From: Egicoccus sp. AB-alg2
GTDB taxonomy: Bacteria; Actinomycetota; Nitriliruptoria; Nitriliruptorales; Nitriliruptoraceae
Assembly: GCF_041821065.1 (NCBI RefSeq)
Contig: NZ_JBGUAX010000014.1
Location: 1 to 59,253 of the forward strand
Reading direction: 5' to 3'
Length of the DNA: 59,253 nt
Below the pieces are notes generated by a model. That model searched no databases, was not told the origin of the DNA, and saw only the letters and a list, made by a program, of their open reading frames with translations. Position numbers and translations under genes: made by a program. Below, one piece after another: positions 1-59,253 of the stretch. Within the stretch, counting starts at the first letter, position 1; every line of letters starts with the position of its first letter.

Positions 1-77
1 AGTTCGCTCCTCGTGGTGACCGTTGGCGGCCGGCGGATCCGGCCCGCAGCGTGGTGCTGCCTCTGACGGGTGATGGA

Positions 78-138
78 CGGTCGTGCTGACACGACCGATG
101 GCCCTTCACGTCACCACCGGGGGCGAGCCGAAGGGCCA
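78..138. other. Two hairpin-forming inverted repeats beyond the tRNA cluster
   Basis: Positions 78-85 and 90-97 form a perfect 8-bp stem with a 4-nt loop. Positions 99-107 and 130-138 form a perfect 9-bp stem with a longer loop. Both lie just 3' of tRNA-Met on the transcribed (minus) strand. They may act in 3' processing or termination of the tRNA transcript. No T-run follows, so this is structure without a proven role. No coding region is visible in bases 1-149. Confidence 0.35.
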
Positions 139-149
139 CGGTCGGCTCG

Positions 150-221
150 TAGCGGCGGGTGGACTCGAACCACCGACACAGCGATTATGAGTCGCTTGCT
201 CTACCTCTGAGCTACGCCGCC
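150..221 (-). tRNA. tRNA-Met (CAT)
   Basis: On the minus strand the sequence folds as a 72-nt cloverleaf. The acceptor GGCGGCG pairs with the 3' strand, with one G-U pair at the top, and the T-arm contains GGTTCGAGTCC. The anticodon stem AGCGA/TCGCT encloses loop CTCATAA, giving anticodon CAT. The first base pair and GGCGGCG acceptor suggest the elongator rather than the initiator. The discriminator is A and no CCA is encoded. It is the last member of a Tyr-Thr-Met cluster. Confidence 0.95.
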
Positions 222-295
222 GTGACGAAGCGTCCGACGGTGCCCGTGGCCGGGAGCCACGTGCACGCGGTCCATACGGGTCCGGGTGGACCCGG

Positions 296-368
296 AGCCC
301 TGGCGCGGAATCGAACCGCGGACCCCATCCTTACCATGGATGTGCTCTGCCGACTGAGCTACCAGGGC
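296..368 (-). tRNA. tRNA-Thr (GGT)
   Basis: A minus-strand 73-nt cloverleaf. The acceptor GCCCTGG pairs with CCAGGGC and the discriminator is T. The anticodon stem CATCC/GGATG closes loop ATGGTAA, giving anticodon GGT. The T-arm contains GGTTCGATTCC. It lies 74 nt upstream of tRNA-Met on the same strand and is probably co-transcribed with it. Confidence 0.95.
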
Positions 369-467
369 GGGCTTGCGGGGGCGCAGCGTAGCCAGCACCA
401 TCCGGCGCGTCGAACCCGACGTGCACGGTCGTGCGTCGAGATGGTGCTGGCTGAAGCTGTACCTGGG

Positions 468-549
468 TGGAGGGAGCAGGATTCGAACCTGCGAAGGCAT
501 AGCCGCTCGGTTTACAGCCGAGATCCTTTGGCCGCTCGGACATCCCTCC
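468..549 (-). tRNA. tRNA-Tyr (GTA)
   Basis: A minus-strand class II tRNA of about 82 nt with a long variable arm. The acceptor GGAGGGA pairs with TCCCTCC and the discriminator is A. The anticodon stem CTCGG/CCGAG closes loop CTGTAAA, giving anticodon GTA. The T-arm contains GGTTCGAATCC. It is the first gene of the Tyr-Thr-Met group. In many actinobacteria such tRNAs lead into rpmG/secE/nusG; if so here, those genes would lie left of the window. Confidence 0.95.
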
Positions 550-627
550 GGGTGGCCCGTTGGCGTCACGGGCAGGGACGGAGGGTAGGTTCTGGCGGGT
601 CGGCAGGCAAACCGGACGTGCGTCGAT

Positions 628-1170
628 TCAGGGCTCTGCGAGGCGGTACGCCGCCACCTTGGCGCCCAGGCTCAAGGTCGTCCGCGCCGCGACGCCAGCG
701 GTCGGGATGAGCCACCGACCACCGTCGTCGGCGAGCACGTACAGGAGGTCCGAGGCGGCGGCGTCGAAGGGCTTGACGGTGTGGAAGCTCCGGTTGCCGC
801 CGCGGGTGGCCAGCGACACCACGAAGATGCCGTACGGGGACCGGTACGTCGTGGTCTTCACCTGCACGCGGTGCAGGCGCCGGCCGTCGTCGACGACGAG
901 GTCGTAGGGCTGGCTGTCGATCAGCGGGACGCTGACCGCCCACCCCCGACGACCGAAGTACGCGATCGCGTCGGTGACGCCGAGCAGCCCCTGCTCGCGC
1001 GGGTTGGCGCGCCAGATCGTGTCCGGCGAGCGGCGGCCGGCCTTGGCCAGGTGCGCCGCCCGGTGTCCCGTCGCCACCTCGCCCGCCGCCACCGCGGCGC
1101 CACCACCCGCCGCCACGACGGGCTCGGCCGAGCGCCCATCGGCGAGCGGAAGGGATGGTTGGTCGGGCAT
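628..1170 (-). CDS. PD-(D/E)XK nuclease-like protein
   Basis: A 180-residue protein. The C-terminal two thirds resemble the small PD-(D/E)XK endonuclease-like family (PDDEXK_5 type). The segment around residues 75-115 has the motif order YDLVVDDG then HRVQVKTT, matching the D...(E/Q)xK metal site of this fold. The N-terminal 45 residues are Ala/Gly-rich and look disordered. The ATG at 1170 was chosen because homology begins well inside the ORF and the longer reading extends over yajQ. The biological role is unknown; DNA cleavage is inferred from the motif only. It is divergent from yajQ. Confidence 0.6.
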   Translation of the reverse strand: MPDQPSLPLADGRSAEPVVAAGGGAAVAAGEVATGHRAAHLAKAGRRSPDTIWRANPREQGLLGVTDAIAYFGRRGWAVSVPLIDSQPYDLVVDDGRRLHRVQVKTTTYRSPYGIFVVSLATRGGNRSFHTVKPFDAAASDLLYVLADDGGRWLIPTAGVAARTTLSLGAKVAAYRLAEP

Positions 1171-1263
1171 GGCGCGCCTCCGGTCGGTCGGCAGTGTGGA
1201 GGTGGCCGGCGAGTAGGCTCGCGGCCTGTCCACAGCCACGCCCGGCGACGCGAGGAGACCGCC

Positions 1264-1755
1264 ATGGCCGAGTCCAGCTTCGACATCGAGGCCGGCGTCG
1301 ACCGACAGGAGGTCGACAACGCCATCAACCAGGCCGCCCGAGAGGTGGCGACCCGCTTCGACTTCAAGGACACCGACACCGTCGTGGAGTGGGCCGGCGA
1401 GGAGGGCATCCGGGTCGAGTCCGTCTCCGAGGACCGGACCCGCGCGGCCCTCGAGGTGCTGCGCGACAAGATCGTGAAGCGCAAGGTGTCGCTGAAGGCG
1501 TTGGACGTCGCCGACCCGCGCGACGTCGCCGGTGGCCGCAGCCGCATCGACGTCGCGCTCATCAACACGCTGCCCGCCGACCTGGCCAAGACGATCGTCA
1601 AGGACATCAAGGCGACCAAGCTGAAGGTCACCCCCACCAACATGGGCGATCACATCCGGGTGGCCGGCAAGAAGCGCGACGACCTGCAGGAGATCCAGGC
1701 GATGGTCCGCTCCAAGGACTACGACGCGCCCCTGCGGTTCACCAACTACAAGTAG
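1264..1755 (+). CDS. yajQ: YajQ family nucleotide-binding protein
   Basis: A 163-residue protein, the normal YajQ/UPF0234 length, which forms two ferredoxin-like folds. It opens with an ESSFDIEAGVDRQEVDNAIN-type start and ends with the family's RSKDYDAPLRFTNYK-type tail. Some YajQ proteins bind cyclic di-GMP or nucleic acid; which applies here cannot be told. The ATG at 1264 has a GAGGAG ribosome site 6 nt upstream. The following membrane-protein gene starts 20 nt downstream on the same strand. Confidence 0.9.
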   Translation: MAESSFDIEAGVDRQEVDNAINQAAREVATRFDFKDTDTVVEWAGEEGIRVESVSEDRTRAALEVLRDKIVKRKVSLKALDVADPRDVAGGRSRIDVALINTLPADLAKTIVKDIKATKLKVTPTNMGDHIRVAGKKRDDLQEIQAMVRSKDYDAPLRFTNYK

Positions 1756-1775
1756 CCGTCCCGGTCTCGCGCGGC

Positions 1776-2486
1776 GTGCGACCCGGTACCCCGCTGACGC
1801 CGGGCGAACGACGCCTGGCCGTCGCGGCCGTCGTCGCGCTCGCCTGGTACGTGACGTCATGGGCCGTCGGCGGCGTGCTCGAGGACGACTACGACCCGGC
1901 CGACCAGGCCATCAGCGAACTGTTCGACCTCGCCGCGTCCACGGCCCCACGGCTCTTGATCAGCTCCGGGTTGCTGGTGAGCGCCCTCGGGCTGATCGGC
2001 TTCGGCTGGCTGCTCCACCGGCGCCTGCCAGGCAGCTCGCCACTGGGGCCGGCCGCCGTGGTCGGCTCGGGCATCGCGACCGGCCTGATCCTCGCGTTCC
2101 CCTGCACCGCGGGCTGCCCGGGGCTGGGAACGACGTGGACCGACACGGGCCATGGCGTGCTCGCCACGGTCGGCTACGGACTGCTCGTCCTCGCGCCCCT
2201 GCTGATCGGGTGGCGCATCCGCCCGGCGCTGCCCGTGCTGGCGAGTTGGTGCTGGGCCCTCGGTGGCGCCGCGCTGGCGGTGTTCCTCGTGAACCAGGCC
2301 GGCCTGCTGGGATGGGGCACGGGGATTGCCCAGCGGGTGTTCAACACCACCGCCGACGTCTGGTACGTGGTCGCCGCCGTGTGGCTGCTCCGTGGCCAGC
2401 ACCTGTCCGCCCACGCCGAGGCGGCCGGGCTCGGCCGTGGCCGCGATCGACCCCCACGACGCCAACGACCCGGAGCCGACCCGTGA
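1776..2486 (+). CDS. DUF998-like integral membrane protein
   Basis: A 236-residue protein with about six hydrophobic segments (near residues 12-30, 52-72, 82-105, 122-142, 148-168 and 180-200). It has a short extracytoplasmic CTAGCPG segment and an arginine-rich C-terminus, resembling DUF998 membrane proteins of unknown function. The GTG at 1776 is the most plausible start: it lies 20 nt after yajQ and keeps the first hydrophobic helix. The stop overlaps the start of the HIT gene by 4 nt (GTGA), so the two are translationally coupled. No specific function can be assigned. Confidence 0.6.
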   Translation: MRPGTPLTPGERRLAVAAVVALAWYVTSWAVGGVLEDDYDPADQAISELFDLAASTAPRLLISSGLLVSALGLIGFGWLLHRRLPGSSPLGPAAVVGSGIATGLILAFPCTAGCPGLGTTWTDTGHGVLATVGYGLLVLAPLLIGWRIRPALPVLASWCWALGGAALAVFLVNQAGLLGWGTGIAQRVFNTTADVWYVVAAVWLLRGQHLSAHAEAAGLGRGRDRPPRRQRPGADP

Positions 2487-2761
2487 CCGACTGCATCTTC
2501 TGCGCCATCGTCGCCGGCCACGCACCCGCCCGCGTGGTGCACGAGACGCCGCGGACCGTGGCGTTCCTCGACATCAACCCCGCCACGCGCGGGCACACGC
2601 TGGTGATCCCGCGCGACCATGCCCGCGACCTGCACGACGTCCACGTCATCCCGCGGTATCCCGACGACGGGCTCGTGCTGCCGTGGGTGCCGACCCCTGG
2701 TGACCAGCGGGTCCTGGACGCCGCCGCGGCGGACCTGCGCGGCGCCCTCCGCAGCGCCTGA
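2483..2761 (+). CDS. HIT-family protein with internal deletion of the catalytic core
   Basis: The 92-residue product starts like a normal HIT hydrolase (MTDCIFCAIVAGHAPARVVHE) and continues to GHTLVIPRDHARDLHDV near residue 53. It then jumps directly to HVIPRYPDDG, the sequence that normally follows the HxHxH motif. About 45-55 residues are missing compared with family members of around 140 aa, including the helical region, the conserved Asn and the first two active-site histidines. The reading frame is intact. It is probably inactive as a nucleotidyl hydrolase, or a decaying gene. The start is the GTG overlapping the upstream stop. Confidence 0.65.
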   Translation: MTDCIFCAIVAGHAPARVVHETPRTVAFLDINPATRGHTLVIPRDHARDLHDVHVIPRYPDDGLVLPWVPTPGDQRVLDAAAADLRGALRSA

Positions 2762-2787
2762 GCACGCCCTACGTCGCGCGGCCGGGG

Positions 2788-2845
2788 CGGTCGCTCGGGC
2801 GGGGCACGCCGAGGCGCGCTCGGGCCGGTCGCTCGGGGCACGCCG
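2788..2845. repeat. Imperfect direct repeat in the HIT/SpoIIAA-like spacer
   Basis: CGGTCGCTCGGG...GGCACGCCG occurs at 2788-2811 and again at 2826-2845, the second copy lacking 4 bases. The repeat fills the spacer before the SpoIIAA-like gene. No function is evident. Confidence 0.6.
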
Positions 2846-3268
2846 GTGGCGCGGCTGCCACGGCCTCCTACGGTGGCTCCATGCGACGCGAGGTGGAGCA
2901 CGTACCGCAAGCTGCCGGAGAGCGAGGGCCGTGTGCTGGGCTACGCCGTCGAAGGCCGGCTCGAGCGCGACGACGTCGAGCGGATGCAGGCCGAGATGCG
3001 CGTCGCGATGGAACAGCACGGCGACCTGCGACTGTTGGTGCGCATCGACGGCATGGACGACCTGACACCCGAGGCCGTCTGGCAGGACCTCGAGATGACC
3101 CCCGACTACCTCCGTCGGGTCGAGCGTCTGGCCGTGGTCGGCGACGAGCGTTGGCACCGCTGGGCGACCACCGCGGCACGCCCGTTCGCCGACGCGGCCC
3201 ACTTCCCGCCCGAGGAGCAGAACGACGCCTGGGCGTGGGTGCGCGGCGAGGACGCCGACGGCGCCTGA
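2846..3268 (+). CDS. SpoIIAA/STAS-like protein
   Basis: The product is 140 residues from the GTG at 2846, or 131 from an in-frame GTG at 2873. From about residue 20 it follows the SpoIIAA-like pattern: a LPESEGRVLGYAVEGRLERD strand-turn-strand, a helix around RMQAEMRVAMEQHGDLRLLVRIDGM, then a VERLAVVGDERWHRWATT segment and an acidic end. Such small STAS-fold proteins are common and mostly of unknown role. The start is uncertain: a GGGG run 7-8 nt before 2846 is the only ribosome-site-like feature. Confidence 0.6.
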   Translation: MARLPRPPTVAPCDARWSTYRKLPESEGRVLGYAVEGRLERDDVERMQAEMRVAMEQHGDLRLLVRIDGMDDLTPEAVWQDLEMTPDYLRRVERLAVVGDERWHRWATTAARPFADAAHFPPEEQNDAWAWVRGEDADGA

Positions 3269-3343
3269 CCGCCCGCGGGCGGCTCCTCCGGCGCATCGAC
3301 GGGTCGCCCGCCTCGCGCCGACGGTGGCGCTCGCCGGGAGCCA

Positions 3344-3349
3344 TACCCT
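3344..3349 (+). promoter_or_regulatory. Candidate -10 element (TACCCT) for the nei-dedA pair
   Basis: TACCCT fits the actinobacterial TAnnnT -10 pattern and lies 72 nt before the GTG of the glycosylase gene. The transcript would start near 3356, at the edge of a perfect inverted repeat. No convincing -35 box is visible. Confidence 0.3.
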
Positions 3350-3356
3350 GACCCCA

Positions 3357-3381
3357 CGTGCACGGACGCCGTCCGTGCACG
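3357..3381. promoter_or_regulatory. Perfect 25-bp inverted repeat (operator or mRNA hairpin)
   Basis: CGTGCACGGACG at 3357-3368, one central base, then its exact reverse complement at 3370-3381. It lies 40 nt upstream of the DNA-glycosylase start and directly after a candidate -10. It does not match the actinobacterial LexA pattern (GAACnnnnGTTC). Either a repressor palindrome or a very stable 5'-leader hairpin is possible. Confidence 0.55.
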
Positions 3382-3420
3382 ACCGCGCTCCCCCGCCTCC
3401 TGCCTGTCGAGGACCCGCCC

Positions 3421-4275
3421 GTGCCCGAGGGCCACACCATCCACCGGCTCGCCCGGGACCACACCGGCTGGCTGGCCGGTACCGCTGTCGCCGTGTCGTC
3501 GCCCCAGGGCCGCTTCGCGCAGGGCGCCGCGCTGCTCGACGGCTCCCGGTTCGTGGGCGCCGAGGCCTACGGCAAGCACCTGTTCCACCACTACGAGGGC
3601 GAACGGGTGGTGCACGTCCACCTCGGCCTGTACGGCAAGTTCCACCGGCACGCCGTCCCACCACCGGAGCCACGGCCGACCGTGCGCTACCGCGTCGTGG
3701 GCGACGAGGTGTCCCTCGACCTCATCGGCGCCACGCAGTGCCACCTCGTCACGCCCGACGAGGTGGAGGCGATCACGGGACGGCTCGGTCCGGACCCGCT
3801 GCGCGACGACGCCGACCCCGACCGGGCCTGGACGGCGCTGCAGCGCCGCCGCATCGGCATCGGGCAGGCCCTGATGGACCAGGCCGTCCTGGCCGGGATC
3901 GGCAACGTCTACCGGGCCGAGATCCTCTATGTCCACGGCCTGCACCCGGAGACCCCGGCCAACCGGATCACCCGCGCGCAGTGGGACAGCATGTGGCGGA
4001 CGCTGCGCGCGTGGTTGCGCAGTGGGGTCGAGGAGCAGCGCATCATCACGGTGGACCCGAAGGAGGTCGGCGTGTCCCGGGCGAAGCTCACCAGTGAGCA
4101 GGCCACGTACGTCTACAAGTCGGACCGCTGCCCGCGATGCGACACCGAGGTACGCCGCTGGGACATCGCCGGGCGCTGGGCATATGCCTGCGAGTCGTGC
4201 CAGCCTCGTCCACGGCGGCGCGGCGGGTCGACAGCGATACGCCGGACCGCCGCCAGCGACCGGGCCGCGTCGTGA
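3421..4275 (+). CDS. Nei/Fpg-family DNA glycosylase/AP lyase
   Basis: A 284-residue base-excision-repair enzyme. After removal of the start residue the protein begins PEGHTIHR, with the catalytic N-terminal Pro and the following Glu. The H2TH region contains GIGQALMDQAVLAGIGNVYRAE. A C-terminal zinc finger has CPRCD...CESCQ (Cx2C...Cx2C, residues about 237-260). PEGHTIHRLARDH resembles one actinobacterial Nei branch that acts on oxidised pyrimidines; substrate preference is inferred. The GTG at 3421 was chosen because Pro must be residue 2; a longer upstream reading exists. The stop overlaps the DedA-like gene by 4 nt. Confidence 0.85.
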   Translation: MPEGHTIHRLARDHTGWLAGTAVAVSSPQGRFAQGAALLDGSRFVGAEAYGKHLFHHYEGERVVHVHLGLYGKFHRHAVPPPEPRPTVRYRVVGDEVSLDLIGATQCHLVTPDEVEAITGRLGPDPLRDDADPDRAWTALQRRRIGIGQALMDQAVLAGIGNVYRAEILYVHGLHPETPANRITRAQWDSMWRTLRAWLRSGVEEQRIITVDPKEVGVSRAKLTSEQATYVYKSDRCPRCDTEVRRWDIAGRWAYACESCQPRPRRRGGSTAIRRTAASDRAAS

Positions 4276-5003
4276 GCGCCGGCGCCCAGCCCGCGCCGGC
4301 GGCCCGCGAGGACCGGGCGGTCCTTCGCCGCCTGTTGCTCACCCTGGCGGTGCTGCGGTTCGCGATCCCGATCGCGATGCTGCCGCTCATCCCGGTCATG
4401 CTCGGCGAGCGCTTCCTGCTGCTGCTCGCGCTGCGGCCCGGCAAGGAGCTGCTGCTGCTCGGCGGCGGGCGTGCCCGGATCAGCGGCGACCCCGCGATCC
4501 TCGAGTTGTGGCTGGCCGCCTTCCCGTTCCTGGTCGCGGCCGTCTGGGTCTTCTTCGCGCTCGGTCGCCTCTACCGCGAGGCGCTGCGCACGGGCGACGG
4601 GCCGGCATGGCTGCACCGGGCGGTGCCGGCCGACCGGCTGGCGCTTGCGGACCGGATCCTCGCCAAGCGCGGCCCGGCGATCGCGGTGCTCGGCCGGATC
4701 GCGACGATTCCGCCCACCGTGCTGGCGGCGGCCGCCGGGGCGTCGGACGTGCCGGCCCGCCGGTACCTCGCTGCGGACTTCGTGGGTGCGGTGGCCGGGT
4801 TCGGCACGGCGGTGGGCGCCGGCTACGTGCTGGGACGGGCCTACGAGGACGGCGGCCCGTGGCTGACCGGTGCCGGCGTGGCGTTCGTGGTGGTCCTCGT
4901 GCTGCTGCTCACCCGCTGGATCCAGCGGGAGGCCGAGGCGATGCCGGCGGAGCCGGACACCGGTGCGGCCTCGCCGCAGGGCGACGGCGCGCCCGACGCC
5001 TGA
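4272..5003 (+). CDS. DedA/VTT-like membrane protein
   Basis: A 243-residue membrane protein. Hydrophobic segments lie near residues 17-45, 78-95, 128-150, 157-178 and 195-215. The motif GRIATIPPTVLAAAAGAS, followed by a conserved Asp/Gly helix (ADFVGAVAGFGTAVGAG), matches the SNARE-associated/VTT region of DedA proteins, several of which flip phospholipids or polyprenyl phosphates. The N-terminal half is more divergent than in classical DedA, so the exact transport role is open. The GTG start overlaps the glycosylase stop (GTGA), which implies coupling. Confidence 0.65.
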   Translation: MSAGAQPAPAAREDRAVLRRLLLTLAVLRFAIPIAMLPLIPVMLGERFLLLLALRPGKELLLLGGGRARISGDPAILELWLAAFPFLVAAVWVFFALGRLYREALRTGDGPAWLHRAVPADRLALADRILAKRGPAIAVLGRIATIPPTVLAAAAGASDVPARRYLAADFVGAVAGFGTAVGAGYVLGRAYEDGGPWLTGAGVAFVVVLVLLLTRWIQREAEAMPAEPDTGAASPQGDGAPDA

Positions 5004-5040
5004 CGCGACCCGGGCGCCGCGGCCGGGTGTCGGCGCCGGG

Positions 5041-5955
5041 TCAGCGCCAGCCGTCGGCGAAGGACTGGCCGGGTCCGAGCTGGCCCATCTGGCGCGCCTG
5101 CTCCTCCAACGCCGCGATCCGCTCCGGGATCGGCGGGTGCGTGGAGAACAGCTTCATGGCGGCGCGGCCACCGAACGGCGCGGCGATGAACAGGTGCTGC
5201 ATCGCCGGGTTGGTCTCGGCCTTCGTGCCCCCGGCCCGCAGCAGCCGCGGGTCGTTGGCGCCTCGCTCGAGCTTCGCCAGCGCCCGGGCGAGGGCGAGCG
5301 GCTTGCCCGTGAGTTCGGCCCCGGTGTGGTCGGCCAGCGACTCGCGCGAGCGGGTGATCGACGCCTGGATGATCATCGCCACGACCGGTGCGATGATGGA
5401 GGCGGCGATGGCCGCGATCGGGTTCATGCCGTTCCGGTCGTTGCCGCCCATGATCGGCAGCCACCGCAGCATCAGGGCGAGGTAGGAGATCGCCGTGCCG
5501 ATCATGGCGGCGACCGAACCGATCAGGATGTCCCGGTTGTAGACGTGCTGCAGCTCGTGGCCGATGACGCCCTCGAGCTCCTCACGGTCGAGCGCCTGGT
5601 ACAGCCCCTGGTTGATGCACACCGCCGCGTTCTGCGGATTGCGACCGGTGGCGAAGGCATTCAGCTGCGGCGACGGCGACAGGTACAGCCGCGGCATCGG
5701 CTGGTTGGCCTTCTGCGCGAGCCCCCGCACGGTGGCGTACACGTCCGGGAACTGCGCCTCGTCCATGGGCTGCGCCCGCGCCATCTTGATGGCGAGCTTG
5801 TCCGAGTAGAAGTAGCTGAAGAAGTTCATGGCGATCGCCACGATCAGCATCAACGTCAGGAAGCCGCCGTTACCCGGGTCGACGAGTGCGCCGATCAGCA
5901 GCAGCAGGCCCGACATGGCGGCCAACAGGACGAACGTCTTCGCGCTCTTGAACAT
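5041..5955 (-). CDS. htpX: HtpX-type membrane zinc metalloprotease
   Basis: A 304-residue protein, normal for HtpX, which helps degrade misfolded membrane proteins. Two N-terminal transmembrane segments (about 7-25 and 32-50) precede the M48 catalytic domain. That domain has HELQHVYNRD at about residue 133, with zinc ligands His, His and the catalytic Glu, and the downstream helix SRESLADHTG carries the third ligand. Two more hydrophobic segments lie between them. The C-terminal STHPPIPERIAAL block is typical. The ATG at 5955 is preceded by GGGTGAG. It is convergent with dedA; 250 bp without a gene separate it from nuoN. Confidence 0.92.
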   Translation of the reverse strand: MFKSAKTFVLLAAMSGLLLLIGALVDPGNGGFLTLMLIVAIAMNFFSYFYSDKLAIKMARAQPMDEAQFPDVYATVRGLAQKANQPMPRLYLSPSPQLNAFATGRNPQNAAVCINQGLYQALDREELEGVIGHELQHVYNRDILIGSVAAMIGTAISYLALMLRWLPIMGGNDRNGMNPIAAIAASIIAPVVAMIIQASITRSRESLADHTGAELTGKPLALARALAKLERGANDPRLLRAGGTKAETNPAMQHLFIAAPFGGRAAMKLFSTHPPIPERIAALEEQARQMGQLGPGQSFADGWR

Positions 5956-6205
5956 CTCACCCGTTCTCGGTACGGAGGGTCCGAGGGCGAGGGTACGAGC
6001 GGGGCTCGTCCGGAGCCAGATGTCCGGACAGCGGCCTTACCCGAAACTTACGTCGCCTCGGCTCACATCACGTGAACACCGAGGGGTTCGGGTCCGGCCG
6101 GCCGGACGGACGCCGTGGGCGTTGGCGGCTCGAGGCCGCGGACGCCGGCGGCCGGGCCCCGGTGCCCCCCGTGGCCTGCGACGGGCGCGGGAGGAGCCGC
6201 GCGGG

Positions 6206-7672
6206 TCAGCCCGTGGCCAGCAGGCTGGTCAGCGACGAGTAGTCGGTGACCAGGCCCGGCAGCACCCCGAGCACGACGGTGCCGACCATCAGCACCAGCA
6301 CCACCAGCGAGAGCTGGAAGCCGGGCTGGAGCGCGGGCAGCCCCTCGCGGGCCGGGTCCATCCACATGCCCTTGACGATGCGCAGGTAATAGAAGAACGC
6401 GATGACCGAGTTGATCGCGAGGAACACCATCAGCACGATGCCGAACACGGTGACCTCGACGAGCGCCGCCTCGATGATGGCGAACTTCGCCCACAGGCCC
6501 ACCGTCGGCGGCGCGCCACCGAGGCTCAGCAGGAACACGGTCATCGCCATCGCCATGAGCGGGCTCTTCTGCGCCAGACCGGCGTAGTCGGCCAGGGAGC
6601 GCAGGCCGGTGCGACGGTTGACGGCGATGGCGACCCCGAACGCACCGATGTTCATGACGGCGTAGGCAACGAGGTAGAACACGATGGCCGACACCGCGGC
6701 GTCGTTGACCTCGGGGGCCCCGGAACGGGCGAGCCCGAACGGGATCAGCATGTAGCCGGCCTGCGCGACCGACGAGTAGGCCAGCAGACGGATGAGGTCG
6801 CGCTGCTGCAGGGCGACGAGGTTGCCGATCGTCATCGTCAGGATGGCGAGCACCCCGAGCACCGGCGCCCACACGTCGGCGACCGGCTCGAAGGCGATGA
6901 ACGCCACGGCCATCAGACCCGCGAACCCGGCGGCCTTGGACGCGACCGCCAGCATGGCCGCGACCGGCATCGGCGAGCCCGCGTAGGTGTCGGGCGCCCA
7001 GAAGTGGAACGGCACCGCGGAGATCTTGAACGCGAATCCGACGATCACCAGCATGACCGACGCCAGCAGCAGCGGCGTGAGCTCGGCGTCGCCGCCCATC
7101 GCGGCCGCGATGTCGGGCAGGTAGGTGGACCCGGCGAAGCCGTAGACCATCGACATGCCGAAGAGCATGAGCGCGACCGACAGCACGCCGATGAGGAAGA
7201 ACTTCAGTGCCGCCTCGGAGGAGTACAGGTCGCGCTTGCGCAGCCCGGCCATCACGAACGCCGGAACGGACACGGTCTCCAGCGCGATGAACAGCAGCAG
7301 CAGGTCGCGCGAGGACGGCATCAGCAGCATGCCGATGAACGACGTGAGCAGCAGGAAGTAGTACTCGCCCTGGAAGTAGCGGCCCTCGGCGAAGAACCGC
7401 CAGCTGATGCCGAGGATGGCGAGCAGGCTGCCGAGGAACAGCAGCTTGAAGACCACGGCGAACTCGTTGACGACGAACATGCCGCCGAAGGTCTCGCGCT
7501 GCTCGCCCCACAGCGCGATCGTGAAGCCGATCGCGACCAGCGTGCCGAGCCCCGCGACGGGGTTGACCAGCTGCTTGGCCTCACCACGCAGGGCGAGGTC
7601 GGCTGCCAGCACGATCAGCGCCGTGACCGTCAGCGCGATCTCCGGTGCGATCGCGAAGAAGTCGATGGCCAT
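6206..7672 (-). CDS. nuoN: NADH-quinone oxidoreductase subunit N, first operon
   Basis: A 488-residue, 14-helix antiporter-like proton channel of the complex I membrane arm. The NuoN/M/L core is recognisable, including PFHFWAPDTYAGSP and LLAYSSVAQAGYML. It is the last gene of the NuoEFG-less operon, 64 nt after nuoM. A second, quite divergent NuoN (547 aa) is encoded at 24983-26626, so the two operons are old paralogues rather than a recent duplication. The 250-bp region after its stop has several GC-rich inverted repeats but no clear terminator. Confidence 0.93.
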   Translation of the reverse strand: MAIDFFAIAPEIALTVTALIVLAADLALRGEAKQLVNPVAGLGTLVAIGFTIALWGEQRETFGGMFVVNEFAVVFKLLFLGSLLAILGISWRFFAEGRYFQGEYYFLLLTSFIGMLLMPSSRDLLLLFIALETVSVPAFVMAGLRKRDLYSSEAALKFFLIGVLSVALMLFGMSMVYGFAGSTYLPDIAAAMGGDAELTPLLLASVMLVIVGFAFKISAVPFHFWAPDTYAGSPMPVAAMLAVASKAAGFAGLMAVAFIAFEPVADVWAPVLGVLAILTMTIGNLVALQQRDLIRLLAYSSVAQAGYMLIPFGLARSGAPEVNDAAVSAIVFYLVAYAVMNIGAFGVAIAVNRRTGLRSLADYAGLAQKSPLMAMAMTVFLLSLGGAPPTVGLWAKFAIIEAALVEVTVFGIVLMVFLAINSVIAFFYYLRIVKGMWMDPAREGLPALQPGFQLSLVVLVLMVGTVVLGVLPGLVTDYSSLTSLLATG

Positions 7673-7736
7673 GGTCAGGTTTCCCGTCTCGAAGGTCGTC
7701 GTGGCCGGGGGGCCGGCCGCCGGTCGATGCGTCGCG

Positions 7737-9272
7737 TCAGCCCAGCACCCAGCCCATCAGGTTGCTGACGGCCGCGTCCTGCACGCCGAACACCAGGCGC
7801 GGGTACACGCCCAGGGCGAGGATGAGGATCAGCAGCGGGAGCCAGGACACCCACTCCACGCGCATGACGTCCTGCAGCGGCTCGTCGGCCCAGCGGGCCA
7901 TCGGCCGGCCGAGGTTCACGCGCTGCAGCAGCCACAGGAAGTAGCCGGCGGTGAGCACGGTCCCGATCGCCGCGAAGATGACCAGCACGAGGTAGAGGCC
8001 CTGGTAGGTGTCGGCGAGGCCGCCGCCCGGGCTGATCGCGGCCCACATCGCGGTGAACTCGCCCCAGAACCCGGCCAGGCCCGGCAGGCCCAGCGACGCC
8101 ACCGCGACGTAGGTGAAGAGCACGCCGTAGCGCGGGATCTTGGTGAACATCCCGCCGCCGATCTCGGCGATCTCGCGAGTGTGGTAGCGCTCGTGCAGCG
8201 AGCCGGCGAGGAAGAACAGCATGCCGGTGACGATGCCGTGGGCGATGTTGCCGAACAGCGCCGCCTGGATGCCGGACTCGTTCATGGCGGCGATGCCGAG
8301 CATGACGAAGCCCATGTGGCCGACGGACGAGAACGCGATCAGGCGCTTCACGTCGGTCTGGGCCAGGCAGCACAGCGACCCGTAGATGATGCCGATGACG
8401 GCGAGCACCCCGATGATGGGGGCGAAGCGCATCGCCCCGTCGGGCAGGATCGGCAGGGCGATCCGGATGAAGCCGTAGGTGCCCATCTTCAGCAGGACGC
8501 CGGCCAGCAGGACCGAGCCGACCGTCGGCGCCTCCGTGTGCGCGTCGGGCAGCCAGGTGTGGAACGGCCACATCGGGACCTTGATGGCGAAGCCGAGGAA
8601 GATCCCGAGGAACGCCCAGGTCTGGAACGTCAGGCCACCGACCCCGCCGGCCGCCGACAGCGCCTGGATGTCCCAGGTGGTCGCGCCGTTCTGGAAGTAG
8701 ATCGCCAGGAAGGCGACCAGCATGAAGATCGACCCGAACAGCGTGTAGAGGAAGAACTTGACGCTGGCGTAGTCACGGCGCGCGCCACCCCACATCCCGA
8801 TCATGAAGAACATCGGGACCAGGACCAGTTCCCAGAAGATGAAGAACAGGATCAGGTCGAAGGCGACGAAGGTGCCGGCCATGCCCGTCTGCAACAGCAG
8901 CATCAGGGCGAGGAAGGCCTTCGGCTTGCCGGGCGCGGGCAGGATCTTCGTGGTGTAGATCGCGCACAGCAGCGGCAGCAGGTAGGTCAGGAAGAACAGC
9001 GGCAGGCTGATGCCGTCCAGCGCGATGTGGAAGTTGGCGTTGATCGCCGAGATCCACGACACGTCGGTCTGGAACTGCAGCTCCCCGGTCGAGCCGAAGT
9101 CGAACGCGGCCGTCATCGCGACGACCACCGCGAACGCGACGCCGGTGATGCCCACCGCCGCCCAGCGGATCTCGCGGTCCAGCCGGGCGGGCATCAGCGC
9201 CAGCAGTCCCGCCCCGACGAGGGGCAGGAACAGGGCGACGATCAGTGCCCAACCTGCGGTCTGCGGGTCCAT
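7737..9272 (-). CDS. nuoM: NADH-quinone oxidoreductase subunit M, first operon
   Basis: A 511-residue, 14-helix antiporter-like subunit. Typical stretches include MWPFHTWLPDAHTEAPTVGS and LIAFSSVGHMGFVMLG, with the membrane lysine/histidine pattern of proton-pumping NuoM. A good ribosome site (GGAGGG) precedes the ATG at 9272. It lies 109 nt downstream of nuoL, and that gap contains a perfect hairpin (9290-9308) on the mRNA. Confidence 0.93.
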   Translation of the reverse strand: MDPQTAGWALIVALFLPLVGAGLLALMPARLDREIRWAAVGITGVAFAVVVAMTAAFDFGSTGELQFQTDVSWISAINANFHIALDGISLPLFFLTYLLPLLCAIYTTKILPAPGKPKAFLALMLLLQTGMAGTFVAFDLILFFIFWELVLVPMFFMIGMWGGARRDYASVKFFLYTLFGSIFMLVAFLAIYFQNGATTWDIQALSAAGGVGGLTFQTWAFLGIFLGFAIKVPMWPFHTWLPDAHTEAPTVGSVLLAGVLLKMGTYGFIRIALPILPDGAMRFAPIIGVLAVIGIIYGSLCCLAQTDVKRLIAFSSVGHMGFVMLGIAAMNESGIQAALFGNIAHGIVTGMLFFLAGSLHERYHTREIAEIGGGMFTKIPRYGVLFTYVAVASLGLPGLAGFWGEFTAMWAAISPGGGLADTYQGLYLVLVIFAAIGTVLTAGYFLWLLQRVNLGRPMARWADEPLQDVMRVEWVSWLPLLILILALGVYPRLVFGVQDAAVSNLMGWVLG

Positions 9273-9289
9273 CGTGTCGTTCCCTCCTG

Positions 9290-9308
9290 CTCGCCCTGTG
9301 AGGGCGAG
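9290..9308. other. Intercistronic hairpin between nuoL and nuoM (first operon)
   Basis: CTCGCCCT at 9290-9297, a 3-nt loop, and the exact complement AGGGCGAG at 9301-9308. It lies just upstream of the nuoM ribosome site in an otherwise tightly packed operon. An RNA processing or stability element is plausible; a terminator is unlikely because nuoM and nuoN follow and no T-run is present. Confidence 0.45.
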
Positions 9309-9381
9309 AGCGGCCCCGTCTGGTTCGCGGCGCCGTCACCGATTCTTTGCGTTGTCGTGGCCGCGTGCGGCCGAGGAGTTG

Positions 9382-11814
9382 CTACCTGGCCGCCGCGAAC
9401 GCGAGCACCAGCACGATCGTTCCGGCGACGATGGCGCCGGCGTAACGCTGCACGTCACCGGACTGCAGGCGCTTCAGACGGTCGCTCCACCAGGCGGCGC
9501 TGAACGCCGCCCCGTTGACGCCACCGTCGATCACCTTCTGATCGAGCACCTGGTAGGTCGACTCGGCCGCCCGCTTGGTGAGCGTCCCGGCGCCGGCCAC
9601 CCAGCCGTCGATGCGGTTGTTGCTGAAGTCCGTCGCCCACGTGGCGAGCTTGTCGCGCACCGGCACCACGACGTAGCGGTAGCCGAACGTGTCGAAGCCG
9701 TACTTGGCGACGAGCACCTTCGACAGCGCCCCCATCTTGAAGGTCGGGTCCTCGGCGGGCAGCCCGCGGCCGTAGAGGCGGTACGCGAGCGCGACCGCCG
9801 CGAGGAACGCCACGAGGGCCAGCGCGAGCACGTCGAAGTGCCAGCTCGGCGGGCCGTGGAGGATCTCCGGGTGCGCGCCCTCCTCGGCAGCCGCGAGCAC
9901 GGACGGGCCTGCCGCCAGCACGCCACCGCCCTGCAGCCCGGCCGCCTCGGCGCCGTGGTCCTCCTCGCCCTCGCCGTAGCCGCCGCCCTCGACGAACGGG
10001 TAGGTGGCCTCCTCGAGGATCGGCGTGGCCGTCCACGTCTCGAAGTTGTTCTCGGCCGTCCACAGCGGCGAGCCGATCAGGCCCACGGTCAGCGACAGCA
10101 CCGCGAGGATCACCAGCGGCACCACCATCTGCAGGCCCGACTCGTGCGGCTCGTGGTGGCCGCCGTGGCCGTGGCCGTGGCCGCCACCGTGGCCGTCGTC
10201 GTGGCCGACCGCGTGCGAGCCGCCGGCGACACCGTGGGCACCCGCGTTGGCGGCGGCGTCGTGCGAGCCGCCCCCGCCCGCGGCCGGGGCGTGGCCGCCG
10301 GCCGCCACGTGGACGGTCTCCTGCTCGTGCGCCTGTACCTCGGCGGCGTCCTCGGCGACACCGTGGCCGACGAGCTCCGGGTCGACGCCGGCGGCCTGGG
10401 CGGCCTGGTGCTTCACGTCCGGGTCGCCGTGGGTGTCGTGGCCGCCGCGGAAGTCACCCGTGAAGATGAGGAAGCAGGCGCGGGCCATGTAGAAGGTCGT
10501 GACGAACGCCGCCGCCAGGCCCACCCAGAACACCAGGTCACCGGTGACGAACCCGTTGCCCGACCAGATCTGGCCGGACACGAGGATCTCGTCCTTGGAG
10601 AAGAACCCGGCGGTCATGGGGAAGCCGGCCAGCGCGAGCGAGCCGACGATGAACGTCCAGTACGTGTGCGGCATGTACTTCCGCATGCCGCCCATGTCGG
10701 ACATGTTGTTGCTGTGCACGGCGTGGATCAGCGACCCGGAGCCGAGGAACAGCAGCGCCTTGAAGAACCCGTGCGTGAACAGGTGGAAGATGCCGGCCGT
10801 GTACCCGCCGACGCCCAGCGCGGCGATCATGTAGCCCAGCTGCGAGACGGTGGAGTAGGCCAGCACCTTCTTGATGTCGTCCTGGACAAGCGCGACGAGG
10901 CCACCGAAGAACAGCGTGATGATGCCGACGACGGCGACGATGGTCATCACGACCGCCGACTGGGCGAGCACCGGGTAGAGGCGGGCCAGCAGGAACACCC
11001 CGGCCGTCACCATCGTCGCGGCGTGGATCAGGGCGGACACGGGCGTGGGGCCGGCCATGGCGTCCGGGAGCCACACGTGCAGCGGCATCTGGCCGGACTT
11101 GGAGATGCAGGCGAGGAAGATCATCAGCATCCCCAGCACGACCGTGCCGGTGGCGAGCTCGCCGGCCGCCGCGGCCTCGTTGAGCTGCAGGATGTTGAAG
11201 ACCTGCCCGTTCTCCGCGAGCGCGAACATCGGCACGGACAGCACGATCACGCCCACGATCAGGCCGACGTCACCGAACTTCGTGACGAGGAAGGCCTTGT
11301 TCGCGGCGTCCTGGTTGGACTTCTCCTCCCAGTAGAAGCCGATCAGCAGGAACGAGCACAGTCCGACGAGCTCCCAACCGATCAGGGCCTGCAGCGTGTT
11401 GTTCGCGATCACCAGCACGAGCATGGAGAACGTGAACAGGCTGAGCATCGCGAAGAAGTAGGTGAACCGCGGCTCGTGGGCCATGTACTCCCGCGAGTAG
11501 ACGTGCACCAGCAGCGAGACGGTCGTGACCAGCACGAACATCATCGCGGTGAGGCCATCGACGAGCATCCCGAGCTCGAGCACGAAACCGCCGCCGAGTG
11601 GCGACCACCGGAAGGCGTGCTCGACCGGTTCGATGGTGCCGCTGGTGAAGGTGTGCCAGCCGATCAGCAGCGAGAGCACCAGCGCGATGCCGACGGCGGC
11701 GATGCCGAACTCGCTGCCGCGCAGTGGCATCAGCTTGCCGAAGGCGGCCGTGAGCACGGCCGACACCAGCGGCAGGACGACCACCAGCCACGCGTAGTCC
11801 AGGAGTGCTTCCAC
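9382..11814 (-). CDS. nuoL: NADH-quinone oxidoreductase subunit L with a long His-rich loop
   Basis: At 810 residues it is clearly longer than the usual 610-660; the paralogue at 28167-30125 has 652. The first 450 residues are a normal NuoL (MPLHVWLPDAMAGPTPVSAL, LAYSTVSQLGYM). An insertion of about 105 residues (455-565) then sits where the paralogue has a short GHDVHPHESP loop. It is rich in Ala, Gly and His, with GHGHGHGGHHEPHES at its end. A second Gly/Glu-rich insertion follows near residues 600-645. The C-terminus retains the lateral-helix region and final membrane segment. The GTG start is 12 nt after nuoK. The inserted loop may bind metal, which is inference. Confidence 0.93.
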   Translation of the reverse strand: MEALLDYAWLVVVLPLVSAVLTAAFGKLMPLRGSEFGIAAVGIALVLSLLIGWHTFTSGTIEPVEHAFRWSPLGGGFVLELGMLVDGLTAMMFVLVTTVSLLVHVYSREYMAHEPRFTYFFAMLSLFTFSMLVLVIANNTLQALIGWELVGLCSFLLIGFYWEEKSNQDAANKAFLVTKFGDVGLIVGVIVLSVPMFALAENGQVFNILQLNEAAAAGELATGTVVLGMLMIFLACISKSGQMPLHVWLPDAMAGPTPVSALIHAATMVTAGVFLLARLYPVLAQSAVVMTIVAVVGIITLFFGGLVALVQDDIKKVLAYSTVSQLGYMIAALGVGGYTAGIFHLFTHGFFKALLFLGSGSLIHAVHSNNMSDMGGMRKYMPHTYWTFIVGSLALAGFPMTAGFFSKDEILVSGQIWSGNGFVTGDLVFWVGLAAAFVTTFYMARACFLIFTGDFRGGHDTHGDPDVKHQAAQAAGVDPELVGHGVAEDAAEVQAHEQETVHVAAGGHAPAAGGGGSHDAAANAGAHGVAGGSHAVGHDDGHGGGHGHGHGGHHEPHESGLQMVVPLVILAVLSLTVGLIGSPLWTAENNFETWTATPILEEATYPFVEGGGYGEGEEDHGAEAAGLQGGGVLAAGPSVLAAAEEGAHPEILHGPPSWHFDVLALALVAFLAAVALAYRLYGRGLPAEDPTFKMGALSKVLVAKYGFDTFGYRYVVVPVRDKLATWATDFSNNRIDGWVAGAGTLTKRAAESTYQVLDQKVIDGGVNGAAFSAAWWSDRLKRLQSGDVQRYAGAIVAGTIVLVLAFAAAR

Positions 11815-11826
11815 GAGCTTCGCCCC

Positions 11827-12138
11827 CTACCAGCGCATCAGGTCGACGTCGTCGACGTTGACCGACGCACGGTTGCGGAACATGTTGAAGATGATGGCCA
11901 GACCGACGCCGACCTCGGCGGCGGCCACGGCGATGATGAACAGCGCGAACAGCTGGCCGCTGACGAACTCCTCGGCGGGCCAGAGCAGGTTCTGGAAGGC
12001 CACGAGGTTGATGTTCACGGCGTTGAGCATCAGCTCGACGCTCATCAGCACCAGGACGGCGTTGCGCCGGGCGATGATTCCGTAGACGCCGACACAGAAC
12101 AGCAGCGTGGCGAGCAGCAGCGGGCCGATCGGACTCAT
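11827..12138 (-). CDS. nuoK: NADH-quinone oxidoreductase subunit K, first operon
   Basis: A 103-residue, three-helix subunit of the membrane arm. It contains the expected buried glutamates in the helices around [19 protein letters not shown] and [20 protein letters not shown]. The ATG at 12138 overlaps the nuoJ stop (ATGA), indicating coupled translation. Confidence 0.93.
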
Positions 12139-12770
12139 CGCGACTCGCCTCCGGTCGGGCCACCGGCGCCCGCGTCGCCGGCGCCGAGCTCGGCCGGGGC
12201 GGTCCGGGCCCGGTCGTGCTCGGTCGAGGGCGCCTCGCCGAACTCGATGCGGGCCTGGTCGATGGTCTCGCCGGAGTCGCCGGCCTCGCGGCGTGCCAGC
12301 AGGATCGCGCCGATCAGTGCCGCCAGCAGCAGCATGGACAGCGCCTCGAACGGCAGCACCCAGCGCGCGAAGATCACGATCCCGATCGCCTCGGTCGCCA
12401 CCCGCTGCGGCACCACCGCGTCCGCCCCGCCGTAGGCCTGCACGATCAGGACCGCCAACGTGACGAACAGGCCACCGGCGACGGCCAGCCCCAGGCCACG
12501 GTTCTGGCTGTCCAGGGCCTCGCGGCCGATCGGGGCGCGCGTGAGCATCAGCCCGAACAGGAACAGCACCGTCACGGCGCCGACGTACACGATCAGCTGC
12601 ACCAGCGCCAGGAAGTCGGCGTGCAGGACCAGGAAGACCCCGGCGATACCGGCCAGGGTCACGGCCAGGTGCAGCGCGGCGTGGACGAGGTTCTTGGAGG
12701 TGACGGTGAGGATCGCCGCGCCGGCGGTCACCAGCCCCACCAGGAGGAAGACCGCGTCATACCCGGTCAC
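12135..12770 (-). CDS. nuoJ: NADH-quinone oxidoreductase subunit J, first operon
   Basis: A 211-residue protein with five transmembrane segments in the first 165 residues, including [20 protein letters not shown], the characteristic pi-bulge helix of NuoJ. An acidic Gly-rich hydrophilic tail follows. The GTG at 12770 overlaps the nuoI stop by 4 nt (GTGA). Confidence 0.92.
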
Positions 12771-14044
12771 GCATCACCTCCGGCATCGAGCTGCTCCTGC
12801 TTCTTCTTCTTGACCCAGGCGGCCTTGGCCTTCGCACGGGCGATCCGGTCGGACTTACCCTCGGCGATCAGCCGGTCGTAGGTCTCCTGGTCGATCTCGC
12901 CGGCGCCCTCGACGTGGATGTCGCCGAGCTTCTTCTGCGGTTCCGCGGCCGAGGCGGCCTCGGCCTCGGCGGGCTGCGGCGCGTCGGCCGCCGGCCCTGC
13001 CGCGCCGGCCGGTTCGGGGGTCGCGTCGGTGGTGTCCGCCGCCGGGGTCGCGACCTCGGAGGCGTCGCCGCCGGACGCGGCCTCGGCACGAAGCCGGGCC
13101 TTCTCCTTCTTCACCCACGCCGCCTTGGCCTTGGCCCGCGCCATGCGCTCGGGCTTGCCCTCGGCGATGAGCTGGTCGTAGGTCTCCTGGTCGATCTGGC
13201 CGGCCTCGACGTGCACCTCGGCGGGGGCCGGGGCGGGGGCGGCCGCCTCGGCAGGGGCGTCCGCGGGCGCGGCGGCGGCCTCCGAGGCGGCCTGCTCGCG
13301 CAGCTTGGCCTTCTGCTTCTTGACGTAGGCGGCCTTGGCCTTCGACCGGGCGATGCGCTCGGACTTGCCCTCGGCGATCAGCTGGTCGTAGGTCTCCTGG
13401 TCGATCTCGCCGGCCTCGACCTTGGGCTCGTCGGCCTTGGCCGCGGCAGCCGGGGCGGCGGCCGCCGCCTTGGCCTCGTCGGCCTGCTTCGCGGCCTGCT
13501 CGGCGGCCTGGGCGGCCTGCTCGAGCTCGCGCTCGGCCTTGGCGATGGCGTCCGAGACCTCGGCGGGGATCTCCGCACCGGCGTCCAGCGGGGGCGGTGG
13601 CGGCACCGTGTCCATCCACTCGCGCAGCTTGCCCTTCTCGTGGAGCAGCCCGCCCATCTGGTACTCGGCGTACTCGAACTCCGGCGACCAGAACAGCGCG
13701 TCGAACGGGCACACCTCGACGCAGATGCCGCAGTACATGCACAGCGCGAAGTCGATGGCGAAGCGGTCGAGCACGTTGCGGGTGCGCGCGCGGCCGCCCT
13801 CCTTGGCCGGCGGCACCGTCTCCTTGTGGGAGTCGATGTAGATGCACCAGTCGGGGCACTCACGGCTGCACAGCATGCAGACCGTGCAGTTCTCCTCCAT
13901 CAGCGCGATCACCCCACGGGTGCGCGGCGGCAGGTCCGGCCGGACGTGCGGGTACAGCTGCGTGGACGGCGTCTTGAACAGGTGCTTGAGCGTGACGCCC
14001 AGCCCCTTCAGCAGCCCGACGCCCGGCATCGAGGTCGTTGCCAT
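12767..14044 (-). CDS. nuoI: NADH-quinone oxidoreductase subunit I with triplicated C-terminal module
   Basis: A 425-residue protein. Residues 1-165 are an ordinary NuoI carrying two [4Fe-4S] clusters ([12 protein letters not shown] and [12 protein letters not shown]) that bring electrons to NuoB. The remaining 260 residues are not part of standard NuoI. An Ala/Glu/Lys coiled-coil-like stretch (about 175-210) is followed by three near-identical basic modules (about 212-248, 280-318 and 381-418). Ala/Pro-rich linkers separate the modules. The start is the ATG at 14044, sharing one base with the nuoH stop; a longer in-frame reading runs antisense through nuoH and was rejected. The extension may dock an electron donor replacing NuoEFG, which is inference. 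Confidence 0.93.
12791..13412 (-). repeat. Three copies of a 36-residue module inside nuoI
   Basis: Copies are encoded at about 13301-13412, 13095-13206 and 12791-12903. The shared pattern is IDQETYDxLIAEGKxxRxAR followed by AKAAxVKKxK. Copies differ at only a handful of positions (Gln/Arg, Ser/Pro, Tyr/Trp), so they arose by in-frame duplication and have stayed very similar. A predicted helix-turn-helix-like pair ending in a Lys-rich helix is likely. Confidence 0.85.
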
Positions 14045-15150
14045 CAGAACACCACCTTGGCGACGGTGACCACCGCGAGGTTGACCAGCGACAGCGGCAC
14101 CAGCACCAGCCAGGACATGCGCTGCAGCTGGTCCTCGCGCAGACGCGGGTAGGCGACGCGCAGCCAGACCATCACGAACGTCAGCAGCAGGATCTTGCCC
14201 AGCGTCACCCCGAGGCCGATCAGGGTGCCGAGCGCCCCACAGTCGAACAGTCCACCCGCGCCCTCGCAGCCGGGGAGCGGCACGCCCGGCAGGATCTGCC
14301 AGCCGCCGAGGTAGAGCACCACCATCAGCGCAGACATGGACACCATGCCGGCGTACTCGGTGAGCAGGTACATCGCGAACTTCATGCCCGTGTACTCGGT
14401 CATGTAGCCGAACACGAGCTCGGAGTCGGCGATCGGCATGTCGAACGGCGGGCGCGACAGCTCGGCCAGCGCGGCGACGAAGAAGATCCCGAAGCCGAGG
14501 ATCTGCGGGAAGACGAACCAGAGGTTGACGTTGGTCCCGGCGATCGTGAACGTGGCCTGCGACTCCACGATGCTGACCAGCGAGAGGCTGCCGGCCTGGA
14601 CCGCGACCGCGATCGCCGCGAGGATCAGCGGCAGCTCGTAGGCGATCAGCTGGGCGGCGGCACGTAGGCCACCGATCAGCGAGAACTTGTTGGCGCTCGC
14701 CCAGCCGCCCATCATCACGCCGAGGACGGAGATCGACGTGATGGCCAGGGCGTAGAAGAGGCCGAGCTCGAGGTCCTGCGCCCACAGGCCCGGCGCCAGC
14801 GGCAGCACGAAGAAGATCAGCATGGCCGGCACGAGGGCCATGCCCGGCGCGATCGCGAACACCCACCGGTCGGCGGCGCGCGGGATCACGTCCTCCTTCT
14901 GGAGGAACTTGATGCCGTCGGCGACCAACTGCAACGACCCGGCCGGACCGGCGAACATCGGCCCGCGGCGGTGCTGCAGGCGGGCCATCGCCTTGTGTTC
15001 CATGTAGCCCACGACCAGCGGGACCACGAAGAACAGGCCGAGCACCAGCGCGACCTTCAGCGCCACCGACAGCAGGAAGGTGTCGGTGTCGAGCAGGCCG
15101 GCGGTCTGCGCGAGCAGCCCGGCAGACACGGTGGTGAGGGTTTCGCTCAT
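14044..15150 (-). CDS. nuoH: NADH-quinone oxidoreductase subunit H, first operon
   Basis: A 368-residue membrane subunit with about eight to nine helices that forms the quinone-chamber entrance with NuoB and NuoD. Recognisable blocks include [20 protein letters not shown], the acidic loop region [20 protein letters not shown] and [15 protein letters not shown]. The ATG at 15150 overlaps the stop of the upstream mini-ORF by 4 nt. In the second operon nuoH instead follows nuoG. Confidence 0.94.
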
Positions 15151-15233
15151 CGGTCGACATCTCCCGCGACCGCGCGCTCGCTCGCTCGGAGACCGGTCGT
15201 GGTGGCGTTGGTGTGGGCGATCCGCTCGCTCAT
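15147..15233 (-). CDS. Coupled 28-codon mini-ORF, distal copy
   Basis: ATG AGC GAG CGG ... TGA gives a 28-residue peptide starting [20 protein letters not shown] and ending in VDR. Its ATG overlaps the stop of the proximal copy, and its own stop overlaps the nuoH ATG, both as ATGA. It is one unit of an 83-bp tandem duplication. Its end resembles the nuoD end (GDVDR) and its start resembles the nuoH start (MSE), so it may be a rearranged nuoD/nuoH junction. Whether the peptide is functional or only keeps ribosomes moving into nuoH is unknown. Confidence 0.45.
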
Positions 15234-15316
15234 CGGTCGGCTTCTCCCGCGACCGCGCTCTCGCTCGCTCGGAGACCGGTCGTGGTGGCGTTGGTGTGGG
15301 CGGTCCGCTCGCTCAT
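15151..15316. repeat. 83-bp tandem duplication between nuoD and nuoH
   Basis: Two units of 83 bp (15151-15233 and 15234-15316) are nearly identical. The boundary sequence GCTCATCGGTCG recurs a third time at the nuoH start region. The unit contains CGCTCGCTCGGAGACCGG. A 29-codon ORF (87 nt) on an 83-nt period gives exactly the 4-nt ATGA overlap at each junction. Confidence 0.9.
15230..15316 (-). CDS. Coupled 28-codon mini-ORF, proximal copy
   Basis: A 28-residue peptide beginning [20 protein letters not shown] and ending in EADR. Its ATG overlaps the nuoD stop (ATGA) and its TGA overlaps the ATG of the distal copy. It differs from that copy at four codons, all of which change the residue (Thr/Ile, Ser/Arg, Glu/Asp, Ala/Val). 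That pattern argues against strong selection on the peptide itself, while both frames and overlaps are kept intact. Confidence 0.45.
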   Translation of the reverse strand: MSERTAHTNATTTGLRASESAVAGEADR

Positions 15317-16500
15317 CGGTCGACGTCCCCGACGACGAAGAAGACGGAGCCGAGCACGCTGATGGCGTCGGGCACCAGCGTCCCCTCCAGCAGGTAGGGC
15401 AGCACCTGCACGTTGGAGAACGACGCGGTGCGCATCTTCAACCGCCACGGCGTGCGACCACCGTCGGACTCGAGCCAGTAGCCGAGCGAGCCCAGCGGGT
15501 TCTCCACCCGCACGTAGGTCGCGCCCTCGGGGGCCTTGACCATCTTGGGCAGCTTCACGTTCACCGGCCCGGCCGGGATCATGTCGTGGCACTGCTCGAT
15601 GATGTGGCAGGAGGCCTTCATCCGCGCCAGCAGGCAGTAGAAGCGGTCGAAGCTGTCGCCGTTCTCCCCGACCGGGACCGGTACCTCGACCTGGTCGTAC
15701 TTGAGGTAGGGCTCGGAGACGCGCACGTCCTCGGGGATGCCGGTCGCCTGCAGGGTCGGGCCGGACACCCCGTACGACAGCGCCACGTCGGTCGACAGCG
15801 GCCCGACACCCTTGGTGCGGGCCTGGAAGATCTCGTTGCCGAGCAGCAGGTCGTCGAAGTCCTGCAGCCGCTTCTTCACGTCGGCGACCAGCTCGACCGA
15901 CTGGTGCAGGAAGCCCTTGGGCAGGTCGATCTTCACCCCGCCCGGCTGGTTGTAGGTGTAGTGCAGCCGGCCGCCCGACGCGGCCTCCAGCAGGTACTGG
16001 ATCCGCTCGCGCTCGCGGGTGGCGTAGAACATCGGCGTGATCGCGCCGAGCTCGAGCCCGTACGAACCGATGAACAGCAGGTGGTTGAGGATCCGGTTCC
16101 ACTCCGCGCAGATCATCCGGATCCACTGGGCCCGTTCCGGGACCTCCATCTCCAGCATCCGCTCGACCGTGAGGGCGAGCCCGATCTCGTTGGTCATGCC
16201 CGACAGCCAGTCGTGGCGGTTGACCAGGGCGAGGTTCTGGCGGAAGTCACGGTGCTCGGCCAGCTTCTCGAAGCCGCGGTGCATGTAGCCGATCACCGGG
16301 TAGGCGGTCTTGACCCGCTCACCGTCCATCTCCAGCACCACGCGCAGCACGCCGTGCGTGGCCGGGTGCGCGGGGCCGACCGACAGCGTCATGTCCGCCG
16401 TCGTGAACGCCCCGTCGCCGACGATCTCGAGATTGAGGCTCTCCCCCGGGGCCGACGCCGGATGGATGGTCTCGCGGGCACTCAGGTCGCTGACGCTCAT
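15313..16500 (-). CDS. nuoD: NADH-quinone oxidoreductase subunit D, first operon
   Basis: A 395-residue 49-kDa-type subunit forming the quinone site with NuoB. HPATHGVLR with the quinone-site His is present. The position normally occupied by the quinone-headgroup Tyr (MDY in most NuoD, and in the paralogue here) reads HDW in NRHDWLSGM. The C-terminus ends LGSVFFVVGDVDR. As I recall, the second (EFG-less) NuoD of Streptomyces has the same NRHDW and VVGDID features, so this is probably that family. The ATG at 16500 overlaps the nuoC stop (ATGA). Confidence 0.94.
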   Translation of the reverse strand: MSVSDLSARETIHPASAPGESLNLEIVGDGAFTTADMTLSVGPAHPATHGVLRVVLEMDGERVKTAYPVIGYMHRGFEKLAEHRDFRQNLALVNRHDWLSGMTNEIGLALTVERMLEMEVPERAQWIRMICAEWNRILNHLLFIGSYGLELGAITPMFYATRERERIQYLLEAASGGRLHYTYNQPGGVKIDLPKGFLHQSVELVADVKKRLQDFDDLLLGNEIFQARTKGVGPLSTDVALSYGVSGPTLQATGIPEDVRVSEPYLKYDQVEVPVPVGENGDSFDRFYCLLARMKASCHIIEQCHDMIPAGPVNVKLPKMVKAPEGATYVRVENPLGSLGYWLESDGGRTPWRLKMRTASFSNVQVLPYLLEGTLVPDAISVLGSVFFVVGDVDR

Positions 16501-17828
16501 GCGCGCTCCTCCCCGTCCGCCTCGTCGTCACCCGACGCATCGTCGCCCTCGCGCTGGTCGAAGTCGGCGCTCTGCCCCGGCGTGCCCTGGTAGGGGGCGT
16601 CCTCGTCGGCGCCCTCGGTGTCGTGCTCGCCGGGCACGGTCTGGTCGGGCGCCACGGGCGTGACCGGGCTGCGGGCCTGGGTGTCCGGGGCCTCGGACGT
16701 CTCGCCGGCGTCGGCCGGGTCTCCCTCGCGGCCGGCCGGCTCACCGGGGACGGCCTCGTCGCCCGGCGCGGACGGCTCGTCGGTGCCCCGTGCGCCGGGG
16801 ACCGGCCCGTCGGTGCCCTCGGCATCCGAGTCGTTGCCCCAGGAGGCGTCGCCCTCGGGCCGCGCCTCGGAGGTCGCGGCCTCGGGGAACTCGTCCTCGC
16901 CCGGCGCGACCGCCCCACCGGCGGCCTCGGCCACCTCGGCGTCGGCCTCCCCGGCGTCCGCGGCGGCGGCACGCTCGGCGGCCTTGCGGGCACGGGCCTC
17001 GGCGGCCGCCTTGCGCTTGGACTCGGCGCGCACGCGGGCCTCGGACTTGACGTCCTCGTGCTGCTCCTGGGCGTGCTCGGCATCCCCCGCCATCACCGCG
17101 CCGCTGTCGGGCGCGAGCTCGGCGTCGGTGCCGAGCGCCTCCTCGATCTCCTCGCCCTCGCGGGTGGCGGGGTCGGCGACGGGCTGCGGGTTGGCGAGCT
17201 TGGCCTGCTCGGCCATCGCCTTGTCGAGCTCGTACGGGCCGGGGGCGTCACCGAGCTGCGGCTCGCGCTCGATGACGTTGCCCTCCTCGTCGAGCTCGGC
17301 CGGCTCCTTGACCCCGGGCCACGGCTTGACGACCCGCGAGGCGAGCGGGAAGTCCTTGCGCAGCGGCCAGCCCTCGAAGGTCTCGATCGTGAAGATCCGC
17401 GGCTCGAGGCTCGGGTGGTCCGGGAACTCGATCCCGAACATGTCCCAGCACTCGCGCTCGTGCCAGTTGGCGCCGCGGTAGACGTCCGTCAAGGACGGGC
17501 AGGTCGGTGCCTCGCGCCCGCCCGGGCAGCGGGTACGCAGCGCGACGCGGTTGCCCGTGGACGTCGAGTACAGGATCGCGATGACGTCGAAGCCCTCGTC
17601 GCGGGCGTCGACGCCGAACAGGCAATCGAAGAAGTCGTAGGCCAGGACCCGCTCGTCGCGGCAGATCCGTGCGACGTCGGCGAAGTGCTCGTTGGCGACG
17701 TGCAGCGTGAACGTGCCGTACTCCACGGTCGTGCCCACGACCGCGGCGTCACCGGCCTTGGCCCGGACGAGCTCGGCCGTCTCCTCTGGCGTGAGCGCCT
17801 GATCCCTGCGCGCGAGAACTTCCGACAC
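16497..17828 (-). CDS. nuoC: NADH-quinone oxidoreductase subunit C with long disordered tail
   Basis: A 443-residue protein against a usual length of about 180-230. Residues 1-190 are the 30-kDa/NuoC domain, with NWHERECWDMFGIEFPDHP and GWPLRKDFPL. After residue 200 comes a low-complexity tail: an acidic segment, an Ala/Arg/Lys-rich helical stretch (about 262-295), then about 150 residues rich in Asp, Glu, Gly, Pro and Ser. The GTG start lies 7 nt after nuoB and the stop overlaps nuoD. The tail is absent from the paralogue at 39783-40475. Confidence 0.92.
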   Translation of the reverse strand: MSEVLARRDQALTPEETAELVRAKAGDAAVVGTTVEYGTFTLHVANEHFADVARICRDERVLAYDFFDCLFGVDARDEGFDVIAILYSTSTGNRVALRTRCPGGREAPTCPSLTDVYRGANWHERECWDMFGIEFPDHPSLEPRIFTIETFEGWPLRKDFPLASRVVKPWPGVKEPAELDEEGNVIEREPQLGDAPGPYELDKAMAEQAKLANPQPVADPATREGEEIEEALGTDAELAPDSGAVMAGDAEHAQEQHEDVKSEARVRAESKRKAAAEARARKAAERAAAADAGEADAEVAEAAGGAVAPGEDEFPEAATSEARPEGDASWGNDSDAEGTDGPVPGARGTDEPSAPGDEAVPGEPAGREGDPADAGETSEAPDTQARSPVTPVAPDQTVPGEHDTEGADEDAPYQGTPGQSADFDQREGDDASGDDEADGEERA

Positions 17829-17835
17829 GGTGTTC

Positions 17836-18387
17836 CTAGCCCTCCGCGGTCTGGAGCTCGGGCGCGATGTCCGGGCCGTCGTGGCGCACCACGATCGGGT
17901 CCCGACGACGCTGGGCCATGCGGTCCTTCAGGCTCTCGCCCTGGATGCGGTTCTGCAGCGCCACGATGCCGTCGAGCAGCGCCTCCGGGCGCGGCGGGCA
18001 ACCGGGGACGTACACGTCGACCGGCAGGATCTGGTCAACGCCCTTGGTCACCGAGTAGCTGTCCCAGTACGGGCCGCCGCAGTTCGAGCAGCTCCCGAAC
18101 GAGATGACGTACTTCGGCTCGGGCATCTCCTCGTAGAGACGTCGCAGCGCCGGGGCCATCTTGTCCGTCAGCGTGCCGGAGACCACGAGCAGGTCGGCCT
18201 GACGGGGCGCGTGCGCGAACGGGATCACACCGAGACGGATGAAGTCGTGCCGTGACCCGGAGGCCGCGATGAACTCGATGGCGCAGCAGGCGAGGCCGAA
18301 GTTGAAGCACCACAGCGAGTACTTGCGGCCCCAGTTGAAGACGTACTTGACGGGCTTCGGAAGCTCGACCTGGTCGACTACTCCCAC
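17836..18387 (-). CDS. nuoB: NADH-quinone oxidoreductase subunit B, first operon
   Basis: A 183-residue PSST-type subunit holding cluster N2, the last iron-sulfur cluster before quinone. The ligands are the tandem cysteines in GLACCAIEF, a Cys in FGSCSNCGG and the Cys in VPGCPPRPE. The GTG at 18387 overlaps nuoA by 10 nt. The C-terminal 25 residues are Arg/Asp-rich and vary from the paralogue. Confidence 0.95.
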
Positions 18388-18761
18388 TTGAGCACCCCCT
18401 TCTTCCAGGCGTACATCAGGCCCTCGAGGAGCGTGGCGATGAACAGGAACATCGCGACGAGGGCGTACAACGCCGAGGGGGTCGTGGTCCCGTCGAGGTC
18501 ACCGATGACCACGGCCCACGGGAACAGGAAGATCGCCTCGACGTCGAAGATGACGAACAGAAACGCGAACACGTAGTAGCGGATGTTCATCTGGGACCAC
18601 CCGGTCCCGACCGCCTCGACTCCACACTCGTAGGTGGTGAGCTTGAGCGGGCTGGGCACGGCGGGGCGCATCAGCCGGTTGCCCAGCATGATGATCGCGT
18701 ACAGGACGCACCCGACGATCACGAGGATCGCGAAGGCCCCGTACTGCTCGGTGAAGCTCAC
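18378..18761 (-). CDS. nuoA: NADH-quinone oxidoreductase subunit A, first operon
   Basis: A 127-residue, three-helix subunit and the first gene of the EFG-less operon. [11 protein letters not shown] gives the conserved loop Cys and [15 protein letters not shown] is the typical NuoA helix. The GTG at 18761 is preceded by a strong AGAGGAGG ribosome site. A longer upstream reading has no homology. Confidence 0.95.
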
Positions 18762-18956
18762 CCCGGTCCTCCTCTGAGGGTATCCCCGGCGTACCGGCCG
18801 ACGTTCCGCCACATGATGGTTCGGTTCCGCTTCCTCGTCACACCCCAGGCCCTGTCGTGCAGGCCCGTCGCGCGAAGGCAGCGACTCCCTGGCGCGCGCG
18901 TACTGCCCCTGGCGACCCGGATCGTGCGTGGGCCGCTCGGGGTGGAACGCGCGCCG

Positions 18957-18977
18957 GCGACCCGTGAGACGGGTCGC
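18957..18977. other. Perfect 9-bp hairpin at the predicted nuo transcript 5' end
   Basis: GCGACCCGT (18957-18965), loop GAG, ACGGGTCGC (18969-18977). On the minus strand it begins at about the predicted transcription start, so it would form a 5'-terminal stem-loop, or act as an operator in DNA form. Confidence 0.45.
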
Positions 18978-18984
18978 GGCCGGG

Positions 18985-19014
18985 ATGCTAGCAACCGCCC
19001 GGACACCGACCCAA
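18985..19014 (-). promoter_or_regulatory. Candidate promoter for the first nuo operon
   Basis: Minus-strand TTGGGT (19009-19014), an 18-nt spacer and TAGCAT (18985-18990) fit a housekeeping-sigma promoter of the TTGnnn/TAnnnT kind. The start would be near 18977, leaving a 5' leader of roughly 215 nt before nuoA. Confidence 0.4.
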
Positions 19015-19071
19015 CGGGCGGGTGGCGGCGCACGCTGTCCGCGACGACGGCGGGACGCCTGCCCCACGACG

Positions 19072-19677
19072 TCACCAGGAGCGCCCGAACCAGACCGCCT
19101 CGCCGGTGGTCTCCAGGGGCATGAACCCGAGCCGGCGGTAGAAGGCCTGGGCGCCGAGATTGGACGCCGCGACACCGAGGTGGACACCAGGCGCGCCGGC
19201 CGCGGCCACCTCGGCGCAGAAGCGTTCGACCAGGGCGCGGCCGAGCCCCTGCCCCTGCGCTTCGGGCAGCAGGTCGACGTGCAGGTGGGCCGGGTACGCG
19301 TCCGTCCACGGGGTGCGCATCACCTCGGGGTGGTGGAGTTGGTGGACCAGCACCTCGTAGCGGCTGCCGGGGCGTGCGACCGGCGCCGGGTGCCGCGCCG
19401 CGGCCGTCGGCAGCCACCGCTCGCGCCACTCGGCGACGAAGGCGTCGGTGTCCGCCGTGCCCAGCACGTAGCCGACGGCGCGCCCGCGCCCGCGGTCGTC
19501 CGCGACGAAGGCGAAGTGCGGCGCGAGGCGCAGGTACGGCTCGGCGTACACGTCCGGCAGGATGCCGTCGTCGGCCAGCGTGCCCGTGGCGTCCTCGCCG
19601 TCGGCACCCGTCCGGATGCAGACGTCGCGGACGTCGGCGAGGTCGTCGAGGCTCGCCGCGCGCACGCGCACGGTCAC
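19072..19677 (-). CDS. GNAT-family N-acetyltransferase
   Basis: A 201-residue single GNAT domain. The acetyl-CoA-binding loop is [18 protein letters not shown] (about residues 137-154), and a late [19 protein letters not shown] block is typical. The N-terminal [16 protein letters not shown] start is that of GCN5-like enzymes, with a layout similar to bacterial OGA-C-terminal-like acetyltransferases. The acyl acceptor is unknown. The GTG at 19677 overlaps the ung stop (GTGA), so it is co-translated with the DNA-repair gene. Confidence 0.85.
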
Positions 19678-20357
19678 GGCAGCCGCCAGTCCACCGGGGC
19701 GGCGCCCTGCGCGGCCAGCGAGGCGTTGACCCGGCTGAAGGGCCGCGAGCCGAAGAAGCCGCTGCGGGCAGACAGCGGGCTCGGATGCGCCGACTCCACC
19801 CGCGGGACCGCGCCGAGGCGCGGCGCCAGCGACCGGGCGTCGCGTCCCCACAGCACCGCGACCAGCGGGCCACCGCGGGCAACCAGTGCGTCGATCACCG
19901 CGTCGGTGACCTCCTCCCAACCCTTGCCGCGATGCGACGCCGGCGCGCCGGGCGCCACCGTCAGGCAGCGGTTCAGCAGTAACACGCCCTGCTCCACCCA
20001 GGGCGTCAGGTCGCCGTTGCCCGGCTCCGGGTGGCCGAGGTCCTCCCGGTACTCGCGGAAGATGTTGCGCAGCGAGGCCGGCAGCGGCGTGACGTCGGCC
20101 GCGACGGAGAAGCACAGCCCGATCGGGTGGCCCGGCGTCGGGTACGGGTCCTGGCCGACCAGCAGCACCTTCACCGCGTCGAACGGCTGCTGGAACGCGG
20201 CGAAGACCTGCTCGCCGCGCGGCAGGAAGCGGCGGCCCGCCGCCTGCTCGGCGCGCAGGAAGTCGCCCATGGCCCGGATGCGGTCGTGGACGGGGGCGAG
20301 CGCCTCGGCCCAGCCGGGACCGAACACTCGGGACAGCGGCGGTGCGGTCGTCGTCAT
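19674..20357 (-). CDS. ung: Uracil-DNA glycosylase (family 1)
   Basis: A 227-residue enzyme that removes uracil from DNA. The catalytic block [17 protein letters not shown] carries the active-site Asp. [13 protein letters not shown] is the DNA-intercalation loop, and [12 protein letters not shown] and AVLWGRDA are also standard. The ATG at 20357 starts the protein close to the first conserved region. It is followed by the overlapping GNAT gene. Confidence 0.95.
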
Positions 20358-20494
20358 CGCGGCGCCGGACCCTAGCGCCGGCCCGCCGGCCCCGCGACGG
20401 CGCCCCGGTCGCGCGGGGGCGCAAGGGTCGCGGTTGACCGCCGCCCCGCACCCGGCCGGCGCGACCGTTGCCGGCAGACGCGACCGGACGGCGG

Positions 20495-21964
20495 CTACAG
20501 CCAGCCGGCAGAGCCGGGACGGAGGTTCTGGTAGACGTGCTTGGTCTCCGTGTACTCCTCGAAGCCGGCGACGCCGAGCTCGCGGCCGAAGCCGGACTGC
20601 TTGTAACCGCCCCACTCGGCCTGTGGGAAGTACGGGTGGAAGTCGTTGATCCACACCGTGCCGCACCGCAGGGCGTTGGCGACGCGCTGGGCACGGGAGA
20701 CATCGTCGGTCCAGACGGCAGCCGCCAGCCCGTAGATGGTGTCGTTGGCCAGTGCGACCGCCTGCTCCTCGTCGCGGAAGCGCTCGACGGTCAGCACCGG
20801 CCCGAAGACCTCCTCCTGCACGATGCGCATCTTGCTCGTGCAGTCGGTGAAGACCGTGGGCAGGTAGTAGAACCCGTCGGCGAGTGCGGGGTCGTCGGGC
20901 CGGGACCCGCCGGCGGCGAGGTTGGCGCCCTCCTCGAGCCCGATGGCGACGTAGGACTCCACCTTGTCGCGGTGCTCGGCGGAGATCAGCGGCCCGGAGC
21001 GCACGCCGTCGACGAAGCCGTCACCGAGCGTGATCTCCGGCAGCCGGTCGACGATGCGCTGCACCAGCGCGTCGTGGACCTCGTCCTGGACCAGCAGCCG
21101 CGCGCCCGCCGAGCAGACCTGCCCGGCGTGCAGGAACACGGCGGTCAGCGCGTGGTCGGCGGCGACGTCGAGGTCCACGTCGGCGAAGACGATGTTCGGG
21201 TTCTTCCCGCCGAGCTCCAGCGCGATCTTCTTCACCGTGGCGGCGGCCTCGGCCATGATCCGCCGTCCCGTGGCCACGCCACCGGTGAACGACACGAGGT
21301 CGACGGCCGGGTGGCTGGTCAGCGGCTGGCCGACGGCGGCACCGGCACCCAGGACGAGGTTGACGACGCCGGGCGGCAGGTCGAGGTGCTCGTCGATCAG
21401 CTCCACGAGGTAGAGGGTCGTGAGCGGCGTCTGCTCGCTCGGCTTGACCACCACGGTGTTGCCGGCGGCCAGCGCGGGCGCGAGCTTCCACGACGCCTGC
21501 AGCAGCGGATAGTTCCATGGCGAGATCTGGGTGCAGACCCCGACCGGCTCGCGCTGCACCCGGCTGACGACGTCCGGGGAGGGTGCGTCCACCACGCGGC
21601 CGCCGTGCGCGTCGGCAACGCCGGCGTAGTAGTGGAACACCGAGGCGATGTCGTGCATGTCGGTGACGCTGTCGGCCAGCGGCTTGCCGGTGTCCAGCGT
21701 CTCGCGGCGGGCGAACTCGTCGAGGTGCTCCACGACCAGGTCGCCGATCGCGCGCACGACCTCGCCGCGCGCCTTGGCGGTCGTGGTCCGCCACGGGCCG
21801 GTGTCGAACGCGCGGCGGGCGGCCAGGACGGCCGTGGTCGCGTCGTCGGCGTCGCCCTCGGCCACGGTCGCGATCACGCGCTGGTCGTGCGGGCTGATGA
21901 CGTCGCGGGTGCCGCCGGCGCCGGCATCGGTCCAGGCGCCGTCGAGATACAGCTTGGTCGTCAC
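20495..21964 (-). CDS. betB: BetB-like betaine aldehyde dehydrogenase
   Basis: A 489-residue NAD(P)-dependent aldehyde dehydrogenase, the usual BetB length. The motifs are [30 protein letters not shown] (general-base Glu), the catalytic Cys in GQVCSAGAR and [10 protein letters not shown]. It probably oxidises betaine aldehyde to glycine betaine; that assignment rests on family resemblance plus the neighbouring choline-transporter-like gene. The GTG at 21964 lies 23 nt after the transporter. No choline dehydrogenase is in the window. Confidence 0.8.
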
Positions 21965-21987
21965 GTCGTTCGCTCCTGTGGGGAGGG

Positions 21988-23664
21988 TCAGCCGCGGGCC
22001 TCGGCGATGGCGCGGCGCTCCGGCGACTCCGGTTCGAGCGCCCGCATGGCGACCGGCGGGCTGATGCCGGCCGTCAGCTTGGACACCACCAGGATGGTCG
22101 CGAAGCCGGACACCATCGCAAAGGTCCGGAAGGGCCAGAGGACCACACCGTCCTCGATCCAGGGGTAGGGGAGCCACACCGGCAGGCCGAGCGTGGGGTC
22201 GCCGCCGCCCAAGCGCAACACCGCGGCGACGACGAAGCCGGCGATCGCACCGGCACGGTTGGCGAAGGGGACGAACAGCGCACAGACCAGCAGCGGGAAC
22301 ACCAGCACGTACACGAAGTCGGAGCCGAGGAACCACAGCGCGTACACACTCTGCACGTTCAGGGCGATCAGCGTGCCGGTCACGCCGAGGATGACGATCA
22401 TCCGCTTGATGACCTTCTGCACCTGGGCGTCGCTGGCCTGCGGCCGGAAGAGGCGGCGATAGACGTTCCAGCCGCTCATGGTCGATGCGGACAGGATCGA
22501 GGAGTCCACCGAGGACATCACGGCCGCCGCGATCGCCCCGAGACCGATGGCGCCGACGATGCCAGGGACGAGGTAGCGCAGCACGTAGGGCAGGGCCAGG
22601 GCGGGCGTCTCCAGGTCCGAGGCGCCCGCGGCGGCGAAGTCGGCCTGGTTGGCGACGATGCCGAGCAGGGCGGCCGGCACGGCGATGAAGATGGCGAGCA
22701 GGCCGGCACCGATCGACAGCCACCGCGCCGTCTTCGGGTCCTTCGCCGACAGCACACGCTGGAAGTAGACCTGCCAGGCGATGCCGCCGAACACCAGCAG
22801 CAGGCCGAAGTCGATCCAGTTCCAGAAGTACGGTCCCCAGTCCGGGTGGTCCCAGGCGCCCGCGGGCGGGAACAGTCCGGCGTAGGTACCCATCGCGTCG
22901 CGGTAGCCGTCCATCATCGTGTCGTAGCCGCCGACGGCGCCGAGGCCGAAGGGCAGCACCAGTGCCAGCCCGATCGCGATGATGCCGATCTGGGCCACGT
23001 CGGTGTAGGCCACGGACCACATCCCCCCGACGACCGTGTAGGCGATCGCGATCGCCGCCGACAGCAGGATCGCGGGCACGAAGTCGATGCCCAGCAGGGT
23101 GCCGAAGGTGGTGCCCAACGCCGTCAGGATCGCGCCGGTCCAGAACAGCTCCGCCGCCAGGGCCGGCAGGAACGACGCGCCGGCGAGGTTCTTGCCGAAC
23201 CGCACGTCGATGGGGTCGACCATCGTGAAGAACTCGAGCCGGCGCATCTTCGGGGCGAACCAGATCCCGCCGATGATGAGGCTGAGCGCGTAGCCCCACG
23301 GCGCCTGCACCCACGCGAGCCCGTCCGAGTAGGCGTACTCCGCGGTGCCGTTGACGTAGCCACCGTCGACCCAGGTCGCCGTCATGGTGAAGACGGCGAT
23401 CGTCAACGGCAGCCCGCGGCCGGCGACCATCGTGTCGGCCAGCGACTCGGTCTGCCGTGACGCCACGAACGCGCCGAGGTAGTAGAAGACGCCGTAGAAG
23501 ACGAACATCGACACGACGCCGCCCCATTGCACGTCGGCGTCGGTCACGGCGATGTAGACGGCGCCGACCGCGACGATCACGGCGAACGTGCCGAGCTTCG
23601 CCATCGGGTTGTCGCGCACGACGGGCGGTGCGGACTCGTCGGCTCCTGGCTTGGTCGTGCTCAT
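21988..23664 (-). CDS. Sodium:solute symporter resembling high-affinity choline transporters (CHT/SLC5A7)
   Basis: A 558-residue SSS-family transporter with 13 or more hydrophobic helices. It matches the animal neuronal choline transporter in specific blocks: ATWVDGGYVNGTAE, GLAWVQAPWGYALSLI, GGMWSVAYTDVAQ, WQVYFQRVLSA and AAAVMSSVDSSILSAS. These identities are stronger than expected for a generic symporter. The likely cargo is choline or a related quaternary amine moved with sodium. The ATG at 23664 has GAGGA 4 nt upstream. It heads a two-gene unit with betB. Confidence 0.82.
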   Translation of the reverse strand: MSTTKPGADESAPPVVRDNPMAKLGTFAVIVAVGAVYIAVTDADVQWGGVVSMFVFYGVFYYLGAFVASRQTESLADTMVAGRGLPLTIAVFTMTATWVDGGYVNGTAEYAYSDGLAWVQAPWGYALSLIIGGIWFAPKMRRLEFFTMVDPIDVRFGKNLAGASFLPALAAELFWTGAILTALGTTFGTLLGIDFVPAILLSAAIAIAYTVVGGMWSVAYTDVAQIGIIAIGLALVLPFGLGAVGGYDTMMDGYRDAMGTYAGLFPPAGAWDHPDWGPYFWNWIDFGLLLVFGGIAWQVYFQRVLSAKDPKTARWLSIGAGLLAIFIAVPAALLGIVANQADFAAAGASDLETPALALPYVLRYLVPGIVGAIGLGAIAAAVMSSVDSSILSASTMSGWNVYRRLFRPQASDAQVQKVIKRMIVILGVTGTLIALNVQSVYALWFLGSDFVYVLVFPLLVCALFVPFANRAGAIAGFVVAAVLRLGGGDPTLGLPVWLPYPWIEDGVVLWPFRTFAMVSGFATILVVSKLTAGISPPVAMRALEPESPERRAIAEARG

Positions 23665-23906
23665 GCGATCCTCGCGCGGACGGGCCGCGGGCACGGCCAG
23701 GGCACGACTGGGCACCCGACCACGCGCGGCGGCGGTGGTTCGATGCGCCGAACCCCCGAACACCGGCGCGCCGCGGAGGCAAGCGGCCACCGTCCCGGCA
23801 CGGTCCGAGGACCCCTGTCCGAACGGCAACCGGGTCGGCGACTGTACGCCTGACCGACCAGGGCGCGGCGGCGGACGCGCCCGGTGTGCCCGCCCCGCCG
23901 GCGGTG

Positions 23907-24986
23907 TCAGCCCACCCGGTCGAGCGAGTACTCGGCCAGGCGGGTGAGCGCGGTCACGACCGGCCGTTCGCCGAACATCCTGAGCTCGTCGACCGCCGCG
24001 GTCACGTAGCGCGCGGCGTGCTCGCGCGAGCGGGCGAGGCTGTCGCCGGCCCGCAGCAGCTCCAGCGCACGCTCGACGTCGGCGTCGTCCAGCTCACCGT
24101 CGAGCAGCGCGGCCAGCTCGCCGTCGGGGTCCTGCGCCAACGCGTGCAGCACCGGCAGGGTGCGCACGCCCTCCTTGAGGTCCGTGCCCGGCGTCTTGCC
24201 CGACTCCTCGCTCTCGGAGGCGACGTCGAGGATGTCGTCGGACAGCTGGAAGGCCATACCGACGTTCCAGCCGTAGCGGGCCGCCGCCTCGACCTGCGCC
24301 TCGGATGCACCCGACAGCAGCGCCCCGTACCGGCAGGAGGTCTCGATCAGCGACGCCGTCTTGCCGGAGATCACCTCGAGGTAGTGCTCGAGGGTCGGCT
24401 CGAGCTGGGGCACGTCGGGCATCGCCCCGAGCGACCCCTGGACCTCGCGGATCTGGCCCTCGCACAGGCGTGCCAAGGTGCGGGCCATGATGCGGGTCAC
24501 GTCGACGCCGAGGTCGGCCGACAGGTCCGAGGCGCGCGCGAACAGGTAGTCGCCCGTGAGGATCGCGACGGTGTTGTCCCAGCGCGAGTTGGCCGACGGC
24601 GTCCCGCGCCGGGCAGGCGCCTCGTCGATGACGTCGTCGTGGTACAGCGTCGCGAGGTGCACCAGCTCGACGATCACGCCGGCGTCGACCAGCGAGCGCA
24701 GCGTGCCGTTGGCGCTCGGGCGTGTGACCGGCGTGTTGGGGCCGAGGTAGCCGGTCAGCGCGACCATCAGCGGACGGAACCGCTTGCCGCCGGCGCTGAT
24801 GAGGTAGCGGGCGACCTCGTCCACGAACGCGTTGTTGGACGACACCTGGTCGTGCAGGCGCTGCTCGACACCGTCGAGGACCTGCGCGACCGGCAGTCCG
24901 TGGGCCTCGAGCTCGTCGAGGACCGGGGCAGGGATCGACAGCCGCGCGGCGCGCGGCGGCTGTCCGGAGCGGGCCTCGGTCGTCAC
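23907..24986 (-). CDS. Polyprenyl diphosphate synthase (menaquinone side chain)
   Basis: A 359-residue trans-prenyltransferase. It has the first Asp-rich motif DDVIDEA (about residue 116), the second DDILD (about 249), GGKRFRP for substrate phosphate binding and GKTASLIETS. It extends isopentenyl units to a long all-trans chain; as the last gene of the nuo cluster it very likely makes the menaquinone tail (GrcC/HepT-like). The GTG at 24986 overlaps the nuoN stop (GTGA), so its translation is tied to complex I. Confidence 0.9.
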   Translation of the reverse strand: MTTEARSGQPPRAARLSIPAPVLDELEAHGLPVAQVLDGVEQRLHDQVSSNNAFVDEVARYLISAGGKRFRPLMVALTGYLGPNTPVTRPSANGTLRSLVDAGVIVELVHLATLYHDDVIDEAPARRGTPSANSRWDNTVAILTGDYLFARASDLSADLGVDVTRIMARTLARLCEGQIREVQGSLGAMPDVPQLEPTLEHYLEVISGKTASLIETSCRYGALLSGASEAQVEAAARYGWNVGMAFQLSDDILDVASESEESGKTPGTDLKEGVRTLPVLHALAQDPDGELAALLDGELDDADVERALELLRAGDSLARSREHAARYVTAAVDELRMFGERPVVTALTRLAEYSLDRVG

Positions 24987-26626
24987 CGCACCACGGCCGC
25001 GGCGTTCTCGGCCAGCTGCAGCAGCAGCTGGGGCTGGATGCCGAGGAACAGCACGAGCGTCGCGGCGACCGACACGCCGGCCGACAGCCCGGTGGTCACG
25101 ATCGGCAGCCCGCGGCCCTCCTCGACGTCCTCGAGGAACATCATGCCGGCCAGGCGCAGGTAGAAGAACGCCGCGATCACGCTGCTGATCACGCCGACCA
25201 CGACCAGCCAGGCGTGCCCGGAGGCCACGCCGGCCTCGAAGACGACCAGCTTGCCGACGAAGCCGGCGGTGGCGGGCACGCCGGCCAGCGACAGCAGGCA
25301 CAGGGTGAAGATGCCGGCCAGCATCGGGGAGCTCTTGCCGAGCCCGCGCAGGTCGACCAGCGTCACCTCGCCGCGACGGACGCGCTCGATGGCCAGCACG
25401 CAGCCGAAGGCACCCAGCGTCGCGACCGCGTAGGTCAGCAGGTACCACAGCGTGGCCGACAGCCCGGCGTCGGAGTTGGCGACCACGCCGATGGTGGCGT
25501 AGCCGGCGTGCGTGATGGACGAGTAGGCCAGCATGCGCTTGACGTCGCGCTGGACGATGGCGACCCAGGCGCCGTAGAGCATGGACAGCGCGGCCAGCAC
25601 CGACAGCACCGGCACCCACAGCTGCTCGAGCGCCGGGAAGGCGACGAGGTACAGCCGCAGGAGCGCCGCGAAGCCGGCGGCCTTCACCGCGGCGGCCATG
25701 AACGCGGTCACGTTGGTCGGGGCGCCCTGGTAGACGTCGGGCGTCCAGAGGTGGAACGGCGCGAGCGCGACCTTGAAGCCGACCCCGACGGTGACCAGCG
25801 CGAGGCCGAGGACGCCGACCACCGACGGCGTGGTGACCAGGCCGAGGCCGGCACCGATCTCCGCCAGGTTCACCGATCCGGTCGCGACGTAGAGCAGCGC
25901 CATGCCGTAGAGCAGGATCGCCGAGGCGACCGAGCCCAGGATGAAGTACTTCAGCGACGACTCCTGCGAGCGCCGGTCGCGCCGCGCCAGGCCGGTCAGC
26001 ACGTACAGGGCCATCGACAGGACCTCGAGGCTGACGAACAGCGTGATGAGGTCGTTGGCGGTGCCGAGGAAGGCCATGCCGGCGACGCACAGCAGCATCA
26101 GCGGCTCGACCTCGGCGCGGCCGATCTGGCGGTCGCGCAGGTAGCCGTAGCCGATCGGGATCACCAGCAGCGCGGACAGATAGACCGTGATGCGGGTGAA
26201 GAAGCCGATGCCGTCGTTGGCCAGCGCCCCCTGCAGGGCCTCCTGGGGTGCGATCAGGCCGCCCTGCGGCGCGAGGACCTCGGCGTACTGCCAGAAGGTG
26301 AGCACCAGGGCGCCCAGCAGCGCCAGCGCCGAGCCCCAGGCCTGCGTCAGCGACGGGCGGAGCGGGAAGGCGAGCACGAGCGCGGGCAGGGCGGCGCCGA
26401 GCGCGATGGTCACGGCACCGGGCAGGACGAAGCCCTGCGTGACCAGCCACACGCCAGCGGCGGCGGTGGGGACGGCGGCGAGGACGGCGACCAGCAGGCG
26501 TTGCGAACCGGCGACGGCCAGCAGCAGGAGGACCAGCGCGGCGCAGCTGACGGCCAGCTCCGGCGCGAAGCTGGACCAGGCGACCTGCGGCCCGTCGATG
26601 GCGGCTTGGGCGAGGAACACGGGCAC
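24983..26626 (-). CDS. nuoN: NADH-quinone oxidoreductase subunit N, second operon
   Basis: A 547-residue, 14-helix antiporter-like subunit. Signature blocks are PFHLWTPDVYQGAPT and MLAYSSITHAGYATIG. The N-terminus (from the GTG at 26626) has two extra hydrophobic helices relative to the first-operon copy. It is separated from nuoM by 4 nt and overlaps the polyprenyl synthase gene. Confidence 0.94.
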   Translation of the reverse strand: MPVFLAQAAIDGPQVAWSSFAPELAVSCAALVLLLLAVAGSQRLLVAVLAAVPTAAAGVWLVTQGFVLPGAVTIALGAALPALVLAFPLRPSLTQAWGSALALLGALVLTFWQYAEVLAPQGGLIAPQEALQGALANDGIGFFTRITVYLSALLVIPIGYGYLRDRQIGRAEVEPLMLLCVAGMAFLGTANDLITLFVSLEVLSMALYVLTGLARRDRRSQESSLKYFILGSVASAILLYGMALLYVATGSVNLAEIGAGLGLVTTPSVVGVLGLALVTVGVGFKVALAPFHLWTPDVYQGAPTNVTAFMAAAVKAAGFAALLRLYLVAFPALEQLWVPVLSVLAALSMLYGAWVAIVQRDVKRMLAYSSITHAGYATIGVVANSDAGLSATLWYLLTYAVATLGAFGCVLAIERVRRGEVTLVDLRGLGKSSPMLAGIFTLCLLSLAGVPATAGFVGKLVVFEAGVASGHAWLVVVGVISSVIAAFFYLRLAGMMFLEDVEEGRGLPIVTTGLSAGVSVAATLVLFLGIQPQLLLQLAENAAAVVR

Positions 26627-26630
26627 GCTC

Positions 26631-28163
26631 CTACGGCTGGGTGTCGACCTCGGACCCGGGGTCCGAGGTGTCGGCGGCGGCGGGCTCGACGGCCGGTGCG
26701 TCGGCGACGCCGACCTCGGTCAGCACCCGGTCGACCGACGGCTCGACGAGGTCGAACAGCGGCCGCGGGAACAGCCCGATGGCGACGATCAGCACGACGA
26801 TCGGGGCGAGCACGCCGATCTCGCGCGGCTTCAGGTCGGTCGTGTGCTCGTTGTCGGCGCCCTCGAGCGGGCCGTGGAACATCCGCTGGTAGGCCCACAG
26901 CAGGTACAGGGCCGCGAGCACCGCACCGAAGGCGGCCAGCACGGCGGCCCAGCGCGACGCCTGGAAGGTGCCGAGCAGGATCGGGAACTCGCCGACGAAG
27001 CCGTTGAGCCCCGGCAGTGCCAGCGACGACATCGACACCAGCAGCCAGAAGCCGGCCATGACCGGCACCCGCTTGGCCAGGCCACCGAACGCGGCGATCT
27101 GACGGGTGTGGCGGCGCTCGTAGAGGAAGCCGATCAGCAGGAACAGCGCGCCGGTCGACAGCCCGTGGTTGACCATCTGCACCACCGAGGCGGTGGTCGC
27201 CGTCGCGTTCAACGCGAACGTGCCCAGCACGACGAAGCCCATGTGGGCGACCGACGAGTAGGCGATCAGCCGCTTGATGTCCTTCTGCATCAGTGCGACG
27301 ACCGAGCCGTACAGGATCCCGACGACGGCGAGGACGAGCAGGGCCGGCGCCCAGGTCATCGTCGCCTCGGGGAACAGCGGCAGCGAGTAGCGGATCAGCC
27401 CGAACGTGCCCATCTTCAGCAGCACGCCGGCCAGGAAGACCGAACCGCCGGTCGGCGCCTCGGTGTGTGCGTCCGGCAGCCACGTGTGGACCGGGAACAC
27501 CGGCACCTTGATGGCGAAGGCGAGCAGGAACGCGGCGAACAGCCAGTTCTGCTCGGTGGTGGACAGCTCGATCGCGCGGATCGCCTCGTAGTCGAACGAC
27601 CCCGTCTGCGAGAACAGGTACAGGATCGCCACCAGCATGAGCAGCCCGCCCAGCGTGGTGTAGAGGAAGAACTTCACCGCGGCGTACCGGCGCTTGGCAC
27701 CGCCCCAGATGCCGATGATGAAGTACATCGGGATGAGCGTGAACTCGAAGAAGACCGCGAACAGCAGCAGGTCGGTGGCGGCGAACACGCCGAGCACCGC
27801 GGTCTCCAACGCCAGGAACGCGACGACGTAGCCCTTGAGGTTCTCCTTCACGCTGTCGAACGACGCGATCAGGATCAAGGGCACCAGGAACGTGGTCAGC
27901 AGGATGAGCGCGAGGCTGACCCCGTCGACGGCCAGTGCGAAGTCCGCCCCCAGCGCCGGGATCCAGCTCATGCGCTCCTCGAGCTGCAGCGCCGGGTTGG
28001 CCAGGTCGAAGTCGACGAGGATCAGCAGCGACGCGACGAACGTCGCCGTCGAGGCCACGAGACCGACGATCCGCACCACGCGCGGGTCGTCCGCGACGAA
28101 GGCGAGGACCAGCGCGCCCAGCAGTGGCAGCGCGACGGTCAGGGTGATCGGACCGATTTCCAT
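26631..28163 (-). CDS. nuoM: NADH-quinone oxidoreductase subunit M, second operon
   Basis: A 510-residue, 14-helix antiporter-like subunit with VFPVHTWLPDAHTEAPTGGS and LIAYSSVAHMGFVVLG. An acidic, Ala-rich C-terminal tail of about 30 residues follows the last helix. The ATG at 28163 lies 3 nt after nuoL. Confidence 0.94.
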   Translation of the reverse strand: MEIGPITLTVALPLLGALVLAFVADDPRVVRIVGLVASTATFVASLLILVDFDLANPALQLEERMSWIPALGADFALAVDGVSLALILLTTFLVPLILIASFDSVKENLKGYVVAFLALETAVLGVFAATDLLLFAVFFEFTLIPMYFIIGIWGGAKRRYAAVKFFLYTTLGGLLMLVAILYLFSQTGSFDYEAIRAIELSTTEQNWLFAAFLLAFAIKVPVFPVHTWLPDAHTEAPTGGSVFLAGVLLKMGTFGLIRYSLPLFPEATMTWAPALLVLAVVGILYGSVVALMQKDIKRLIAYSSVAHMGFVVLGTFALNATATTASVVQMVNHGLSTGALFLLIGFLYERRHTRQIAAFGGLAKRVPVMAGFWLLVSMSSLALPGLNGFVGEFPILLGTFQASRWAAVLAAFGAVLAALYLLWAYQRMFHGPLEGADNEHTTDLKPREIGVLAPIVVLIVAIGLFPRPLFDLVEPSVDRVLTEVGVADAPAVEPAAADTSDPGSEVDTQP

Positions 28164-28166
28164 CGC

Positions 28167-30125
28167 CTACCTCACCGAGTACACGAGGAACCCGACCAGG
28201 ACCAGCGTCCCCAGCACGAAGCTGGCGACGTAGCCGCGGACGAGTCCCGTCTGGGCGCGGCGCGTGACCCGCCCGAGGGCGAGCGACGCGGTGCCGGAGC
28301 CGTTGACGACACCGTCGACGATGCGCGTGTCCACCCACACCATGGCGTCGGCGAGCCGGCCACCGATGCGCACGAACACGAGCGAGTAGATCTCGTCGAC
28401 GTAGAACTTGCGCTCGAGCACCTCGGCGGCCAGGCCGCGGATCGGCTCGAGCATGCGGCCGCGGGACAGGTCACCGCGGACGTAGACCAGGAAGGCGAGC
28501 CCGATGCCGATCGCGCCGGCGACGACCGCCGCGCCGATCAGACCCAGCTCCGGGATCGGGCCGGCCGCCTCGTAGCCCAGCCCACCGGTGTCCCCGACGA
28601 CCGGGGAGAGGAAGCGGTACAGCGGACCGACGTGGACGGGGTTCAGCAGCGAGCCCGCGACGGTCAGCACGGCCAGCACGATCAGCGGCATCGTCATCGA
28701 CGCCGGCGACTCGTGCGGGTGGACGTCGTGGCCGAAGCGGGGCTTGCCGAGGAAGATCAGGAAGAACCACCGCGACATGTAGAACGCGGTCAGCACGGCG
28801 CCGAGCAGGCCCAGCAGCCAGATCCCGAAGTAGCCGTGCATGTAGGCCTCGGTCAGGATCTGGTCCTTGGAGAAGAAGCCCGACAGCGGCGGGACGCCCG
28901 CGATCGCCGCCGTGGCCACCGCGGAGGTCACGAAGGTGATGGGCATCGCCTTGCGCAGCCCGCCCATGCCCCAGACGTCGGTGCGGTTGGCCATGGCGTG
29001 CATGACCGAGCCGGCGGCGAGGAACAGCAGCCCCTTGAAGAAGGCGTGTGTGACGAGGTGGAAGATGCCCTCGGCGAACGCGCCGACGCCGACCCCGACG
29101 AACATGTAGCCCAGCTGCGAGACGGTCGAGTAGGCCAGGATCTTCTTGATGTCGTCCTGCCGCAGGGCGATGAGCGCACCGAGCAGGACGGTCGCCACGC
29201 CGATGTAGGCGATGACCTCCATGCCGGTCAGCGACTGCACCAGCACCGGCGACAGCCGCACCGTCAGGTAGACGCCGGCGGTGACCATGGTGGCCGCGTG
29301 GATCAGCGCCGACACCGGGGTCGGGCCAGCCATCGCGTCCGGGAGCCACACGTACAGCGGGATCTGCGCCGACTTCGCGGCCGCACCACCCAGGAACAGC
29401 AGCACCAGTGCCAGGGCCGTGCCGCTGGCCAGCGTCTCCGCGTTGTCGATGATGCCGAGGAAGTCGAGCGTGCCGAACACCGAGAAGGCGAGGAACATCC
29501 CGATCATGAACGAGACGTCGCCGACGCGGTTGGTGATGAACGCCTTCTTGGCGGCGGACGCGTACTCGGCCTTCTCGAACCAGAACCCGATCAGCAGGTA
29601 GCTGGACAGACCGACCAGCTCCCAACCGACGAACAGCGTCACCAGATTGGCGCCCAGCACCAGCACCAGCATGGAGAACAGGAACAGGTTGAGGTAGGCG
29701 AAGAACCGCTCGAACCGCGCGTCGCCGTGCATGTAGCCCAGCGAGTAGATGTGGATGAGCAGGCCGACCCCGGTCACCACCAGCAGCATCACCACGGTGA
29801 GCTGGTCGATGAAGAGGTCGTAGCCGACCTCGAAGGCTCCGGCCTGGATGAACGTGCCCAGCGGGCGGACGTAGGTCGCCGGATCGGCGAACACCTGCGC
29901 CGCCACGCCGACCGAGAGCAGGAAGCTGACGGCCGCGGCACCGATGGCCACGAAGGCGGCGCTCTCGCGCAGGACGCGGGTCAGCGCCAGCACGGCGACG
30001 AAACCGAGCAGCGGCACGACCGGGATCAGCCACGACAGCCCGATCAGGCCGGTCGTGGCCTCGACGACGTCGTTGGCGACGGCGCTGTGTTCCTCGGCTG
30101 CGAGCAGCAGCGTCACGTTCGACAC
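28167..30125 (-). CDS. nuoL: NADH-quinone oxidoreductase subunit L, second operon
   Basis: A 652-residue standard-length NuoL with IPLYVWLPDAMAGPTPVSAL and ILAYSTVSQLGYMFVG. The loop that is hugely expanded in the first-operon paralogue is short here (FGHDVHPHESPASM). The C-terminal transverse-helix region is normal. The GTG start at 30125 lies 1 nt after nuoK. Confidence 0.95.
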   Translation of the reverse strand: MSNVTLLLAAEEHSAVANDVVEATTGLIGLSWLIPVVPLLGFVAVLALTRVLRESAAFVAIGAAAVSFLLSVGVAAQVFADPATYVRPLGTFIQAGAFEVGYDLFIDQLTVVMLLVVTGVGLLIHIYSLGYMHGDARFERFFAYLNLFLFSMLVLVLGANLVTLFVGWELVGLSSYLLIGFWFEKAEYASAAKKAFITNRVGDVSFMIGMFLAFSVFGTLDFLGIIDNAETLASGTALALVLLFLGGAAAKSAQIPLYVWLPDAMAGPTPVSALIHAATMVTAGVYLTVRLSPVLVQSLTGMEVIAYIGVATVLLGALIALRQDDIKKILAYSTVSQLGYMFVGVGVGAFAEGIFHLVTHAFFKGLLFLAAGSVMHAMANRTDVWGMGGLRKAMPITFVTSAVATAAIAGVPPLSGFFSKDQILTEAYMHGYFGIWLLGLLGAVLTAFYMSRWFFLIFLGKPRFGHDVHPHESPASMTMPLIVLAVLTVAGSLLNPVHVGPLYRFLSPVVGDTGGLGYEAAGPIPELGLIGAAVVAGAIGIGLAFLVYVRGDLSRGRMLEPIRGLAAEVLERKFYVDEIYSLVFVRIGGRLADAMVWVDTRIVDGVVNGSGTASLALGRVTRRAQTGLVRGYVASFVLGTLVLVGFLVYSVR

Positions 30126-30126
30126 G

Positions 30127-30426
30127 TCAGTACCTCAACAGCTGGGGGACGTCGACGTCGACCGTGCCGCGGCGGAAGAAGAGGTTCACGATCAGCGCGA
30201 GACCGACCACCACCTCCGCGGCGGCGACGACGATGACGAAGAAGACGAACACCTGCCCGTCCGGGCCACCCCACATGCGGGCGGCCGCGGCCAGGGTCAG
30301 GTTGACGGCGTTGAGCATGAGCTCGATGCACATGAACAGCACGATGGCGTTGCGCCGCACGAGCACGCCCACGAGTCCGACGCAGAACAGCAGCGCCGAC
30401 AGGGCGAAGTAGTAGCCGATCTCCAC
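30127..30426 (-). CDS. nuoK: NADH-quinone oxidoreductase subunit K, second operon
   Basis: A 99-residue, three-helix subunit. Membrane glutamates lie in [18 protein letters not shown] and [17 protein letters not shown]. The GTG start at 30426 lies 3 nt after the nuoJ stop. Confidence 0.95.
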
Positions 30427-30429
30427 GAC

Positions 30430-31263
<834 letters not shown>

Positions 31264-32043
31264 CTAACGCTCCCCCCATCGGTCGGTGTTGCCCGTGGCG
31301 GGCGAGGTGGCACCGCCGCGGCGCGACGGCTTGGTGGTGTTGGCGCCGCTGACGATCGCCGAGTCGACCGGTTCCTCGTCGGTGTCCGGCAACGATCCGG
31401 ACGGGATGACCTGCCCGGCCCGCGCGGACGGCGCGTTGGATGCCGGCTGGAAGCGGCCCCCGTGGAGGTTTGGCGGCGTGACGGCCAGGCCACCGTAGTA
31501 GTTGAAGCCGCGCCGGCGCACCTCACGGTCCGTCTGCGGGGTGGGTTCGGCCCCCGGCGGGACCGGGACGAGCAGCTCGTCCTTGGTCCAGATCAGGCCG
31601 CGCCGCGTGTCGGCGGAGAACTCGTAGTCGTGCGTCATGGTCAGCGCCCGGGTCGGGCAGGCCTCGATGCACAACCCGCAGAGGATGCAGCGGTTGTAGT
31701 TGATCTGGTAGTCGTCGGCGAAGCGCTCACCCGGCGAGTAACGGGCCTCGAGGGTGTTGTCCGCGCCCTGGACGTAGATGGCGTCCGCCGGGCAGGCCCA
31801 GGCGCACAGCTCGCAGCCGATGCACTTCTCCAGGCCGTCGGCGTACCGGTTGAGCTGGTGCCGACCGTGGAAGCGCGGCGTGACCGGCCGCGGCTGCTCC
31901 GGGTACTGGGCCGTCTCCGGCGTACGCACCATGGCCCGCAACGGCACGAGGAACCCGCGCCCCCAGGCCGTCTTGGTCAGGAACAGCCACAGCAGGACGA
32001 CGAGCGCCACGAAGAACAGCAGGGTGACGAGGGGGGCGGGCAT
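31264..32043 (-). CDS. nuoI: NADH-quinone oxidoreductase subunit I, second operon
   Basis: A 259-residue two-cluster ferredoxin subunit with ligands [12 protein letters not shown] and [12 protein letters not shown]. It starts with a strongly hydrophobic helix (residues 5-24) and ends with about 60 Ser/Thr/Pro-rich residues beyond the ferredoxin domain. It lacks the triplicated basic module of the other NuoI. The ATG at 32043 shares a base with the nuoH stop. Confidence 0.95.
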
Positions 32044-33278
32044 CAGCCGTTCCTCCCGGTGGTCGAGGACGCGGTGGGGGTGGTCGGCGACTCGGGCGTC
32101 GACACGTCGCGCGAACGGTCCGACGGCGGGCGCTCGTCCTCCTCCTTGGGACGGACGAGCAGCAGCACCGCGATGATGGCCACGGCGCCGGCGCCGAGCG
32201 CGATGCGGACCTGCGGGGCGACCCCGCCCTGCTCGGCCAGCAGCACGAACACCGCCGTGACCATGGTCCACAGCAGCGCGATCGGGATGAGCACCTTCCA
32301 CCCGAGCGCCATGAGCCGGTCGTAGCGGTACCGCGGCAGCGCGCCGCGCAGCAGGATGAAGAAGAACACGAAGAACAGCGTCTTCAGCGAGAACCAGACG
32401 AAGCCGAGCAGGCCGGCCGCGGTGCCCTCCAGCCCGAAGGTCGGGCCGCTCGGGCCACCGAAGAACAGCGTGACCATGATCGCGGACTGGGTGATCGCGC
32501 CCATGAACTCCGCGATCATGAACAGCCCGAAGCGCATCGAGGAGTACTCGGTGACGAACCCGCCGACCAGCTCGCCCTCGGCCTCGGCGAGGTCGAAGGG
32601 CGTGCGCCCGGCCTCGGCGACCATCCCGACCATGAACACCACGAAGGCCGGGAACAGCGGCACCACGAACCAACCGGGCATGCCGGGGATCAACCCGTCG
32701 CCCGCCTGGGCGTTGACGATGTCGCTGACCCGCAGCGAGCCGGCGTAGATGAAGACGCTGGCGACCGCGAGGCCCTGGGCGATCTCGTAGCTGATCATCT
32801 GGGCGCTCGAGCGCACGCCACCGATCAGCGGGTAGGGCGAGGTCGAGGACCAGCCGGCCAGGAACAGCCCGTAGACGTGGATCGAGCCGATCGCCAGCAC
32901 CCACAGCACGCCCACACCCAGGTCGGCGACCTGCAGCGGGAACGTGTAGCCGCCGATCTCCAGCGGCTGGCTGATCGGGATCACCGCCACCGACGTCAGG
33001 GCCGCCACCACACCGATCAGCGGGGCGAGCCGGAACAGCGGCCGGTTCACCATGCCCGGGGTGACGTCCTCCTTGAACAGCATCTTGATGGCGTCGACCA
33101 GGAACTGGCCGATCCCCAGCGGGCCGACGCGGTTCGGCCCGAGCCGTGACTGCATCCGACCGAGGATGCGGCGCTCACCCCACGTCAGCAGCGCGGTGCC
33201 GACCAGGAAGAACAGGAAGACCGCGAGCACCCGGATGAGGTGTGCCCACAGCGGCAGGTCCTGCGAGGTCTCGATCAT
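32043..33278 (-). CDS. nuoH: NADH-quinone oxidoreductase subunit H, second operon
   Basis: A 411-residue membrane subunit with [36 protein letters not shown] and [16 protein letters not shown], all classic NuoH. A basic/acidic C-terminal tail of about 35 residues follows the last helix. The ATG at 33278 overlaps the nuoG stop (ATGA). Confidence 0.96.
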
Positions 33279-35821
33279 GCGACGTCCCCGGCGGGCTCGA
33301 GGGCGGACACGGTCACCGGTCCCGTCCCGTCCGTGCCGAGCAGCACGGCGGCGGGATCGTCGGTGGAGTTGGCGGGCACGACGGCGGCCCCGGGCACGAC
33401 GTCGGTGCCGACGCGGGCGACCAGCCGCAGCGTGTGACCCGCACCCGACAGCTCGACCTCGTCACCGTCCGCGATGCCCAGACGCTGCGCATCCGCGACG
33501 TTGAGGTCCACGACGGGCGTACGGGCCGTCGCGAGCAGGTCGCTCGCCCCCGTCAGCATGCTGCCACGATCCAACAGCAAGGGACGCACGACGAGGCGCA
33601 ATTCTGACGGGTCCCCTGCTCCTGCCGACGGGTCCCCAATCTCGCTCGCTGCGCTCGCTCGTTGCCCCCCCTCGGGCGCTGCGGCACCGGCCTCCCCCTC
33701 GGGCGCGGCGGCACCAACGGGTCCGGTCTCCGCGGCCGTGAAGGCGCTGGCGTCGGGGAAGGGGTGGGGCTGGGGGCGCTTGCCGAGGGTGGCCAGCTCG
33801 TTGCGCAGTTGGTCCAGGTCGCTGAAGCCCAGGTCCTCGCCGAGCAGCGCGGCGAGCTGGACCACGATCTCCCAGTCCTCCTGGACCAGGGCCGGGCCGT
33901 CGACGACCTTGGCGAACCGCTGGGTGCGGCCCTCCCAGTTCGTGTAGCTGCCGAAGCGCTCCTGCGTCCCGGCGGCAGGCAGCACGACGTCGGCGTACTG
34001 GCTGACGGTCTCGGTCGCGGCCAGGTCCTGCGCCACGACCAGCTTCACCTTGGCCAGGGCCTGCTTCGCCAGCTCGGGCGAGGCACAGTCGCGGGCCAGG
34101 TCGACGCCGATGAGGTGCAGCACGTCGATCTTTCCGGCCGCCGCGTCGGTGAGCAGCTGGTGCAGGTCGCGGCCACGCTCGGCGGGCAGTGGGGTCCCCC
34201 ACAGCTGCTCGAGCTCGGCGCGGTCGGCCGCGTCGTCCAGACGCCGGCCACCCGGCAGGATCCCGGCGGCCAGACCCGCCTCCAGCGAGCCGCGGGCGTT
34301 GGCACGGCGAGGCGCGTAGGCGGCCTTGCCGCCGACGGCCGCTGCCAGCGCGGCACCGGCGGTCAGCGAGCCGCCACCGGCCCGCTCGCCCACCAGCACG
34401 ACCGGCGCCCCGTCGCTGCGAAGCGCGTCGACGACGTCCTGCGTGCCCGCGCCCGCCGTGGCACCCCCGACACCGTCGAGGAGGTCGCGGAGGGCGGCGG
34501 CCTCCTCGCCGGGCGCGGTCGCGACGCGGCGCCAGGCGAGGTCGGCCAGCGAGCCGAGGTGCGGCCCGACGACCACGATGCGGGCCTTGTGGGCACGCCA
34601 CGCCTTGCGGATGCGCAGGTGGAGGATCGGGACCTCCTCCTCGGGGTCGAGGCCGGCGACGACGATGACGGGAGCGTCCTCGACGTCGCGGTACTGCGCC
34701 GTGTCGGCCCCGATCAGCGCGGTCAGCTCCTCGGCCTCGTCCGGCGCGGCGAACCGGGTGCGGTGGTCGAGGTCGTCGCTGTGCAGGACGGTGCGCACGT
34801 ACTTCGACACCGCGTACGCGTCCTCGTCGGCCAGGCGCGAGCCCGTCACGACGGCGACCCGGCCCGGACCAGCGTCACGGGCCTCCTGGATGGCGCCGGT
34901 CACGCGCAGCAGCACGTCCGACCACGACGCCTTCTCCAGCCCGTCGGCACCGCGCAGCTTCGGCTCGGTGATCCGCAGGTCGCTGGTCAGGTGCGCGTAG
35001 CCGAACCGGCCCTTGTCGCAGTTCCAGGACTCGTTGACCGCCATGTTGGTACGCGCGAGCTGGCGCTGGATGACGCCGCGGCGCGACTGCACCGTCAGCG
35101 TGCAGCCGGCCGAGCAGTGGTCGCAGACCGACGGCGTAGTGACCACGTCGAACGGGCGCGCCTTGAAACGGTAGTCCGCCGAGGTGAGCGCACCGACGGG
35201 GCAGATCTGGATGACGTTGCCGGAGAAGTAGCTCTCGTAGGGCTCGTCCTCGTAGATCGCGACCTGCTCCAGCGCGCCGCGCTCGAACAACTCGATGAAC
35301 GGGTCGCCCGACACCTGCTCGGAGAAGCGGGTGCAGCGGGCACACAGCACGCAGCGTTCGCGGTCGAGCAGGATCTGCGGACTGACCGCGACGGGCTTCT
35401 GGTAGCGGCGCTTCTGGTCGACGAACCTCGACACGTTGGCGCCGTGGGTGAGCGCCTGGTCCTGCAGCGGGCACTCGCCGCCCTTGTCGCACATCGGGCA
35501 GTCGAGCGGGTGGTTGATCAGCAGGAACTCGAGGGTGCCCTCCTGCGCCTTCTTCGCCATGTCCGACGTCAGGTGGGTCTTGACCACCATGTCGGAGGCG
35601 ACCGGCATGGTGCACGACATGACGGGCTTGCGCTGACCCTCGACCTCGACGACGCACTGGCGGCAGGCACCGACCGGGTCGAGCAGCGGGTGGTCGCAGA
35701 AGCGCGGGACGATCGTGCCCAACTGCTCGGCGGCGCGGATGATGAGCGTGCCCTTGGGCACGCTCACCTCCTGGCCGTCGATCGTCAGGGTGACCAGGTC
35801 CTGGTTCTCGGAAGCACTCAT
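33275..35821 (-). CDS. nuoG: NADH-quinone oxidoreductase subunit G, second operon
   Basis: An 848-residue protein. Its order is an N-terminal 2Fe-2S ferredoxin domain (FCDHPLLDPVGACRQC), a His/Cys-ligated cluster (HPLDCPMCDKGGECPLQD), two further clusters (CVLCARC...; CDHCSAGC), then a molybdopterin-oxidoreductase-like domain without expected cofactor activity. A low-complexity insertion (around 735-770) precedes the final MopB-C-terminal-like beta domain. It relays electrons from NuoF to NuoI. The ATG at 35821 was preferred; a TTG at 35830 overlapping the nuoF stop would add three residues. Confidence 0.95.
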   Translation of the reverse strand: MSASENQDLVTLTIDGQEVSVPKGTLIIRAAEQLGTIVPRFCDHPLLDPVGACRQCVVEVEGQRKPVMSCTMPVASDMVVKTHLTSDMAKKAQEGTLEFLLINHPLDCPMCDKGGECPLQDQALTHGANVSRFVDQKRRYQKPVAVSPQILLDRERCVLCARCTRFSEQVSGDPFIELFERGALEQVAIYEDEPYESYFSGNVIQICPVGALTSADYRFKARPFDVVTTPSVCDHCSAGCTLTVQSRRGVIQRQLARTNMAVNESWNCDKGRFGYAHLTSDLRITEPKLRGADGLEKASWSDVLLRVTGAIQEARDAGPGRVAVVTGSRLADEDAYAVSKYVRTVLHSDDLDHRTRFAAPDEAEELTALIGADTAQYRDVEDAPVIVVAGLDPEEEVPILHLRIRKAWRAHKARIVVVGPHLGSLADLAWRRVATAPGEEAAALRDLLDGVGGATAGAGTQDVVDALRSDGAPVVLVGERAGGGSLTAGAALAAAVGGKAAYAPRRANARGSLEAGLAAGILPGGRRLDDAADRAELEQLWGTPLPAERGRDLHQLLTDAAAGKIDVLHLIGVDLARDCASPELAKQALAKVKLVVAQDLAATETVSQYADVVLPAAGTQERFGSYTNWEGRTQRFAKVVDGPALVQEDWEIVVQLAALLGEDLGFSDLDQLRNELATLGKRPQPHPFPDASAFTAAETGPVGAAAPEGEAGAAAPEGGQRASAASEIGDPSAGAGDPSELRLVVRPLLLDRGSMLTGASDLLATARTPVVDLNVADAQRLGIADGDEVELSGAGHTLRLVARVGTDVVPGAAVVPANSTDDPAAVLLGTDGTGPVTVSALEPAGDVA
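33601..33735. repeat. In-frame low-complexity, repeat-derived insertion within nuoG
   Basis: It contains GACGGGTCCCC twice (33606-33616 and 33627-33637), CCCTCGGGCGC twice, and CTCGCTCGCTGCGCTCGCTC between them. The encoded stretch is Ala/Gly/Pro/Ser/Glu-rich and lies in a linker. The CGCTCGCTC core also occurs in the nuoD-nuoH duplication and near the right end of the window, so a dispersed repeat may have entered the gene. Confidence 0.5.
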
Positions 35822-35826
35822 TCGCG

Positions 35827-37251
35827 TCAAGCCTGTCCGGCGACGGTCTTGTCCGTCGCGCCGGTCGTGGCGGCCGTGCTGCGCGCCGGCATCGCGGGGA
35901 TCTCGGCCGCACCGGTCTCTGGGGCGTAGCCGACCCCGCCGCGGGCGTCGAGTACGGCGATGTCGCGACGCGGCTCGGTGACGCCCAGCGGGCAGCGGGC
36001 CTCGCGGACGTGCGCCTCGAACTCGTCGCGGAAGTACTGCAGCCCCGAGGTGATCGACGAGGTCATGCCGTCACCGAGCGCGCAGAAGCTGCGGCCGAGG
36101 ATGTTGTCGCAGATGTCCTGCAGCAGGTCGAGGTCCTCCATGCGGCCGCTGCCGGTCTCGATGCGCCGCAGCACCTGCGACAACCAGTAGCCACCCTCGC
36201 GGCAGGGCGTGCACTTGCCGCAGGACTCGTGCTCGTAGAACTCGGTGAACCGCAGGACCGTGTCGACCACACAGGTCTGCTCGGAGTAGATCATCAGGGC
36301 GCCGGTGCCCAGCATGGACCCGGCCTCCATGATGTCCTCGTAGGTGTAGGGCACGTCGGCCTTGGACGCCGGCAGCATCGGCGTCGAGGAGCCACCGGGG
36401 CAGAAGAACTTCAGCTCGCGACCTTCGAGCATCCCGCCGCAGGCCTCGATCATCTCCGACACCGGCGTGCCGAGCGCGAACTCGTAGTTGCCCGGCTCGT
36501 TCAGCTCGCCGGAGATGCACATCAGCTTCGGCCCGGGGCTCTTCTCCGTCCCCCACTGGCGGTACCAGTCCACGCCGTGGCGCAGGATGAACGGCACCGA
36601 GGAGATCGACTCGACGTTGTTCACCGTCGTCGGGCAGCCGTACAGCCCGTGGGTCGCCGGGAACGGCGGACGCAGCCGCGGCTGGCCGCGACGGCCCTCG
36701 AGCGAGTCGAGCAGCGCGGTCTCCTCGCCGCAGATGTAGGCGCCGGCACCGCGGTGCAGCGTGAGGTCGAAGCGCTTGCCCGAACCCATCACGTCCGCGC
36801 CGAGGTAGCCCTTCTCGTAGGCCTGGCGGATCGCCTTGGCCAGCTGGCGGCCGGCGTAGGCGAACTCGCCGCGCAGGTAGATGTAGCCCTGCACGGAGTT
36901 GAGCGCCAGGCCGCCGACCACCATGCCCTCGACGAGCTGGTGCGGGTCACGCTCCATGATCTCGCGGTCCTTGAACGTGCCCGGCTCGCCCTCGTCGGCG
37001 TTGCAGACGATGTAGACCGGCTTGCCCGTGTCCTGGGCGACGAAGGACCACTTCATGCCGGTCGGGAAACCGGCGCCGCCACGGCCGCGGACACCGGCCT
37101 GCTTGACGACGTCGATGATCTCCGAGGGCTGCATCTCCAGCGCCTTGCGCAGGCCGACGTAGCCGCCGTGCTGCTCGTACACCTCGATGTCGTCGGCGCC
37201 CTCGATGCCGTAGCGCTCGGTCAGGGCGACGCAGGGTCCGGTGGTGCCCAT
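35827..37251 (-). CDS. nuoF: NADH-quinone oxidoreductase subunit F, second operon
   Basis: A 474-residue NADH- and FMN-binding subunit. GRGGAGFPTGMKWSF is the NADH/FMN Rossmann segment, CNADEGEPGTFKDRE binds FMN, and GAGAYICGEETALLDSLEG is also canonical. CGKCTPCREGG and a later Cys bind the N3 cluster. It has a short non-conserved C-terminal tail. The ATG at 37251 starts 1 nt after the nuoE stop. There is no counterpart in the first operon. Confidence 0.97.
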   Translation of the reverse strand: MGTTGPCVALTERYGIEGADDIEVYEQHGGYVGLRKALEMQPSEIIDVVKQAGVRGRGGAGFPTGMKWSFVAQDTGKPVYIVCNADEGEPGTFKDREIMERDPHQLVEGMVVGGLALNSVQGYIYLRGEFAYAGRQLAKAIRQAYEKGYLGADVMGSGKRFDLTLHRGAGAYICGEETALLDSLEGRRGQPRLRPPFPATHGLYGCPTTVNNVESISSVPFILRHGVDWYRQWGTEKSPGPKLMCISGELNEPGNYEFALGTPVSEMIEACGGMLEGRELKFFCPGGSSTPMLPASKADVPYTYEDIMEAGSMLGTGALMIYSEQTCVVDTVLRFTEFYEHESCGKCTPCREGGYWLSQVLRRIETGSGRMEDLDLLQDICDNILGRSFCALGDGMTSSITSGLQYFRDEFEAHVREARCPLGVTEPRRDIAVLDARGGVGYAPETGAAEIPAMPARSTAATTGATDKTVAGQA

Positions 37252-37252
37252 G

Positions 37253-38380
37253 TCAGCCCTCCTCTCGCGTGTCGTCGTCGGTCCGCCGCTCGCCCCCGTA
37301 GGAGCGCAGGTCGCGGTCACCCTGCCCGGTGGGCTGGCCGCCCTCGACGCCGGGCTCGCTGTCGGGGGCACGGTCCGTCGGCGGGTCCGCGGGCGTCTCC
37401 GCCCCCTTCTCGCCCGCCATCGAGTCGCTGGGTTCCTGCTCGGAGCCGGCCGCGGCGCGGTCGCGCTCGGCCTCGGCGGGCTTGGACGAACCGCCCGCCG
37501 CGCTGACCGACGGCTGCTCCTGGGCGGAGGGCGTGTCGGGTGTCGGCGAGAGCACCTGCTCGGCGAGCTCGCTGGCCGCCCCGGTCTGCTGCTCGGCGAG
37601 GTCCTCGATCTTCGAGGCGGTGGTCGGGTCCATCTCGGCGGCGTGGTCCTCGGGCCGCCCGGTCGGCTCGCCGCCGAGCTTGGCCTGGTTGCGGAACGCC
37701 TGGCCGCCGTGCCCGAACGGGTCGCCGCCCGGGTGCGTGACGGGCAGGTCGGTCTCGCCGGTCCGGTAGGCCGGCGGCACCTCGGCGGTGGCCTGCAGGC
37801 GCGCCGCCTCGACCAGGTAGGCGTCGGTGCCGTCCTCGATGCCCGACAGCTGGCGCTCGACACCCCGGAACCTGTCCGGCACCTCGTTGGACCAGTTGGA
37901 CACCGGCGGGTCCCCGGCCTTGGCCTTGTCGAACAGTTCCATCGCCTGCTCGTGGCTGACTGGGCCGTACATCTCGTAGTTGATCTGCACGACCGGGGCC
38001 GCGTCGCAGATGCCGAGGCACTCCGCGTGCTCGACCGTGACGCCGGCCCCCTCGTCGGTGTGGTGCGCACCGCCGCAGCGCTCGACGTAGGCCTCGTAGA
38101 TGTCCTGGGCACCCGCGATCTTGCAGGTCGGGTTGGTGCAGACGCTCAGCAGGTAGTCACCCACCGGCTGGCGCTTGAACATGGTGTAGAACGTCGCCAC
38201 GGCCCCGACCTCGGCCTTCGTCAGGCCGAGGACCTGCGAGCACAGGGCGATGCCGTCCTCGCTGACGAAGCCCTCGTCGGACTGGACCAGGTGCAGCATC
38301 GGCAGCAGGGCGGAGCGCGCGACGGGGTAGCGCATGGCCAACGCTCGCGCTTCCTCGCGCGTGGTCTCGGAGATGGGCAC
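37253..38380 (-). CDS. nuoE: NADH-quinone oxidoreductase subunit E with long C-terminal extension
   Basis: A 375-residue protein, about twice the usual 160-240. Residues 1-160 are the thioredoxin-like 2Fe-2S NuoE domain, with cysteines in VCTNPTCKIAG and HAECLGICDAAP. The remaining 210 residues are hydrophilic and disordered-looking, rich in Glu, Asp, Gly, Pro and Ser. The GTG start at 38380 has GAGGAG 9 nt upstream. Confidence 0.94.
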   Translation of the reverse strand: MPISETTREEARALAMRYPVARSALLPMLHLVQSDEGFVSEDGIALCSQVLGLTKAEVGAVATFYTMFKRQPVGDYLLSVCTNPTCKIAGAQDIYEAYVERCGGAHHTDEGAGVTVEHAECLGICDAAPVVQINYEMYGPVSHEQAMELFDKAKAGDPPVSNWSNEVPDRFRGVERQLSGIEDGTDAYLVEAARLQATAEVPPAYRTGETDLPVTHPGGDPFGHGGQAFRNQAKLGGEPTGRPEDHAAEMDPTTASKIEDLAEQQTGAASELAEQVLSPTPDTPSAQEQPSVSAAGGSSKPAEAERDRAAAGSEQEPSDSMAGEKGAETPADPPTDRAPDSEPGVEGGQPTGQGDRDLRSYGGERRTDDDTREEG

Positions 38381-38427
38381 GGGTGCGTGCTCCTCGGGGT
38401 GAAGGCGGTGCGGTGGGTGGCGAGGCG

Positions 38428-39786
38428 TTACCGGTCGACGCCACCCATGATCGGGTCGAGGCTGGCGACGACCACGATCACGTCGGAGATCGCGTGGCCG
38501 CGGCTCATGTCGTCCATCGCTTGGAGGCCCACGAAGGACGGGTCGCGCAGGTGGACGCGGTAGGGCTTGTTCGTGCCGTTGGAGGTCAACGCGCAGCCGA
38601 GCTCGCCACGCGGCGACTCCACGGTCGTGTAGACCTGGCCGGCGGGCACGGTGAAGCCCTGGGTGACGAGCTTGAAGTGGTTGATCAACGACTCCATCGA
38701 CTCGCCCATGATGTGGCGGATGTACTCCGGGTCGTTGCCGATGCCGTCGGGCCCGAGCGCCTGCTGGGAGGGCCAGCGGATCTTCTTGTCGGCGACCATG
38801 ACCTCGCCGCCGGGCAGCGTGTCCAGCGCCTGACGGATGATCCGCAGCGACTGACGCATCTCCTCGACGCGGACCAGGTAGCGGGCGAACGAGTCGCCTG
38901 CGGTCTCCGTCGGGACCTCGAAGTCGTACTGGTCGTAGCCGGCGTAGGGCGAGGCCTTGCGCAGGTCGTGCGGCACGCCGGCGGCGCGCAGCAGGGGCCC
39001 GGTCACCCCGAACGCCAGGGCGTCCTCGGCGGTGAGGACGCCGATGCCGCGCAGCCGGTCGTTGAAGATCGGGTTGCGGGTTAGCAGGTCCTCGAGCTCA
39101 CCGATCTTGCCCGGCAGGTACTCGAGCAACGACTCGCAGCGCTCGACGAAGTCCTCGGTCACGTCCTGGGCGAGCCCGCCGGGGCGGAAGTAGGCGTGGT
39201 TCATCCGCAGCCCGGACTGCGACTCGAACAGGTCGAGGATGTGCTCGCGGGCGCCGAACCCGTTGGTCATGACGGTCGTGGCGCCGAGCTCCATCCCGCC
39301 GGTCGCCAGCCAGACGAGGTGGCTGGAGATGCGGTTGAACTCGGACAGGATCACGCGCACGGCGTCGGCACGCTCGGGCACCTGGACGTCGAGGAGCTTC
39401 TCCACGCCCATGCAGTAGACCCACTCGTTGAAGAGCGGGGCGACGTAGTCCATGCGCGTCACGAACGTCGAGCCCTGCACCCAGGTGCGGTACTCCGCGT
39501 TCTTCTCGATGCCGGTGTGCAGGTAGCCGATGATGGGCGCGACCCGCAGGACGGTCTCGCCGTCGAGTTCCAGCACGAGGCGCAGCACGCCGTGCGTCGA
39601 CGGGTGCTGCGGCCCCATGTTGACGGTGAGGGTGTCGTCCTCGATCGCGTCGACGACGGTCTCCCAGTCCGCCCCCTCGACGAACAGCTCGTTGGGGTCG
39701 TCGACGCGGGTGCCCGCGGCCGGCATCTCGCGGTCGCCGGGCTCCGTGGAGACGTTGCCGGTCTGTGGGTCCTGGTCGAGACTCAT
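38428..39786 (-). CDS. nuoD: NADH-quinone oxidoreductase subunit D, second operon
   Basis: A 452-residue 49-kDa-type subunit. Quinone-site residues are standard: HPSTHGVLR with the His, and TRMDYVAPL with the Tyr. It has an acidic N-terminal extension of about 50 residues. The C-terminus ends [11 protein letters not shown], the classic NuoD end, unlike the first-operon paralogue. The ATG overlaps the nuoC stop; nuoE follows 47 nt downstream. Confidence 0.96.
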
Positions 39787-40475
39787 TCGACCACCTCGCG
39801 GAGGTTGCGCTCGTGCGGCGGCGGGATGAACTTGTCGTTCTCGTAGTCGATCTCGACGCCGCCCAGCGGGTAGTCCTTGCGCTGGGGGTGTCCGAGCCAG
39901 TCGTCGGGCATGAGGATGCGGATCAGGTTCGGGTGGCCGGTGAACTCCACCCCGAACATGTCGTAGACCTCGCGCTCGTGGAAGTTCGCGGTCGGGTAGA
40001 TCGAGGTGACCGACGGCAGGCGGGCGGCGTCGTCGGGGGTGCCGACCGAGAGGCGCAGCCAGTGGTTGCGGCGCACCGAGCGCAGGACGTAGTCGACCTC
40101 GATGACGCCCTGCTCGCGCGACACGCGGTACTCGGGCCAGCCCGTGGTCGAGATCTGGCGCTCGATGACGTGGTCACCGGCGGGCCAGTGCACGCCGGAG
40201 AGGTCCGACAGCAGCTCGCAGGCGAGTTCCTCGTCGTCGCGGCAGAAGGTCATCACCTCGACGAGCTGGTCCGGCTCGACGAAGATCGTGAGCTCGCCGC
40301 GGTGCTCGTCGACGCGCAGTCCGGGGAAGCGGGCGAGCACCCGCTCGCGGAGCTGGTCGTTGGTGAGCGACGCACCAGCGGTGCCGTGACCGGGCGCCGG
40401 CAGCGTCGTGCCCAGCCGGCCGGTCATCTCCGGGCCGGGCATGCCGTCGGGGTCGTAGGCGGTGCTGCCGCTCAT
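39783..40475 (-). CDS. nuoC: NADH-quinone oxidoreductase subunit C, second operon
   Basis: A 230-residue NuoC of normal size, with the signature [18 protein letters not shown] and [13 protein letters not shown]. Thirty-five Gly/Pro-rich residues precede the domain. The ATG at 40475 overlaps the nuoB stop (ATGA). Confidence 0.95.
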
Positions 40476-40960
40476 GAGCGCGCCGCCTTGTCCGCGAACT
40501 CCTCGCCGCGGACCTTGGCGTGCAGCTTGAGGATCCCGTCCATCAGCATCTCCGGACGTGGCGGGCAGCCGGGCACGTACATGTCGACCGGCACGACGTG
40601 GTCGACGCCCTGCACCAGCGCGTAGTTGTTGAACATGCCGCCCGAGGTCGCGCAGACCCCCATCGAGATGACCCACTTGGGGTCCGACATCTGGTCGTAG
40701 ATGCGGCGCAGCACGGGGGCCATCTTGTTCGACAACCGGCCGGCGACGATCATCAGGTCGGCCTGGCGCGGCGAGGCGCGGAACACCTCCATGCCGAAGC
40801 GCGCCATGTCGTGGCGGGGCCCGCCGGCGCTCATCATCTCGATCGCGCAGCAGGCCAGCCCGAAGGTGGCCGGCCACATCGAGGTCGAGCGGCCGTAGTT
40901 GACGAACTTCTCCAGGTTCGTCAGCAGGACGCCGTTGGGGAGCTTGCTCTCTAGTCCCAT
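40472..40960 (-). CDS. nuoB: NADH-quinone oxidoreductase subunit B, second operon
   Basis: A 162-residue N2-cluster subunit. Ligand cysteines lie in [19 protein letters not shown] and VPGCPPRPE. It shares the family core with the first-operon NuoB but differs in many surface residues. The ATG start lies inside the nuoA 3' end (10-nt overlap). Confidence 0.96.
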
Positions 40961-41310
40961 TCCAGGCCTCCACGGCCGAGTTCGTACACGAAGGCCACAC
41001 CCAGGATCACCACGAAGATCCCCATCTGGGCCAGGCCGAACCAGCCGAGCTCGCGGAAGACGACCGCCCAGGGGTAGAGGAACACCGCCTCGACGTCGAA
41101 GATCAGGAAGAGCATCGCCACCATGTAGAACTTGACGGTGAAGCGCGTGCCCTTGATCTTCGCCAGCGGTTCGTTGCCCGACTCGTAGGCGCCGAGCTTT
41201 GTGGGGTTGGGCGCCTTGGGGCCGATGTAGGCACTGGTGATCGCGCCGCCGGCCGCGAAGAGCATCGCCAGCCCGAACAGCAGCAGGATCGGGAAGTAGT
41301 CGGAGAGCAC
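40951..41310 (-). CDS. nuoA: NADH-quinone oxidoreductase subunit A, second operon
   Basis: A 119-residue, three-helix subunit with [15 protein letters not shown]. The matrix-loop segment reads GAYESGNEP, so the usual Cys (present as YECG in the other NuoA) is replaced by Ser here. The GTG at 41310 has AAAGG 8 nt upstream. It is the first gene of the complete 14-subunit operon. Confidence 0.95.
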
Positions 41311-41393
41311 GTCAGTGCCTTTCGGCGTTCGGCCCGACCGCGATCGGGCGAAGGCAGCACGGCGGGGGAGGCGCAGCCCCGGAAACGGCCGTC

Positions 41394-41423
41394 ACGGTAG
41401 GGCCGTGCGGACGAACGCCGCAA
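41394..41423 (-). promoter_or_regulatory. Candidate internal promoter before nuoA (second operon)
   Basis: Minus-strand TTGCGG (41418-41423), an 18-nt spacer and TACCGT (41394-41399) lie in the 198-bp menJ-nuoA gap. A hairpin (41332-41337 with 41344-41349) follows in the leader. The promoter match is modest. Confidence 0.3.
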
Positions 41424-41508
41424 GGCGCGTGCCGGTCAGCCGTCCGGGGCCGCTGTCCAGTCGGGCAGGGCGTGGCGCCGTGCCGCCGGCAGAGCGTGCG
41501 CAGCGGGC

Positions 41509-42822
41509 TCATGCCGCCGGCGCCAGACGCTGGAGGGTGTTGATGATGACGTCCTTGGTGTCGGCCGGCCGCGCGTCTGTCAGGTGCGCCATGAGCTTGA
41601 ACACCAGCTCCATGAGCGGCCGGTACGGCATCCCGTACTCCGTGCACACGTGCATGACGGCCGGGTGCCCGACCAGCTCGGCGAACACCTTGCCGAGCGT
41701 GTAGTAGCCGCCCCAGCGCCGGCGCAGCTCGGCGTCGTAGGCGTCGAGGTCGGCGGTCCGCTTGGTGGTCAGCGCTCCGTCGACCACCTCGGCGGCGAGG
41801 CGGGCGGCCTCCATCGCGTAGGAGATGCCCTCGCCATTGAAGGGGTTGACCATGCCGCCGCTGTCCCCGACGAGCAGGACGCCGCGCTGGTGCAGCGGGG
41901 TGCGGTTGAACCCCATCGGGATGGGCCCGGACCGGATGCGGTCGGTCCGGTTGTCCTCGGTCGTCTCCCACTCGTCGGCCAGCCCACCGGCCCAGGACGT
42001 CAGCAGCTTGCGGTAGCTGACGGCCTGGAAGTCCTTCGAGGTCGACAGCAGGCCGAGCCCGACGTTGAGCGTCCCGTCGTCGAGCGGGAAGATCCACCCG
42101 TAACCCGACAGCAGGTCGCCCTCGGCGTCGCGCAGGTCGAGGAACGAGCTGATCCACGGATCGTCGGCGCGCGAGGAGCGGTAGTAGGTGCGCGCCGCGA
42201 CGGCCATGGGCCGGTCCTCGCGGCGTCGCACACCGAGAGCGCGGGCGAGGCTGCCGCTGGCGCCGTCCGCGGCGATGACGACGGGTGCCCGGACGATGCC
42301 CTCCCGCCCATCGGCGTCGCGCCAGGTCACGCCGCTGACGCGGGACTCGCTGGGGTCACGCCAGACCGGCCCGGTGACGGTGACGCCCTCGTGCAGGCGG
42401 GCGCCGCGGCGCTGGGCGAGGCGGGCGACGGCCTCGTCGAAGACCTTGCGGGTCGCGGTCGCACCCCAGCCGGGCCAGTCGTCGAGGTCGGGCCACGGCA
42501 GTTCCATGACGGTGTGGCCGCCGTGGATGCGCAGGCCCTTCTGGGTCGCCCAGCCCTCGATGCGGCCGTTGGCCTCGTCGACCATGCCGAGCTCCAGCAG
42601 CTCCTTCACGACCCGCGGGGTCAGCCCGTCGCCGCAGACCTTGTCGCGCGGGAAGGCGTCCTTCTCCAGGAGCACCACGTCCCGACCACGGGCGACGAGG
42701 TGGGCCGCGACGGCGGCACCGCCCGGGCCGGCGCCCGCGACGACCACGTCCGCGTGCGTGACGGGGGCCAGCGCGTCGCTCGTCCCGGCGACGACGGCCG
42801 GGGCGTTGGCGTCGCGTGCCAT
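41509..42822 (-). CDS. menJ: Menaquinone-tail reductase (MenJ-like geranylgeranyl reductase family)
   Basis: A 437-residue FAD enzyme. GAGPGGAAVAAHLVARG is the dinucleotide-binding loop, KVCGDGLTP the family cysteine motif, and GDSGGMVNPFNGEGISYAME the second FAD block. Actinobacterial MenJ saturates one isoprene unit of the menaquinone tail; position upstream of the nuo operon and near men genes supports this over a chlorophyll-type role. The ATG at 42822 has GAGGAG 6 nt upstream. Confidence 0.83.
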   Translation of the reverse strand: MARDANAPAVVAGTSDALAPVTHADVVVAGAGPGGAAVAAHLVARGRDVVLLEKDAFPRDKVCGDGLTPRVVKELLELGMVDEANGRIEGWATQKGLRIHGGHTVMELPWPDLDDWPGWGATATRKVFDEAVARLAQRRGARLHEGVTVTGPVWRDPSESRVSGVTWRDADGREGIVRAPVVIAADGASGSLARALGVRRREDRPMAVAARTYYRSSRADDPWISSFLDLRDAEGDLLSGYGWIFPLDDGTLNVGLGLLSTSKDFQAVSYRKLLTSWAGGLADEWETTEDNRTDRIRSGPIPMGFNRTPLHQRGVLLVGDSGGMVNPFNGEGISYAMEAARLAAEVVDGALTTKRTADLDAYDAELRRRWGGYYTLGKVFAELVGHPAVMHVCTEYGMPYRPLMELVFKLMAHLTDARPADTKDVIINTLQRLAPAA

Positions 42823-42986
42823 GGTCGACTCCTCGCGCGCGGGGTCAGCGGGGTGGGACGGCGGGTGCGCTCGGCGGGGGACGCCGCGGCGGACCGGTGC
42901 CAGCGGTGCACCACGGGTTCGCGGCCGACCGTGCCGTGTCCCGCTCCAGCGGGCTGCGCGGCGGGCCGACCGCCCGGCAGACGCTG

Positions 42987-43006
42987 CTCGTGAACGCCTT
43001 CACAAG
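42987..43006. promoter_or_regulatory. Rex-type operator
   Basis: CTCGTGAACGCCTTCACAAG is an 8-4-8 inverted repeat with one mismatch. It matches the Streptomyces Rex operator TGTGAACnnnTTCACA at all but one base. It sits 165 bp before menJ, just downstream of a candidate -10 (TAGACT, 43016-43021), where a bound repressor would block transcription. Rex releases DNA when NADH is high, so this would turn on menJ and the 14-subunit complex I under reducing conditions. No rex gene is in the window. Confidence 0.7.
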
Positions 43007-43015
43007 CGCTCCCAC

Positions 43016-43021
43016 AGTCTA
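43016..43021 (-). promoter_or_regulatory. Candidate -10 element upstream of menJ
   Basis: Minus-strand TAGACT fits TAnnnT. The predicted start lies near 43009, immediately before the Rex-like palindrome. No clear -35 box is visible. Confidence 0.35.
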
Positions 43022-43105
43022 GCCACTCACGCCGAGGCCGTGGGACGCCGGTTTCGCGGCGACGCGATGGGCGGCCGGGCGTGGCGGGCCCGGGCGCGGC
43101 CGACG

Positions 43106-44002
43106 CTACGGCCGGCCGTGCATGGTGCCGACGAGCGCAGCCAGGTCGTCCACCGACACCCGCGCCACCGGTCGCGGCGGATCGGGAACGGTGGCCGTGC
43201 CGTGCTGATCGAGCGCGATCCGCAGCGTGGCCGGCGCGGCGCTGCCATCGGCGTCGAGTTGCACCTCGACGTCGGTGACGCGGGCGTCTTCGACCGTGAT
43301 CCGTCCGGTGGCCTCGTCGGGGACGTCGTGACCGAGCACCGGCGAGCCGAGGTGCGCCGCCACCGCCGCCCGCAGCGCCGCCAGGTCCACGCGGACCGTG
43401 TAGCGGCGCGCCGCCCCGTCGACGTCGACCTCGACCACCGCCGCGGCGGCGTCCCAGGCGTCCGCGAGTTCGGCGGCGTCGCCGGCCCGGCCGTGGTGGT
43501 CGTCAAGACCTTCCAGAGCGATCCAGTCGCCCCCGTAGCCGGCCAGCAGCGCGGCGCGCTCCTCGCCGGTCACACCCTTGGCGTCGAGCAGCGGCCCGAT
43601 GACGGCCTCAGGATCCGCGCCCTCCGGGATGCCGAGCACGTCGGCCAGTCCGACACGCACCAGCGGGTCGCGCCCGGGGGCGGCGTGGATCTCGAACAGT
43701 GGCGGGGTGCCGTCCACCTCGACGGCCGCCGCGACCTCGCCGTCGCCCGCGCGCGTGCCGGTGAGGCGGGCGTCGCGCAGCAGTCCGGCCACCTCGGCGG
43801 GGGCGGGCGCGCCGTCCAGGCCGTCGACCCATACCTCGAACGCGAAGGCGTCGTCGAGCGTGGCCGCGACGGCCTCCGCCAGCGCCTCCTGCGGGTCGCT
43901 CTGCGCCGTGACGGCTTCGCCGCGCAGGTCCGCCGTCCCGCCGCAGGCGGTCACCACGATGGTGAGCACCATCGCCGTCAGGGCCGCCCGCATGCGTCTC
44001 AT
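43106..44002 (-). CDS. Putative lipoprotein coupled to menG
   Basis: A 298-residue protein. A signal peptide ends in a lipobox (IVVTACGG), so Cys would be lipidated near residue 20. The mature part is acidic, with two related halves of alternating strands and helices, broadly resembling actinobacterial LppX/LprG-like lipid-binding lipoproteins; this is uncertain. The ATG at 44002 overlaps the menG stop (ATGA), which links it to quinone synthesis. A role in handling lipid is possible but not shown. Confidence 0.6.
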   Translation of the reverse strand: MRRMRAALTAMVLTIVVTACGGTADLRGEAVTAQSDPQEALAEAVAATLDDAFAFEVWVDGLDGAPAPAEVAGLLRDARLTGTRAGDGEVAAAVEVDGTPPLFEIHAAPGRDPLVRVGLADVLGIPEGADPEAVIGPLLDAKGVTGEERAALLAGYGGDWIALEGLDDHHGRAGDAAELADAWDAAAAVVEVDVDGAARRYTVRVDLAALRAAVAAHLGSPVLGHDVPDEATGRITVEDARVTDVEVQLDADGSAAPATLRIALDQHGTATVPDPPRPVARVSVDDLAALVGTMHGRP

Positions 44003-44703
44003 GGTGTCCGGAACCCCCGGTGCACTGCCACGATGCCACCGGCCAGGTCCTTCACCTGCACCTGCTGGTAGCCGGCCGCGGTGATCCAGTCGGCGATCGT
44101 GCGCCGGTCCGGCCACGCCAGGATCGAGTCGGCGAGGTAGCGGTAGGCCGCCGGTGACGACGAGACGACCTTCGCCATCGCCGGCAGCAGGCCGACGAGG
44201 TAGCGGCGGTACACCTCGCGGAACGGCGGCCAGGTCGGGTTGGCGAACTCGCACACGACGACGCGGCCGCCCGGACGGGTGACGCGGGCGAACTCGCCCA
44301 GCGCCCGCTCGGGATCGGGCACGTTGCGGAGCCCGAACGAGATCGTCACGGCGTCGAAGGTCGCGTCGGGGAAGGGCAGCGCCTGCGCGTCGCCGTTGAC
44401 CCAGGTGACGTGGTCGTGCCCGCGGCGGGCACCCTCGGCCAGCATGTTGAACGACAGGTCCAGCGCGGTGACGTGACGGGCACCGCGGGCGACCAGCTCC
44501 ACGGCGACGTTGCCGGGACCGGCGGCGACGTCCAGCACGTGCGCGGCCAACGGCTGGGCGGCGTCGGCGGTCACCCGGCGCCAGTGCGCGTCCTGGCCCA
44601 GCGAGAGCGCGGCGTTGGCCAGGTCGTAGCGCGGCGCCACCTCGTCGAACATCGCCTGGACGAGCGCGGCGTCCTTGCCCTCGCGGCCGGCGGCGGGCAG
44701 CAC
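43999..44703 (-). CDS. menG: Demethylmenaquinone methyltransferase
   Basis: A 234-residue UbiE/MenG methyltransferase. MFDEVAPRYDLANAALSLGQD opens the domain, VLDVAAGPGNVAVEL binds S-adenosylmethionine, and SFGLRNVPDPERAL and PGGRVVVCEF follow. It performs the final ring methylation of menaquinone. The GTG at 44703, with a G-rich run before it, gives the N-terminal length seen in mycobacterial homologues; an upstream in-frame TTG at 44751 would add 16 residues. Confidence 0.9.
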   Translation of the reverse strand: MLPAAGREGKDAALVQAMFDEVAPRYDLANAALSLGQDAHWRRVTADAAQPLAAHVLDVAAGPGNVAVELVARGARHVTALDLSFNMLAEGARRGHDHVTWVNGDAQALPFPDATFDAVTISFGLRNVPDPERALGEFARVTRPGGRVVVCEFANPTWPPFREVYRRYLVGLLPAMAKVVSSSPAAYRYLADSILAWPDRRTIADWITAAGYQQVQVKDLAGGIVAVHRGFRTP

Positions 44704-44957
44704 CCCCTCCCCCGCCGGGGACGGGCGCGTTCCGTCGTGGGTCGAGGTCAACGGCGGGCCTTGTCGGGCGGGCCGGGCGGCGCCGGCGTGACGGTGGCGC
44801 GGTGCGTCCCCCGAGGCTACTGCACGACCCGTCGGTCCACGTCTCGGCGGCGGTGGCGCGTGCGGGGCTCGCGTAGCCTGCGGACGGCGGGCCGCCCACC
44901 ACCGGCGGTCCGAACTCCCTTCTCGTCCTCCTCCCGTCCCCGACCGCCGAGCGACCG

Positions 44958-45602
44958 ATGTCCTCCCCCGCCGAGCGTGACCTGGACGCTCCCGACGCCG
45001 CCCTCGCGCAGGCCGTCGAGCGCCCGCCGGCGTCACTGGCGGCCGACGACGACCTCGAGGCCCCGTACGACCTCGACGACCTGGCGGCCGAGGTCGGCGC
45101 CGGGCGTGCGCTGCTGGACGCCGTCGCCCGGACCGGGCTGCTGCTGCCGCACCACGTGGACGAGCAGGGTGTGGCGCGCTACTCGGCGGCGGACGTGGCC
45201 GCGGTCCGGGCGGGACTGACCCTCCTGGAGGCGGGGTTGCCGCTGGGCGAACTGCTGGATCTGGCCCGCCGCACGGACACGGCGGTGCGCGAGGTCGCCG
45301 GGGCCGCCGTCGACGCGTTCCTGCGCTTCGTCCGCGACCCGGTGCGTGGCACGGCGGCCAGCGAGGACGAGGCCGCAGCGCGGCTGGTCACCGCGTACCA
45401 GCAGATGCTGCCGGCCACGGAGCGGCTGGTGGCGCACCACCTGCGCCGCCGGGTGCTGTCGGAGGCCGCCCAGCGAATTCCCGGCGCGATGGCCGAGGCC
45501 GGCGGCGCGGAGGCCGGCAGTGGGGAGGCCGGCGACGCGGAGTCCGGCGGTGCGGAGCCCGGCGACGCGGAGTCCGGCGGTGCGGAGGCCGAGGGCGCGT
45601 GA
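44958..45602 (+). CDS. MerR-like helix-turn-helix protein coupled to menF
   Basis: A 214-residue protein. Residues about 35-105 resemble a MerR-type winged helix: YDLDDLAAEVGAGRALLDAV, RTGLLLPHHVDEQGVARYSA and AAVRAGLTLLEAGLPLGELL. A long helix region follows, as in MerR effector domains. The last 40 residues are an imperfect Gly/Ala/Glu-rich repeat (GDAESGGAE-type units). The ATG at 44958 is the natural start. The stop overlaps the menF GTG by 4 nt, suggesting it senses or controls menaquinone synthesis; the signal is unknown. Confidence 0.6.
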   Translation: MSSPAERDLDAPDAALAQAVERPPASLAADDDLEAPYDLDDLAAEVGAGRALLDAVARTGLLLPHHVDEQGVARYSAADVAAVRAGLTLLEAGLPLGELLDLARRTDTAVREVAGAAVDAFLRFVRDPVRGTAASEDEAAARLVTAYQQMLPATERLVAHHLRRRVLSEAAQRIPGAMAEAGGAEAGSGEAGDAESGGAEPGDAESGGAEAEGA

Positions 45603-46891
45603 AGCTCCGGGTCCGCACCGCTGCGCTGGATGACCAGCGTCCCCTGCTCGGCCTGCTCCCGCGGGCCGCGGACGGCACGGGCCCGGCCGACGCGGTCGCC
45701 TGGGTGCGGACCACCACGCGCCGCGACGGCCCCGCCGACGAGGGGTTGGTCGGGTGGGGCACCGCCGTGCGTGTGGCTCCCGGTGCGGGCGCGGACCGTT
45801 TCGCCGCCGCCGAACGGGCGCTGCACCACCTCGACGTCGAGGTGGACGACGAGGTCGGCGCGTTCGGCACGGGACTGGTGGGGTTCGGCTCGTTCGCCTT
45901 CACCGACGCGGGCGCCGGCTCGGTCCTGGTCGTGCCGCGGGTGGTGGTCGGGCGCCGCGACGGGCGCACGTGGCTGACGACCGTCGAGGGGGTCGACGGC
46001 CAGCCGTCCGCGTTTCTGCCCTCGCTGCCGCCGCCCGGCGCCCGGCTGGCGGAGCCGGCCCGCGACCGGGCGCGATTCGCCGGTTCCTCGAAACCGGACC
46101 TGTACTGGCTCGAGGCCGTCGCCGCGGCGATCGAGCGGATCCGGGCCGGCGCCGCGGACAAGGTCGTACTGGCCCGCGACCACGCGGTGTGGTCGCAGGA
46201 GCCGTTCGACGCCGCGGACCTGGCCCGGCGGCTGAGCGGGCGATTCCCCAGCTGCCACACGTTCGTGGTCGACGGGCTGGTCGGCGCGACGCCGGAGCTT
46301 TTGCTGTCGCGGCGCGGCTGCGAGGTGTTCTCCCGGGTGCTGGCGGGCACGACCGGCCGCAGCGACGACGAGGCCGAGGACGCCGCCCTGGGCGCCGCGC
46401 TGCTGGCCTCGGCCAAGGACCAGGAGGAGCACCGGTTCGCGGCCGAGTCCGTTCGCGACGTGCTGGCGCCGCTGACGACCGGCCTCGTGCACGACGACAC
46501 CCCGCGGTTGCTGCGGCTGGACAACGTCCAGCACCTGGCGACGGCGTTCACCGGGCGGCTGTCGTCGGCTCGCACCGCGCTGGAGGTGGTCGCGGCGTTG
46601 CACCCGACGGCGGCGGTCGGGGGCACGCCGCGCGACCGGGCGGTCGGGATGATCGCGGAGCTGGAGGGCATGGACCGTGGCCGCTACGCCGCCCCGGTCG
46701 GGTGGACCGACCTCGCCGGCGACGGCGAGTGGGGCATCGCCCTGCGCTGCGCCCAGCTCGACGGCGCACGCGCCCGCCTGTTCGCCGGGGTCGGCGTGGT
46801 GGCGGCGTCGTTGCCGGAGGCCGAGCTCGAGGAGACCCGCCTCAAGCTGCTGGCCATGCAGGCGGCCCTCGGTGAGGACCCCATCGCCTGA
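45599..46891 (+). CDS. menF: Isochorismate synthase
   Basis: A 430-residue chorismate-binding enzyme making isochorismate, the first committed step of the classical menaquinone route. Conserved blocks are KVVLARDHAV, GATPELLLSR, AGTTGR, SAKDQEEHRFA and HPTAAVGGTPRDRA. The remaining domain is variable as usual. The GTG start overlaps the MerR-like gene (GTGA). It is convergent with menD. Confidence 0.93.
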   Translation: MKLRVRTAALDDQRPLLGLLPRAADGTGPADAVAWVRTTTRRDGPADEGLVGWGTAVRVAPGAGADRFAAAERALHHLDVEVDDEVGAFGTGLVGFGSFAFTDAGAGSVLVVPRVVVGRRDGRTWLTTVEGVDGQPSAFLPSLPPPGARLAEPARDRARFAGSSKPDLYWLEAVAAAIERIRAGAADKVVLARDHAVWSQEPFDAADLARRLSGRFPSCHTFVVDGLVGATPELLLSRRGCEVFSRVLAGTTGRSDDEAEDAALGAALLASAKDQEEHRFAAESVRDVLAPLTTGLVHDDTPRLLRLDNVQHLATAFTGRLSSARTALEVVAALHPTAAVGGTPRDRAVGMIAELEGMDRGRYAAPVGWTDLAGDGEWGIALRCAQLDGARARLFAGVGVVAASLPEAELEETRLKLLAMQAALGEDPIA

Positions 46892-46943
46892 CACCGCTTG
46901 CCGCGTCGCCGGGCAGGCCGCGCGCCCGCGAGTCGGAATGCGC

Positions 46944-46990
46944 ATGCGTGCATCCTGGCGCGCACGGGGTGCGGATGCGGGTGCACGCAT
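46944..46990. terminator. Candidate bidirectional terminator between menF and menD
   Basis: ATGCGTGCA (46944-46952) pairs with TGCACGCAT (46982-46990) around a GC-rich loop that can itself pair. It lies in the 154-bp gap between convergent genes. No U-tract is present, which is common in actinobacterial terminators. Confidence 0.4.
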
Positions 46991-47045
46991 CGGGGCGGCG
47001 GCGCGACGCCGCGGAGCAGGTGGGTCGCGGGGTCGCCAGCCCGGG

Positions 47046-48806
47046 TCAGGCCAGTTCGTCGAGGGCGGCGGCCACCTCGCGGCTGATGCGGCGGTGCAAC
47101 GCCAGGTTCTGCTCGCGGTCGGTGCGCACGTGGACGAGGTGGATGCCGCCGGCCTCGCGGGCGGCGTCGACGGCCGGCAGGAGCTCGGCGGCGGTCGTCA
47201 CCGGCTGGTGGCCGAGGTGGTGCAGCCGGGCCAGGTCGGCGAGGTCGCGCCCGTGCGGGGTGCCGAACACCCGCTCGAACGAGCCGGAGAAGGCGTGCTG
47301 CGGCAGGAACGAGAAGATGCCGCCGCCGTCGTTGTCGACGACGACGATCGGCAGGTCGACCCGTTCCACGTCCGGCGCGAGCAGGAAGCCGTTGGCGTCG
47401 TGCAGCAGCGACAGGTCGCCCGACAGCGCCACGGTCGGCCGCTCCCCCGACAGCGCCACCCCCAGCGCCGTCGACACGAACCCGTCGATCCCGGAGGCGC
47501 CGCGGTTGGCCACGACCCGCAGGTGCTCGCGCGGGGCCAGGAACTGGTCGAGGTCGCGGACGGGCATCGAGGACGCGACGACCAGCGTGGTGCCGTCGGG
47601 CAGGCCGGCGCCGAGGTCACGGGCGACGCGCGGCTCGGTCGGCCGGTCGTCGGCGTCGAGCACCTCGTCGATCACCTTGCGGACCCGGCGGTCGGCGCTG
47701 CGCCATCGGTCCATCCAGTCCGAGCCGGCCGGGACGGCGAGGTGGTCTCGGAGGGCCGCGACCGTGAGCTCCACGTCGGCGACGAGTAGTTCGCCGATGG
47801 CCCGGTCCGGGTCCTGCCAGGCACCGTCGGGGTCGATCAGCAGCTGCGGCACGTCCGGGCCCAGCAGTGCGGCGAGGTTGCGGGACAGCCCCGTCCGGCC
47901 GATGCGCAGGACCAGCTCCGGGCGGTGCGCGCGGGCGAAGCCGGCGTGGCCGAGCAGATGGTGCGCGGTGCCAACGACCTGTTCACCGCTGCGCAGGTTC
48001 GAGGTCGGCTCCGCGACGACGGGCCAGCCGGCGGCCCGGGCCAGGTCCAGGGCCGGGCCGGCGTGCGCGGTCGTCTGCCCGGCGACGACCAGGCCACGCT
48101 CGGTGCCGGCGATGCGGGCGCCCAGCGACGCGAGCTCGGCGGCCGGGGCGTGGCGCGGCGCCCGGTCGACGACCACCCACGGACGGCGGCCGGCCCGGCC
48201 CTCCAGCGGCTGGCGGAACGGTACGTCGGCGGCGGCGCGGCCGTCGTCGGTCAGCGGCACGGTCGGTTCACGGAACGGCAGGTTGACGTGCACGGGGCCG
48301 GCCGGGCCGGACAGCCCCCCGGCCTCGGCCAGGGCACGGCAGACGGTGGCTCGCCAGTAGGCGACGGCTCCCGGGCGGTCCTCTGGCACGCCCACCTCGA
48401 CGAACCAGCGCACCTGCCGGCCGAAGATGCCGAGCTGGTCGATGGCCTGGTTCGCGCCGGTCTGGCGCAGTTCCGGCGGCCGGTCGGCGGTCAGCAGGAC
48501 CAGCGGCACGTGACCGGTGTCGGCCTCGACCAGTGCCGGGTGCAGGTTGGCGACGGCGGAGCCGCTGGTCACCACGACCGGTGCGGGCCGGCCCGTGGCG
48601 CGGGCGAGGCCGACGGCGAGGAAGCCGGCCGAGCGCTCGTCGATCTGCACGTGCAGGCGGACGCGCGGGTCGTCGTGCAGCGCCATCGCCAGGGCGGTCG
48701 AGCGCGACCCGGGCGCCAGCACGGCGTCGGTGACGCCACCACGGGCCAACTCGTCGACGAGCACGAGCGCCAGGGCGTGCGACGGGTTGGCGCCGGCGTC
48801 CATCAT
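47046..48806 (-). CDS. menD: SEPHCHC synthase
   Basis: A 586-residue thiamine-diphosphate enzyme joining isochorismate and 2-oxoglutarate. APGSRSTALAMAL, DERSAGFLAVGLA with the catalytic Glu, TSGSAVANLHPAL, NRGASGIDGFVSTALG and GDLSLLHDANGFLL (cofactor motif) are all present. The ATG at 48806 overlaps the menC stop (ATGA); an adjacent ATG at 48803 is also possible. Confidence 0.95.
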   Translation of the reverse strand: MMDAGANPSHALALVLVDELARGGVTDAVLAPGSRSTALAMALHDDPRVRLHVQIDERSAGFLAVGLARATGRPAPVVVTSGSAVANLHPALVEADTGHVPLVLLTADRPPELRQTGANQAIDQLGIFGRQVRWFVEVGVPEDRPGAVAYWRATVCRALAEAGGLSGPAGPVHVNLPFREPTVPLTDDGRAAADVPFRQPLEGRAGRRPWVVVDRAPRHAPAAELASLGARIAGTERGLVVAGQTTAHAGPALDLARAAGWPVVAEPTSNLRSGEQVVGTAHHLLGHAGFARAHRPELVLRIGRTGLSRNLAALLGPDVPQLLIDPDGAWQDPDRAIGELLVADVELTVAALRDHLAVPAGSDWMDRWRSADRRVRKVIDEVLDADDRPTEPRVARDLGAGLPDGTTLVVASSMPVRDLDQFLAPREHLRVVANRGASGIDGFVSTALGVALSGERPTVALSGDLSLLHDANGFLLAPDVERVDLPIVVVDNDGGGIFSFLPQHAFSGSFERVFGTPHGRDLADLARLHHLGHQPVTTAAELLPAVDAAREAGGIHLVHVRTDREQNLALHRRISREVAAALDELA

Positions 48807-49822
48807 CGGCTGCCTTCGCCGCCGGCGGTGTCGCCGGCCTGGTGCGCGTCGTCGGCCTGCTGGGCGGCGGCCAGGTGGGTGGCGGCGGCCTGGAGCCGGT
48901 CGAGGAGGTCCATCGTCAGCTCCGGGTCGGGTGCGGCCTGGTCCAGCATCGCCGGGTCGGGAGCGACCCGCCGCACCGGCAGGGTGCCGTCCTGCGGCAG
49001 CAGCGGCCGGTCCGTGACGTCGGCCGCCAGCAGGCTGCCCGTGCCCAGCCCGCAGGCGTAGGGCAGTTCGGGCAGCGCCGCGGCCAGCGCGACCCCGGCG
49101 GCCAGGCCGACCGACGTCTCCAGCGCCGACGACACGACGGTCGGCAACCCGGCCGCGTCGATCACCTCCAGCGCGCGGTGCACGCCGCCCAGCGGCTGCA
49201 CCTTGACCACCAGCACGTCGGCGGCGTCCAGGCCGGCGATCCGCAGCGGGTCCTCGGCCGTGCGCACCGACTCGTCGGCCGCCAGCGGCACGTCCACCCG
49301 ACGCCGCAGCTCGCGCAGCTCGTCGAGGGTCGCGCACGGCTGCTCGACGTACTCCAGCCCGCCCGCCGCACGATCCAGCCTCGTCACCGCGAGCACGGCC
49401 GACTCGACGTCCCAGGCGCCGTTCGCGTCGACGCGCACCCGACCGTCCGGGCCCAGTGCGTCGCGGACCGCCGACACGCGTGCGAGGTCGTCGGCGAGGT
49501 CCTGGCCGGTCTCTGCCACCTTCACCTTGGCGGTCCGGCAGCCGCTGGCGGCCACCAACGCGAACGCCCGCTCCGGGTCCACGGCCGGCACGGTGGTGTT
49601 GACCGGCACGCGGTCGCGGACCGGCGTCGGGAAGGGGACGGTGGCCGCCTCCTGCGCCGCCGCGAGCCACCTCGACGTGTAGGCGGGCCCGTAGTCCGGG
49701 AAGGGCGAGAACTCGCCCCAGCCCGCGGGGCCCTGCAGCAGCACACCCGCACGCGTGGTGACGCGGCGGAACCGCAGCCGCATCGGCACGACGAACGGGC
49801 GCAGCAGGCCGATCTCGTTCAT
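48803..49822 (-). CDS. menC: o-Succinylbenzoate synthase
   Basis: A 339-residue enolase-superfamily dehydratase. It has the lysines of AKVKVAE and VVKVQPLGG, metal ligands in RVDANGAW, EYVEQP and LAADES, and a C-terminal SSALETSVGLAAG. An Ala-rich tail of about 30 residues is extra. The ATG at 49822 overlaps the menA stop. Confidence 0.93.
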   Translation of the reverse strand: MNEIGLLRPFVVPMRLRFRRVTTRAGVLLQGPAGWGEFSPFPDYGPAYTSRWLAAAQEAATVPFPTPVRDRVPVNTTVPAVDPERAFALVAASGCRTAKVKVAETGQDLADDLARVSAVRDALGPDGRVRVDANGAWDVESAVLAVTRLDRAAGGLEYVEQPCATLDELRELRRRVDVPLAADESVRTAEDPLRIAGLDAADVLVVKVQPLGGVHRALEVIDAAGLPTVVSSALETSVGLAAGVALAAALPELPYACGLGTGSLLAADVTDRPLLPQDGTLPVRRVAPDPAMLDQAAPDPELTMDLLDRLQAAATHLAAAQQADDAHQAGDTAGGEGSR

Positions 49823-50727
49823 GCCAGCCCCGCCGCGGTCGGGGTGAGGCCGGTGGCGTTGGCCAGGGCGGCGGCGAACAGCACGGCGTAGGCGAGCTGC
49901 CCCTTGGCGGTGGCCTCCAGCGCCTGGATCAGCCGCGGCCCCGACGTCGCCGGGTGGCGGACGGTGGCGACGCCCGGCCACAGCACCACGACGCTCAGCA
50001 GCGGCGCGAGCAGCCAGCCGTCCGAGGTGACGACCGCCAGCACCGGCAGCAGCAGGAAGGCGACCGCGACCAGGGCGACGTACAGCCGGCGGGTGCCGGC
50101 ATCACCCAACCGGACGGCGAGCGTCACCTTGCCCGCCTCACGGTCGGTCGGGATGTCGCGCAGGTTGTTGACCACGAGCAGCGCGGTCGCGAGGCAGCCC
50201 ATCGGGATCGCCGCCAGCACGGCGATCAGGGTGATGGTCTCGTCCTGCGCGTACGCGGAGCCGACCGTCGCGACCAGCCCGAAGAAGACGAACACGAACA
50301 GCTCACCGAGCCCGGCGGACGCGTAGGGCCGCGGTCCGCCGCTGTAGCCCAGTGCGGCCAGCATCCCCGCCGCACCCACCAGCAGCAGCTCCCAGCCCGC
50401 CAGCGCCGCCAGCGCCAGACCCGCGACGGCCGCGATCAGCAGGGACGCGGCGATGGCGCGCTTCATGTCGCCGGGCGCGATCAGGCCGCTGGCCACGGCC
50501 CGGCGGGGGCCGACACGCGCCTCGGTGTCGACGCCGCGCACGCCGTCGAAGTAGTCGTTGGCGTAGTTGACCGCGACCTGCAGCGCGAGAGCCACGAGCA
50601 GCGCGAGCACGAACCGCACGAACGACACGTCGGTCAGCGGCGTGGCCGCGGCGGCGGTCCCGACGAGCACCGGCGCGACGGCCGCCGGCAGCGTCCGCGG
50701 TCGTGCCGCCTCGAGGTAGGGGTTCAT
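49819..50727 (-). CDS. menA: 1,4-Dihydroxy-2-naphthoate polyprenyltransferase
   Basis: A 302-residue, UbiA-family membrane prenyltransferase with eight to nine helices that attaches the polyprenyl tail. Asp motifs are NYANDYFDGVRGVD and NNLRDIPTDREAGK. The tail is likely supplied by the synthase encoded at 23907-24986. The ATG at 50727 shares one base with the menB stop, and its own stop overlaps menC. Confidence 0.95.
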   Translation of the reverse strand: MNPYLEAARPRTLPAAVAPVLVGTAAAATPLTDVSFVRFVLALLVALALQVAVNYANDYFDGVRGVDTEARVGPRRAVASGLIAPGDMKRAIAASLLIAAVAGLALAALAGWELLLVGAAGMLAALGYSGGPRPYASAGLGELFVFVFFGLVATVGSAYAQDETITLIAVLAAIPMGCLATALLVVNNLRDIPTDREAGKVTLAVRLGDAGTRRLYVALVAVAFLLLPVLAVVTSDGWLLAPLLSVVVLWPGVATVRHPATSGPRLIQALEATAKGQLAYAVLFAAALANATGLTPTAAGLA

Positions 50728-51653
50728 CAGTAGTGGTACGGGAAGCCGGACCAGTCGGGATCGCGCTTCTCCAGGAACGCGTCGCGTCCCTCCTGCGCCT
50801 CGTCGGTCATGTAGATCAGGCGGGTCGCCTCGCCGGCGAACACCTGCTGACCGACCAACCCGTCGTCGGTGAGGTTCATCGCGAACTTGAACATGCGGGT
50901 GGCGGTGGGCGACTTGCCGTTGATCTTCGCCGCCCACGCGAGCGCGGCGTCCTCCAGCCGGTCGTGGTCGACGACGAGGTTCACCATCCCCATGCGGTGG
51001 GCGTCCTCGGCGGAGTACTCGTCGCCGAGCAGGAAGATCTCGCGGGCGAACTTCTGCCCGACCTGCTTGGCGAGGTAGGCCGACCCGAACCCGCCGTCGA
51101 CCGAGGCGACGTCGAGGTCGGTCTGCTTGAACCGGGCGTGCTGCCGGCTGGCGATCGTGAGGTCCGCCACCACGTGCAGGGAGTGCCCGCCGCCGGCGGC
51201 CCAGCCGGGCACCACGCAGACGACCGCTTTGGGCATGAAGCGGATCAGCCGCTGCACCTCGAGGATGTGCAGCCGGCCGGCACGCGCCGGATCGATGGTC
51301 TCTGCGGTCTCGCCCTCCGCGTAGCGGTAGCCGTCGCGGCCGCGGATGCGCTGGTCACCACCGGAGCAGAACGCCCAGCCGCCGTCCCGGGGCGAGGGCC
51401 CGTTGCCCGTCAGCAGCACGCAACCGACGTCGGGCGTCATGCGGGCGTGGTCGAGCGCGCGGTACAGCTCGTCCACGGTGTGCGGCCGGAAGGCGTTGCG
51501 GACCTCGGGCCGGTCGAACGCGATGCGCACCGTGCCGCGGTCGACCACCGTCCCGCCGGCGTCGGGGCCGACCTCGCGGTGGTAGGTGATGTCGGTGAAG
51601 TCGAACCCGTCGACGACACGCCAGCGGCTGGGATCGAAGGTTTCGGAGACCAC
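50727..51653 (-). CDS. menB: 1,4-Dihydroxy-2-naphthoyl-CoA synthase
   Basis: A 308-residue crotonase-fold enzyme. FCSGGDQRIRG and PGWAAGGGHSLHVVADLT form the oxyanion pocket, and VASVDGGFGSAYLAKQVGQK carries the catalytic region. The C-terminal DPDWSGFPYHY is typical. The GTG at 51653 was chosen for its length match; an in-frame GTG at 51683 would add ten residues. It is divergent from menE. Confidence 0.95.
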   Translation of the reverse strand: MVSETFDPSRWRVVDGFDFTDITYHREVGPDAGGTVVDRGTVRIAFDRPEVRNAFRPHTVDELYRALDHARMTPDVGCVLLTGNGPSPRDGGWAFCSGGDQRIRGRDGYRYAEGETAETIDPARAGRLHILEVQRLIRFMPKAVVCVVPGWAAGGGHSLHVVADLTIASRQHARFKQTDLDVASVDGGFGSAYLAKQVGQKFAREIFLLGDEYSAEDAHRMGMVNLVVDHDRLEDAALAWAAKINGKSPTATRMFKFAMNLTDDGLVGQQVFAGEATRLIYMTDEAQEGRDAFLEKRDPDWSGFPYHY

Positions 51654-51691
51654 GCTTCTGGTTCGCCTCTCTGGCCGGAGCACTCCGGCTC

Positions 51692-51698
51692 TACGCTA
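51692..51698. promoter_or_regulatory. Symmetric -10 element shared by divergent menB and menE
   Basis: TACGCTA reads as TAnnnT on both strands: TACGCT on plus (51692-51697), TAGCGT on minus (51693-51698). Starts would fall near 51703 for menE and 51685 for menB. Neither has a strong -35 box. Confidence 0.35.
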
Positions 51699-51799
51699 AC
51701 ACCGACGCGGAACCGCTCCGCGTGTCGCTGCCCCGCCGCGCCGCCACCCCTGCGACGCCGGCCACGTCCCGCCGCGACGTCCTCCCCTGGAGGTTCGAG

Positions 51800-52975
51800 G
51801 TGCCCGCTCGCCTGGTCGCCCTCCGGCTGCCGCCGGAGCGATTCCTCGACGAACTCGACCGCGTGTGGTCCGACGGCGACGCCGTGCTGCCGCTGTCCAC
51901 GACCGCGCCGGCGGCGACGCTGCAGCGCACGCTGCGGGCGTTGCGGCCCGCGTTGCTGCGCCGCCTGGACGACGCCGGCGACCTCGTCGACGAGCCGCTC
52001 GCCGACGCGCCACCGATCGCGGATGGCACCGCGCTGGTGGTGGCGACGTCGGGCTCGACGGGCCAGCCGAAGGGCGTCGTGCTGCCCCACGAGGTCCTGC
52101 AGGCCTCGACGGCCGCCAGCACCGCGCGCCTGGGCTGCGAGCCCGGGGAACGGTGGCTGCTGGCGCTGCCGATCCATCACGTTGCCGGTATCCAAATCGT
52201 GCTGCGCTCGCGGGCGCTGGGAACGGAGCCCGACGTCACGCCGCCGGGCGGCGACGACCTCGGCGACAGCGAGGCACAGCACGTCTCGCTGGTGCCGACC
52301 CAGCTCACCCGGCTGTTGGAGGCCGGTGTCGACCTGAGCCGGTTCCGCACCGTGCTGCTCGGCGGTGCCCGGCCGGAGCCGGCGCTGCTCGACGCCGCGC
52401 GCGAGGCGGGCGTCCCTGTCGTGGTGTCGTACGGCATGACGGAGACGGCGGGCGGGTGCGTCTACGACGGCCGGCCGCTCGACGGCGTCGAGGTGGACGT
52501 CACCGGCGACGGCGACGGTCGCATCCGGGTGCGCGGTCCCCTGCTCGCGACCGGGTACCGGACCCGCCGCGGCACCCAGCCGCTGGTCGACGAGGACGGC
52601 TGGTTCGTCACCGGCGACCACGGCCGCCTGCGCCAGGACGGCACGTTGGAGGTCTTTGGCCGCGTCGACGACGTGATCGTCTCCGGCGGGATCAACGTGC
52701 CGGCGCCGACCGTCGCCTCGGCGCTGCGCACCCATCCCCAGGTCCTGGACGTCGCCGTCGCCGGCCGCCCCGACCCCGAATGGGGCGAGGCGGTCGTGGC
52801 CGTGATCGTGCCCCGGGACCCCGACGCGCCCCCGACGCTGGACGAACTGCGCGAGCACGTGCGGCGCGAGTACCCGGCCTCCTATGCGCCCCGGGACCTG
52901 GTGGTCGTGGCGGCCCTGCCCCGCGACGCGATGGGCAAGCTGCCGCGCGCGGCGGTCAAGCTGCTGGCCGAGTGA
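51800..52975 (+). CDS. menE: o-Succinylbenzoate-CoA ligase
   Basis: A 391-residue acyl-CoA synthetase, short as usual for MenE. SGSTGQPKGVVLPH is the AMP/phosphate loop, SYGMTETAGG and the TGDHGR/GRVDDVIVSGGINV blocks follow, and the catalytic Lys is in MGKLPRAAVK. The start is GTG 51800 because GGAGG lies exactly 6 nt upstream; an in-frame GTG at 51722 would add 26 non-conserved residues. Confidence 0.93.
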   Translation: MPARLVALRLPPERFLDELDRVWSDGDAVLPLSTTAPAATLQRTLRALRPALLRRLDDAGDLVDEPLADAPPIADGTALVVATSGSTGQPKGVVLPHEVLQASTAASTARLGCEPGERWLLALPIHHVAGIQIVLRSRALGTEPDVTPPGGDDLGDSEAQHVSLVPTQLTRLLEAGVDLSRFRTVLLGGARPEPALLDAAREAGVPVVVSYGMTETAGGCVYDGRPLDGVEVDVTGDGDGRIRVRGPLLATGYRTRRGTQPLVDEDGWFVTGDHGRLRQDGTLEVFGRVDDVIVSGGINVPAPTVASALRTHPQVLDVAVAGRPDPEWGEAVVAVIVPRDPDAPPTLDELREHVRREYPASYAPRDLVVVAALPRDAMGKLPRAAVKLLAE

Positions 52976-53010
52976 GCGCACCGGGCGGCCGGCGGCGCCG
53001 GATCGTCGGC

Positions 53011-53064
53011 TCGCGCGTCGGGCGGGTCGCGCATCGGGCGGGTCGCGCATCGGGCGGGTCGCGC
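53011..53064. repeat. 16-bp tandem repeat between menE and the anti-sigma gene
   Basis: TCGCGCATCGGGCGGG is repeated 3.4 times (first copy with one change). It lies in the 132-bp gap between convergent menE and the RskA-like gene. It may act in termination or be a variable-number repeat. Confidence 0.8.
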
Positions 53065-53107
53065 GCCGCGTCCCGCCCGTGCCCGGTCGGCATCCGGTCC
53101 ACACCGG

Positions 53108-53854
53108 TCAGGTGCCCAGCTCCAGCACCATGACCGGGTCGCTGGTCGGCTGCGGCGAGCCGCCTTCCGGCTCCACCGTCACACCGATCGCGGCCGCCTC
53201 GGTGAAGTCGCCGGTCACCACCCGCGACACCCGGCCGCGGTCGTCGACGTCGAACACGCCCGCGGGCGTGGCACCGGCCGCGTCGATGACCCACAGTTCA
53301 TACGTGTGCTCGTGCGGCGCCGGCGCCATGCCGTCGACCAGCAGGACCGCCTCACCACGGCTGGGCGAGAGCACGACCCGGCCGACCGAGCCGTCGGGCC
53401 CCTGCGTCTCCACCCACCGCGCGTCGGGGGCGGCCAGGATCTCCTCGTAGCGGACCTGCTGGTCCTGGAGCGAGTCGACGCGTCCGTACAGGTCGTTGAC
53501 GAGCACCCCGACACCGATGCCCAGCACGACCAGCACGGCCGCCGCCGGGACCAGCAGGCGGCCCCACCACGGACGTCCGGTCGCCGTGCCGGTGCTGCCC
53601 GCACCATCGCCGGCACGTGGCCGCGGCGCCTCCTGGCGGGTGCGGTCGATCTCGTCCAGCACCCTGACCTTCAGGTCCGGCGGTGGCGGTTCGGCCGCGG
53701 CGCCGCCGAGGCGGGCGGCCGTGGCCAGCAGTTCGGCGACCTCCTGTGCGCAGGCGTCGCAGGCCTCGAGGTGCTGCTCGAAGAAGCGGCGCTCGTCGTC
53801 GTCGAGCGCGTCGGCGGCATAGGCGCCGGTCAGGGTGTGGATGTCAGCGGTCAC
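53108..53854 (-). CDS. rskA: Anti-sigma factor, RskA-like
   Basis: A 248-residue protein. Its N-terminal zinc-finger anti-sigma domain has the HxxxCxxC motif (EQHLEACDACAQEV). One transmembrane helix lies near residues 100-118 (LLVPAAAVLVVLGIGVGVLV). The extracytoplasmic RskA-type domain contains HEHTYELWVIDAAGATPAGVF. It should hold the adjacent sigma factor at the membrane until proteolysis. The GTG start overlaps the sigma gene (GTGA). Confidence 0.87.
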   Translation of the reverse strand: MTADIHTLTGAYAADALDDDERRFFEQHLEACDACAQEVAELLATAARLGGAAAEPPPPDLKVRVLDEIDRTRQEAPRPRAGDGAGSTGTATGRPWWGRLLVPAAAVLVVLGIGVGVLVNDLYGRVDSLQDQQVRYEEILAAPDARWVETQGPDGSVGRVVLSPSRGEAVLLVDGMAPAPHEHTYELWVIDAAGATPAGVFDVDDRGRVSRVVTGDFTEAAAIGVTVEPEGGSPQPTSDPVMVLELGT

Positions 53855-54471
53855 GAAGCCACCCCCATCGCGTCGCGCAGTCGGATGAGGCCGTCGCGCA
53901 TGCGGGTCTTGATGGTGCCGAGCGGCGTGTCGAGCAGCTCGGCCACCTCGCGGTAGGTGTAGCCCTTGTAGTAGGCGAGCTCCACGGCCTCGCGCTGCAG
54001 ATCGGTCAGCGTGGCCAGCGCGGCGCGCACCTGCTCGTGCTCGAACGCCACCTCGACCTCCTCGGAGACCGCGTCGTACTCGCGCTGCTGCTGGCCCTGC
54101 CCGACCCGGTGCGTGCGGTCGCGGCTGGCCTGTTCCGACCGGACGCGGTCGATCGCCCGGCGGTGCGCCATCGTCAGGATCCAGGTGTGGGCGCTGCCCC
54201 GGTCGGGGTCGAAGCGGGCCGCGGTGCGCCACACCTCGACGAGCACCTCCTGGGCGACCTCCTCAGACTGTGCCGGGTCGCGAACCACCCGTCGCACGAT
54301 GCCGTACACGAGTCCCGCGATGCGGTCGTACAGCGCGGCGTACGCGGCCTGGTCACCCCGCGCGACGTCGAGGAGCAGGTCGTCGTCGGTCGGCGCCGGC
54401 ATGGTGGGCACGACGGGTCGCAGGCGGCGCTGGTCGCGCCGTGCGCCCTCGTGGGGAGGGTCGTCGCTCAC
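53851..54471 (-). CDS. sigK: ECF sigma factor, SigK-like
   Basis: A 206-residue ECF sigma factor. Region 2 includes SEEVAQEVLVEVWRTAARFD and TWILTMAHRRAIDRVR. Region 4 includes LQREAVELAYYKGYTYREVA and TPLGTIKTRMRDGL. It pairs with the RskA-like anti-sigma immediately downstream. The start is uncertain: GTG 54471 has an AGG 6 nt upstream; ATG 54402 or GTG 54492 are alternatives. The regulon is unknown; the neighbouring cytochrome c genes are candidates. Confidence 0.87.
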   Translation of the reverse strand: MSDDPPHEGARRDQRRLRPVVPTMPAPTDDDLLLDVARGDQAAYAALYDRIAGLVYGIVRRVVRDPAQSEEVAQEVLVEVWRTAARFDPDRGSAHTWILTMAHRRAIDRVRSEQASRDRTHRVGQGQQQREYDAVSEEVEVAFEHEQVRAALATLTDLQREAVELAYYKGYTYREVAELLDTPLGTIKTRMRDGLIRLRDAMGVAS

Positions 54472-54530
54472 CGTAGACCTCGCTCGTGTCACGCTGCCCC
54501 GGTCACGGTCCGGACGGGGCGTGCGAGACG

Positions 54531-54560
54531 AGTTCGGCGTGCAGGCTCCTACGGGTTGCC
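54531..54560 (-). promoter_or_regulatory. Candidate ECF-type promoter upstream of sigK
   Basis: Minus-strand GGCAACC (54554-54560), 17 nt, and CGAACT (54531-54536). The CGAA-type -10 resembles SigK-like promoters, so the gene might activate itself. The match is weak. Confidence 0.25.
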
Positions 54561-54639
54561 CCGTGCCTGTGGGTCACCACGGGGTCGTGCGACGTGCGCA
54601 GCCGAGGTTCGGTGCAGGTTCGCGTGCGGCGGTCGCGCG

Positions 54640-55878
54640 TCAGGACAGCCCGGCGTACGAGTGCAGCCCGACGAAGACGAGGTTGACGGCGTAGTAGGTG
54701 AACATCAGCACCGCGAACGCGCCGATCCCGATCCAGGCGGCGCCGCGGCCACGGGTGCCCCGCGTGGCGCGGGCGTGCAGGTAGGCCGCGTAGGCGATCC
54801 ACGTCAGGAACGACGCGGTCTCCTTGGGGTCCCAGCCCCAGAAGCGGCCCCAGCTCTGCTCGGCCCACATGGCGCCGGCGATGACCCCGAAGGTCCAGGC
54901 GAAGAAGCCGAGGGCGATCGTGCGGTAGGCCAGCCCGTCGAGCGTGGACGCCTGCGGCAGGAACGGCACGAACCAGCGCGCGATGAGGGCGACGGCGACG
55001 AGCGTGAGGTTGACGGTCAGCGCCCGGGTCAGACCCTCGGACAGCGTGGTCGTAGGCGTCGCCACGAACACCCAGGAGACCGTCGAGGTGCCGAGGAAGG
55101 TGCCGACCGCCAGCTTCAGCGGCGAGATCGCGGTGCGCATGGCGCGGCGCTCGGCCTCCACGGGCAGCGACGTGGACCCGTGGTCCTCGTCGGGGGCGAC
55201 GCGCCCGCTCAGCGCCTCGTCGGGGTTCCTGGCGCCGCTGTCCAGGTCGTCGCCCGGCACGCCTGGCGCAAGGTCCTTGATGTGGGCGGCGCCCACGGTG
55301 GACCGACCGGTGGGCACGGCGCGTGCGGCGGCCAGGCCCCGCTCGGCGGTGTCGCGCAGCAGATGCAGGCCGTTGAACAGGAACCCGACGGTGAAGATGC
55401 CGGCGGCGGTGACGATGACGCTGACGTGGAAGGTCCGCCACCAGGTGTCGAGGATCGGCATGAGGGGGCCGGGGTCGGCGTAGGTCAGCATGGCGGAGCT
55501 GACGACGACGGCCGCACCGAGCATCACGAAGCCGACCAGTTCGGGCTTCTTGCGCACGATCGTCAGGTAGATCAGCCCGGCCAGCGCGCCGGTGAGCGCC
55601 ATCGCCGAGGTGAACTCGAACATGTTGCCCAGCGGCAGGCGGTCCTGTGCCAGGCCACGCACGATCTCGTGGGCGACGTGGGCAGCGACGGCGGTCCAGG
55701 CCAGCGCGATCCCGAGCCGCTGCAGCTTGGCGCCGGCGGGTGCCCCGCTGCGCGTGGTCGCCAGACCGGCCCGCGTCGTCAGCGAGTACAGGCACACGAT
55801 CGCCGCGCTGACGTACAGCAGCAGCGTCACGGGGCTGTAGAGCAGCCGTGAGAGCTCGGCGAGCTGGTCCTGGCTCAT
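54640..55878 (-). CDS. ccsB: Cytochrome c biogenesis protein CcsB/CcsA (heme handling)
   Basis: A 412-residue System II membrane protein that presents heme to apocytochrome c. The WWD signature is present (SWGRFWGWDPKET, about residue 345), with conserved histidines in helices before and after it. A hydrophilic insert of about 60 residues (190-250) separates the halves, as in actinobacterial CcsB. The ATG at 55878 overlaps the resB stop (ATGA). Confidence 0.93.
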   Translation of the reverse strand: MSQDQLAELSRLLYSPVTLLLYVSAAIVCLYSLTTRAGLATTRSGAPAGAKLQRLGIALAWTAVAAHVAHEIVRGLAQDRLPLGNMFEFTSAMALTGALAGLIYLTIVRKKPELVGFVMLGAAVVVSSAMLTYADPGPLMPILDTWWRTFHVSVIVTAAGIFTVGFLFNGLHLLRDTAERGLAAARAVPTGRSTVGAAHIKDLAPGVPGDDLDSGARNPDEALSGRVAPDEDHGSTSLPVEAERRAMRTAISPLKLAVGTFLGTSTVSWVFVATPTTTLSEGLTRALTVNLTLVAVALIARWFVPFLPQASTLDGLAYRTIALGFFAWTFGVIAGAMWAEQSWGRFWGWDPKETASFLTWIAYAAYLHARATRGTRGRGAAWIGIGAFAVLMFTYYAVNLVFVGLHSYAGLS

Positions 55879-57596
55879 GTCATCTCCTCGGAGACCGCGT
55901 CCGGCCCTCGTCCCCCACCGGGGCCTGGCTCGACACCGACCGGCGCTGGCGTCGCGCCGTCGGCGGGGTACGGCGTCGCGTCGAGTTGGCGGGCCAGCCG
56001 CTCGACCAGCGCCGCATGCTCGTCGTCGAAGGTCTGGGGACGCTGGAACGCGCGTCCGGCGACGGTCACGATGGTACGTCCGTCGCTGGCGTCACGCTCC
56101 GCCACCACCCACAGGCGGCGCCGGTAGGCGTACAGCGCCGGCCACAGGCCGGCCAGCAGCAGCCCGCTGGCCAGCAGCAGGTACGGGATCTGCGGGCGGG
56201 CGCTGACCTGGAAGCCGACCCAGCGGCGCAGCTCGACGAACCGGACCACGACCCCGTCGCCCATGTCCACCTCGGCGCCGGGGCGCAGCCAGGCCCCGCC
56301 GGCGGACTCGAGCTCGGACGTGTCCAGCTCGTTGATCGTCTGCGCCGTGCGGCCGAGCTGCAGGTCGCCGCGGAACATCTGGAACAGCAGCAGCGGGTCG
56401 TCGGCGAACGGCGCGCCGGTCGGGACCGGCTCGCCGGCCTCGTTGTCCGGCGCGTACGGATAGAAGAACACCGACAGGCCGACGTCCGGGTCGGCGGCGG
56501 GGGCCTTCACCGCGGCCCGGAAGTGCCCGCCGTCGGTGGCCGTGGCGGTCAGGAAGTTCTCGTAGACCAGCTCGCCGTCCACCTCGACCTGCACGAACGG
56601 CGCGTAGCCCCAGTCCAGCTGGTGGATCTTCATCCCGTCGACGACCAGCGGGCGGTTGCCCTCGATGACGGTCTGCTCGACGCTGCCGTCGCCGTGGGTC
56701 ACCTCGACGTCCGAGCGGAACAGCGTGGGCTGGCCGGCGCCGGGGGCCAGCGGGTCGCGGACCCAGTCGACGTGGAACTGCTCGAGGTCGAGGATCCAGC
56801 CGCTGTGGCTGGCCTCGGACCACCAGCGGCCCGGCCCGTAGGTCCAGTAGGACACCGGCGTGTCGGCGAAGCGCTCGCCCTCGACCACGGCGCGTTGGCC
56901 CTCGAAGCTCAGCAGCTGGCCGAACACGATCGCCGCGAGCAGGACGTAGAAGCTGAGGTGGAACAGCAGGCTGCCGCCCTCGCGCGACCAGAGGCCCTTC
57001 TCCGCCGCGACCTGCGGGGGCGGACCGGCCGCGACGACGCCGTCGGCGCCGCGGGCCTCCTCGACGCGCACGCGCCACCGGGAGCCGCGCAACAGGTCGG
57101 CGGCGCTGCGGTGCGCCTCGTCGACCTCGCGGGTCGTCGACAGGCGCGCGACGACCTCCTGGCGGCCGGCGTTGCGGGTCAGCGGCGGGCGGCTGTGGCG
57201 CACCAGGCGGACCCAGGCGCGGATGCGTGGGATCAGGCAGGCGGTGAGGCTGAGGAACAGCAGCAGCAACAGGGCGAGGAACGCCGGCGAGCCGTAGACG
57301 TCGTAGCCGCCGATCAGGTCGATCAGCCCGGACACCGCCGTGCCGGGGCCCTCGGTGCCGGCACGCCAAGCGTCCACCGTGGCCGGGACGTTCGGTTCTT
57401 GCGGGACGATCGTGGCGATCAGCGTCTCCACGCCCAGCAGACCCAGCAGGTACAGGGCCGTGCGCATCCGCACCAGCCAGCGCCAGCCCATGACCACGGA
57501 GGACCAGACGAAGCCCAGTGGGCCGTCGCCGCCATCACGTGGGGGACGTACCTGCGGGTTCGCCTCGGGGGGCGCGGCGGAGTCGGTGCGGCTCAC
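55875..57596 (-). CDS. resB: Cytochrome c biogenesis protein ResB/Ccs1
   Basis: A 573-residue partner of CcsB. Three N-terminal helices (about 34-60, 103-122 and 220-240) precede a large outside domain and one late helix (around 475-495). The EKGLWSREGGSLLFHLSFY block and the DGMKIHQLDWGYAPFV region are typical of ResB. It starts at GTG 57596, 31 nt after ccdA. Confidence 0.92.
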   Translation of the reverse strand: MSRTDSAAPPEANPQVRPPRDGGDGPLGFVWSSVVMGWRWLVRMRTALYLLGLLGVETLIATIVPQEPNVPATVDAWRAGTEGPGTAVSGLIDLIGGYDVYGSPAFLALLLLLFLSLTACLIPRIRAWVRLVRHSRPPLTRNAGRQEVVARLSTTREVDEAHRSAADLLRGSRWRVRVEEARGADGVVAAGPPPQVAAEKGLWSREGGSLLFHLSFYVLLAAIVFGQLLSFEGQRAVVEGERFADTPVSYWTYGPGRWWSEASHSGWILDLEQFHVDWVRDPLAPGAGQPTLFRSDVEVTHGDGSVEQTVIEGNRPLVVDGMKIHQLDWGYAPFVQVEVDGELVYENFLTATATDGGHFRAAVKAPAADPDVGLSVFFYPYAPDNEAGEPVPTGAPFADDPLLLFQMFRGDLQLGRTAQTINELDTSELESAGGAWLRPGAEVDMGDGVVVRFVELRRWVGFQVSARPQIPYLLLASGLLLAGLWPALYAYRRRLWVVAERDASDGRTIVTVAGRAFQRPQTFDDEHAALVERLARQLDATPYPADGATPAPVGVEPGPGGGRGPDAVSEEMT

Positions 57597-57627
57597 GGTG
57601 GGGACGGTACCTCGCGGGGTGGAGGGC

Positions 57628-58377
57628 TCAGATCGGCGGCTCGAAGCCGGTGATCAGCGGGCGCAGCAGGCGGATGAACTGGTCCCACAGTCCCGTCGCG
57701 ATGGCCAGGCCGACCAGTGCCAGCAGTGAGCCGCCGGCGACCTGCAGCGTCCGGGCGTTGCGCTTGAGCACGTCCAGCGCACCCGACAGGCGGCGGAACA
57801 TCAGCCCGAAGACGATGAACGGCACCCCGAGCCCGAGCGCGTAGACGAAGCCGAGGAAGGCGCCACGGGCCGACACGCCCTCGGTGACGCTGGCGGACAT
57901 CGTCAGGATCGCCCCCGCGGCCGGGCCGATGCAGGGCGTCCAGCCGACCCCGAACACGAACCCGAGCACCGGCGCGGACGCCAGGCCGGTCGGTGCCCGG
58001 TCGCTGAGGCGGAACTCGCGCAGCAGCTTGCCGCTGGCCATCAGCACGCCGAGCACGAACACGACCGTGCCCATCGTCACCCGGGCCACCGTCGAGCGCG
58101 CCAGGATGTCGAACGCGGCCACGAACGAGCCGAGCATCACGAACGGGATCGCGAAGCCGACCACGAACAGCAGCGAGCCCAGCGCCACCCGGCCCCGCGC
58201 CCGCACCCCGCCGTCCGCGAGGTCCTCGCCCGACAGCCCGGTCATGAACGACAGGTAGCCGGGCACCAGCGGTACGACGCAAGGGCTCGCGAAGGACACC
58301 AACCCGGCCGTGAACGCGATCGCCGCCGCGACCAGGACGTTGGCGTCGAAGATGAGGGCCTGGACCGTCTCGCCCAT
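57628..58377 (-). CDS. ccdA: Thiol:disulfide transporter CcdA
   Basis: A 249-residue, six-helix protein carrying reductant across the membrane. Redox cysteines lie in ASPCVVPLVPGYL and GWTPCIGPAAGA, one per pseudo-repeat. It is positioned between resA and resB, consistent with reducing ResA. The ATG at 58377 lies 3 nt after the resA stop. Confidence 0.94.
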   Translation of the reverse strand: MGETVQALIFDANVLVAAAIAFTAGLVSFASPCVVPLVPGYLSFMTGLSGEDLADGGVRARGRVALGSLLFVVGFAIPFVMLGSFVAAFDILARSTVARVTMGTVVFVLGVLMASGKLLREFRLSDRAPTGLASAPVLGFVFGVGWTPCIGPAAGAILTMSASVTEGVSARGAFLGFVYALGLGVPFIVFGLMFRRLSGALDVLKRNARTLQVAGGSLLALVGLAIATGLWDQFIRLLRPLITGFEPPI

Positions 58378-58380
58378 GGC

Positions 58381-58995
58381 CTACGACCCCGCCGCGGCGG
58401 ACGCCGGCTCGCCCGAGCGCGCCACCGCCTCGGCCAGCGCGGTCACCTCGATGGCGTCGCGCGGGGATCCGAACAGGCGCGCCGCCACCCGGCCCTGGTC
58501 GTCGAGGAACAACGTGGTCGGGATGGTCCGCGCGCCGACCCCGCCGTAGCGCGACGCGTAGACGTTGTCCGGGTCGAACAGGCTCGGATACGGGATGTCG
58601 AACTCGTTCTGGTGGGCCAGCGCGTTGGCGTGCGCGTCCTCGATGTTGACGCCCACGAACGCGACCTCGTCCTCGGGCAGCATGTCGAACGCCGCGTTCA
58701 GGTGGGGCTGCTCGACGCGGCACGGCCCGCACCACGACGCCCAGAAGTTCACGACGACGACCCGACCCTGCAGGTCCGCGATGGTGAACTCCTCGCCGTC
58801 CTCGCCCAGCACGGGCATGACGTCGGTCGGCGCCGGCTGCCGGTCCTCCTCGGCGATCGGGCACAGCCCCGGCCGCACCCCCGGCAGGGTCTCCTCGCAC
58901 CCTGCCGCGCTGGAACTGCTGGTGCAGCCCACGGCGACGAGCGCGAGCACGAGCAGGAGCCCGGACCACGAACGGGCCCGACGAGGACGGGACAC
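58381..58995 (-). CDS. resA: ResA/TlpA-like thiol-disulfide lipoprotein
   Basis: A 204-residue protein. A signal peptide with lipobox LVAVGCTS anchors it outside the membrane. The thioredoxin fold carries NFWASWCGPCRVEQPH (active-site CxxC, about residues 93-96) and the cis-Pro segment TIPTTLFLD. It keeps the cytochrome c CXXCH thiols reduced. First gene of the resA-ccdA-resB-ccsB operon; the GTG is at 58995. Confidence 0.93.
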   Translation of the reverse strand: MSRPRRARSWSGLLLVLALVAVGCTSSSSAAGCEETLPGVRPGLCPIAEEDRQPAPTDVMPVLGEDGEEFTIADLQGRVVVVNFWASWCGPCRVEQPHLNAAFDMLPEDEVAFVGVNIEDAHANALAHQNEFDIPYPSLFDPDNVYASRYGGVGARTIPTTLFLDDQGRVAARLFGSPRDAIEVTALAEAVARSGEPASAAAGS

Positions 58996-59115
58996 GACGG
59001 CGGTTCCCCTTGGGCGAAGCGAGCGAATCGCGGACCCCCAGGGTGCCCGTCCCCCGTCCGAACTGCCAACCCGAGCACCCCCAACACCGCCCGCCCGGCG
59101 CGCCGGAGCCCGGAT

Positions 59116-59253
59116 GACCGCTCCGGGCCGTGATGGTCGCTTCTGCAGGGGTCGCTTCGCTCGCTCTCGGTGCGCGCCCTTAAGGCGCTCCGAGCCGTCC
59201 CGGAGCCCGACCGCTCCGGGGCTGTGGTGGTCGCCTGCGCAGGGGTCGCTTCG
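59116..59253. repeat. Direct repeat with 93-bp spacing at the right window edge
   Basis: The sequence beginning GACCGCTCCGGG and ending GCAGGGGTCGCTTCG occurs at 59116-59159 and again at 59209-59253, running to the window edge. It includes a GCTTCGCTCGCTC core. Bases 58996-59115 hold no gene. Further copies may lie beyond the window. Confidence 0.7.

Follow-up and report, generated by a model that had tools for sequence, protein, structure and literature searches.

Among the systems closest to the one described here is the NDH-1L complex of Thermosynechococcus elongatus, which, in the available sections of two papers, is described as having 11 subunits in common with bacterial complex I and as lacking Nqo1-3 (PMC6992706, PMC4131877). 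Its purification on Ni resin relied on a native stretch rich in His within the NdhF1 subunit (PMC6992706), and excerpts from two other reports likewise describe resin binding by this region, also termed a native polyhistidine tag (PMC4131877, PMC7021789). These three papers provide a precedent for in vitro Ni binding by an exposed His-rich region of a NuoL homologue. In our alignment, the NdhF1 loop before PHES (PDB 6hum_F, 6khj_F) was found to be His-rich, EHHDHHSHHAAVPHES, and we infer that it is the Ni-binding region of those excerpts. Other relevant precedents, also available in part, include a system with nuoABCDHIJKLMN but without nuoEFG, like the operon analysed here, described there without mention of a His-rich NuoL loop (PMC11238625), and the cytoplasmic protein CupA of cyanobacteria, for which the NuoL homologue NdhF3 is the docking site (PMC6981117). 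In a chloroplast NdhF (PDB 7eu3_F), the corresponding site, from TM13 to PHET, is enlarged by about 70 residues, with no His run at the edges of the insertion, the part that was read. Literature searches for NuoL together with histidine-rich returned no paper, and one on slippage and His-rich loops that required at least four of its five terms also returned none. His-rich cytosolic loops are also characteristic of the CDF and ZIP zinc transporters, where, as in the insert described below, low-complexity HGH/HDH repeats of variable length lie between TM helices; these proteins transport zinc, whereas NuoL is a proton pump without a known metal substrate.

The window, that is, the whole 59,253-nucleotide stretch of Egicoccus sp. 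AB-alg2 DNA that was analysed, contains an operon that reads from nuoA to nuoN on the minus strand and comprises 11 subunits, including a NuoL with a His-rich insert (Table 1). The A, C, I and J subunits of this operon had best NCBIfam matches below the curated cut-offs, while A and C passed those of Pfam. In a second minus-strand operon, of the 14-subunit type (approximately 24983-41310), NuoE, F, G, C and A were matched and the remaining subunits were assigned by position. The two operons are located about 6 kb apart, one without and one with NuoEFG, and the genes between them encode a uracil-DNA glycosylase, a betaine-aldehyde-dehydrogenase-like protein and a sodium/solute symporter. Elsewhere in the genome, one NuoF-type domain was detected besides that of the second operon, on contig C12. 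In genomes G003 and G089, the NuoF domain lies closer to the other NuoL than to the NuoL of the EFG-less type.

Table 1. Coordinates of the complex I features in the window.
Feature	Position	Strand	Details
nuoL, 11-subunit operon	9382..11814	-	810 aa, GTG start; above cut-off on NF005141 and TIGR01974; Foldseek NdhF/NuoL
His-rich insert	10153..10446	-	98 aa, 17 His, between TM13 and TM14
EPHES motif before TM14	10138..10152	-	conserved
Genus-conserved 16-residue part of insert, GGHDTHGDPDV[KR]HQAA	10399..10446	-	3/3 genus members with complete loop
Short tandem repeat (6-, 12- and 24-base units) encoding the GH repeats within the insert	10152..10207	-	Tandem Repeats Finder
Operon nuoABCDHIJKLMN, without nuoE, F, G	6206..18800	-	NCBIfam and Pfam matches; nuoA start approximate
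Second NuoL, NuoEFG operon	28167..30125	-	short 18-residue segment; control

The nuoL frame scored 594.4 bits on NF005141 (cut-off 556) and 588.3 on TIGR01974 (cut-off 407.5), which identifies the protein as a NuoL and not as a metal transporter of the CDF or ZIP type. The insert follows the end of TM13 (LIFTGDFRG) and reads GGHDTHG...GGHH, after which the EPHES motif begins. P556 and E558 were invariant across 20 aligned NuoL rows, and H557 and S559 nearly so. As in NdhF1, the His-rich stretch thus lies between TM13 and PHES; the NdhF1 loop, from a cyanobacterial host, is far shorter (about 30 residues). Profile scores and the family alignment bear out the sequence-only reading, which had identified the gene as nuoL and described a HPHES-type loop expanded with His-rich sequence; the string it had singled out, GHGHGHGGHHEPHES, is present in the insert. 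Its estimate of about 105 residues was slightly high, since the insert has 98 residues and the window NuoL is 95 residues longer at this site than most family relatives, whose segment has 16. His accounts for 17/98 residues of the insert compared with 228/14322 (1.6%) in the other window genes taken as real. However, with 18 His per 100 residues the insert is only slightly above spurious frames of this GC-rich DNA, in which as many as 16-17 were counted, so the His count alone is no proof of the insert. Its frame was accepted because NuoL homology continues on both sides and two congeners have a similar loop, which excludes chance or a wrong frame. A Pfam search with the loop alone gave no match up to an E value of 5.

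An AlphaFold model of the window NuoL, built from 20 sequences (mean pLDDT 64.5), reproduced the NuoL fold and helix pattern, with the TM13-14 loop, TM15, a long helix HL and TM16. In the model, TM13 spans residues 423-452, TM14 residues 561-579 and TM15 residues 660-681 (pLDDT about 65), while HL (705-738) and a helix at 788-809 both have pLDDT below 50. The best Foldseek match had an E value of 1.4e-27, and the top matches were NdhF, NuoL and ND5 chains. Within the insert, two stretches (459-469 and 482-553) had pLDDT values below 50, and the ten-residue mean ranged from 29 to 59, mostly 29-45. Judging from these values, the insert is probably disordered; the low confidence may partly reflect a shallow alignment, since the C-terminal part of the protein (696-810) is likewise below 50. 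According to the available part of a paper on Mrp, HL connects TMH15 with TMH16 and lies on the cytoplasmic side (PMC7419157), from which the 13-14 loop should be cytoplasmic as well. By homology, the insert should therefore face the cytoplasm, outside the membrane and on the distal subunit, a location that does not imply direct participation in pumping. The following TM14-15 loop (9840-9990, minus strand) is also long and variable, rich in Ala, Gly and Glu with few His, and has low pLDDT at residues 609-658.

Loop length was compared as the LxF...PHES segment in 35 family genomes, of which 23 had a readable complete loop in their copy of this NuoL; the 12 nearest named loci are 75-80% identical to the window over the best segment. 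The segment comprises 16 residues in 14 of the 23 members and is expanded in the other 9. The three members of the window's genus have segments of 111, 105 and 139 residues with 18, 18 and 16 His, a fourth being excluded as its loop is cut by a contig end. The remaining expanded members belong to g12 (53, 35 and 42 residues), g2 (35) and g3 (64 and 78). Segments of 16-25 residues were read in one member of another family in the order and in class members. The insert opens with GGHDTHGDPDV[KR]HQAA, almost unchanged among the three congeners, but its interior is hardly alignable. The sequence-only reading had made its metal-binding proposal depend on a loop that does not vary greatly in both length and His content among close strains. 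Length does vary (105-139 residues in the genus, 16 in most other members), whereas the His number is steady at 16-18 in the three congeners. In one g12 member (G029, locus L017, 5170-8175), part of the loop reads ARTRTTRTT, with AHAHDAHDA in another frame. This apparent compensated frameshift was left unused as evidence, because the NuoI tail on that contig also looks frame-shifted and an assembly error may explain both.

A tree of 30 rows, computed from the NuoL core columns with the loop omitted, requires at least four changes for the long form. A single insertion within the family, with the nine expanded rows as one clade, was rejected (AU p 0.001), although this test is weakened because the group was defined with the tree already in view. 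A narrower grouping that joins g1 and g12 was not rejected (p 0.137), and the number of gains is therefore uncertain; repeated loss is a possible alternative to repeated gain. At the DNA level, direct repeats 12 bases apart are present in the window insert. Clear short tandem repeats were found in four of the eight expanded loops examined, namely in the window, L029, L087 and L134. The L029 repeat (15 bases) lies in a part of the loop without His repeats, that of L087 is also 15 bases long with inner copies 91% alike, and that of L134 has 9 bases. Repeats were weaker in the L028, L137 and L144 loops, and in the L129 loop none was found. These patterns fit repeat slippage as a source of growth in part of the cases.

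Outside the class, 80 NuoL ends were taken from the matches listed in a search of 396 genomes, a sample that follows listing order and is thus not random but biased to NuoL like the window's. Among these listed matches, 13 of the 80 ends were expanded, of which nine belong to family f27, three to f11 and one to f62, and three more f27 members, fetched on purpose, were expanded as well. Examples include GGHAHGGHAHGG and AHDAHDAHD. The type A NuoL (the window's type) of G161 and G196 stands outside these counts, and loci L164, L170 and L173 had no readable NuoL. In 25 expanded type A loops pooled, His makes up 256/1190 residues (range 8-39%), followed by Ala (21%), Asp (14.5%) and Gly (14%); Cys is absent, and Lys plus Arg account for 0-12%. 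The His range across these loops hints at selection for His.

The second NuoL paralogue (type B) is lengthened at the same site in 10 of 19 copies, and its longest segments are His-poor (56 residues with 4 His in G010 and 58 with 5 in G089). In eight type B loops, His amounts to 30/222 residues compared with the 256/1190 of type A (Fisher p 0.006), and to 36/250 (p 0.012) when G266 and G372 are added to cover all ten lengthened copies. The residues in these comparisons are not independent, the paralogue is a weak control, and the type B segments of G141, G222, G266 and G372 were extended by hand to PHES where the alignment was split. Among the eight genomes in which both paralogues are expanded, the His share is higher in type A for G089, G141, G266 and G372, lower in G005, G017 and G392, and about equal in G222. 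Part of the His in both types derives from a short ancestral motif. The 14-15 loop, on the opposite side, is also expanded, with His at 23/354 residues in six proteins. Retention was compared in ten close pairs, not all independent, with both sequences counted and under an alignment score that disregards residue type. His was matched by His at 184 of 208 aligned positions, compared with 112/148 for Asp, 174/228 for Ala and 142/176 for Gly.

We consider it somewhat more probable than not that the window insert is a tolerated, repeat-driven surface loop on the cytoplasmic side, with weak metal affinity and no dedicated function. The position, length, composition, variability, recurrence and low model confidence of the insert were observed here; its disorder, its cytoplasmic side (from homology), its origin by slippage, its metal affinity and the lack of a dedicated role are inferred. 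The starting point would have been a short loop that already held several His, in the tolerant stretch that separates TM13 from the conserved PHES ahead of TM14, and growth would have proceeded by duplication of short GC-rich repeats. Changes in length may be tolerated there because the loop would lie outside the membrane and the pump. The His/Asp clusters very probably can bind divalent metal weakly, by analogy with NdhF1 on Ni resin, and to this extent the metal binding that the sequence-only reading had proposed is plausible. This tolerated-loop explanation is supported by the lengths within one family (16, 35-53, 35, 64-78 and 105-139 residues), by the minimum of four changes on the tree, by the 13 expansions in the 80 ends among the matches listed elsewhere and by the lengthening of type B. 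Evidence against it includes the retention of His while length changes and the persistence of the 16-residue anchor in the genus, and the weak repeats of L028, L137 and L144 and their absence from the L129 loop speak against growth by repeats. What is new is how long the insert is, how often it recurs and that it sits in an EFG-less enzyme; the kind of feature is already known.

A selected role in metal or proton binding keeps some probability, mainly because His is retained while length changes. A metal-binding element selected to buffer or sense Zn, Ni, Co or Cu where the enzyme faces the cytoplasm, for example by keeping inhibitory Zn off the proton entry in the manner proposed for CDF/ZIP loops, appears unlikely, though it has several points in its favour. 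The clusters HGHGHGGHH and HDAHDDH occur in a loop without Cys and with few Lys or Arg, His is the best kept of the common residues in close pairs, His-rich expansion is found in several families, and native NdhF1 binds Ni resin in the excerpts cited above. However, such binding is expected of any exposed His run, the analysis showed no metal site, and 14 of the 23 family members do without the expansion. Moreover, relatives with a short loop already have many His in it, so that its repetition would yield His without selection. It is similarly doubtful that the TM13-14 loop of EFG-less NuoL has been shaped by recurrent convergent selection into a His/Asp-rich arm binding metal or protons; under this broader proposal, equally doubtful, the arm would have several origins in Actinomycetota and a separate one in cyanobacteria and would make the pump metal- or pH-sensitive. 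Quite improbable is an antenna of His, Asp and Glu that collects or buffers protons at the cytoplasmic mouth of NuoL and aids proton uptake in an alkaliphile, whose interior has few free protons. The loop is acidic and His-rich and by homology lies on the proton-uptake side, and many named family relatives belong to the CSSed MAG series, which we take to be from soda-lake sediment. Yet all eight CSSed relatives that were read (L010-L015, L019 and L020) have the 16-residue form, and expansions also occur in other families. The gene belongs to an EFG-less operon, whose enzyme must take electrons from another donor, and with the conserved anchor segment in the genus and the docking of CupA on NdhF3 described in the excerpt cited above, an arm that docks or tethers a partner of the enzyme or a distal module could be envisaged. 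We regard such an arm as highly improbable: the interior of the loop is hardly alignable even between congeners, and electrons enter complex I at the end of the membrane arm opposite the distal subunit.

With the tolerated-loop explanation preferred, one loop of complex I emerges as a probable hotspot of repeat-driven, His-rich growth, which can mislead annotation. The loop may also serve as a built-in tag for purifying unusual 11-subunit complexes. Selection for the His residues, if real, would give a respiratory pump a metal- or pH-responsive element. The family provides a natural test set, in which the same enzyme carries loop segments of 16 to 139 residues.

Other subunits of the 11-subunit operon were also found to be extended. 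NuoI (12767-14044, minus strand) has a tail of about 300 residues beyond its last Cys motif, in which a motif occurs in three copies, as it does in eight family loci; among class members, L022 has two copies and L025 one. A Pfam search on this tail gave a doubtful GpA_nuclease match only. In NuoC (16497-17828, minus strand; 443 aa), the Complex1_30kDa domain stops at residue 165, and the tail after it has no Pfam match of note. An 83-base tandem repeat of 2.3 copies (15143-15336) falls for the most part between the nuoH and nuoD genes, and a 30-base tandem repeat of 3.2 copies (45495-45591) lies at the end of a predicted plus-strand gene (44958-45602).
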